This document shows positions 1 to 35,537 of a stretch of DNA of 35,537 nucleotides, piece after piece (the stretch's first letter is position 1; each line of letters begins with the position of its first letter). The stretch is from the NCBI GenBank assembly GCA_018648605.1, contig JABGQU010000014.1, positions 1-35,537 on the forward strand, given 5' to 3'. The position numbers were made by a program, and so were the translations under genes. Under the pieces are notes generated by a model. That model saw nothing but the letters and a program-made list of their open reading frames with translations. It did no database searches and was not told where the DNA came from. Source of the DNA: Anaerolineae bacterium (lineage in GTDB: Bacteria > Chloroflexota > Anaerolineae > Anaerolineales > Villigracilaceae).

Positions 1-152
1 TTCTCCTGTTTGCAAGATAGCTATTTTTACCTCAATTTAGATGCAATCGCCCTGGCTTGTAGATACTCCAAGCGAAATATGGTCTTGCCAAGAGCCAAAA
101 AACCTTTGGGTATCATAAGGATGATTACCGGCAGGCATTGCAATACATCAGC

Positions 153-1160
153 TTACTGTTCCCAACTCAAAAACGCATCCAAAATGTGCAAGTTAATCTC
201 AAAATCCGTATCAAGATGATTTCTTAACTCAATATCCACAGCCGGGATATGCTTCACTGATGAAGCCCAATCTGTCAGATTGCCACTATAATCACAGCCC
301 GTAGCGTAGGGGGGATATAAATAAGGGCTAACACGATGGAGCGCTTTCGCCAAACGTTCAGAGGGGGCATAGGGCGGTACACCGCCTGCAAAAATACCCA
401 ACGCCGCGCTATGATAACTAATAAGTGCTTCAAAATCATGCAGGTTGATGAAGTTCATCAAGGCAATTGTCTCCGGCTCAGAGCCAGCGTGCGTGCCGCC
501 CGTCGTTGGGAGGTAATTCCAGCAGCCGTCACGATCCCATTCTTTTTTCCAGTGATAGGGGAAGTTATGGTTCAGATCAACGCCTCTTTCATTGACACGC
601 CCTTCATAATCATGCGCGCGTTCATCCCCATCGGGGTTGAGACTGCGTAAGATATAGAGCGTCATATCGCTGGGGATCAATTCTGGGTGCTCACCGAGAT
701 GGGCGATCAATTCATCCGCGAGGGCGATCGTATTCCACTCGTAGCCACCATGAATGCCCGCCACGATCAGGCGTTCGCGCGCGCCGTTCCCAAAGCGAAA
801 AACTTCCAAAGGGCGCCCTACAACTGAATAACCGATCACTTGCGCACGCCCTGTTGTCGCTTCGATCGTAATGCTGGGCGCAGTCGGCGTTTTCCCAACG
901 ATCTGCGTACCGCGCGGGTTCGGCGTCACGCTTGGGAGCAGATAAGAAGTAGGCGGTAGAATCTGTGTGGCTGCAGGAAGAACGGTAGCTGTTGGGGACA
1001 AGTCACTATTTTGATTAACGGGAGCAAGCACAGGGCGCGTACGAGGCGCACTGTCTTCTCCTCCCAAATAAAGGAAGGCTGCTAATCCCAGTCCACCCAA
1101 TATATTCAACGACCAGACCCCGATCAAGAAAAATGGTGCGCGCTTTTTCTTTCGTGTCAC
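153..1160 (-). CDS. M14-family zinc carboxypeptidase, membrane-anchored
   Basis: Likely exported metallopeptidase that removes C-terminal residues or cleaves cell-wall peptides. An N-terminal basic stretch (RKKKR) precedes one hydrophobic segment (FFLIGVWSLNILGGLGLAAF), so the catalytic part is probably held outside the membrane. M14 landmarks appear in order: a GIHGGYEWN zinc-ligand region, SLNPDGDERAHDYEGR, RGVDLNHNFP (family usually DLNRNFP), GGTHAGSEPET, the third zinc ligand in SYHS, and the catalytic glutamate in DIELR. An ATG exists at 1208, but it lies 48 bases inside the upstream cinA-like gene. The GTG at 1160 overlaps the cinA stop as TAGTG and suits translational coupling, so I chose it (335 aa). 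Substrate unknown. Family assignment is firm; start and cellular role are inference. Confidence 0.85.
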   Translation of the reverse strand: MTRKKKRAPFFLIGVWSLNILGGLGLAAFLYLGGEDSAPRTRPVLAPVNQNSDLSPTATVLPAATQILPPTSYLLPSVTPNPRGTQIVGKTPTAPSITIEATTGRAQVIGYSVVGRPLEVFRFGNGARERLIVAGIHGGYEWNTIALADELIAHLGEHPELIPSDMTLYILRSLNPDGDERAHDYEGRVNERGVDLNHNFPYHWKKEWDRDGCWNYLPTTGGTHAGSEPETIALMNFINLHDFEALISYHSAALGIFAGGVPPYAPSERLAKALHRVSPYLYPPYATGCDYSGNLTDWASSVKHIPAVDIELRNHLDTDFEINLHILDAFLSWEQ

Positions 1161-2305
1161 TAGATCACCGCCCGCCGCAAGATATTGATGGCGATATTTG
1201 GCGCCCAACGCAGCGCATTTTTCGGATGCCCACCATAACGCAGCGTGCGCGCCTTTTCGGTTTCGGGGGTAAGCAAAACCAGCTCGGCAGTTTGGGTTTC
1301 GTCGCTTGGGAAAAAGGCAACGCCCAAGGCAGCATCTGCGCCCTGCTCACTTTTGAGTTTTTGCAACGCAGGGAGCAACTCTTTGGGGGCAAACAGGCGG
1401 TCTTCTGCGATCAACAAATTGGGATGCGCTTCTTTTTTAAGCTGACGGGAGAGCCGCCCATCCAAACCGGATTCGAGCGTGACAAGCTTCCAGCCGCGTT
1501 TTTCCAGCGCAGCGAGCATAGCGCCCGCCAATGTATCTTGGTCTGTGCCAAAGATAATTTTCCCCAGTCTTTGGCGGATCTCGTTTTCCACTTCGGCGAG
1601 CATCGCGTTAGCTTCAGCTTCTGTCTTTGCCTTAGCAGCCAGGCGGATATCCACCACGCCCGTATGCGCTGCCAAGCCAACGGTGGGGTTTCTCAAAAGC
1701 TCAAGGTCGCCGATCTTTTCATCCAGATCACCTTCGCCAATACCGGAGGTATGCAGCAAACGCACCTTGATGATCTCATCAAAACCGTAGCGTTTTTGAA
1801 GATAGGGGATGACAGAATCGTGCAGGATGGTTTCCATCTCGCGCGGCACACCCGGCAGAGAAATGACAGCGCTACGTTCAGTTTCTACAATAAAACAGGG
1901 CGCAGTACCAACCGGATTTTCCAGCGCGATTGAGCCTTGCGGCACATAGGCTTGCCGTTTTTGGTTTTCGCTGGGTGTGCGGCCATATAGCGAAACGCGT
2001 TTTGAAATCTGCTCCCAAAGCTCTTCTCGAAACTCGCTTTGGAGACCTGTTGCGAGTGCTACCGCATCGCGTGTGGGGTCATCTACTGTGGGTCCCAGCC
2101 CGCCAGTGGTGATGACGATCTCAGATCGGTGCAGCGACTCACGGATGGTTTCCGCAATACGTTCAACATTATCACCGATGGTGATCGTGCGGTATAAATC
2201 CACGCCAAGGTCGCGCAAATTGCGCGCGATATAGCGGGTGTTCGTATCTACAATTTCACCGAGAAGAATTTCAGTGCCGATAGTGATAATTTCTGCTCTT
2301 GGCAT
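1160..2305 (-). CDS. cinA: CinA-family protein with degenerate C-terminal amidohydrolase domain
   Basis: The N-terminal two thirds are the MoaB/MogA-like CinA domain: ITIGTEILLGEIVDTNT near residue 7 and VITTGGLGPTVDDPTRDA near residue 64 are diagnostic. In full-length CinA the C-terminal PncC domain deamidates nicotinamide mononucleotide, and the N-terminal domain is an ADP-ribose pyrophosphatase-like unit. Here the C-terminal domain is short (about 115 residues instead of about 160), and the AESCTGG active-site motif has become LESGLDG. The GIAGPDGG region is also not recognisable (GVAFFPSDE in its place). Deamidase activity is therefore doubtful, while the N-terminal domain looks intact. 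A ribosome-binding site (AAAGG) lies 7 bases before the ATG. It overlaps the M14 peptidase gene downstream. Confidence 0.9.
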   Translation of the reverse strand: MPRAEIITIGTEILLGEIVDTNTRYIARNLRDLGVDLYRTITIGDNVERIAETIRESLHRSEIVITTGGLGPTVDDPTRDAVALATGLQSEFREELWEQISKRVSLYGRTPSENQKRQAYVPQGSIALENPVGTAPCFIVETERSAVISLPGVPREMETILHDSVIPYLQKRYGFDEIIKVRLLHTSGIGEGDLDEKIGDLELLRNPTVGLAAHTGVVDIRLAAKAKTEAEANAMLAEVENEIRQRLGKIIFGTDQDTLAGAMLAALEKRGWKLVTLESGLDGRLSRQLKKEAHPNLLIAEDRLFAPKELLPALQKLKSEQGADAALGVAFFPSDETQTAELVLLTPETEKARTLRYGGHPKNALRWAPNIAINILRRAVI

Positions 2306-2330
2306 AAGAGAACCTTTATTTCATATTGAT

Positions 2331-2401
2331 CCCCCGCTTGCAGGGGAGGCTAGGTAGGGCGAGTATCCCCCCTCTAACTCCCCCCATAAACAGGGGGAGA
2401 A
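2331..2401. repeat. Bipartite C/G-rich palindromic repeat, copy A
   Basis: Two G/C-rich hairpins in tandem fill the gap between the AMP nucleosidase and cinA-like genes. The first is CCCC-GCTTGCA-GGGG at 2332-2346. The second has arms CTCCCCC (2378-2384) and GGGGGAG (2393-2399) around CATAAACA. Copy B at 16671-16751 has the same two-hairpin plan and a nearly identical second unit. It could act as a transcription terminator or mRNA stabiliser; no function is proven. Confidence 0.75.
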
Positions 2402-2404
2402 GCA

Positions 2405-3181
2405 CTAAAATCTTAAATGCTTAACCGTCAAACCATGATTGATCAACTCATTCAACGAGTCGATCCCCAACCGCAAATGTTCTTCAACATATTCTTCGGT
2501 CACTTTTTGGTCGCTTTCCGCAGTTTTGACTCCAGTTGCGAGCATCGGGCGATCAGAAACAAGCAATAAAGCCCCGGTCGGGATCTCGTTGGCAAAACCG
2601 GTGATAAAGAGCGTGGCGGTCTCCATATCAATTGCCATGGCACGCACGCGCTCAAGATAATTCTTGAAATCCTCGTCATGCTCCCACACACGGCGGTTCG
2701 TCGAATAGACCGTCCCCGTCCAATAGTCACGCTCATGGTTGCGGATGGTCGTCGAAACTGCCTTCTGCAAATTAAAGGCGGGCAAAGCTGGCACTTCAGG
2801 CGGGTAATAATCTGTCGATGTTCCCTCACCACGAATAGCGGCTATCGGTAGAACCAAATCACCGATCGCCGTTTTTCTTTTTAAACCGCCACATTTGCCC
2901 AAAAAAAGCGCCGCTTTCGGCGAAACTGCGCTGAGCAAATCCATAATTAAGGCGGCGTTGGGGCTGCCGATCCCAAAATTGATCAGAGTGATGCCGTTCG
3001 CGGTCACGTTGGGCATTGGCTTTTCGTGTCCCTTGATCGGCGCGTCGTACCATTCAGCAAAAAGGTGCAAATAATGCTCAAAGTTTGTCAGCAAGATATG
3101 CTCGGCAAAATCATCGAGGGCAGTCCCTGTGTAACGTGGCAACCAATCTTTTACAATTTCAGATTTATTTTTCAAAGTCAT
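2405..3181 (-). CDS. amn: AMP nucleosidase (short form)
   Basis: Predicted to hydrolyse AMP to adenine and ribose 5-phosphate in the cytoplasm. The whole 258-residue protein matches the short AMP nucleosidase form common in Bacteroidetes, which lacks the N-terminal domain of the E. coli enzyme. Family-typical segments are WLPRYTGT, LTNFEHYLHLFAEWYDAPI, INFGIGSPNAALIMDLLSA, LFLGKCGGLKRK, AAIRGEGTSTDYYPPEVPA and the nucleoside-phosphorylase-fold motif AIDMETATLF. I chose the ATG at 3181 because the conserved block begins there and it sits one base after the upstream stop (TGA-T-ATG). The open frame to 3265 only adds residues overlapping the upstream gene. Tight coupling to the reductase gene suggests co-expression. 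Identity is confident from motif memory, not from a search. Confidence 0.88.
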   Translation of the reverse strand: MTLKNKSEIVKDWLPRYTGTALDDFAEHILLTNFEHYLHLFAEWYDAPIKGHEKPMPNVTANGITLINFGIGSPNAALIMDLLSAVSPKAALFLGKCGGLKRKTAIGDLVLPIAAIRGEGTSTDYYPPEVPALPAFNLQKAVSTTIRNHERDYWTGTVYSTNRRVWEHDEDFKNYLERVRAMAIDMETATLFITGFANEIPTGALLLVSDRPMLATGVKTAESDQKVTEEYVEEHLRLGIDSLNELINHGLTVKHLRF

Positions 3182-3182
3182 A

Positions 3183-4172
3183 TCAAAACTCCACATTCTG
3201 CCCAAGATTGAACTTCTCGGCATTTTGAAGCGCAAGCTGGGCGGCCAACGCATCCTGCACGGCAACGCCCACCGATTTAAAGAAAGTGATTTCTTCAGCG
3301 GATTGACGCGCGCGTGCTTTACCGAGAATCAAATCGCCGAGTTCGGTCATGGCATTAGGGTCGAGATACTTCTCCCGAATCGCTGCCCCGATTTCGCCTG
3401 CTTCCGCTAAAATGGCATTTTTTTCGTCAATAAAAACCGATGCGCTAACCAGCAGCTCTGGCGGATTTTCGATCATCTCGAGCGTATAGGAACCAATCCC
3501 ATTGATGTGCGTGCCCGGGCGCACATCCGCTACCTGATAAACGGGTGAAGTGGATGTTGTTGCAGTGCAGATAATGTCTGTGCTGGAAAGCGCCTCTTTT
3601 GCGTCACGGGCGATGCGAATATCGGCAGGGATCGGTGTAAGTCCACTCATCTCATCTACAAATTTCTGTGCACTTTTTTCATCTGTATCCACAATCCAAA
3701 CTGTTTTAATCTCTCGAACATTAGAAACCGCTTCAAGCTGAGTGCGCCCCTGTGCGCCCGCGCCAAAGATGGTGACAGTATGGCTATCGGGGCGTGCTAG
3801 CAGGTCGGTAGCTGCGCCAGATGCCGCGCCTGTGCGAATGGCGGTAAGGGTACTGCCTTCAAGCAAGGCAAGAGTCTTGCCGCTTTGGGCATCTAAAACG
3901 AGCACAGCGGCTTGAATAAAACTCAGTCCGCGCGATGGGTTCTTCGGAAAGAGGGAAACGATCTTGATCGTGAGCGCGTCGTTCCCTTCTGGATCGTGGA
4001 CATAAGCGGGCATAAAGAGGCTCGTGGCTTCTTCAGGAGCAATTGGCAGCGCGGTGCGTAAAGGGATTTCGGCATGTCCACCACTGAGGGCTGCGTAGGC
4101 TTTTTTCATGGCTTCAATGGCAGCGCGCATGGGCAATGCCTGACGGGTTTCTTTGGCATTAAGAATTTTCAT
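3183..4172 (-). CDS. Ornithine cyclodeaminase/mu-crystallin family oxidoreductase
   Basis: NAD(P)-dependent enzyme of the OCD/mu-crystallin family, which includes ornithine cyclodeaminase, L-alanine dehydrogenase and ketimine reductases. With the start at 4172 (329 aa), Lys70 in TIKIVS, Arg113 in LTAIRTGAASG and the dinucleotide-binding GAGAQG at 137-142 fall where the family expects them. The later segment reads HINGIGSYTLEMIENP rather than the aspartate-containing form of true ornithine cyclodeaminases, so imine/ketimine reductase or amino-acid dehydrogenase activity is likelier than ornithine cyclisation. The longer frame to 4283 runs through the terminator hairpin at 4243-4271 and is unlikely. 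It is the first gene of a two-gene unit with AMP nucleosidase. Substrate undetermined. Confidence 0.85.
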   Translation of the reverse strand: MKILNAKETRQALPMRAAIEAMKKAYAALSGGHAEIPLRTALPIAPEEATSLFMPAYVHDPEGNDALTIKIVSLFPKNPSRGLSFIQAAVLVLDAQSGKTLALLEGSTLTAIRTGAASGAATDLLARPDSHTVTIFGAGAQGRTQLEAVSNVREIKTVWIVDTDEKSAQKFVDEMSGLTPIPADIRIARDAKEALSSTDIICTATTSTSPVYQVADVRPGTHINGIGSYTLEMIENPPELLVSASVFIDEKNAILAEAGEIGAAIREKYLDPNAMTELGDLILGKARARQSAEEITFFKSVGVAVQDALAAQLALQNAEKFNLGQNVEF

Positions 4173-4237
4173 GAGGTTTATTTTACCTGATAACCCTTTC
4201 TCACTTTCGGACAAATATCCCGCCGAGGTAAGATTAA

Positions 4238-4271
4238 GAAAAAAAGGCTGCTCGCGGAGCGAGCAGCCTTT
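4238..4271 (-). terminator. Rho-independent terminator of the first liv operon
   Basis: Perfect 13-bp stem, arms 4243-4255 (AAAGGCTGCTCGC) and 4259-4271 (GCGAGCAGCCTTT), with a 3-nt loop. On the minus strand it is followed by a T-run (complement of the A-run at 4239-4245). It lies 41 bases past the livF stop and ends the livKHMGF transcript. Confidence 0.92.
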
Positions 4272-4311
4272 GATCCTGAACAAGTTTCTGGGAACTTGTT
4301 ATTGTAAGAGA

Positions 4312-5025
4312 TCAGTCCATGCCGAGGTAGGCTTTCTGGACCATCTCATTTTGTTTGAGTGCGGCAGCGTCGTCATGCAAGACGATCTGTCCGGTTTGTA
4401 AAACATAGCCACGATTAGCAATAGAGAGCGCCATGAGCGCATTTTGCTCAACAAGAAGAATCGTGGTGCCTTCTTTGTTGATCTCTACGATAGCATCGAA
4501 GACTGCATCTACGAGCACAGGAGCGAGCCCCATAGAGGGTTCATCGAGCATGAGCAGGCGCGGACTTGTCATCATGGCGCGTCCGGTAGCAAGCATTTGC
4601 TGTTCACCACCAGAGAGCGTACCAGCAACTTGCTTACGGCGCTCTTTGAGACGCGGAAAAAGCTCAAATACTCTTTCAAAATCGCGCGCGATGCCTTCTT
4701 TGTCGTTACGGCTATAGGCGCCCATTTCAAGATTTTCTTGCACGGTAAGTTTTGCGAAAACACCGCGTCCTTCGGGAACCATTGCCATTCTCTGGTAAAC
4801 AAGATCATGCGCGGGGACACCGGTAATATCATTACCGAGATAAGAAATTGATCCCTCACGCGGAGTTAATAAGCCACTAATTGTACGAAGGGTAGTGGTT
4901 TTCCCAGCTCCGTTGGCGCCGATCAGGGTGACGATTTCACCCTCTTCAACGGTCAGGGAGATGCCTTTTAGGGCATGGATATTGCCATAGTAGGTATGGA
5001 TGTCATTAATTTCTAGCATTGCCAT
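4312..5025 (-). CDS. livF: HAAT-family ABC transporter ATP-binding protein LivF, system 1
   Basis: Cytoplasmic ATPase that powers uptake by the LivKHMGF-type transporter. At 237 residues it has LivF length. Motifs: Walker A GANGAGKT near residue 37, MVPEGRGVFAKLTVQENL typical of LivF, signature LSGGEQQM, Walker B LLMLDEPSMGLAP, and the LivF-type LLVEQN switch region. The ATG at 5025 has GGGAG 8 bases upstream; an in-frame ATG two codons later is less well placed. It is the last gene of the operon, 17 bases after livG and followed by a strong terminator. The cargo cannot be read from the ATPase; amino acids, amides and aromatic acids are all carried by this family. Confidence 0.93.
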   Translation of the reverse strand: MAMLEINDIHTYYGNIHALKGISLTVEEGEIVTLIGANGAGKTTTLRTISGLLTPREGSISYLGNDITGVPAHDLVYQRMAMVPEGRGVFAKLTVQENLEMGAYSRNDKEGIARDFERVFELFPRLKERRKQVAGTLSGGEQQMLATGRAMMTSPRLLMLDEPSMGLAPVLVDAVFDAIVEINKEGTTILLVEQNALMALSIANRGYVLQTGQIVLHDDAAALKQNEMVQKAYLGMD

Positions 5026-5042
5026 TTGGTCTACTCCCTGTT

Positions 5043-5843
5043 CTAAGCTTTCTCGGCTTCAAGATTCAAGCCGGAAGCTGCGCCGCGCCCCAAATAGGCT
5101 TCGATCACCCTGGGGTTACGTTGAATATCAAGCGGTGTACCTTCGGCGATCTTTGTCCCGAAGTCCATTACCCAAATCTCTTCACTGATGCCCATGACCA
5201 CTTTCATATCATGTTCGATCAGCAGGATGGTAATCTCCAACTCATCACGCAAGCGACGGATGAAGTGCATCAGATCAATAGATTCGTTCGGGTTCATGCC
5301 CGCAGTCGGTTCGTCAAGCAAGAGCAATTTTGGCTTGCTAGCAAGCGCACGGGCAATTTCAAGACGACGCTGCGCGCCGTAAGGCAAGTTATGCGCTACC
5401 TGATCGCCCAAGCCTTCCAAACCAACAAAGTTCAACAAGCGGATGGCTTCTGCAAGCGCTTCTTCTTCTTCCTTGAGGAAGCGTTTGCTTTTGTATAGGG
5501 CTTCAAACCAGAAGGTTTTCAGATGAGGATGCTGACCAACCAGAATATTTTCAATTGCCGTCATTTTTGAAAAGAGACGGATATTTTGATAGGTCCGCGA
5601 AATCCCATGTTGGGTAATACGATCGGTACCCAGACCCTGAATATAACGCCCATCGAAGATAATCTCGCCTTCGGTTGGTTTATAGAAACCGGTAATGCAG
5701 TTAAAGAAGGTTGTTTTACCTGCGCCGTTCGGTCCAATAACGCTGGAGATGGAATGTTCTTGAACATCAATTTCAAATTGATTGACAGCGACCAAACCAC
5801 CAAAGCGTTTGGTTACATTTCGAGTTTGTAGAATTACTCCCAT
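5043..5843 (-). CDS. livG: HAAT-family ABC transporter ATP-binding protein LivG, system 1
   Basis: Second ATPase of transporter 1, pairing with LivF. At 266 residues it shows Walker A GPNGAGKT near residue 38, the LivG-type TFFNCITGFYKPTEGEI, GISRTYQNIRLF, a signature variant LPYGAQRRLEIARAL (LivG proteins commonly have YGxQRR instead of LSGGQ), Walker B LLLLDEPTAGMNPNE and the H-loop ILLIEHDM. The start at 5843 has AGGAG 6 bases upstream. It begins 9 bases after the livM stop. Nothing unusual apart from an alanine-rich tail. Confidence 0.93.
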   Translation of the reverse strand: MGVILQTRNVTKRFGGLVAVNQFEIDVQEHSISSVIGPNGAGKTTFFNCITGFYKPTEGEIIFDGRYIQGLGTDRITQHGISRTYQNIRLFSKMTAIENILVGQHPHLKTFWFEALYKSKRFLKEEEEALAEAIRLLNFVGLEGLGDQVAHNLPYGAQRRLEIARALASKPKLLLLDEPTAGMNPNESIDLMHFIRRLRDELEITILLIEHDMKVVMGISEEIWVMDFGTKIAEGTPLDIQRNPRVIEAYLGRGAASGLNLEAEKA

Positions 5844-5852
5844 AATAATCTC

Positions 5853-7574
5853 CTAGCCTTCCGACTTAGCAGCTTGTTCGGTAAGAAAATCTTTTTCATC
5901 TTTTATTTCTTGCCTCCGCCTTGCTTCGGGCATAAAACCGTCAGGCTTTACGATCATCATAATAATAAGCAGGATACCGTACATGAGCAAACGATATTCC
6001 GCAAACTCACGCAACATTTCAGGCAATCCGATCAGGATAATCGCGCCAACGACAACACCGGGGATACTTCCCAACCCACCGACAATGATAAGTGCCAGCG
6101 CATTGATGGAGATAAGGATGTTGAAACTATGTGGAAAAATATTTCCCAAACGAGCCGCAAAGATCGATCCCGCAAGAGCGGAGAATGCCGCACCGATAGA
6201 GAATGCCAGCAATTTGGTCTGCACCAGATTAATGCCCATCGCTTCAGCAACATCTTCATCTTCACGCATTGCCATCCACTGACGACCAAGACGCGAATCC
6301 CGCAAGCGGATGGTTACAAATGCCGCAAGAACCGCACCCAAGACAACGAGATAATACATCGCTTGTGGGCTATTCATGGATAAGCCAAAGAATTCAGGTT
6401 GAGGGATGTGGAGAACACCTTGAGCACCACCGCCAAGAGGGGCAAGCCAATTGGAGAGTGCCAGAATTCGAATGATCTCGCCAAAACCAAGTGTAACAAT
6501 CGCAAGATAGTCGCCGCGCATACGGAGAACGGGGAAACCTAAGAGCACGCCCCAAAGAACACCAACAAGCATGGCAAAGGGGAGTGCTGTCCAGAAATTC
6601 AAGTCGCTACGTCCAAGTACGCCAGTGGTTGTTAGGATACCCATCGTGTAAGCGCCAAAAGCGAAAAACGCAACATAACCGAGATCAAGCAAACCAGCGT
6701 AACCAACAACGATATTCAAGCCCAGACCCATCATGACATACATACCGATGATGAAAAGTGCCTGGCTCAGGAAGAGACCCACCAGCCATGGAAGGGCCGC
6801 AACAAAAATAACTGCCATTACTGTAATGACGATACGCCCGGTTTTCTGTTTCTCTACAGGCATAGCAGCCCATTTTTGACTCGTTGCGGTTTTGATACCC
6901 ATATACCCAAAAGCAAAAGTGAGCGCAAAAAGCACGATCGCTGCTACAGGGTTGAGAGCTTTTTGTGTAAAGAGAATTTTATTAAAGCTTGTTCCTGAAT
7001 ACTTAAAGAGCTCACGGATAACCTGGGAAACATTCTCAGAGAATAAACCAACGCTAAAGACCCAGATCAAACCATTAATCCAGCCACGTCGAATTTTTTC
7101 AGGCAGACGAATAAAGGAAACGCCGAGCAAGCCCATCAAACCGAAGAGAAAGAAGAGTAAAACATTGCCAAAAAGAAATCCTTGTCCAAAGGTAAGGAAC
7201 GCAAGCGAATCTGGCGAGAAGTTTACAAACATTTCTCGCAAATGAAAAACGCCTTCTTCACTAGCCTGAACCACAAATAGTTGGACAACAATGTTGAAAA
7301 GGATTAAGGATACACTGGACATCGCACCCGTAAGAAAACCGGCTACATAGGTGGAAGCATCGTCTTCATCCTTGAACTGCTGCGCGATAAGAACACCTGC
7401 ACCAACAGCTCCAAGCACGAGGAAAACGTGCCCTAAAGAAACAAAGGTGCCAATCAGATTACGCAGAGAGAAGGTTATGACAACACCAACAGCGGTAAGA
7501 TAAATGGCTACAATACCACCGAGGAGGGCAAATTTCTGAATAAGAGGGAATTTTTCCTGAAGTGTATTAAACAT
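5853..7574 (-). CDS. livM: HAAT-family permease LivM with large N-terminal membrane extension, system 1
   Basis: Membrane subunit that forms the translocation path with LivH. The LivM core begins near residue 245: GLGLNIVVGYAGLLDLGYVA (283-302) and the cytoplasmic-loop region VTLGFGEIIRIL are hallmarks. Classical LivM is roughly 300-425 residues; this one is 573. The first 240 residues hold about six hydrophobic segments (for example 15-36, 45-64, 77-102, 127-154, 165-178, 208-227) that are not part of the usual fold. The start has GAGGT upstream and the frame is continuous, so I see no sign of an assembly fusion. Operon position: 13 bases after livH, 9 before livG. The role of the extension is unknown. 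Confidence 0.9.
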   Translation of the reverse strand: MFNTLQEKFPLIQKFALLGGIVAIYLTAVGVVITFSLRNLIGTFVSLGHVFLVLGAVGAGVLIAQQFKDEDDASTYVAGFLTGAMSSVSLILFNIVVQLFVVQASEEGVFHLREMFVNFSPDSLAFLTFGQGFLFGNVLLFFLFGLMGLLGVSFIRLPEKIRRGWINGLIWVFSVGLFSENVSQVIRELFKYSGTSFNKILFTQKALNPVAAIVLFALTFAFGYMGIKTATSQKWAAMPVEKQKTGRIVITVMAVIFVAALPWLVGLFLSQALFIIGMYVMMGLGLNIVVGYAGLLDLGYVAFFAFGAYTMGILTTTGVLGRSDLNFWTALPFAMLVGVLWGVLLGFPVLRMRGDYLAIVTLGFGEIIRILALSNWLAPLGGGAQGVLHIPQPEFFGLSMNSPQAMYYLVVLGAVLAAFVTIRLRDSRLGRQWMAMREDEDVAEAMGINLVQTKLLAFSIGAAFSALAGSIFAARLGNIFPHSFNILISINALALIIVGGLGSIPGVVVGAIILIGLPEMLREFAEYRLLMYGILLIIMMIVKPDGFMPEARRRQEIKDEKDFLTEQAAKSEG

Positions 7575-7587
7575 ATTGATACCTCAC

Positions 7588-8655
7588 TCAGGCTTTCGTC
7601 TCTGACAACCGTTCGCCAAAAATACCTTGCGGGCGGAAGATCAGAATAAGAACAAGGATCGTGAAGGCAAAAGCATCACGTAGTTGATTCACTGCGGGGA
7701 TTCCTAGACCTTCAAGAATTAAGTTTGGACCAATTGCTTCGAAAACACCGAGGAAGAGTCCACCGACCATAGCACCAGGTATATTTCCAATGCCGCCAAG
7801 AACAGCAGCGGTAAAGGCTTTAATACCAGGGATAAAGCCCATGAAGAAAAAGACGCCTTGCGGACGGAATATCCCGTTGAAGACACCTGCCGCACCAGCT
7901 AACGCACCGCCAATAGCAAAGGTGATCATAATGGTCTTGTCAACATCGATCCCCATCAAGCGGGCAACTTCTTTGTCCTCAGAGACAGCGCGCATTGCTT
8001 TTCCAATTTTTGTTCGTTCAATAAAAAAGAAAAGTGCAGCCATCAAAAGAATGGCGGCAACCAGAACAACGATCTGTGTATAAGGGATTGCAAAGCCCGC
8101 TACATTCCAATATTGCCCATCTAATGCAGGGATGATGGGATAAGATTGAAATTCAGCGCCATACAAACCACGGAATGTGTATTCAATAGTAAAGGAGGCG
8201 CCAATGGCTGTAATCAGGGGAACCAGTCGAGGCGCACCACGCAAAGGGCGATAAGCAACACGTTCAACAACCACATTTAAGACCATTGAGACAGATGCCG
8301 CAAGAAGAATAAGCAATAATACTGCCCAAACAGGGTGTGTAGCAAGAAAACCCGATGCTGCCATACTGTTTGCCAGAAAAACAGCCGTAAATGCGCCTGC
8401 CATATAAACATCGCCGTGAGCAAAGTTGATCATCAGCAAAATGCCATAGACCAATGTATAACCCAGTGCAATTAGTGCGTAAATACTACCTTGTGCCAAG
8501 CCTGCAAAGACAAGAGTAACCCATTGCCCACTAGTATACTTGGCAGCGCCGATAGAGTTAAAAATACCGACGATAATGACAACAACAGCAGCCAATTGAA
8601 AAACTCTCAGAAAAAAATCGACCCAAGAGAAACGGTCAAAATATTGTTTTAGCAT
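7588..8655 (-). CDS. livH: HAAT-family permease LivH, system 1
   Basis: Second membrane subunit of transporter 1. The hallmark LivH segment ALIALGYTLVYGILLMINFA followed by HGDVYMAGAF appears after an extra N-terminal membrane segment (FLRVFQLAAVVVIIVGIF), making 355 residues against about 290-310 for most LivH. The cytoplasmic coupling region KAMRAVSEDKEVARLMGIDV and the C-terminal AVLGGIGNIPGAMVGGLFLG are typical. GGGAG lies 7-8 bases before the ATG. A stem-loop separates it from livK upstream, suggesting lower expression than the binding protein. Confidence 0.92.
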   Translation of the reverse strand: MLKQYFDRFSWVDFFLRVFQLAAVVVIIVGIFNSIGAAKYTSGQWVTLVFAGLAQGSIYALIALGYTLVYGILLMINFAHGDVYMAGAFTAVFLANSMAASGFLATHPVWAVLLLILLAASVSMVLNVVVERVAYRPLRGAPRLVPLITAIGASFTIEYTFRGLYGAEFQSYPIIPALDGQYWNVAGFAIPYTQIVVLVAAILLMAALFFFIERTKIGKAMRAVSEDKEVARLMGIDVDKTIMITFAIGGALAGAAGVFNGIFRPQGVFFFMGFIPGIKAFTAAVLGGIGNIPGAMVGGLFLGVFEAIGPNLILEGLGIPAVNQLRDAFAFTILVLILIFRPQGIFGERLSETKA

Positions 8656-8704
8656 ATAGAACTCCCAGAAATGAGTTCAGAATGAACTGTGAATAAAGAC
8701 AAGA

Positions 8705-8741
8705 ATAGTGAGCCAGAGGAAAACTTCCCCTGGCCCACTAT
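8705..8741 (-). terminator. Intra-operon hairpin after livK1 (partial terminator or stabiliser)
   Basis: Nearly perfect inverted repeat: ATAGTG (8705-8710) pairs with CACTAT (8736-8741) and GCCAG (8712-8716) with CTGGC (8730-8734), with small mismatches. It lies 23 bases past the livK stop and 50 before livH. The minus-strand sequence after it is only moderately T-rich, so partial termination or 3'-end protection of livK mRNA is more likely than full termination. Confidence 0.65.
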
Positions 8742-8763
8742 CAATTTCATGTTAGATCAAAAA

Positions 8764-10026
8764 CTACTGACCAGGAGTGTAAACTGCGGGTGGGGGCCAA
8801 TTGCCGTCTAATTCAGCTTGACCAAGTTCGAAGATACCCAAAGCACCACCAGTGGCGCAGTCACCATGGCTGGTGCCGATTTCGCCAAAGTCTTTGTCGG
8901 TGCAGTCCAAAGCACCTGTCAAACCGGTGTAACCAGAGAGATTACTCATGTAATCACGCATTGCCTGGCGACCAATGTGGAGTGTGCCGTCTTCATCGAC
9001 AACAGCAACTGCCTCAACGGCATCAAGGATAATGTTGGTGCCATCATAAGCGAAAGCATGGAATCCACTGGGGGGAACGCCACCGAATTTAGCATCCCAT
9101 TTTGCAAGGAAAGCTTCATAAGCATCGCCAACGACGTACGGGCCGGAGAGGTACATACCAACAGAGTTAGGACCAGCATTCTCGGGGAAGGAGTCAGCCA
9201 AGAGACCATCAGCACCCATAAGGGTGGTGTTTTCCAAACCAGCAATTTCAGAAGACTGAGCAACAATGAAATCGCCTTCTGGCTCGAAGATCGGGAAGTA
9301 AAGTACGTCGGGGCCATCAGCCGCAACGGTGGTCAAAACTGTGCGCATATCGGTATCGCCAACATTGATCGCGCCAGCGAAGGTAACTTCGCCGCCCAAT
9401 TCAACAAAGCGTTTTGCATATACAGCCTGAAGCTGATCAGCATAAGGGCTGCCATCATGGATGGTGGCTGTAGTACGAGCACCCAATTCATTGTAGGCAA
9501 ATTCAGCAGCAACTGCACCTTGGAAAAGGTCAGTGTGGCAAACGCGGTAGTAACCAGGTTTCCAGGTCTCACCTTCAATGGTCAGAGCAGGAGCCGTGTT
9601 GGAGGAAGAAATCATCACCAAGCCAGCATCGCTGATGGTGTCAATAGCTGCGGTCGCAGCGCTGGAGCAGTTGGTACCAATAACACCAACGATGGTCGGA
9701 TCAGAAGCAACTTTCGTAGCAGCGGTCTGTCCACCTTCGGCATTACAGCCAGAGTCTTCGCCGGTCAAGACAATGTCGTGACCAAGAATTTGACCACCAC
9801 GATCATCCATCGCGATTTCAATAGCGCCTTTGGAGTCTTCACCAAGGAAGGCAGTTGCGCCAGAGATAGTCAACATATAAGCCAAGTGTACAGGCTCGTC
9901 GGGAGCGAGATCAAGACAACCGACAGCGTCGGTGCACTCGAAAGCAGCAGCTTTCGGACCGCAAGCGGTCAAAAGCATGCCGACAACCATCAGCACAGAA
10001 AATACAACAAACAAACGTTTAGACAT
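8764..10026 (-). CDS. livK: HAAT-family substrate-binding lipoprotein LivK, system 1
   Basis: Extracytoplasmic binding protein that captures the substrate and hands it to LivHM. A lipoprotein signal is clear: basic start, hydrophobic core, lipobox LTAC (19-22) with lipidated Cys22. The mature part follows the type I periplasmic-binding (ANF receptor) fold: LAYMLTISGATAFLGED, GAIEIAMDDRGG, VVGVIGTN-type segment with SSSNTAPALT, and TATIHDGSPYADQLQAVYAK at the hinge. At 420 residues it is slightly longer than most LivK, with extra cysteines (ECTDAVGC, GEDSGC, DCTDKDFG, GDCATGG) that may form disulphides. A strong AGGAG precedes the ATG. First gene of the operon. The ligand cannot be predicted. 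Confidence 0.93.
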   Translation of the reverse strand: MSKRLFVVFSVLMVVGMLLTACGPKAAAFECTDAVGCLDLAPDEPVHLAYMLTISGATAFLGEDSKGAIEIAMDDRGGQILGHDIVLTGEDSGCNAEGGQTAATKVASDPTIVGVIGTNCSSAATAAIDTISDAGLVMISSSNTAPALTIEGETWKPGYYRVCHTDLFQGAVAAEFAYNELGARTTATIHDGSPYADQLQAVYAKRFVELGGEVTFAGAINVGDTDMRTVLTTVAADGPDVLYFPIFEPEGDFIVAQSSEIAGLENTTLMGADGLLADSFPENAGPNSVGMYLSGPYVVGDAYEAFLAKWDAKFGGVPPSGFHAFAYDGTNIILDAVEAVAVVDEDGTLHIGRQAMRDYMSNLSGYTGLTGALDCTDKDFGEIGTSHGDCATGGALGIFELGQAELDGNWPPPAVYTPGQ

Positions 10027-10165
10027 AGTTCTTCTCCTCTTAAGGGGGGTAATATAAATTCCCGAGTCCGGGATTAGTCTAGTTGGCAGACAACGCCAGG
10101 ATCTGTGTCGCCATCACCTCCATTTCAGGTAAATTTCACTTAAATTTATAATTCAATCCTAAGGG

Positions 10166-10179
10166 TGATAACACTATCA
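10166..10179. promoter_or_regulatory. Small palindrome upstream of livK1, candidate operator
   Basis: TGATA-ACAC-TATCA, a perfect 5-bp inverted repeat with a 4-nt spacer, sits 140 bases upstream of livK in the 250-base gap after the cNMP protein gene. Short enough to be chance; I see no clear sigma-70 boxes to anchor it. Confidence 0.2.
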
Positions 10180-10276
10180 AAGTTCTAAAGACACGAATGA
10201 AAAAGATAATCTAGTATGCAATCGTACAAGGTTATAAGTCGAGGGTCAAGGGCATCAAAAAGTTTTTACGTAATTT

Positions 10277-10753
10277 TTATTTCTTGGGGGGTGAGTATAA
10301 AACCTGATCTCGAATACGCAAATCAGTATTGCGTATCTTCATCGCCAAATCCGCAGACAGGTTATACATCAAACGATACCCCAACTGCGGATAAGTCTCG
10401 CACAACATCAACAAACGATCACGCGGAATTACCACCAAACGAGTATCTTTTTCCCCCGCGCGTGCTGAAGCAGAACGTAATCCCTCATCTACCAAGGCCA
10501 CCTCCCCAAAAGATTGGCCGCGCTGTAAAATAGCAACAACCGTTCCTTTTTTGCCAGTCGAAGAATTGATGAGAATTTGCACATCGCCATTCGCGATCAC
10601 ATACAATTCTTTGCTACCACTATTTTCTTCAAAAACTGTCTCGCCCTTCGCAAAAACAACATCACGGCACAAATTTGCCACTAATTCCAACTGCGTGGGC
10701 GTAAATTGATAAAAAATATCACTTTGTTTAAGAACGCTAATAAATGAACTCAT
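10277..10753 (-). CDS. Stand-alone cyclic-nucleotide-binding domain protein
   Basis: A 158-residue protein that is essentially one CRP/PKA-type cNMP-binding domain with no DNA-binding helix-turn-helix. It opens with LKQSDIFYQFTPTQLELVA, continues with KGETVFEENSGSKELYVIANGDV (split here: KGETVFEENSGSKELYVI, then ANGDV), and has the phosphate-binding cassette FGEVALVDEGLRSASARA. That cassette keeps both the glutamate and the arginine that contact the cyclic nucleotide. The ATG at 10753 has GAGGA 5 bases upstream; a TTG at 10765 is the only longer option. It may regulate a partner protein directly. A second cNMP domain is fused to the ABC ATPase at 14716-15879, but the HlyD terminator lies between this gene and that operon, so a link is only suggestive. 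Confidence 0.85.
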   Translation of the reverse strand: MSSFISVLKQSDIFYQFTPTQLELVANLCRDVVFAKGETVFEENSGSKELYVIANGDVQILINSSTGKKGTVVAILQRGQSFGEVALVDEGLRSASARAGEKDTRLVVIPRDRLLMLCETYPQLGYRLMYNLSADLAMKIRNTDLRIRDQVLYSPPKK

Positions 10754-10867
10754 TTTTCCTCGCAAAAAAGGGAATCTTTTTGTAGTGTAGCATACTTAAA
10801 AGGCACATGCAACTATATTTGCAGGATGAAAGAATCGCCTCGCCCCCAAGAGAAACTTGTTCTCGTT

Positions 10868-10899
10868 AAAAAAGAACTCCCTCAAAAAAGAGGGAGTTC
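10868..10899 (-). terminator. Rho-independent terminator of the exporter operon
   Basis: Perfect 10-bp stem, arms 10874-10883 (GAACTCCCTC) and 10890-10899 (GAGGGAGTTC), 6-nt loop, then a T-run on the minus strand (complement of the A-run at 10868-10873). It lies 21 bases after the HlyD-family gene. Confidence 0.92.
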
Positions 10900-10920
10900 C
10901 ATCAAATTCTGAAACTCAAC

Positions 10921-12084
10921 CTATTCCGCTAAAAAGGTCACTTCCACCGTCATCCCCCAGCGCAAAGCAGGGTCACTTGCATCCAAGCGGATATTGACCT
11001 GATAAACAATATCACCTGCCTGCGTCTTGAAGGATTGCCCAATCCGCTCGACAGTGCCGTTCAGCACTACATCCGGTAACGCGTCGGGGACTACTTCTAC
11101 TGCCTGCCCCTCAAATACTTTGACCACTTCCAATTCGGTCAGATCGCTCGTCTCTACGTAGAACTCTGTAAAATCGGCCATTTGCGCAGCCCATAACTCT
11201 GCCCCGACTAATTGACCAACTTCTACATTGATATCAGTGATCGTCCCGTCGAAGGGCGCTTTTAGATCGTAGCTGTCGAGGGCGCTCTGCGCTGCGTCCA
11301 CTTGCGCTTTGGCGTTCACTAATCGGGCTTCGAGTAATGTTTTTTCATCGGGATCAAGCCCATCGTCCGCGCGTGATTCGTAGTCACGTTTGGCTTCGGA
11401 TTCTGCTGCGAGAGCTGCATCCAGATCGGCGCGGATGGCATCCAAATCACGAATCGCCTCTTCAAGATCGCGCATGGCTTCATTAACATCTTCCTGCGCC
11501 TCTTCCAGATCATCTTCGGCATTTTTTCTTTTGCTATTATCTTTGTCCAGATCGGCATATTTGTCGAATTCATCTTGCGCATCCTGGAGATTTTCTTCAA
11601 AATCACTGAGATCAGCTTGGGCATCTTCAACATCATCTTCGAGATTGTCGGTATTCAGCTTTTCCCATTCGCGCTCAGCTTCGGCACGGGCGATTTGGGC
11701 ATTCATATAAGCCTGCCAAGCGTTGGCTGTTGCCAGCCCACCTGTACGAACAAAATCATCATAAGCTTGTTGCGCGCTGGTCAGTTCAAGCTCAGTCGCG
11801 CGGAGAGAAGCCTCTGCCTGTTCTTGATCGGCAAGCCGGATGATGACCTGATCTTTGGACACCACTTCACCTTCTCCGACAAGAATTTCTTCAACCTTGC
11901 CACGCGCCGAAAAATTGAGCCGTACATCTTGCGCGGGGAGAATATGCCCTTCGGCAACGACGTAATCCAGACTTAAGGGCACAATCGACTCGACCGCAGG
12001 AGCTTCTTCCGTGCCGCAGGCACTAAGAGTTAGAGTTAGAACTAGAGCTATGCTCAGTAAAAACAATATGGTTTTTTTTTTCAT
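10921..12084 (-). CDS. HlyD/MacA-family membrane fusion lipoprotein
   Basis: Adaptor subunit of an ABC export system. Signal peptide with lipobox LSAC (20-23) and lipidated Cys23. A first lipoyl/barrel strand follows (GHILPAQDVRLNFSARGKVE, then EILVGEGEVVSKDQ). A very long acidic and Gln-rich alpha-helical hairpin spans about residues 85-270, where many Glu/Asp/Ala/Leu heptads predict coiled coil. The second lipoyl half is DLKAPFDGTITDINVEVGQL, and a beta-barrel tail (GMTVEVTFLAE) closes the 387 residues. AAAGGA precedes the ATG. It is the last gene of the TetR-ABC-ABC-FtsX-HlyD set. Such adaptors also occur in bacteria without an outer membrane, where they work with FtsX permeases at the cell surface. 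Substrate unknown. Confidence 0.88.
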   Translation of the reverse strand: MKKKTILFLLSIALVLTLTLSACGTEEAPAVESIVPLSLDYVVAEGHILPAQDVRLNFSARGKVEEILVGEGEVVSKDQVIIRLADQEQAEASLRATELELTSAQQAYDDFVRTGGLATANAWQAYMNAQIARAEAEREWEKLNTDNLEDDVEDAQADLSDFEENLQDAQDEFDKYADLDKDNSKRKNAEDDLEEAQEDVNEAMRDLEEAIRDLDAIRADLDAALAAESEAKRDYESRADDGLDPDEKTLLEARLVNAKAQVDAAQSALDSYDLKAPFDGTITDINVEVGQLVGAELWAAQMADFTEFYVETSDLTELEVVKVFEGQAVEVVPDALPDVVLNGTVERIGQSFKTQAGDIVYQVNIRLDASDPALRWGMTVEVTFLAE

Positions 12085-12171
12085 TTTCTTTTCCTTTTTT
12101 AGATATCAATTTTCAAATTTCTTCAATGTCTAACTTTCTAGCATTCAAATACTTCAACTTTCTAACTTATT

Positions 12172-14604
12172 TTATTCATATGCCAAGACTTCACGAATAG
12201 TAAGGCGTGCTGCACTGCGAGCAGGCAAAACACTTGCCAACGTAGATAAAAGAATAACCAGACCAGCCCAAATTCCATACCCCATGGGGGTAAAAATGAC
12301 CGCAATCGGGGTTTCAAAAATTGCGGTGCTCACAATCCACGATAAACCATAAGTGAAGGGGATGGCGAGAAAAAGCCCTAAAACAAAGGATATGATGCCG
12401 ATCAGCAACCCTTCAACCAGTACCATCGTGATAATCCTGGTATCAGTTGCACCAATGGCGCGCATAATACCGATTTCGCGCGTTCGCTCAAGTACGTTCA
12501 TACTCATCGTGCCAGCCAAACCCATCGAGCCAACAACTGCCGTTAGCAATGCCATAATAAGTAAGAAGCTAATTAAAATATCAAGGCTTTCAGAAGCGCT
12601 ATCCAACGTAGAAAGCCCTGGGGTTGCCTCTTGAACGTGAAAACCGTTATCACGGAAATACGCGTCCATATCTTCTGCCATCATCTCCTGATAGGCTCGA
12701 TCATGCTGCTCGGTGACAATTCTGTAAGAGAAAGAACGGTTCGCCAAGTTTTGATCGCGAGAAATATATTCATAAGGTGCGTAGCCTAGAATACCTTCCA
12801 TCCCGATAAATTTGAAAATCCCGACAACTTCCCAACTTTCCTCTTTTCCATATACTTTCAGCGGGAGATAATCTCCAACTTCAAGATCAGGGTATAGGTC
12901 ATAAATCCCCTCACTAATAGTCAATTTCTTTTCGTCACCCTCCTGGATCCAACGCCCGGTCACCATTAGGGGGTTGACCAAGTCACTTGCGGCGGGAGGT
13001 GCCAAAATGCTCACGTTATCCGCTGTTGAACCATCCGGGTACAAAATATCGGCGCCAGAAAAAGCCCAACCCTCCACGTGCGTAACACGCGGGTCTTGGC
13101 GCGCAAATTGTTCAATTTCACTGAGACGATAAGGGGTATCAAAATCAAGGGTTACATCTGCAAGGAAATAATTTCCGATATCTTTTACATATTCATGCAG
13201 GGTCACGCGCACGTTAAATACCGAGATAAAAGTTGCGCCGCCCATTGTGAGCGTGAAAAGTGTTAGCATCAAACGTCCGCGCCGTCTAAATGTATTTCGT
13301 AGAGAAACAAGTAAAGGACGCTGGATACGGATACCTCGATCTGCCAGGATACGTGTAGCTGTGAGTTGGAACTTCTCCATGCGAGATTCGCGCTTCGCTC
13401 CCCCTTCGTCTTGCTCGCCGGATTCATCAGCAGTGTCACCACTAATGGCTTTTTGCACCGTCACCCGTGAGCCGTTAACTACCGGTACAAAGCCAGCTAT
13501 AAGAGGTACAAGCAGCCCTACCGCGATCTGAATAAAGAAAGAGAGCGGCACAATTCGATAGCCGAGCAACAAAAACCCCATTTTATTTGCGATGAACTGT
13601 GCTAAAGCATAAGCACCCTGCCCGCCCAAGGGAACCGCAATTAATAGTGAGAGAACGCCAAAAGACACGAGCAGAACAAGATACATCCTGAAAATAATTT
13701 TATCCCGCCCGCCGATCAATTTCATCACACCAATATGACGAAGGTGTTGGGTAAGCAATGCACTAAGTGTATTTGCGATCAAAGAACTGGAGAGAAAAAC
13801 GATCAAGACACCCAATACCATCAAAATCCCCAAGACGGCATTGATCGTAGATTCGAGCGGATGCTGGTGTGTTAGCGAGCGAAAAGTGCGTCCAATGCCA
13901 TAACCATTTTTCTCGATCTTGTCTTTCAGAGCCGACAAAACAATATTGATGTGATTATCATCATCCTGCCCTGTTTCAACGGTTGCAAAAACACGGTTAT
14001 AAAGCTCCGGTTGGTCAAAAAGCTTGAGCGTATCAGTTGAAATATAGGCAAGTGGCGGGGCAAGAAAATCCACAGCCCCTGTAGAAGAATCCTGCACGAC
14101 GCCAGCAACATAGATGGTCTTGATGCTATTATCGCGCAGTTGTACCTCAAGGGTGTCGCCAGGGGCAATATCCATTTTTTCAAGGACATCGCGCTCCAGG
14201 AGAATTTCATTCTTTTGCGGAATCGTCGCCCCGCTAACGGGAACAAGCAAATTCACTTCATTTGCTTCAAAATCCTGCAAAGTGATAATGTCTACTGAAT
14301 CCCATTGGGTCTCTCCCAAGGGGCGAATGCGGATATTAAAGACGCGGCGTGCCTCAGCTTCTTTGATGCCATCAAAATTACGAATGGTATTGAGGAAATC
14401 CTCGTCAAAATCATCCATCCGTAATTCTATATTTGAAGGATTATTCGCTGCGTAACTAACGCTCATATCATCGGAAATGATCCTGTACGCGCCGGCTATC
14501 ACGCCAATTGCAAATACACCCACCGCAATCGAAAGAACCACCAACGTTGTGCGGGCTTTATTATCTATTAGGTCTGAAAATACTTTTCGCCATCGAGGGC
14601 GCAT
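12172..14604 (-). CDS. Double FtsX-domain ABC export permease (MacB/LolC-type)
   Basis: An 810-residue membrane permease made of two tandem MacB-like halves. Half 1: membrane helix near 19-40, extracytoplasmic MacB-PCD-type domain to about 250, then an FtsX domain of three or more helices (about 265-390; NTLSALLTQHLRHIGVMKLI is the coupling loop). Half 2: helix near 445-465 after LRNTFRRRGRLMLTLFTL, a second extracytoplasmic domain to about 670, then the C-terminal FtsX domain with MNVLERTREIGIMRAIGATD and the typical ARSAARLTIREVLAYE ending. A fused permease can act as a pseudo-dimer, so it could engage two different ATPases, and two adjacent ATPase genes are present. GGAG lies 6 bases before the ATG. 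Likely roles are efflux or lipoprotein/peptide export, or mechanical signalling; unproven. Confidence 0.9.
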   Translation of the reverse strand: MRPRWRKVFSDLIDNKARTTLVVLSIAVGVFAIGVIAGAYRIISDDMSVSYAANNPSNIELRMDDFDEDFLNTIRNFDGIKEAEARRVFNIRIRPLGETQWDSVDIITLQDFEANEVNLLVPVSGATIPQKNEILLERDVLEKMDIAPGDTLEVQLRDNSIKTIYVAGVVQDSSTGAVDFLAPPLAYISTDTLKLFDQPELYNRVFATVETGQDDDNHINIVLSALKDKIEKNGYGIGRTFRSLTHQHPLESTINAVLGILMVLGVLIVFLSSSLIANTLSALLTQHLRHIGVMKLIGGRDKIIFRMYLVLLVSFGVLSLLIAVPLGGQGAYALAQFIANKMGFLLLGYRIVPLSFFIQIAVGLLVPLIAGFVPVVNGSRVTVQKAISGDTADESGEQDEGGAKRESRMEKFQLTATRILADRGIRIQRPLLVSLRNTFRRRGRLMLTLFTLTMGGATFISVFNVRVTLHEYVKDIGNYFLADVTLDFDTPYRLSEIEQFARQDPRVTHVEGWAFSGADILYPDGSTADNVSILAPPAASDLVNPLMVTGRWIQEGDEKKLTISEGIYDLYPDLEVGDYLPLKVYGKEESWEVVGIFKFIGMEGILGYAPYEYISRDQNLANRSFSYRIVTEQHDRAYQEMMAEDMDAYFRDNGFHVQEATPGLSTLDSASESLDILISFLLIMALLTAVVGSMGLAGTMSMNVLERTREIGIMRAIGATDTRIITMVLVEGLLIGIISFVLGLFLAIPFTYGLSWIVSTAIFETPIAVIFTPMGYGIWAGLVILLSTLASVLPARSAARLTIREVLAYE

Positions 14605-14658
14605 GTGTTACTCCGTTTTTTTATAAATGTAGAACTTTGTGCAAATAATTAATATTGG

Positions 14659-14700
14659 CCCCTTCTCCCTCCCTTTCAAAAGGGTAGGATGGGGGAAGAG
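14659..14700. repeat. C/G-rich palindromic repeat, copy C (partial)
   Basis: CCCTTT/AAAGGG-type inverted repeat with flanking CTCCCT and GGATGGGGG, in the 111-base gap between the cNMP-tailed ATPase and the FtsX permease. It shares the composition and TAGGATGGGGGAAG wording of copies D and E (opposite strand reading). Confidence 0.55.
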
Positions 14701-14715
14701 AGTGAGAAAGGCTCT

Positions 14716-15879
14716 TTACTCTGTCTTTGCCTTCCTACCGAACAAGCCTTTTCTTTTTCTTCTATCGGCTTGCTTCTTCTCTTCAAGTCTCTTCTGAACG
14801 ATATTGCCTATTGATTTCTCCGTTAGTGGAGATGCTTCCATCAGCCAGCTAAAATCCTCGCGAGAAAGTGCAAGAACCTCAACAGGGGTATCTGCTGCCG
14901 CACGCACGCTGGCTATAGATTTTCCACCACGCATCAATTCTATTTCACCAAAAAAGTCATTCATTCCAAGCTGTGAAATGATCAAATTATCCTTGCCGCG
15001 CCCCTGCAAAATAATATCTACTGCACCACTAACGATCATAAAGAATTTTGGTATTGATTCCTTGCTGCGGATAATCGTTTCGCCAGGCTGAAAACCGATC
15101 TTCTCTACTTTATTGCTCAGTTCCTTCATTAAAGACTGTGAAAGCAAAGGCAAAGCTTGAGCAATGGTTTCGTTGACGATGACCCCATCCGAAATAACAA
15201 CGGTGCGCGAGGTACGTTTTGTCATCGAGGGATCATGCGTAACCATCACGATCGTCTTCCCGCGTGAAGAAAGTTCAGCGAAGAGATCAATAATATGACT
15301 GGCAGAACGCGAATCAAGATTTCCTGTTGGTTCGTCGGCAACGATTATCGGGGCATCGGTAGAGAGGGCGCGTGCAATTGCTGCACTCTGTTGTTGCCCT
15401 GTTGAGACGGCGCGCGGCAATTTTTGGGCTTGTTCTTCCAGCCCAACCATATGCAGCAATTCCATGGCTCGTTTCGGGCGTTCATTAACCTCGTACATGC
15501 CCACATAATCCATCGGGAGCATCACGTTTTCAAGTAGGTTGAGCATGGGCAAAAGTTGAAAAAACTGAAAAACTATCCCCAAATTCCGCCCTCGCCAGAG
15601 TGAGCGTTTACTTTCGCTCATCGCATAAATATCGACACCACCGACAAGCACTTTTCCAGATGTGGGATGGTCGATACCGGTAAACATATTTAGCAAAGTC
15701 GATTTTCCGCTGCCCGATTTACCGATGACAGCAACAAATTCACCTTCTTCAAAGCTCAGGTCGATACCACGCAAAGCGGTAAATTCACCGGCAGCGTTCG
15801 AGAAGGTTTTAACGACTTGCTCTATTTCTATTAGATTACTTCCATCAACGGAAGCAAGTTTGGGTTGCGTGCGTGCCAT
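14716..15879 (-). CDS. ABC ATPase with degenerate signature and C-terminal cNMP-binding domain
   Basis: A MacB/LolD-type ATPase (about 1-240) fused to a cyclic-nucleotide-binding-like domain (about 248-365). Walker A GKSGSGKST (53-61), Walker [10 protein letters not shown] (178-186) and the H-loop VMVTHD (His215) are intact. The signature reads VSTGQQQS (158-165) where LSGGQQQR is expected. The cNMP cassette FFGEIELMRGGKSIASVRAA (309-328) keeps the glutamate but has Ser where the phosphate-binding arginine should be, so cyclic-nucleotide binding is doubtful. The ATG at 15879 (387 aa) follows the upstream stop by one base and has a GGGAGG site 9 bases ahead; the longer frame to 15954 only translates the palindromic repeat. 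It probably pairs with the canonical ATPase upstream to drive the FtsX permease. Confidence 0.88.
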   Translation of the reverse strand: MARTQPKLASVDGSNLIEIEQVVKTFSNAAGEFTALRGIDLSFEEGEFVAVIGKSGSGKSTLLNMFTGIDHPTSGKVLVGGVDIYAMSESKRSLWRGRNLGIVFQFFQLLPMLNLLENVMLPMDYVGMYEVNERPKRAMELLHMVGLEEQAQKLPRAVSTGQQQSAAIARALSTDAPIIVADEPTGNLDSRSASHIIDLFAELSSRGKTIVMVTHDPSMTKRTSRTVVISDGVIVNETIAQALPLLSQSLMKELSNKVEKIGFQPGETIIRSKESIPKFFMIVSGAVDIILQGRGKDNLIISQLGMNDFFGEIELMRGGKSIASVRAAADTPVEVLALSREDFSWLMEASPLTEKSIGNIVQKRLEEKKQADRRKRKGLFGRKAKTE

Positions 15880-15880
15880 C

Positions 15881-16630
15881 TTATTGTCCCTCCCCCATCC
15901 TAGCCTTCCCCCGAGGGGAGAAGGAATCATTATGAAACAGTTCGCCATCTGCAATTTCTACATGGCGCGAGAATCTCGGCATCAATCCCTTATCATGGGT
16001 AACCATCACAATAGTACGACCGGATTGGACGAGCCGCTCGAAGAGCTGGAAGATGTGATCCGCAGTAAGTGAATCGAGGCTGCCGGTTGGTTCATCCGCA
16101 ACGATCACAGGCGGATCGTTCGCCAGTGCACGTGCTATCGCTACCCGTTGCTGCTGCCCCCCCGAAATATATGCCGGTAACTTATGCGCGTGTTCGCTTA
16201 ACTCGACCATATCGAGCAATTCGATGGCACGCTCACGGCTTTTGCGCGGATGATATAGCCCGCTCATATCCATGGGCATCATCACATTCTGGACGAGGGT
16301 CAGCATAGGCAAAAGTTGGAAAGATTGATAAATAACACCCATTGTGCGACCGCGCCAAAGGGCGAGATCATTTTCACTGAGGGTGTGCAAGGAGATGCTC
16401 TCTCCATTTGTATGGACGATGACCTCACCTGAAGTAAGCTCATCGACACCGGTGAACATATTTAGCAGGGTTGATTTTCCTGCGCCAGATTTTCCGATAA
16501 TGCCGAGAAATTCGCCGCGCTCAATACTTAGATTGATCGTTTTCAGCGCGGGGAAAACGCCTGCTTCGCTTTTGTAGTTTTTGACTACATCACGAAGTTC
16601 GATTAGGGGGTTGAGTTGGGTTTGTGTCAT
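15881..16630 (-). CDS. Canonical MacB/LolD-type ABC ATPase of the exporter
   Basis: A 249-residue ATPase with all motifs intact: Walker A GKSGAGKS (46-53), Q-loop [20 protein letters not shown], signature [15 protein letters not shown], Walker [14 protein letters not shown] and H-loop VMVTHD. It is the canonical partner of the degenerate ATPase that starts one base after its stop (TAA-G-ATG). The last 14 residues ([14 protein letters not shown]) are translated from palindromic repeat copy D and are probably not part of the original fold. No clear ribosome-binding site precedes the ATG. TetR is 135 bases upstream on the same strand, with repeat copy B between. Confidence 0.9.
15888..15925. repeat. 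C/G-rich palindromic repeat, copy D, inside coding sequence
   Basis: CCTTCCCC-CGA-GGGGAGAAGG hairpin with flanking CATCCTAG, matching copy E (CATCCTAACCTTCTCCC...). It encodes the tail of the upstream ATPase and carries the GGGAGG used as ribosome-binding site by the next gene. Confidence 0.7.
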
Positions 16631-16670
16631 TTTTTGGTTTTAGATCACTCATTTTTTTTTGCAAGCAGTC

Positions 16671-16751
16671 CCTCCCCCGCTCGCGGGGAGTTAGAGGAGG
16701 GGGCTTTTCTGCTCCCCCCCCATCTAACTCCCCGCGTAAACGGGGGGAGAA
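16671..16751. repeat. Bipartite C/G-rich palindromic repeat, copy B
   Basis: Two hairpins between tetR and the ATPase gene. The first is CCCC-GCTCGC-GGGG at 16675-16688. The second has arms CTCCCC (16728-16733) and GGGGAG (16744-16749) around GCGTAAACGG. Same plan as copy A at 2331-2401, with TCTAACTCCCC and TAAAC shared exactly. Confidence 0.75.
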
Positions 16752-16765
16752 CTTCTCTTATTTTT

Positions 16766-17347
16766 TTATTCTCTCGTCATAGCCAACCAGGTTGGCTGAA
16801 CAATTAGATCGGTGAAAATTTCGCCCATTTTTTCGGGCGGATGGGGCATGTCGTTCTCCAGCCACCAGCGCATTAGTGCGAAAGTTGCAGCAATAATATG
16901 ATTTGCTGCGATCGGGATGGCAATATTTGAATTAGGCAGCCCGCTCAAGAGAGCTTCGTTTTTTTTACGCGCCATTTTCATGACAGGCTCAAGAATAAAG
17001 CTCAGGTTATTATCCAGCAGAAGAACGCGAAAGATTTTAGGGCTTTCTTGAATATGCCTGAAAAGTGTTGCTCCGCTTTCTCGAAAGATCCTTACGTGGT
17101 CTGTAACTGCTTCATAGGCTTGGGGAAGATCGAGAATTCCATAAAGTTCATCTACCCTCGCCTGCGCTATTTCGATGAACAACTCATCCAGCCCGTTGTA
17201 ATGCCGAAAAAAGGTGCGGTAACCAATATCGGCGCGTTCCGTCACATCCTGGATGGTGATATGTTTATATCCCTTCTCCAGCACAAGAGCGATCAATGCC
17301 TCGCCCAGTAATTTTTGTGTTCTGCGTATGCGACGGTCTGTATTCAT
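16766..17347 (-). CDS. TetR-family transcriptional regulator
   Basis: A 193-residue protein with a standard N-terminal TetR DNA-binding domain: RRTQKLLGEALIALVLEKGY followed by ITIQDVTERADIGYRTFFRH, where the second part is the helix-turn-helix. The C-terminal part is a helical ligand domain ending in WWLENDMPHPPEKMGEIFTD, resembling the AcrR C-terminal domain seen in TetR proteins beside ABC-2/FtsX exporters. First gene of the exporter set on the same strand, so it probably represses its own operon. The ATG at 17347 gives normal family length; a further in-frame ATG at 17401 would add 18 residues. Neither has a strong ribosome-binding site. Inducer unknown. Confidence 0.88.
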   Translation of the reverse strand: MNTDRRIRRTQKLLGEALIALVLEKGYKHITIQDVTERADIGYRTFFRHYNGLDELFIEIAQARVDELYGILDLPQAYEAVTDHVRIFRESGATLFRHIQESPKIFRVLLLDNNLSFILEPVMKMARKKNEALLSGLPNSNIAIPIAANHIIAATFALMRWWLENDMPHPPEKMGEIFTDLIVQPTWLAMTRE

Positions 17348-17351
17348 AATA

Positions 17352-17392
17352 ATATGGCATTCAGATTGCGATATGGCAATCAATGCGCCATA
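17352..17392. promoter_or_regulatory. Candidate TetR operator
   Basis: Just upstream of the tetR start: TATGGC (17372-17377) and GCCATA (17387-17392) form an inverted repeat with a 9-nt spacer, and ATATGGCA occurs again at 17352-17359, 19 bases before its copy at 17371-17378. Position fits autoregulation of the exporter operon; not demonstrated. Confidence 0.4.
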
Positions 17393-17492
17393 CTTTATCA
17401 TGGGAAGAAATAGAAGTCAAGGTTTAATAGCAAGACAATCGTAATGGGTGTTTTGCTAGATATAAGTTGTTTACGCTGCATAATACGAAGAT

Positions 17493-17582
17493 AGACTTAC
17501 GCATTTTCACAGTCCTTTTCCCAATGCTCCGCGTTGGGAAACTGAGCATTGCTTCTAGAAAGAAGGTATTTTGCGTAAGTCT
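17493..17582. mobile_element. MITE-like 90-bp element with 11-bp perfect terminal inverted repeats
   Basis: AGACTTACGCA at 17493-17503 is repeated as TGCGTAAGTCT at 17572-17582. Inside are two overlapping perfect inverted repeats: TTTCCCAA/TTGGGAAA (17517-17524/17534-17541) and CAATGCTC/GAGCATTG (17522-17529/17544-17551). No coding capacity. No clear target-site duplication is visible, so the family cannot be named. Confidence 0.55.
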
Positions 17583-17658
17583 TATAAGATTTAAACACTT
17601 TGCAGCGTTTTGTGCTATCTAATCATAAATATAATATCTTTCGATTCGTTTTTCGCTG

Positions 17659-17664
17659 TATAAT
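17659..17664 (+). promoter_or_regulatory. Possible -10 box for the GNAT gene
   Basis: TATAAT exact match on the plus strand 100 bases upstream of the chosen start. No good -35 box is visible at 16-18 bases, so this is only a candidate. Confidence 0.3.
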
Positions 17665-17680
17665 GTTCAAAGTGCAGTAT

Positions 17681-17718
17681 TAGGCGGAAGCTTTTTTCGC
17701 CTATCACCTTGTTAGGCG
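17681..17718 (+). promoter_or_regulatory. Mutually exclusive hairpins in the GNAT leader
   Basis: TAGGCG (17681-17686) can pair with CGCCTA (17698-17703), and the same CGCCTA can instead pair with a second TAGGCG (17713-17718). Such alternative pairing could be an attenuator-like switch or a leftover of insertion; no function shown. Confidence 0.3.
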
Positions 17719-17765
17719 CTGATGATAATTGTCTCAATCCAACAATGCAAAAAGAAGGCACATTG

Positions 17766-18611
17766 ATGCAAGTAAGATCGCTTGGCTATCATACAGATTT
17801 GATATTCGCTTCTTACGATGGTGAAATCATCAATCGTGGCAATTATCTAGTCATTAGAACTCCCACGAACCCGTCTTTTTATTGGGGAAATTTTTTACTC
17901 TTTGAGCATCCACCAATGGAAGGTGATTATCAAAGGTGGCAAGAATTGTTCGCAAAGGAAATTGGTACTCCCTCTCTAGTAACCCATCAAACATTCGGTT
18001 GGGATACAACTGACAGCGAGAAGGGTGTAATTGAACCTTTTCTCGAAAATGGTTATCATATAGAGCAGTCGGTTGTATTGACGACCCAACAGCCTATTCC
18101 CCCATCGAATTCCATACAAGGAGTAACAGTTCGTCCACTCGAGCTTGAATATGATTGGACACAAAGCATTGAAAATCAAGTCGAGTGTAGAGAGCCTGAG
18201 TTTGAAGAAACCAGCTACCGTCTGTTCAGACAACGGCAGATGAATCGATATCGTGCTATGGCACGAGCGGGGCTGGGTGCTTGGTTTGGGGCATTTATCG
18301 GAAGCCAATTAGTAGCCGACTTGGGAATTTTTTACACTACTCAACTGGGCAGATATCAATCTGTGCAAACTCACCCCAAATACCGACGGAAAGGAATTGC
18401 GCGCCAATTAGTATTTGAATCGGGTGTCTACGCACTCAAACACTTTGAGTTAGAAAATCTAGTAATCGTAGCCGATACAGGCTCCATTGCAGAAAGACTA
18501 TATCAGGCGGCAGGATTTGAATTTGTTGAGCATCAAATTGGCATCGGTAAGTGGAATAAAAGCGCCTACCGATTAATAGCAGTGTCAAGTCCTGAAGATG
18601 AAAATAAATAA
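17766..18611 (+). CDS. GNAT-family N-acetyltransferase
   Basis: The only confident plus-strand gene. A 281-residue protein whose C-terminal half has the GNAT acetyl-CoA-binding motif VQTHPKYRRKGIARQLVFES (R-x-x-G-x-A type) and the motif-B region DTGSIAERLYQAAGFEFVEH. The N-terminal 130 residues (DLIFASYDGEIINRGNYLVI onward) are a second domain that could be a degenerate GNAT fold. The ATG at 17766 has AAGAAGG 7 bases upstream; the ATG at 17745 and TTG at 17709 are alternatives without a good site. It lies between a MITE-like element and an IS110 element and is opposite in strand to all neighbours, so it was probably acquired as accessory cargo. Substrate unknown. Confidence 0.85.
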   Translation: MQVRSLGYHTDLIFASYDGEIINRGNYLVIRTPTNPSFYWGNFLLFEHPPMEGDYQRWQELFAKEIGTPSLVTHQTFGWDTTDSEKGVIEPFLENGYHIEQSVVLTTQQPIPPSNSIQGVTVRPLELEYDWTQSIENQVECREPEFEETSYRLFRQRQMNRYRAMARAGLGAWFGAFIGSQLVADLGIFYTTQLGRYQSVQTHPKYRRKGIARQLVFESGVYALKHFELENLVIVADTGSIAERLYQAAGFEFVEHQIGIGKWNKSAYRLIAVSSPEDENK

Positions 18612-18616
18612 AAAAG

Positions 18617-18652
18617 AGCCAGCGTTTTTGACGAAGCTGGCTTTTCTCTTTT
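18617..18652 (+). terminator. Rho-independent terminator after the GNAT gene
   Basis: Arms AGCCAGC (18617-18623) and GCTGGCT (18636-18642), 12-nt loop, then CTTTTCTCTTTT. It starts 6 bases past the stop codon. Confidence 0.8.
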
Positions 18653-18771
18653 AAGGAAGCTTTTTAGGGCGATTATTTTTGCGATTTTTCAGTCTGTAGA
18701 AAAACACCCACACCCCGCGCACCTTTTGCATGCCCGGGTTCGAAGGTCAACACTGGGAAACATTAGAACGA

Positions 18772-20028
18772 TTACTCGATCTGACTAAGTTCCGGTCTCA
18801 ACGCCAGCACATCCGCTTCGCTCGCCAATCGGCGTGGGTATTTCGGGTTGAGCATGATCTTTTCCAAGTCATGCCCGATACCCAGACGCATCAGGTAGTA
18901 GCGCGCAAATTGCTGCCTCGTCAAACCGCCACGCGCAATTTCATCCAGTTGCCACGACCAAGTCAGGTATTTGTAGGCAATCCGCTCATCGCTGAAATGT
19001 CGATAAGATTCCTTACGGGTCAGCACGATCCAGACCAACTCCAACATCCGGCGGGCAATGGCGACTATCGCCTGATTACGGTGCATACGGTGGCTTAATT
19101 CCTGAAAACGTCGCTCCCATAACGGGTCCGATTTCACGGCTCGTTGTGCGACTTCGACCATTGCCCAACGAAGGTCGCGACGTCCTTCCTTTGTAATCCG
19201 CTTGCCACGTTTTTTGGTGCCACTCTGCTCTACGCCGGGTACCAAGCCTGAGTAGCCCGAGAGTTTCTTGAAGCTAGGAAAACGAGAAATATCTCCGATC
19301 GCTGCAAGAACAGTCATCCCGGTAATAATCCCAAAGCCCGGTAACTGCATCAAGTACATCATATCCTTAGACCAAGGTGCTTCGTGGCTCATAACTCTCA
19401 ACTTCTCTGTAATCAATTCAGTTTGGGCATGGAGGTGCTGCTTGGTATTCATATCAAGCTCTAGTTGAAATTGCTCTGAACCTGAGAGTTCTTCCGATTG
19501 CTGCCAGCCAATATTCTTTTCTTTGAAGCGTTTCCCCCGGGGATGGCTCAGATGGTGCCGATGTGCCACACTGTGCATCCGGTTCACAGTCGCCGTGTGC
19601 ATCCCGATCAGGTGACGGCGCTGGGATAAGAGATAACGAAGCTCTCGCACATGCGCCGGGGGAACCCAGATCGAGGGAATTAAATTCGCTGCTAGCAAAC
19701 GTGCCAGGATCAGCGTGTCGCGAATATCCGTCTTCACGCGTGCCTGGGCGATTTGCTTCACCTTGATCGGGTTCGCTACCAGAACTTTCTCCGCCAATGG
19801 TTCAAGCAGATCGTAAATATGCCAGGCATTCGTCGTGGATTCAATCACCACATAGTCGCTTGGTTCTATGTGCTTAAGCGCCCACGCTTCCAAATCTCCA
19901 TGCTCGATCCGCCTTGGCTCAAGAACTACATCCCCATCAAAATCTACCCCGGCTACGATGCTGTAATGTTTGTGGATGTCCAGAGCCAAATAACGGCGCG
20001 AAAGTCTTGCATACAGGTCTTCCTTCAT
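18772..20028 (-). CDS. IS110-family transposase (DEDD recombinase)
   Basis: A 418-residue bridge-RNA-type recombinase. The N-terminal RuvC-like DEDD domain has Asp17 (LALDIHKH), Glu63 (VVIESTTN) and Asp101/Asp104 (VKTDIRDTLILARLL). The C-terminal Transposase_20 domain has LPGFGIITGMTVLAAIGDIS, FKKLSGYSGLVPGVEQSG with the conserved Ser269-Gly270, and KEGRRDLRWAM. Length and motif spacing are normal and the frame is intact, so the element may be active. AAGGAGAG lies 6 bases before the ATG. IS110 recombinases work with a structured RNA that pairs with both donor ends and target; a candidate lies immediately upstream. Confidence 0.95.
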   Translation of the reverse strand: MKEDLYARLSRRYLALDIHKHYSIVAGVDFDGDVVLEPRRIEHGDLEAWALKHIEPSDYVVIESTTNAWHIYDLLEPLAEKVLVANPIKVKQIAQARVKTDIRDTLILARLLAANLIPSIWVPPAHVRELRYLLSQRRHLIGMHTATVNRMHSVAHRHHLSHPRGKRFKEKNIGWQQSEELSGSEQFQLELDMNTKQHLHAQTELITEKLRVMSHEAPWSKDMMYLMQLPGFGIITGMTVLAAIGDISRFPSFKKLSGYSGLVPGVEQSGTKKRGKRITKEGRRDLRWAMVEVAQRAVKSDPLWERRFQELSHRMHRNQAIVAIARRMLELVWIVLTRKESYRHFSDERIAYKYLTWSWQLDEIARGGLTRQQFARYYLMRLGIGHDLEKIMLNPKYPRRLASEADVLALRPELSQIE

Positions 20029-20053
20029 GCTACACTCTCCTTATAAGAAACGA

Positions 20054-20265
20054 TGGGGCGTGGATTTTTGGGCTGGAGTGATACACACCGATTCGGGATC
20101 TGTGTCCCAGACAAAAATTCACCGGGCGACCAAGTAACAACACGGGTGGAGAAGAACTGACCTTCTCTCCCATAGGCGGCGTCGGTCTGCCCAGATGCTC
20201 CTGCCCCAGGTGGCATCCCCGGCGAGAAGTCTTCCTGCCTTTCAGGATACCACCCCCACGCCCCA
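20054..20265 (-). ncRNA. Candidate IS110 bridge RNA
   Basis: On the minus strand, TGGGGCGTGG (20265-20256) pairs perfectly with CCACGCCCCA (20063-20054), closing a 212-nt region directly upstream of the transposase. Inside are GGTGGTATCC/GGATGCCACC (20254-20245 with 20218-20209, one G-U), enclosing GGC..GCC and GAAG-A-CTTC, then a GAGAAG/CTTCTC hairpin with loop GTCAGTT around 20150-20167, inside a GACC/GGTC pair, and a GGGA/TCCC hairpin around 20095-20108. Size, position and multi-stem design fit the known bridge RNAs of IS110 elements. Exact ends and guide loops were not determined. Confidence 0.5.
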
Positions 20266-20406
20266 CTCGTTACATTCTAGTAACAAAGCGTGCACCTGAC
20301 TGGTGGGATTCATACCGATAAATGAGGCTGGTTCTGGCTTTGGCAGTTACCATATAATGAACATAGTCCACACCCGCCCACCAGCAAGTAACGCAAACCG
20401 TGAGTC

Positions 20407-20437
20407 AAAAAAAACTCCGAGACTTTCATCTCGGAGT
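20407..20437 (-). terminator. Rho-independent terminator of pckG
   Basis: Perfect 9-bp arms ACTCCGAGA (20414-20422) and TCTCGGAGT (20429-20437), 6-nt loop, followed on the minus strand by a run of eight Ts (complement of 20407-20414). It lies 26 bases past the pckG stop. Confidence 0.92.
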
Positions 20438-20462
20438 TTTCCCTTTCTATCTAAAGGTCAAT

Positions 20463-22334
20463 TTATGCTAGTTCAGCCGGTGTGATCACTGCTTTACCGG
20501 CTTTTTCTGCGAGTGCTTCAAGTGCTGCACGCTGCGATTTGAGCACTGCCGAGAACGCTTCGGGCATATTCTCTTCGGTGCTGTAGAGTTCCTCCATGCG
20601 ATCCAGTTTCGCGAGATATTTATCGGTGCGGATGCTGAATTGCTCATTATATTCTTCAAGGGTGTAATCGCGGTCATCGAAGGCTTCGTCGAAGAGGGGT
20701 TTTAAGTCTTCATATCTGGGAAGGAGACCGATAGGGGTAGCAATAGCTTCGTAGTCACCATGTACACGACCTTCTGCCCACAATGCCCAAACGCGTTTGT
20801 CGGTTTTTTCGTTCATATACTGACCATCTGCATTCTTCAGGAAGTAGTTGGTCGAGAAAACTTTCGGGCAACGTTTGAGTTTAGCGCCGAATTTGAGATG
20901 GTTGGTCAGATAAAGTGACAGGGGCACGATCACGAAATCCATATTTGCCATCGGGCTGGACTTACGTTGACCAACGGCACCAAGAATGGTTGCAGTCGTC
21001 TCGGATTCAATCGTCGCGCCGACGAAGACGCCATGTTCCCAGCTCAGGCTTTCAGAAATCGGGACATTTGTGTCTGAATCACGCCCACCGTAGAAAATGC
21101 CGTCAACGGCAACGCCATCGGGGTTATCGTAGTTTTCATCCGCATTGTCCAATTCACTAATGCTTGTTGTAAAACGGGAGTTGGGATGAGACATGGGAAT
21201 TTCTTTGCCAGCGGCATCCACGTCGCCTTTTTTCCATGCACCGGAGTGATTAAAACCTTCAGTCGGAACTTCAATATCTTTGCCCATGCCAGACCAATAA
21301 GCTTTGCCATCTGCTGTGGTCAAAATATTGCTAAAGATCAATTCTTTTGGCTCGGTGATCGCTTTGAAGATCAAGGGATCGTCTTTGGCATTCACATCCC
21401 CGATAATGCCGAAAATACCGCGCTCAATATTCACAGCGCGCATTTCGCCTTCTGCACCTTCACGGATATAAGCAATATCATCGCCAACAATGGTGGAGCC
21501 TTCGATCATCGCAGTGGAAGTCTTTCCACATCCGCTGGGATACGCACCCATAAAATAGGTCTTACGACGTTCATCCAGCGGATAGAATGCAGAGATGAAC
21601 ATGTGCTCGGTCAGCCAATCTTCTTGATTGGCTTTGTTGATCGCTAAACGCAGGGAGAGCTTCTTGCAAGCCAATGAGTTACCTGCATATTGATTATTCA
21701 CAGACAAAACACGGTTCTCTTGGGGATCAATATAAATGCGACGTTTATCAATATTGACGGTTGTATTATCTTCGCCAAGCTCGCCAGCGCTATGCCAGAA
21801 ATAGAAGAATTCACTTTTGTCTTTCAAGCGTTTAAATTCTTCGTAGCCAGGGCGGTAGAGAATATCTTCGCTATGCCCAACATAATAAGAATCGGTGATC
21901 TGTAAAGAACTAATAGAGAAGCGGGAGTTTGTCGGTCCCAGGCAGAAGAAACGCACGACCATCTCTTTGCCTTCCATCACGCCATCCATAAGCCCCATGA
22001 TCTCTTCGAGAGCAGATTCGCGCTCTTTCACATTCAAGCCACGGCTTAGTGTTTGCCCGGCGGGGAGCAAGGTGGCTGTATTGGCTTTATCACGACCTTG
22101 GTCAAAATAGCCATCATAATGAATGGTATGCCCTTCCATTGCAAGAGCTTTTTCTTCGTTATTATCAAGAGCCATTTGGCGTACTTTGGCAATATCTCCA
22201 GGAGAATCGTCAAAAACAACCACACTGGCAGGTTTCATCAACGCAGCCGCATCGCTAATTATTTGCAATACCTTTGAGTTATCTAAAGCCTCGAGCTTTG
22301 CTTTATCAGCATCTGAAATTTGGTAAGACCACAT
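20463..22334 (-). CDS. pckG: Phosphoenolpyruvate carboxykinase, GTP type
   Basis: Interconverts oxaloacetate plus GTP with PEP, CO2 and GDP: entry to gluconeogenesis from organic acids, or carboxylation in reverse. At about 623 residues it has GTP-PEPCK length and shows RFFCLGPTNSRFSISSLQIT, the metal-binding lysine region NQYAGNSLACKKLSLRLA, the metal-binding histidine in TEHMFI, the P-loop AYPSGCGKTS with the reactive cysteine (usual wording PSACGKTN), kinase-2 VGDDIAYI, and SHPNSRFTTS near the middle. Two ATGs are close: 22340 and 22334. AAAGGA is only 1 base from the first and 7 from the second, so I chose 22334. It is a single-gene unit with its own terminator. The P-loop Ala-to-Gly and Asn-to-Ser changes are unusual but conservative. 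Confidence 0.93.
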   Translation of the reverse strand: MWSYQISDADKAKLEALDNSKVLQIISDAAALMKPASVVVFDDSPGDIAKVRQMALDNNEEKALAMEGHTIHYDGYFDQGRDKANTATLLPAGQTLSRGLNVKERESALEEIMGLMDGVMEGKEMVVRFFCLGPTNSRFSISSLQITDSYYVGHSEDILYRPGYEEFKRLKDKSEFFYFWHSAGELGEDNTTVNIDKRRIYIDPQENRVLSVNNQYAGNSLACKKLSLRLAINKANQEDWLTEHMFISAFYPLDERRKTYFMGAYPSGCGKTSTAMIEGSTIVGDDIAYIREGAEGEMRAVNIERGIFGIIGDVNAKDDPLIFKAITEPKELIFSNILTTADGKAYWSGMGKDIEVPTEGFNHSGAWKKGDVDAAGKEIPMSHPNSRFTTSISELDNADENYDNPDGVAVDGIFYGGRDSDTNVPISESLSWEHGVFVGATIESETTATILGAVGQRKSSPMANMDFVIVPLSLYLTNHLKFGAKLKRCPKVFSTNYFLKNADGQYMNEKTDKRVWALWAEGRVHGDYEAIATPIGLLPRYEDLKPLFDEAFDDRDYTLEEYNEQFSIRTDKYLAKLDRMEELYSTEENMPEAFSAVLKSQRAALEALAEKAGKAVITPAELA

Positions 22335-22464
22335 GAACATATCCTTTCGCGAATTAAATTACTCCGACATTTTTTGGGTAAGTACTATTAATCATAAATA
22401 TTAGCACATAGCGAATATAAAACACCTGCAATATTACGCTTAAAACCGCGATAGATGACACAAA

Positions 22465-23649
22465 CTAATCCCAGTTACGTAAATCTTCGATTGGCGCTGC
22501 ATCTTCAGCGATATCCTCCATGCCTACAATTTCCACATCCACGCGGAATTTGATGCGCTCACGTGCCTCAGCAGATAGCCGCTCTGGCAAAGTTTCTACA
22601 TCGGATGAAGGCGACGGAACCACTCTCAGGGAGAGTTGGTCTCGATGCTCCAAACGTGTGACTCGTGCCTGCCAGCGTACCGCTTCCGCAAACCTAGACA
22701 TCAACCCGTTTAACTGACGTGGGTGCAAAAACATACCGCGTACTTTAACCGCGTCACCGACACGTCCCAGCCAACCCATCAAACGTGGCGAATCCAGCCC
22801 GCAAGAGCAGGCTTCGGGGTGCACAGCCGAGAGATCCCCCGTCCCAAAACGGATGAGGGCATAATCATCGTTATAGAGTGTGACAACCACCTCCCCATTC
22901 TCGCCAGGGGGCATCGGCTGTCCCGAGTTAATATCACAAACCTGAATGATCGCATCGTCGGGCAAATGCCAGCCATCTTCAGCATCACATTCATAGCCAA
23001 GATTACCGCATTCGGCTGTGCCGTATCCCTGCCGAACTGTTTTCACACCGCGCGAGACAAGTTCTTCTCGCAGGGAGGGCGGCAAATACTCAGCGGTCAC
23101 GAAAGCTTTGCTCACATTTAAAGTCACGCCCATCTCGTCGGCTTTATCTAGCAAGGCTTTAAGGTAGGATGGCAAGCCAACATATCCCGTTACGCCAAGG
23201 GTGTGCATTGCCTGAACTTGTTGTTCCTGATTACCGATCCCCCCCGGGATGACGGCACATCCCGCCGCCAAGAGGCCTTCTTCGAACATCGCGCCCGCCG
23301 GAGTAAGATGGTAACCAAAAGCGTTTAGAACTACATCGCCTACACTAAAGCCAGTGGCGTGCATGGCTGATTCCCAGCGCCAGTAATCGTCCCCACGTGG
23401 TTCGGGTTCGTAGATCGGCCCCGGGGACTGGTAGATGCGTTTGAGCGAGCCGGGTTCACAAGCCAGAAAACCGCCAAAGGGCGGCGAGGCTGCCTGGATA
23501 TCTGCCAGATCGTCCTTGCGGATAACGGGCAATTTGTTGAGGGACGAGGCAGATGTTAATTGCGCGGGAGCAAGCCCAGCCTCACGTAGGCGTTCGGCAA
23601 ATCCCGGGGCGTTTTCTGCAAGATGTGTGATCAGTTTAGCAATGTCCAT
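22465..23649 (-). CDS. PaaK-like acyl-CoA ligase with altered phosphate loop
   Basis: Adenylate-forming enzyme of the phenylacetate-CoA ligase type, 394 residues (PaaK about 430). Recognisable: YVGLPSYLKALLDKADEMG, VRQGYGTAECGNLGYEC, RFGTGDLSAV, and the C-terminal hinge and tail GRVGDAVKVRGMFLHPRQL. The glycine/threonine-rich ATP-binding loop (SSGTTGxPT in PaaK) reads QSPGPIYEPE here, so either this subfamily uses a different loop or adenylation is altered. GGAG lies 9 bases before the ATG. Last gene of the second liv cluster, after livF with a 115-base gap. Expected role: activation of an aromatic or other carboxylic acid taken up by the transporter. Substrate not determined. Confidence 0.85.
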   Translation of the reverse strand: MDIAKLITHLAENAPGFAERLREAGLAPAQLTSASSLNKLPVIRKDDLADIQAASPPFGGFLACEPGSLKRIYQSPGPIYEPEPRGDDYWRWESAMHATGFSVGDVVLNAFGYHLTPAGAMFEEGLLAAGCAVIPGGIGNQEQQVQAMHTLGVTGYVGLPSYLKALLDKADEMGVTLNVSKAFVTAEYLPPSLREELVSRGVKTVRQGYGTAECGNLGYECDAEDGWHLPDDAIIQVCDINSGQPMPPGENGEVVVTLYNDDYALIRFGTGDLSAVHPEACSCGLDSPRLMGWLGRVGDAVKVRGMFLHPRQLNGLMSRFAEAVRWQARVTRLEHRDQLSLRVVPSPSSDVETLPERLSAEARERIKFRVDVEIVGMEDIAEDAAPIEDLRNWD

Positions 23650-23764
23650 AGGTCAAGTCTCCGTCCAATTTATCTTTAACATAAATGGCGCGAATAAACG
23701 AATTGCGCGAATTTTGATTCGCATGATTCGGCCACTCGCGCCATTTGAATTAGCTCTTCAAGAA

Positions 23765-24559
23765 TTACGAAAGCCAGCGTTTGCGGCGTTTGTAATGTTT
23801 TACTTCTCGGTAGGATTTACGGCTACCAACTTCGGTGAGGCCGAGGTAAAACTCACGCACGTCTGCATTGGCACGCAGATCGTCGGGATAGCCATCCAGA
23901 ACGATGCGTCCGCTTTCCATAATGTAGGCATAATCAGCAACACCGAGGGTCAGGTTGGCATTTTGCTCCACGAGCAGAATAGTTGTGCCTTGTTCCTGAT
24001 TAATGCGTTTGATAATTTCAAAAATTTCCTGCACCAAAAGCGGTGCAAGCCCCAACGAAGGCTCATCGAGCATCATCAATTGGGGTTTTGCCATGAGGGC
24101 GCGCCCGATGGCAAGCATTTGCTGTTCGCCACCAGAAAGATAGCCAGCGGTTTGATGGCGGCGATCTTTGAGACGTGGAAAATATTCGTAGACCATCTCT
24201 ATATCGGCGCGCGCTTGTGCGCCATCTGAGCGAGTATACCCACCGGCGATGAGATTCTCTTCGGTGGTCAAATGTTCAAAAACACGCCGTCCTTCCATGA
24301 CCTGAAAAATCCCTTTACGAACAATATCAGAAGCATCCATATGGTGGATTTTTTCACCCTTGAAGACAATTCCACCATCGGTTACTTCGCCATCTTCCGG
24401 TTTGAGCAAACCAGAGATCGCTTTTAGGGTTGTTGATTTTCCGGCACCGTTTGAGCCGAGCAGACCAACGATTTTACCCTCGGGCACTTCCATAGACATG
24501 CCTTTGAGTACCAGAATGACATCGTTATAAATGACTTCGATATTATTTAATGAGAGCAT
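23765..24559 (-). CDS. livF: HAAT-family ABC transporter ATP-binding protein LivF, system 2
   Basis: ATPase of transporter 2, 264 residues. Walker A GSNGAGKS near residue 34, VMEGRRVFEHLTTEENLIAG (typical LivF), signature LSGGEQQM, Walker B LMMLDEPSLGLAP and LLVEQN. An insertion (EDGEVTDGGIVFKGEKIHH) and a strongly basic tail (SYREVKHYKRRKRWLS) lengthen it compared with system 1. No good ribosome-binding site precedes the ATG. It follows livK after a strong hairpin. The variant with GIFQVMEGRRVFEHLT is common in ATPases next to acyl-CoA ligases, which agrees with the neighbours. Confidence 0.92.
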   Translation of the reverse strand: MLSLNNIEVIYNDVILVLKGMSMEVPEGKIVGLLGSNGAGKSTTLKAISGLLKPEDGEVTDGGIVFKGEKIHHMDASDIVRKGIFQVMEGRRVFEHLTTEENLIAGGYTRSDGAQARADIEMVYEYFPRLKDRRHQTAGYLSGGEQQMLAIGRALMAKPQLMMLDEPSLGLAPLLVQEIFEIIKRINQEQGTTILLVEQNANLTLGVADYAYIMESGRIVLDGYPDDLRANADVREFYLGLTEVGSRKSYREVKHYKRRKRWLS

Positions 24560-24628
24560 AGGAGTAACCAGTTTTCAGTATCAGTTTGAAGGACAGGATG
24601 GTCGTTATTTCTTAGCGTATGAAAATGT

Positions 24629-24667
24629 GGTGATTGGGGATCGGCCGAAGCGAAATCCCCAATCACC
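24629..24667 (-). terminator. Intra-operon hairpin after livK2
   Basis: Perfect 13-bp arms GGTGATTGGGGAT (24629-24641) and ATCCCCAATCACC (24655-24667) with a 13-nt loop, 15 bases past the livK stop. The following minus-strand sequence has only a short T-run (CATTTTCAT), so it may protect livK mRNA or terminate partially. Confidence 0.75.
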
Positions 24668-24682
24668 TATTTATCTAATATC

Positions 24683-25882
24683 TTATTCAGCAGAGATGTA
24701 GTCGCTAATCGCAGCCCATGATCCACCTTGCACTTCGTAAAGACGCAAGGAGGTATTGCCACGATGGCTGGTTGCTGAGAAGGAAAGCGGGGAAGTTACG
24801 CCGCCGGTATCAAAATTCTGTACCGTTTCAAGCGCGGCTTTGATGTTTTCGCCAGTCAGTTCATCGCCGTTTTTCAAGACGATTTCAATACCTTCTGCCA
24901 TCAGAGCCATTGTCCACCAACCTTGCGTATAGTGCAGGCTAGCTTCGCTAAGGCTCGAACCTTGTTCTTTCAGCCAGGCATCTGCATCTGCGTGCCCGTC
25001 AACAGGAACGCTTGGAGGGGCGAAGGGGATCGTTCCAATAACGCCTTCAGCAGCATCGCCAGCTAATTCGATAAAGCCTTCGTCTGCGCACCAGTTCATG
25101 CAGACGAATGCCACGGAGTCCGTCATACCCTGGCTGGCAGCATCCTTGACCATCACAGCAGCGGGGCTGGAAACGGTGTGGACGATGACATAATTTGCGC
25201 CAAATTGCTGCATTTGCGCCAACTCAGCAACATAATCTGTCACACCGCCAGGCATGGGGAGACTGATGAATGCAACGCCGTTTGCTTCAGCAAATGCTGC
25301 GGCATCTTCAACGGGGGACTGCCCAAAGGGGCTGTCGTGGTGGGTCAAGACGACCGAGGGCATGCCCTCGTTACCTGCCGCTGCCCAATCGTCCATTGCC
25401 CAACGGATCGCAATGATCGCTTGGTCAGAGTAAGAAGTGCCAACGAGGAAGTTATAGGGGGCAGCTTCCATATCTAGAAGACCGGCAGAGTAGGATGCAG
25501 ACATGAAGGGGATCTTATCTGCGGCGATCTTTCCACGCAATGCTTCGGTGTCACCGGTACCCCAGCCTTGGAATACGACAACGCCTTCCTGCACATATTG
25601 TGTATAAAGCAGTTCAGCTTGATCTACTTTATAGGCATAGTCTGCCGAGATCAATTCCACCTGGCGACCTTCAATACCGCCATTGGCATTACGCCACGCA
25701 ACATAGCCCTTAATGCCTTCAGCATAGGGCGTACCAACATCGGATGTTGGTCCGGTCAGATCGTGGATAGCACCAACTTTAATCGATGTGTCGGCATCTC
25801 CACCGCCACCGCCACAGGCTGTGAGGACCATGGCTGCCACAACTAAGGCTGCAAATAAAGCATACATTGTTTTACGGGACAT
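24683..25882 (-). CDS. livK: HAAT-family substrate-binding lipoprotein LivK, system 2
   Basis: Extracytoplasmic receptor of transporter 2. Lipoprotein signal with lipobox LTAC (20-23), then a Gly-rich linker (GGGGGDADTS). The mature protein has the type I binding fold: VGAIHDLTGPTSDVGTPYAE, KGYVAWRNANGGIEGRQVEL, SADYAYKVDQAELLYTQYV and VVLTHHDSPFGQSPVEDAAA. These resemble receptors associated with acyl-CoA ligases more than leucine receptors, but that is memory, not a search. AAAGGAG lies upstream of the ATG. It is preceded by the CBS-ACT gene (49-base gap) and followed by a stable hairpin. Differs clearly in sequence from LivK of system 1. Confidence 0.92.
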   Translation of the reverse strand: MSRKTMYALFAALVVAAMVLTACGGGGGDADTSIKVGAIHDLTGPTSDVGTPYAEGIKGYVAWRNANGGIEGRQVELISADYAYKVDQAELLYTQYVQEGVVVFQGWGTGDTEALRGKIAADKIPFMSASYSAGLLDMEAAPYNFLVGTSYSDQAIIAIRWAMDDWAAAGNEGMPSVVLTHHDSPFGQSPVEDAAAFAEANGVAFISLPMPGGVTDYVAELAQMQQFGANYVIVHTVSSPAAVMVKDAASQGMTDSVAFVCMNWCADEGFIELAGDAAEGVIGTIPFAPPSVPVDGHADADAWLKEQGSSLSEASLHYTQGWWTMALMAEGIEIVLKNGDELTGENIKAALETVQNFDTGGVTSPLSFSATSHRGNTSLRLYEVQGGSWAAISDYISAE

Positions 25883-25931
25883 TCTCTTTTCTCCTTTGGT
25901 TGAGATGAATAAAAAGATCGAACTATATCAA

Positions 25932-26603
25932 CTATTTGCCATACTCACTTGGTGAATAATTGATATGAGAACGTAAATCCACAATAGAGATTTCTCTCTC
26001 TGCCAAACGTTTTTTCAGGGCTTCCACATCTGCCCCGGTTTCTTTGATCGTCACTTCGCTGGTCGCATCTTCATTGATATTGGTCGTCGTTACGGCAAGG
26101 ATATTTCCATTTGCAGCGGCGATATCTTCAGCAATCTTTGCCAATTGACCAGGGCGATCTGGTAATTCAATGGTCAGGCGCACACCTTCCACAAAGCCGC
26201 CGAGCACACTCACAAAGGCTTTGAAGATGTCGGTCTCGGTGATGATTCCAACTAACTTATCATCTTCCATCACGGGCAGAGAACCAATTTTTCTATCGAT
26301 CATGATGCCAGCAGCAGCTTCCATTGGGCAATTAGGCGTAGCCGTCACAACAGGGCTGGTCATAAATTGCTCCACTTTAAGTTTCTCAAGCAAGCCATAC
26401 ATTTCGTGGATGCTTAATGTCGTTGCTGGTGAAGGTTGGCTCGAAAGCAAGTCTTTTTCAACAACAATACCAACCAATTTGCCTTTATTCACCACAGGCA
26501 AGCGCCGAATATTCTTCTCACGCATTAAGCCAATGGCTTCAGGATAGGTTGTTTTTGGGTTAATGCTGAGTGGATCAGCTGTCATAAAATCACGAACAAA
26601 CAT
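25932..26603 (-). CDS. AcuB-like CBS-CBS-ACT domain protein
   Basis: A 223-residue cytoplasmic sensor: CBS domain 1 (about 1-55, VRDFMTADPLSINPKTTYPE and RRLPVVNKGKLVGIV), CBS domain 2 (about 78-130, VEQFMTSPVVTATPN and GSLPVMEDDKLVGIITETD), then an ACT domain (about 140-215, RLTIELPDRPGQLAKIAEDI). This is the architecture of AcuB. CBS pairs usually bind adenine nucleotides and ACT domains amino acids or other small ligands, so it may report energy state or pathway product. GAGGT precedes the ATG. It is inside the second liv operon, between livM (12-base gap) and livK, so a role tied to this uptake/activation pathway is likely. Confidence 0.9.
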   Translation of the reverse strand: MFVRDFMTADPLSINPKTTYPEAIGLMREKNIRRLPVVNKGKLVGIVVEKDLLSSQPSPATTLSIHEMYGLLEKLKVEQFMTSPVVTATPNCPMEAAAGIMIDRKIGSLPVMEDDKLVGIITETDIFKAFVSVLGGFVEGVRLTIELPDRPGQLAKIAEDIAAANGNILAVTTTNINEDATSEVTIKETGADVEALKKRLAEREISIVDLRSHINYSPSEYGK

Positions 26604-26615
26604 GTTTTTTACCTC

Positions 26616-27659
26616 TTAGTAACTAAAGGGCCACAGACGGAAATAATCTTTAATATTTTTCCACATCTTATTTAAGCCTTCGGGTTCAAAGACAAGGAAT
26701 AAGATAATTACCAAACCAAAAGCAGCTTGCTGAATAAAAGGCAATATAGAATCAACTATTGGAAGCGATGACTTTAATGCACGTCCAACATTTGACAAAA
26801 TAGCGGGGAGCAAGGTCATAAAGGCTGCCCCGTAGAAAGAGCCACGCACAGACCCCAAACCACCGATGATGATCATCGCCAAATAAAGCACCGAAACATC
26901 AATGGTGAAACGTTCCCAAGTGACAATACTACGATAATGTGCTGTCAGCGCACCTGCCATCCCAACAAAGAAGGAGGATGTTGCGAAAGAAAGCAACTTA
27001 TATTTGAAGAGATTGATACCCATCACTTCTGCGGCAATATCCTGATCGCGAATGGCGATAAAAGCACGCCCAAAATGCGTGCGGAAGAGATTCGCCGTTA
27101 GCAAAGCCGTCACGCCGGCCAATGCCCAAACCAGCCAGTAAAAATTGAAATCAGTACTCATATTGATGCCGAAAAGCATCGGAGCAGGAACGACCAACGC
27201 ATCCACGCCACCAGTGACCGCATCCCAGTGAGTGACGACCCACAGGATAATCTCTTGTGAAGCCAGAGTCGCAATGGCCAGATAAAGTCCTTTCAAACGC
27301 AGAGATGGGATACCGAATAACGCACCCACAATTGCTGTTACCAAACAGGCAATGATCGTGGACGCCCACCAAGGCATGCCCATGTTAATGGTAAGGATTG
27401 CGGCTGCATATGCACCAACCGCCATAAAACCACCCTGCCCCAAGCTGATCTGCCCTGTATAGCCGACAAGGATATTCAGCCCGATAGCACCAATTGTCGC
27501 AATGCCGATCTGGTTGGCAAGGGTCAAATAGTAGCGGTCAGCGAAAAAGGGAAATACAAGCATCAAGATGCCGAAGATCACCCAGCGCAACTTTTCATGA
27601 AAGGTGTGACGCAACCCCATATCCGCTTTGTAAGTTGAGTGAAAAATGCCAGAATTCAT
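26616..27659 (-). CDS. livM: HAAT-family permease LivM, system 2
   Basis: Membrane subunit of transporter 2, 347 residues, ordinary LivM size. Hallmarks: IGLNILVGYTGQISLGQGGF with the following MAVGAYAAAIL, the coupling region LAIATLASQEIILWV, RDQDIAAEVMGINLFKYKLL and the C-terminal IIGGLGSVRGSFYGAAFM. About eight or nine membrane segments. The start at 27659 has a distant AGGT; an internal ATG at residue 14 is possible. Unlike LivM of system 1 there is no large N-terminal extension. It follows livH after 71 bases. Confidence 0.92.
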   Translation of the reverse strand: MNSGIFHSTYKADMGLRHTFHEKLRWVIFGILMLVFPFFADRYYLTLANQIGIATIGAIGLNILVGYTGQISLGQGGFMAVGAYAAAILTINMGMPWWASTIIACLVTAIVGALFGIPSLRLKGLYLAIATLASQEIILWVVTHWDAVTGGVDALVVPAPMLFGINMSTDFNFYWLVWALAGVTALLTANLFRTHFGRAFIAIRDQDIAAEVMGINLFKYKLLSFATSSFFVGMAGALTAHYRSIVTWERFTIDVSVLYLAMIIIGGLGSVRGSFYGAAFMTLLPAILSNVGRALKSSLPIVDSILPFIQQAAFGLVIILFLVFEPEGLNKMWKNIKDYFRLWPFSY

Positions 27660-27730
27660 AGGTTTTTTTACCTGCTTCTTTGTTACATTCTCTCTTCCTG
27701 TATAGAAGAGAGCTAGGGTAAGGGCAAAAC

Positions 27731-28603
27731 TTAAACGCGCTCGATAATTTCCTGACCGAAGAGACCGTATGGACGCACCATCAGGATCAGGATAAGAATG
27801 GCAAAAGGAGCAACCTGATTAAGTCCGTGCCCTACATAACCACCGGTATAGGTTTCTAACAAGCCAATGATGATCCCGCCAACGATCGCGCCCGGGATCG
27901 AGTCTAAGCCGCCCAAGATGACCACAGGGAAAACGCGCAAACCGAAATGACTCAATTCCTGGCTGACACCAACGATATTCGCTACCAATGCCCCACCAAT
28001 GGAAGCACTGATCGCTGCGATAGACCACGCCCAGGCAAAGATCTTCTTGACGCTGATCCCCATACTCAGGGCAGCCTGTTGATCGTCTGCGACGGCGCGC
28101 ATGGCGATGCCTTCCTTCGAGCGACGGAAGAAGAAGGTGAATAATCCCAGCATGACAATCGCGATCACTATCGCCCACAGGCGGTCTGCGCCGATGGTTG
28201 CGCCCATAATATTGACAGGCGTACTAGGGATGAAAGGCGGAAAAGCTTTCGGCTGGTTGCCCCAGATCGTGCTAACAATCGCTTTTAGCAGACTGCTGAG
28301 ACCAATGGTGACCATAATAACGGAGATGATCGGCTCACCGATCAGTGGGCGTAGCACCAAGCGTTCTACAACGGCACCAAGCCCAATCGCAATAGCGATC
28401 GTGATGAGCATGCCGAGAGGCCACGCCAAGCCAAATTGAGCGACCATCCCATAAACAACGTAGCCGCCGATCAACAGAAATTCGCCTTGTGCAAAGTTGA
28501 TGACGTCGCTGGCTTTATAGATCAGCACAAAGCCAAGCGCAGCCAATGCCAATATTGCGCCATTGGTCAAACCGGTGAGTGTCAACTGAATAAAAAGTTC
28601 CAT
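27731..28603 (-). CDS. livH: HAAT-family permease LivH, system 2
   Basis: Membrane subunit of transporter 2, 290 residues, standard LivH length. It starts directly with the first helix (LTLTGLTNGAILALAALGFV) and has the hallmark DVINFAQGEFLLIGGYV, the coupling loop AMRAVADDQQAALSMGISVK and VVILGGLDSIPGAIVGGIII. CGGA lies upstream of the ATG. It follows the acyl-CoA synthetase gene by 136 bases. Confidence 0.93.
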   Translation of the reverse strand: MELFIQLTLTGLTNGAILALAALGFVLIYKASDVINFAQGEFLLIGGYVVYGMVAQFGLAWPLGMLITIAIAIGLGAVVERLVLRPLIGEPIISVIMVTIGLSSLLKAIVSTIWGNQPKAFPPFIPSTPVNIMGATIGADRLWAIVIAIVMLGLFTFFFRRSKEGIAMRAVADDQQAALSMGISVKKIFAWAWSIAAISASIGGALVANIVGVSQELSHFGLRVFPVVILGGLDSIPGAIVGGIIIGLLETYTGGYVGHGLNQVAPFAILILILMVRPYGLFGQEIIERV

Positions 28604-28739
28604 GAGAGTTCCGTTTTCCTAAAAGTATTCCGAGATCTGCCACGTGCCAACGTTAGCGGAATTGGTTTGTCGTTCAGAAAATGGCTGATATAAGGGAAGC
28701 AAGCCCAAATTCTGGTGCGACGCGCCTAATTCCATCTAT

Positions 28740-30650
28740 CTACTCTTTAATGCCCATATCTTCGATCCGCAAGCGGGTTTGCAAGGTTGCTGTGCGTCCG
28801 TCCTGATAGGTGATAACCGTCTCTACATCTAAATGGGGACTTTGGCTGTAGAGCGCCGAAACGATATCATCGTAGCGTTGTGCAACCACATTGCGGCGCA
28901 CCTTGCGCGTGCGGGTCAATTCGGCGTCGTCCGCATCCAACTCTTTATGGAGCAAAACAAAACGACGGATACGCGCAGCCGGCGGCAGGTCTACATTGGC
29001 TTCTTCCACACGAACGCGCACCAACTCATACACTTCTGACTTTTGCGCCAGATCGGTATAGGTCGTATATGTCAAATGATTATTTTCTGCCCACTTACCT
29101 ACATTTGCAAAATCAATATTTAGCATAGCGGTCACAAAGGGCCAATCGCCACCAAAAACCACGGCTTCTTTTACATAGGGGCTGAACTTGAGTTTGTTTT
29201 CAATGAATTGCGGGCTAAATTTGGTGCCGTCGTGAAGCGTCATCACATCTTTTGCGCGATCAATAACGATCAAATGTCCGTCATCATCGAAATAGCCGGC
29301 ATCGCCCGTTTGCAACCACCCATCTACCAGCGTCTCTTTGGTGGCTTCTTCGTTTTTATAGTAGCCGATCATTACAGCCGGAGATGAAACCAGGATTTCG
29401 CCACTCTCATCAATTTTAATCTCTGTTTCCGGGATGGGTGTCCCGACAGTTTGGAATTTGACATCCCCATCACGATGCACTACCGATATTCCACTTGTTT
29501 CCGTTGACCCGTAAATCTGCTTAAGGTTGACACCTAGCGCATGGAAGAAACGAAAAACATCCGGTCCCAAAGCGGCACCGCCTGTATACGCCCGATCAAG
29601 ATGACGCAAGCCAAGTTGATCTTTGATCTCCTGAAAAACTGCCCAGTCTGCCCAGAAATATTTGAGTTTCTGCACAAAGGTAGGAGTTTCTTTACGGAAG
29701 CGGATATCAGCCATCTCGTAGCCAATTTTAAGTGCCCGCTGATACATCGACTGTTTGAGCTTGGTACTGTCTTCGATCTTGACCTGCACCTGCGAGATGA
29801 GATTCTCCCAAATACGCGGCGGGCTGAACATTGCCTGCGGTCCGATCTCACGGATATCGTGCTGGACAGTCTCTGGCTCTTCAGGGAAATTGATCGTGAA
29901 ACCGATCTGCAACCCGCAGCCCAAGGACATCATCTGTTCACCGATCCATGCCAAAGGCAGGAAGGAGACAAATTCATCACCCGGCGCAATGGGATCGATG
30001 CTCATGAGATTATCTCCCATGCTCAGCAGATTCTTATGGGTCAGCATGGCAAGTTTCGGATTCCCGGTCGTACCGGATGTGGTCGAGAGAATGGCAAGGT
30101 CGCTTTCTTTCCCCAAGGCAACGCGTGCTTCCCACCAGCCGGGATTCTCTTCGTCAAATTTGCGCCCCATTTCTTCCACATCGGGGAAGTAGAGCAGATA
30201 GTCTTCAGTGTAATTACGCAACCCCTTGGGATCGTAATAGATCACCTTGCGGATGCCTTTCAGGTCATCCCACATTTCGAGCAATTTATCAACTTGCTCC
30301 TGATCTTCGACGACTACGAAGGAAACATCGGCGTGATTAAAGATATAAACCATCTCTTTGACGACTGCATCCTGATAGATGCCGATGCTTTTCGCACCAA
30401 CAGCCTGCGCTGCCAACTCCGAGATGACCCACTCAGGGCGATTATCACCAATGATGGCAATCGTCTCTTCGGGGACTAAACCCAGGCTATGCAAACCAAG
30501 TGAAAAAAACTTAACGTGGTCGAGGTATTCACGCCAGGTCAACGCCTGCCAAATGCCATAATTGCGCTCGCGGAGCGCTGTCGCTTCTGGCGTTGTCTGA
30601 GCATGTTGAAGGAGGTATTGCGGTAAGGTTTCGGGCATGGATTTCTCCAA
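28740..30650 (-). CDS. fadD: Long-chain-type acyl-CoA synthetase (AMP-forming)
   Basis: Activates a carboxylic acid to its CoA thioester using ATP. At 636 residues it belongs to the longer AMP-binding branch. The AMP-binding motif is ILSTTSGTTGNPKLAMLTH, followed by DEFVSFLPLAWIGEQ, KQIYGSTETSGISVVHRDGD, LQTGDAGYFDDDGHLIVIDR and the hinge/tail DVMTLHDGTKFSPQFIENKL. A late lysine-rich TRTKVRRN-type segment appears as LTRTRKVRRNVVAQRYDDIV. GGAG lies 8 bases before the ATG. It sits 7 bases after livG, so transport and activation are co-expressed. Chain length or aromatic preference cannot be read; the gene symbol is by family, not proven orthology. Confidence 0.88.
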   Translation of the reverse strand: MEKSMPETLPQYLLQHAQTTPEATALRERNYGIWQALTWREYLDHVKFFSLGLHSLGLVPEETIAIIGDNRPEWVISELAAQAVGAKSIGIYQDAVVKEMVYIFNHADVSFVVVEDQEQVDKLLEMWDDLKGIRKVIYYDPKGLRNYTEDYLLYFPDVEEMGRKFDEENPGWWEARVALGKESDLAILSTTSGTTGNPKLAMLTHKNLLSMGDNLMSIDPIAPGDEFVSFLPLAWIGEQMMSLGCGLQIGFTINFPEEPETVQHDIREIGPQAMFSPPRIWENLISQVQVKIEDSTKLKQSMYQRALKIGYEMADIRFRKETPTFVQKLKYFWADWAVFQEIKDQLGLRHLDRAYTGGAALGPDVFRFFHALGVNLKQIYGSTETSGISVVHRDGDVKFQTVGTPIPETEIKIDESGEILVSSPAVMIGYYKNEEATKETLVDGWLQTGDAGYFDDDGHLIVIDRAKDVMTLHDGTKFSPQFIENKLKFSPYVKEAVVFGGDWPFVTAMLNIDFANVGKWAENNHLTYTTYTDLAQKSEVYELVRVRVEEANVDLPPAARIRRFVLLHKELDADDAELTRTRKVRRNVVAQRYDDIVSALYSQSPHLDVETVITYQDGRTATLQTRLRIEDMGIKE

Positions 30651-30657
30651 GAATTCT

Positions 30658-31515
30658 TTAGAGTTCTATCATCTTCATCGGGGCGGTACTTTGATCTTCG
30701 CCAAGATAAGCTTTAATGACGGCTTCATTCTGGCGAACTTCATCAGGCGTGCCATCACCGATCTTTTGACCGAAGTTCAAAACGGCAATACGATCACTGA
30801 TGTCCATGATGACGCCCATATCATGTTCGATCAAAACAATGGTGACGCCGTGCTCTTCGTTCACATCCAGGACAAAGCGCGCCATATCTTCTTTTTCTTC
30901 AGCATTCATGCCCGCCATCGGCTCGTCGAGCAATAAGATAGCAGGCTTCATCGCCAGCGCGCGTCCCAACTCAACACGTTTCTGCAATCCATACGCCAAC
31001 GAGCCAACCGGCTGATCACGAATGGCTTGAATTTCGAGCAAATCAATGATGTCTTCTACAAAACGACGGAAGGCGATCTGTTCACGTTGGGCTTTACCCC
31101 AGTAGATCATGCTCGAAAGCAAGCTCGTCTTCATATGGACATGCGCACCTGCCATCAAATTTTCCAGCACGGTCATGTGACGGAATAACTCGATATTCTG
31201 GAAAGAACGGGCGATGCCCAACGAAGCGATCTGATAGGGTTTTAAACGAGTGATCTCATGTTCCGCTTTGCCTGTGTAATAGGTGATGCTCCCCTGTTGC
31301 GGATGATATAGCCCACTGATGCAGTTCAGTAAAGATGTCTTCCCTGCACCGTTGGGTCCGATAATGGCAAAAATCTCGCTTTGACGGATGGATAAACTGA
31401 CATCGTATAAAGCGGTAACGCCTCCAAACCCTAGCTTGACATGATCTGCTTTAAGTTGCAGGTCACCGGGTTTTAGATGGCTACTATTTAGAGTATGACG
31501 AAAATCACGCTGCAT
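30658..31515 (-). CDS. livG: HAAT-family ABC transporter ATP-binding protein LivG, system 2
   Basis: ATPase of transporter 2 and first gene of the cluster, 285 residues. Walker A GPNGAGKT, TSLLNCISGLYHPQQGSITY, GIARSFQNIELFRHMTVLEN, the LivG-style signature LAYGLQKRVELGRAL, Walker B ILLLDEPMAGMNAEEKED and H-loop VLIEHDMGVIMD. An extra N-terminal stretch (MQRDFRHTLNSSHLKPGD) precedes the fold; the ATG at 31515 has a very good AAGGAG site, so this start is likely. The 528-base gap upstream probably holds the operon promoter and operators. Confidence 0.93.
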   Translation of the reverse strand: MQRDFRHTLNSSHLKPGDLQLKADHVKLGFGGVTALYDVSLSIRQSEIFAIIGPNGAGKTSLLNCISGLYHPQQGSITYYTGKAEHEITRLKPYQIASLGIARSFQNIELFRHMTVLENLMAGAHVHMKTSLLSSMIYWGKAQREQIAFRRFVEDIIDLLEIQAIRDQPVGSLAYGLQKRVELGRALAMKPAILLLDEPMAGMNAEEKEDMARFVLDVNEEHGVTIVLIEHDMGVIMDISDRIAVLNFGQKIGDGTPDEVRQNEAVIKAYLGEDQSTAPMKMIEL

Positions 31516-31570
31516 AGAGACTCCTTGTACAAGAGTAATGACACTATCTTATTCAAGGCGCGCTATCAAA

Positions 31571-31589
31571 GCGTTAACGCAGGCGTTAA
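31571..31589. promoter_or_regulatory. Candidate operator upstream of livG2
   Basis: Perfect 10-bp palindrome GCGTTAACGC (31571-31580), with GCGTTAA repeated at 31583-31589, about 60 bases before the livG2 start. Position suits a repressor or activator site; the factor is unknown. Confidence 0.35.
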
Positions 31590-31631
31590 TAAAAATTGAG
31601 TTTTTGGGCGTTTTTTCGCTAAAGAAACGAA

Positions 31632-31662
31632 AAAGTGACAAAATCTGCACCTTTGTCACTTT
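31632..31662. promoter_or_regulatory. 11-bp perfect inverted repeat upstream of livG2
   Basis: AAAGTGACAAA (31632-31642) and TTTGTCACTTT (31652-31662) with a 9-nt spacer, about 120 bases upstream of livG2. The arms are too A/T-rich for a good terminator. The GTGAC/GTCAC spacing is not that of CRP/FNR sites. Candidate binding site for a dimeric regulator, possibly the BTAD protein encoded upstream. Confidence 0.45.
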
Positions 31663-31745
31663 AAGTGATTACTTATGTGAATTGAAAATTGGGTAATGCT
31701 TAATCAATAACTCATGTTACGCAGTGATGAAGCATTGACTGTCTT

Positions 31746-31827
31746 TTCCCCTCATCCTAACCTTCTCCCAAAGGGAGAAGGGATTAAGTCCCCTCTCCCT
31801 TTGGGAGAGGGCGGAGTGGTGAGGGCA
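31746..31827. repeat. C/G-rich palindromic repeat, copy E (double hairpin)
   Basis: Hairpin CTTCTCCC-AAA-GGGAGAAG at 31762-31780, then CCCTCTCCC-TTT-GGGAGAGGG at 31791-31811. It begins CATCCTAACCTTC, closely matching copy D at 15888-15925. Confidence 0.75.
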
Positions 31828-31918
31828 GCCCCAAAGTCTGCCAAAGGCATCTTCTGCGTAACACCAATCAATAAGTGATACCCTCCCCTGATTTGTCTCT
31901 GCGAGCAGTTCTTGCGAA

Positions 31919-31947
31919 GCAGTCTCCCTATAAATGAGGGAGATTGC
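31919..31947. repeat. GCAGTCTCCCT/AGGGAGATTGC hairpin repeat
   Basis: 11-bp arms with one G-U type mismatch, 7-nt loop, preceded by GCGAGCAGTTCTTGCGAA. The wording resembles the GCGAAGCAATCTCC-type dispersed repeats seen in many bacterial genomes. Single copy in this window. Confidence 0.5.
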
Positions 31948-32043
31948 CAAAATGCCCCCCTGCGGGAACACTCTGCCATGCTTCGTTCGCACGAGTACCC
32001 TTCAGCGTAATGACGTCATTTAGGTTGACGCACTACCGGAAAT

Positions 32044-35000
32044 TTATTCTTCCAAATTGGGGCCGCGCAAATCCATATCAAGAATGACGACCGCGCCTTT
32101 TCTTTCGCCGGCAGCCTGCCCTTGTGCCAAGCGCAGTTCTTCTGCCATGCCTAATTCGTCGAAAATGGAGGTGGCGCGGAAGTGGCAATCCACTGCCCAG
32201 GCGGTTTGCCCGGCACGATCATAAAGACGCCTTAATGCCAGGTAGGTGCGAGCAAGATCAGGGCGCGCGCGGATCCGGCGCAGAATGCGCATCGACTCGA
32301 TCAGATATTCCTCCACTTTGAGCCAATCCGGTTTTGTCGTTCGGCTTAGTATCTCTGCCAATAAACGCAGCGTGACGCCCTCTGCCCAGCGATTTCCTTC
32401 GACGCGCGCAGCAATGAGTGCATCTTCTGCTTCGTTTTTGGCATCCGTTAATTCATCTGCCAGAGAAAGGCTTTCTGCCAAAAAGATGCGCGGCAAATAG
32501 TGAAAAACGCGATAATCGTTTTCTTCAACCCATTGCAAGGCTTCGCGGATAACGACAACGCCTTCGGCTGGCTCGCCCAAATGAGCGCGCACCAATCCAC
32601 GCAGACCTGTCAAGATGAAACGCAGCGGCGTAAATTCACTCGTGCCAGCTTGCATCTCTGGCAAAGCTTCGATGGTTTTGGCGCAAGCTTCCCAACGATG
32701 ACGCGCGGCGAGAACATAGGCCAGTGGAGCCATCGCAAAGGCTATCGTCGAGGCTGCGCCCTGTTCTTTTGCGAGGGCAACACCATGCTCGGCGGCATCG
32801 CGGGCGCGCTCCCAGGAGCCAACGCGCGCATAGGCAACGCCCAAATATCCATAAACGACCAGTAAATTGGGATGATAATGACTCTCTGGCGCATCTTCAA
32901 GATTGACGTAACGTAGCAAATAGGCAATCGCATCGTCGAAGGCTGCTAACGCAATGCTGCTGCGACCGAGCATCCGCAAGGCGGCCCGCAAAAGGGAAAT
33001 ATCTTGCTGTTCTTCAGCAACGCGCAGTGTGCGATGCGCGTAATCGCCCGCGGCTTTGGGATTGCCACGCAGCCAAAAGATCTGTGCCGCGCGTCGAAAT
33101 ATTTTCCCCACCCGTTCTTCATCATTAAGCTGCGTTGCCAAATGCTCGGCTTGCTCGATCATCTCCTGCGCCCGCACAAGATCACCGCTAAAAGCATAGG
33201 CTTGGGCGAGTTGCAGGTTCAGATCAATGCGTTCCTGATGCTGCTTCGGTCCCGTTTGCCGGCCTAACATACTAACCGCCTGCGAGCCAAACTGACGTGC
33301 CTCCTGATAGGAGTGGATGCGCAAAGCCTGTTCGCCCGCTTCTGTTAGATAAGGCAGCGCTTTAATGGCCTGATCGCTGCGCGAATAATGATGCGCAAGA
33401 GTTGCCGCATCCACGGGGATGACGGCGTTCTCGAAAATCTCGGCAATACAGCGATGCACATATTGTCGACGTGCGCGGCTCAAGCCTGCATAGGCCACCT
33501 GACGAATTTTATCGTGGCTGAAATCGTAGCCTTCGCTGCTTTCGACAACCAAACCTTTTTGCTGCCACTCTTCAATCGTAGCGATAACTTCCTTTGCGGG
33601 GGCTTCGCTCACTTCCTGCAATAACGAAAAGGTGAAAGCACGCCCAATCGCTGCCGCAATAGCCAGCAATTCCTGACTTTGTGCATCGAGGCGATCAAGC
33701 CGCGCTTCGATCAGGCTTTGAATAGGCGGCGGCAAATTCGCTGCCCCGCGCTCCTGCCCCCCGCCAAAAGGCAAACGCGCAGGATGTGCGCTCTCGCGCA
33801 ACGAGCGAATGCCTTCAATAATAAAGAAGGGGTTGCCTTCGGTCTCTTGATAAAGCCGCTGGAAAAAGTAGGCATCGTGGGAAGCATCATCGAGCAGATA
33901 TTTGGCGAGCGTTAGGCTTTCGTCGGGCGTCAGGCGCTCGAGCGGTAATTGCATAAAGGAATCTTTGCGCTTGAGGGCACGCAATAAGCGTTCTTGTTCT
34001 GGGGGCAAATCTTCCAGGCGACAGGAGCCAACCAACACGAGCGGCAGGTCTGCCAAACGATGCGTAAGCGCATCGAGCAGTTCCCACGTCAAACTATCGG
34101 CCCAGTGCAGATCGTCCAGCATCAGCAAGATCGGGGTCGCGTTCGTCCCGTCGCCCTTGGTCAGATGAAGCAAAAGCTGGGTGATCGCTTCCGGAGTTTG
34201 AACTTTCTCACGGCGATCGGGCTGCCAAAGAGGCAAGCTCGCAAATTGACGCCGTAAATCTGGTAAAACGGGAGTCAGCGCAGCAAGCCAGGGCTGCAAA
34301 TCCAGAAGTTCATCTTCGGGCAGGCGCGCGAGAAGGCTATGCAAAATACTGCGCAAGGGCGCGTAGGCCACCATGGATTCGACTTCGTGGCAAAGGCTTT
34401 GTAATGTGAATTGGGAATCTGCCGACAGCAGATATTCGTGCAGCAGGCGAGTTTTACCAATACCTGAATCACCTGTGAGCAGGATAAAGCGGCCGCGCCC
34501 GACCTTGGCTTGCTCCCACGCAGCATGAATTTTGCTTAATTCCGATTGGCGTCCCACCAACGGTAATTGCGGCGGTATGAGCGTGGCTTCTTCTTTCGGC
34601 AATAATGCGACAGCAGGCTCTGCCCGCCGCACCGCCCCCGATTGGATCATTTCAATAAAGGCTTGGGTTTCGGGCAGCGGCTCTGTGCCCAGCTCATTTT
34701 TAAGTTGCTCTTTGAGTTGCTGATAATGTTGCAAGGCCTGATTGCGTTTTCCCAGCTCAACATAAAGAGACATCAAGCGCTGATGCGCGGCTTCATCAAA
34801 AGGTTCAGCAGCCGTCCATTTGCAGGTCACTTCGAGCGCATCATCGGGACGATATTCTTCTTGCAGCTTTTCGCTCAGACGGTCGAGACTGCGCAAAAAA
34901 CGCTGCCGCAGTTCCTGGCGCTCGTCGGCACACCAATCTTCGTAGAGATCATCGAGCAGGTCACCACGATAAAGTGCGATACCTTCTGATAATTCATCCA

Positions 35001-35355
35001 GGCTGGCTTCGGGGTGCGTCAACGTGCGAAAAGCATCCACGTCCAGCCAAATATCAGCAGCAGGGTTGATCTGAACGGTCGTACCCGTAGTCAGGATCAA
35101 GTCGCCATCGAAATCAACGCCCTCGAGAGTCTGGCGCATACGATGCAAGTACTGACGCAAATTACGCCGTGCAGCCGACTCTGTGCCGCGCGACCAGAAC
35201 ATAAACGCCAAACGACGGCGGTCGCTGGGTTGGTCACGATGCAAAAGCAAATAGGCTAAAAGCGAACGAGTTAGGGGCGAGCCAAGTTCCAGCGCAGTAT
35301 CTTCCCCATTATTCAGGCGCAGGGTTTCAAAAAGGTAGGCTCGCAAAAGAGGCAT
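32044..35355 (-). CDS. BTAD/AAA/TPR transcriptional activator (SARP-LuxR/MalT-like giant regulator)
   Basis: An 1103-residue regulator. Residues 1-100 are a winged-helix DNA-binding domain (LLAYLLLHRDQPSDRRRLAF, NLRQYLHRMRQTLE). Residues 101-240 are the bacterial transcriptional activator domain (ALYRGDLLDDLYEDWCADER, ending LKNELGTEPLPET). An AAA/STAND ATPase follows, with Walker A LTGDSGIGKT (293-302) and Walker B LLMLDDLHWAD (410-420). The C-terminal half (about 640-1080) is alpha-helical with TPR-like repeats (LAQAYAFSGDLVRAQEMIEQ, YGYLGVAYARVGSWERARDA). Such proteins sense a signal through the repeat region and activate transcription after ATP-driven oligomerisation. It lies upstream of, and on the same strand as, the second liv operon, which makes that operon a plausible target. 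The ribosome-binding site before the ATG is weak. Confidence 0.9.
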   Translation of the reverse strand: MPLLRAYLFETLRLNNGEDTALELGSPLTRSLLAYLLLHRDQPSDRRRLAFMFWSRGTESAARRNLRQYLHRMRQTLEGVDFDGDLILTTGTTVQINPAADIWLDVDAFRTLTHPEASLDELSEGIALYRGDLLDDLYEDWCADERQELRQRFLRSLDRLSEKLQEEYRPDDALEVTCKWTAAEPFDEAAHQRLMSLYVELGKRNQALQHYQQLKEQLKNELGTEPLPETQAFIEMIQSGAVRRAEPAVALLPKEEATLIPPQLPLVGRQSELSKIHAAWEQAKVGRGRFILLTGDSGIGKTRLLHEYLLSADSQFTLQSLCHEVESMVAYAPLRSILHSLLARLPEDELLDLQPWLAALTPVLPDLRRQFASLPLWQPDRREKVQTPEAITQLLLHLTKGDGTNATPILLMLDDLHWADSLTWELLDALTHRLADLPLVLVGSCRLEDLPPEQERLLRALKRKDSFMQLPLERLTPDESLTLAKYLLDDASHDAYFFQRLYQETEGNPFFIIEGIRSLRESAHPARLPFGGGQERGAANLPPPIQSLIEARLDRLDAQSQELLAIAAAIGRAFTFSLLQEVSEAPAKEVIATIEEWQQKGLVVESSEGYDFSHDKIRQVAYAGLSRARRQYVHRCIAEIFENAVIPVDAATLAHHYSRSDQAIKALPYLTEAGEQALRIHSYQEARQFGSQAVSMLGRQTGPKQHQERIDLNLQLAQAYAFSGDLVRAQEMIEQAEHLATQLNDEERVGKIFRRAAQIFWLRGNPKAAGDYAHRTLRVAEEQQDISLLRAALRMLGRSSIALAAFDDAIAYLLRYVNLEDAPESHYHPNLLVVYGYLGVAYARVGSWERARDAAEHGVALAKEQGAASTIAFAMAPLAYVLAARHRWEACAKTIEALPEMQAGTSEFTPLRFILTGLRGLVRAHLGEPAEGVVVIREALQWVEENDYRVFHYLPRIFLAESLSLADELTDAKNEAEDALIAARVEGNRWAEGVTLRLLAEILSRTTKPDWLKVEEYLIESMRILRRIRARPDLARTYLALRRLYDRAGQTAWAVDCHFRATSIFDELGMAEELRLAQGQAAGERKGAVVILDMDLRGPNLEE

Positions 35356-35416
35356 GGGGATATTTTACATGGTATTAGGCAGATTATCAGAAAAGTTTTG
35401 ATTTTTTTTTATTTCT

Positions 35417-35537
35417 TTATAAAAATCCTTTAAGATGCTCACGCAGCTTTTTCGGCGCTATCACGTCAATATCTACCTTTTTTGGTATCATCTCAATAAT
35501 TTGGGGTAGATGAAAAAGACCAACCCAAATTGAGTTC
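35417..35537 (-). CDS. C-terminal fragment of an unidentified gene, cut by the window edge
   Basis: An open frame on the minus strand enters at the right edge and runs 39 codons to a TAA at 35419-35417, ending KKVDIDVIAPKKLREHLKGF plus Leu. Composition (charged, with a helix-like tail) looks like real protein and the stop is 61 bases before the BTAD regulator start. I do not recognise the family; too short to name. Confidence 0.4.
   Translation of the reverse strand, partial: NSIWVGLFHLPQIIEMIPKKVDIDVIAPKKLREHLKGFL

Follow-up and report, generated by a model that had tools for sequence, protein, structure and literature searches.

The locus raises the question of what an importer of the branched-chain amino acid type carries when genes for acyl-CoA ligases are interleaved with its own. 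The window (the whole 35,537-nucleotide stretch of Anaerolineae bacterium DNA analysed here) holds eight genes, livG, acs, livH, livM, acuB-like, livK, livF and paaK-like, on the minus strand, running from position 31515 down to 22465, with intergenic gaps of 7 to 136 bp (Table 1). Open reading frames together with Pfam and NCBIfam matches bore out this order, which an earlier note had read from the sequence. By Pfam, two BPD_transp_2 permeases, two ATPases and a Peripla_BP_6 receptor identify the transporter as a HAAT ABC importer. Translation of acs probably starts with the ATG at 30638, the point at which close relatives also start. A promoter and terminator scan of positions 22000 to 32200 gave counts no higher than those of shuffled sequence (8 vs 12.4; 11 vs 11.8), and Rfam and tRNA searches returned no match.

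Table 1 Features of the operon and the evidence for their assignment
Feature	Position	Strand	Evidence
livG, HAAT ATPase	30658..31515	-	Pfam ABC_tran and BCA_ABC_TP_C; NCBIfam LivG 264 bits (cut-off 362)
acs, FAA1/FadD11-like AMP-forming acyl-CoA ligase	28740..30650	-	Pfam AMP-binding (8.7e-69) and AMP-binding_C_3
acs C-terminal extension with [YF]xDG	28755..28829	-	110/110 complete operon acs (106 distinct)
livH permease	27731..28603	-	BPD_transp_2
livM permease	26616..27659	-	BPD_transp_2
acuB-like, two CBS and ACT, facultative member	25932..26603	-	Pfam CBS, TTHA0829-like_ACT; phmmer
livK, substrate-binding protein	24683..25882	-	Peripla_BP_6; AF2 pLDDT 93.3; pocket comparison
livF, HAAT ATPase	23765..24559	-	ABC_tran; NCBIfam LivF 240 bits (cut-off 441)
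LivF C-terminal tail, residues 247-263, RKSYREVKHYKRRKRWL	23771..23821	-	Motif search and residue frequencies
paaK-like gene, SPGP clade, predicted not to use ATP	22465..23649	-	Sequence comparison; AF2 pLDDT 94.4
Replaced P-loop of the PaaK-like protein, SPGPIYEP	23404..23427	-	Alignment to E. coli PaaK SSGTTGKP 93-100

The reading we favour, at a probability of roughly 0.55, is that the operon encodes a HAAT importer for a carboxylate that is not an amino acid and is trapped at once with CoA; the LivF tail may serve for docking, and the PaaK-like protein would be a non-ligase accessory. The importer would be adapted to a small hydrophobic carboxylic acid in place of an alpha-amino acid, and the FAA1-type ligase would turn the incoming acid into its CoA thioester; this transport-coupled acylation would trap it for catabolism of the beta-oxidation type. 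The tail of LivF would tether acs or a shared partner to the transporter. The PaaK-like protein would bind AMP, acyl-AMP or acyl-CoA and so modulate or complete the ligase/transporter step; AcuB, where present, may report the adenylate charge.

Several phyla share the core block, livG-acs-livH-livM-livK-livF-paaK, as a conserved module. Among the Chloroflexota, acs followed by livH-livM-livK-livF keeps its order in 30 of 32 regions, thus the arrangement is not due to chance; paaK is present in 27 of the 32. The module also occurs in records whose titles name Chloroflexi, Bacillota/Firmicutes, Thermodesulfobacteriota and other Desulfo- groups, Proteobacteria and Actinomycetota, and in Thermaceae without paaK. 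At loci picked for reading, it is flanked by acyl-CoA dehydrogenase-type genes (L128, L130, L140, L143 and L122), carboxylase-type subunit genes (L140, L119 and L155), CaiB-type CoA-transferase genes (L118 and L101), an HMGL-like lyase (L101) and ETF (L118). Thiolase, 3HCDH and acyl-CoA dehydrogenase genes lie downstream of paaK-acuB at a further locus (L219). The window's own genome has six acyl-CoA dehydrogenase matches; no beta-oxidation gene adjoining the operon was found within the window. The earlier proposal of uptake with immediate CoA activation of an acid gains support from the presence of ligase and transporter together across phyla, from the acyl-CoA catabolism genes beside several copies and from a receptor lacking the residues that hold an amino acid (see below). 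Among openly licensed PMC papers, no description of this gene cluster was found.

The ligase itself keeps the ANL motifs. Residues T191, S192, G193, T194, T195, K199, E384, D450, R465 and K583 of acs are invariant in all 19 sequences compared; the P-loop, A5 Glu, A7 Asp and A10 Lys are all intact (19/19). By these motifs acs is a predicted ANL acyl-CoA ligase. Its C-terminal [YF]xDG extension is absent from the homologues compared and from the acs of L300-L305.

The importer has the same subunit set, domains and LivK fold as E. coli LivFGHMJ/K, but differs in having a ligase inside the operon, an extra tail on LivF and a changed receptor pocket. In E. coli LivJ the alpha-amino acid is held by Glu226 and Ser79. 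In a low-identity alignment, Glu226 is replaced in all 27 operon LivK sequences (22 Asn, 3 Val, 1 Ile and 1 His), with neither Glu nor Asp at this position in any of them and no Ser at position 79 (0/27). A receptor falling firmly among those for leucine or urea had been named as an outcome that would count against acid uptake; the window's LivK fits those models poorly, its best NCBIfam scores being 33-37 bits against cut-offs of 477-495. The closest solved structure is Thermus 3lkb, whose title reads 'with bound valine'. It closely resembles the LivK that Thermus has in this type of operon, so there at least the ligand may be an amino acid. The structural neighbours that rank next, after 3lkb and 3eaf, are 4ru0 and 4n03; the title of 4n03 is 'Fatty acid ABC transporter substrate-binding protein'. 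Three HAAT receptors for aromatic acids from Rhodopseudomonas palustris (4evs, 4f06 and 4ey3) share the LivK fold at an identity of only 19-20%; the titles of 4evs and 4ey3 name ligands of the hydroxybenzoate type. The operon could alternatively import leucine or valine, with the ligase acting on a branched-chain acid derived from them. The title of 3lkb would fit, as would the acyl-CoA dehydrogenase and carboxylase alpha-/beta-type genes downstream of paaK at L140, a set that we would associate with leucine/isovalerate catabolism. The absence of the amine-binding Glu226 and of Ser79 from all 27 receptors in that low-identity alignment speaks against this and we consider it unlikely. The operon receptor is probably one for a non-amino-acid carboxylate. 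Since identity to the window's LivK falls to 21-25% in some clades, substrates may differ between them.

The second presumed ligase is of a different kind. The sequence SPGP replaces the ATP loop SSGTTGKP of PaaK in all 72 operon PaaK-like copies (69 distinct), none of which matches the P-loop pattern [ST][SGT]G[TS]. A subset of 56 rows likewise has SPGP throughout. This sequence is missing from all 40 further members of the PaaK family that were drawn from the same Chloroflexota sample, each of which keeps the ATP loop. Relative to E. coli PaaK, the 56 proteins have Pro for T96 (56/56), Ile, Leu or Val for T97 (54/56), an acidic residue for Lys99 (56/56; an acid is also found there in 2/40 controls) and a new invariant Lys for Ile333 in the A8 region (56/56). 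The fold, Asp306 and Arg301 (both 56/56) and an acid at position 242 (Glu242 as Glu or Asp, 56/56) are shared with PaaK. The window's protein lacks the A10 catalytic Lys (EDAAPIEDLR), has no Lys in its last 14 residues, and scores far below the NCBIfam PaaK cut-offs (98 bits vs 646 for TIGR02155; 147 vs 700 for NF041878). The SPGP proteins form a separate clade even with the loop columns removed (SH-aLRT 100), and 3 of 29 Chloroflexota SPGP genes lie away from livF.

The earlier note had counted two CoA ligases and had taken their different types to suggest two substrates or two steps. Given the lost P-loop, the first point does not hold and the second finds no support, and the comparison of these copies with E. 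coli PaaK and the 40 controls led us to reject the model. In that model the PaaK-like enzyme would adenylate a second (aromatic) acid by way of its unusual loop. It draws on the overall PaaK fold (best PDB match 2y4o), on the retained Asp306, Arg301 and acid at 242, and on a Lys that 30 of 56 relatives have close to the A10 position, as is possible in a working ligase, although the alignment is ambiguous there. Set against the loss of both P-loop Thr residues, the acidic Lys99 place and the loop retained in every paralogue read, we find it quite improbable. Judged from its sequence, the PaaK-like ORF can be called a ligase only on the strength of homology.

Nor does the gene appear to be decaying. 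Its ORF is intact and its dN/dS against the genus-mate G004 is about 0.09 (dS about 1.5, near saturation), on which grounds a pseudogene was rejected. In the same comparison acuB stood at about 0.08, and acs, livH, livM and livF at 0.03-0.04; livG was saturated, and livK, its frame broken up in G004, was left out. Purifying selection suggests that the product is probably a functional non-ligase. As it keeps the fold and the AMP-ribose-contacting Asp without the triphosphate loop, it is most likely a binder of AMP, acyl-AMP or acyl-CoA, and would add to the ANL fold a conserved clade that has discarded the ATP loop. The PDB structure closest to its AF2 model, 2y4o, is PaaK2 with phenylacetyl-adenylate. 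The model superposes better on 2y4o, 4r1l_A and 6he0 chains (rmsd about 3) than on 2y27 and 6hdw (about 11); 6he0 is titled as a thioesterification state. The superposition is no more than a hint, a predicted hinge pose being weak evidence. If the receptor serves ligands other than amino acids and the PaaK-like product is no ligase, the labels 'branched-chain amino acid transporter' and 'phenylacetate-CoA ligase' mislead for this operon type.

A new observation here is the C-terminal tail of the operon's LivF, which is basic and nearly invariant (KSYRxVKHYKRRKRWL). The motif [KR]RRKR[WF] lies close to the C-terminus in all 87 complete operon LivF proteins (84 distinct); the tail is absent from E. 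coli LivF, from the window's other LivF and from the other paralogues read. Across five genomes, all six tail-bearing loci are acs operons and none of 24 other LivF/LivG-type loci has it. Its mean top residue frequency is 0.88, against 0.74 for LivF residues 1-238. This conservation above the LivF body, together with its absence elsewhere, suggests a specific partner. Docking to PaaK is disfavoured, as three Thermaceae genomes (G242, G244 and G245) keep the tail as KAY(K/R)RRKRFM and yielded no SPGP PaaK at E 1e-90. L305/L316 weakens the case for docking to the acs C-terminal extension, since its LivF is tailed but its acs has no [YF]xDG. By correlation, the tail is the likeliest candidate for an element that docks acs or a shared partner. 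It might instead be a general stability or membrane-anchoring feature, with acs and paaK merely co-regulated neighbours: KRRKRW is very basic and could touch lipid or RNA, and a sister acs-HAAT group (L300-L304), lacking both this tail and the acs extension, has a different basic-aromatic one, (R/K)RWK(K/R)KK(T/N)WR. Its restriction to acs operons and its conservation above the LivF body make this doubtful. A bolder version of the docking model, which we put forward tentatively and think less probable than the looser one, places all parts in one complex. The LivF tail would dock the FAA1-type ligase, and the ATP-incompetent SPGP paralogue would gate the complex as a sensor of AMP, acyl-adenylate or acyl-CoA, or as a catalyst of the thioester half-reaction alone.

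Import coupled to CoA ligation is familiar from vectorial acylation, both by FadL/FadD in E. coli and by the peroxisomal ABC transporter Comatose together with acyl-CoA synthetases (PMC6642094). What sets the operon apart from both is an ABC importer that is bacterial and dependent on a binding protein, and that has a candidate docking tail. If our reading is right, it offers a testable bacterial case of ABC import directly coupled to CoA activation, with a defined motif in the KRRKRW tail of LivF.

The proposed nucleotide sensor fared unevenly: the CBS-ACT protein is present and AcuB-like, but its gene is found in only 2 of 32 Chloroflexota regions and 5 of 80 named loci, and a core role was rejected on this sporadic presence. 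By Pfam it has two CBS domains and a C-terminal ACT domain, as has AcuB of the Bacillus acu operon, and phmmer matched it to 5awe (2.6e-52) and to AcuB 9s4w (4.3e-22). Unlike in Bacillus, the gene sits with an acyl-CoA ligase and a transporter, and the window's genome (G000, 96% complete) gave no match to the AcuC-type HDAC-like deacetylase family PF00850, which as a control was matched in 9 of 14 genomes, B. subtilis among them. The operon would thereby add a context for AcuB without AcuC. Arg33 and His34 are named for AcuB in PMC13121692; by residue counting only, positions 33 and 34 of the window's protein are Arg and Arg.

The unusual feature of the operon is a trio that recurs over several phyla: a LivF with a basic C-terminal tail, a dedicated ligase and a PaaK relative that has lost its ATP loop. 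No description of this trio was found in the literature searched (openly licensed PMC papers). The window is contig C66 (positions 1–35537) in full, in a genome of 3.26 Mb and 211 contigs. Open reading frames and HMMs bore out all eight genes of the earlier note, with their order and strand.

Using the ligase as query, conservation was searched in 40 relatives and 201 Chloroflexota genomes, and 32 regions selected from the better matches were read. The ligase gene acs is followed by livH-livM-livK-livF, in the same order, in 30 of the 32; in one exception (L059) the contig stops after livM and the other (L080), a distant homologue included deliberately, is without liv genes. Of the 32 Chloroflexota regions, 27 contain a paaK gene. 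The operon is patchy within its own genus: of eight genus-mates searched, G004 and G001 carry close acs orthologues and the other six gave none. We note that livK of G004 shows up as several separate open frames, through either duplication or a fault in the assembly.

A species-wide scan with ligase alignment A1 covered 84,980 species, one genome each. Among the best 80 of at least 588 loci, every one has a liv gene on the acs strand no more than 1.5 kb away from acs, and paaK was seen in 44. The most frequent order in these 80 is livG-acs-livH-livM-livK-livF-paaK (19), then acs-livG-livH-livM-livK-livF-paaK (11); many of the remaining orders are broken by contig ends. Their titles span Chloroflexi, Bacillota/Firmicutes, Thermaceae, Thermodesulfobacteriota and other Desulfo- groups, alpha-, beta- and gammaproteobacteria and Actinomycetota.

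SPGP stands in place of the PaaK SSGT in 72 of 72 operon-adjoining copies, the window's included (69 distinct). Fifty-six were aligned to E. coli PaaK. In all of them S-P-G-P occupies positions 93–96, Lys99 is replaced by an acid and Ile333 by lysine, Arg301 and Asp306 are kept and Glu242 is E or D; Thr97 becomes I, L or V in 54. A lysine near the A10 position, where the alignment is gapped, is seen in 30 of the 56 and is absent from the window protein. A profile of these 56 rows, run over the 201 Chloroflexota genomes, returned 29 genes at 482–587 bits, with the next match only at 286 bits. SPGP is present in all 29; the next-ranked gene (L202) reads SSGTTGKP. The canonical loop is also kept in 40 of 40 controls, hand-picked down the list from 121 lower-scoring matches listed. 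In a tree built with the P-loop, A8 and A10 columns removed (quick search, no bootstrap), a branch with SH-aLRT 100 separates the 56 SPGP sequences from the 40 controls and E. coli PaaK. The window gene has a dN/dS of about 0.09 relative to G004, with dS near saturation. Loop loss, separate clade and low dN/dS together argue that the SPGP protein is conserved and functional, and that it very probably cannot hold ATP as ligases do. The reading of the operon as uptake plus activation stands; the PaaK-like protein, counted earlier as a second ligase, drops out because it lacks the ATP loop.

The AF2 model of the window protein has the PaaK fold (pLDDT 94.4), and as a query the protein found one gene in its own genome. 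livF adjoins 26 of the 29 Chloroflexota SPGP genes; two of the others are placed after an SDR gene and L203 is the third. In L204 a stand-alone SPGP paaK sits beside an SDR gene, followed on the opposite strand by a BadF/BcrA-type (BcrAD/BadFG) ATPase. More distant Desulfo-type side copies show other loop losses: VNPGLIY (L223), VHPGPQY (L224) and IAPGPLV (L225).

Across 19 aligned ligase orthologues, of which the 18 besides the window copy are 42–73% identical to it, T191-S192-G193-T194-T195, K199, E384, D450, R465 and K583 do not vary. We take these residues to correspond to the ANL P-loop, A5, A7, A8 and A10 positions. Every one of the 110 complete copies (106 distinct) has a C-terminal extension with [YF]xDG, which was not seen in the other acs homologues compared.

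The C-terminus of the operon LivF follows the pattern RKSY(R/K)(D/E)VKHYKRRKRWL. The motif [KR]RRKR[WF] lies close to the C-terminus in 30/30 and 57/57 complete operon LivF (84 distinct of 87). K254 is identical in 88 of 88 (the 87 plus the window), as are R258, R259, K260 and R261, which belong to the search pattern, yet the pattern excluded no LivF. Mean top frequency is 0.88 over residues 247–263, higher than the 0.74 over residues 1–238. The tail is absent from E. coli LivF and from the window's other LivF. A LivF search of five genomes gave 91 matches and returned 30 loci (two pairs being the same ORF); six, L267–L272, carry the tail, five being known acs operons and L272 turning out to be an additional one. 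Beside a divergent acs (34%), the LivF of L277 ends RRWKKKKTWR instead of the KRRKRW tail. With this divergent acs as query, 120 genomes yielded four more loci of this sister kind, with tails (R/K)RWK(K/R)KK(T/N)WR and without the acs extension; no paaK was detected in the 12–18 kb read around all five. L305/L316 breaks the pairing of tail and extension: its LivF has KRRKRW, its acs has no [YF]xDG at the end, and its 13 kb showed no detectable paaK.

The LivK model has a pLDDT of 93.3. At low identity to E. coli LivJ, the residue at the Glu226 site in 27 LivK is mostly Asn (22), otherwise Val (3), Ile (1) or His (1), and Ser79 is lost in all 27. Both sites presumably serve ligand binding in LivJ. 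The nearest structures are 3lkb, 3eaf, 4ru0 and 4n03, the last titled a fatty acid ABC transporter substrate-binding protein. These site changes and structures favour a carboxylate without an alpha-amine as ligand in the window. Valine is a serious rival in Thermus: the title of 3lkb, a Thermus protein, states bound valine, and the Thermus LivK of L111, an operon of the same type without paaK, is close to it by eye. For the window receptor the amine-free carboxylate remains the favoured candidate.

An AcuB gene lies beside or inside the block in the window, in L054 and L061 (2/32 Chloroflexota regions), in five of the 80 top-ranked loci out of at least 588 (L093, L097, L115, L106, L109) and in L219, ordered livM-livK-livF-x-paaK-acuB-merR-thiolase-3HCDH-acyl-CoA dehydrogenase. 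Two papers from 2026 (PMC13121692, PMC13039410) report that adenine nucleotides (AMP/ADP, or Ap4A) are ligands of Bacillus AcuB, and that AcuB inhibits AcuC, the deacetylase that reactivates acetyl-CoA synthetase. No AcuC-type deacetylase was found in the window's own genome, so the operon AcuB would have to act on something else, the simplest candidates being the ligase, the transporter and the SPGP protein. Apart from the transporter, an ACT-domain protein is encoded directly 3′ of an SPGP paaK in L220 and of an SPGP-like paaK in L223; these pairs echo the paaK-acuB neighbours and suggest a recurrent PaaK-ACT partnership.

Coordinates of features in the window and in other loci
Feature	Sequence	Position	Remark
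Operon	window	22465-31515	minus strand
acs	window	28740-30650	start probably ATG at 30638
SARP/BTAD + AAA + TPR regulator	window	32044-35355	upstream of livG
Ornithine cyclodeaminase-family gene	window	3183-4283	adjoins second HAAT set
Second HAAT set	window	4312-10026	LivF, LivG, two permeases, receptor
Other LivF	window	4312-5025	
Lone cNMP-binding protein	window	10277-10765	
ABC ATPase, C-terminal cyclic-nucleotide-binding domain	window	14716-15954	
IS110-type transposase	window	18772-20028	separates exporter cluster from PEPCK
livK (G004), several frames	L054	8210-11103	
Stand-alone SPGP paaK region	L204	1067-4238	
ACT-domain protein	L220	8307-8813	
ACT-domain protein	L223	8650-9162	

Several of the named loci are flanked by acyl-CoA dehydrogenase-type, carboxylase-type, CaiB-type, HMGL-like and ETF genes; most NCBIfam scores here fall under model cut-offs, and the loci are examples chosen for reading rather than a sample counted against chance. 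When the flanking ORFs of the 80 top-ranked loci (out of at least 588) were clustered, the recurring groups were all small, the largest in 7 loci. The window's own genome has six acyl-CoA dehydrogenase matches. The window operon is flanked by a GTP-PEPCK gene and the SARP/BTAD regulator; L056/L086 and L083 likewise have a SARP-type gene ahead of livG. Elsewhere in the window, one permease of the second HAAT set is 573 aa long, with about 270 residues ahead of its BPD_transp_2 domain. Near the ATPase with the cyclic-nucleotide-binding domain are an FtsX/MacB-type permease, another ATPase and an HlyD-type gene.
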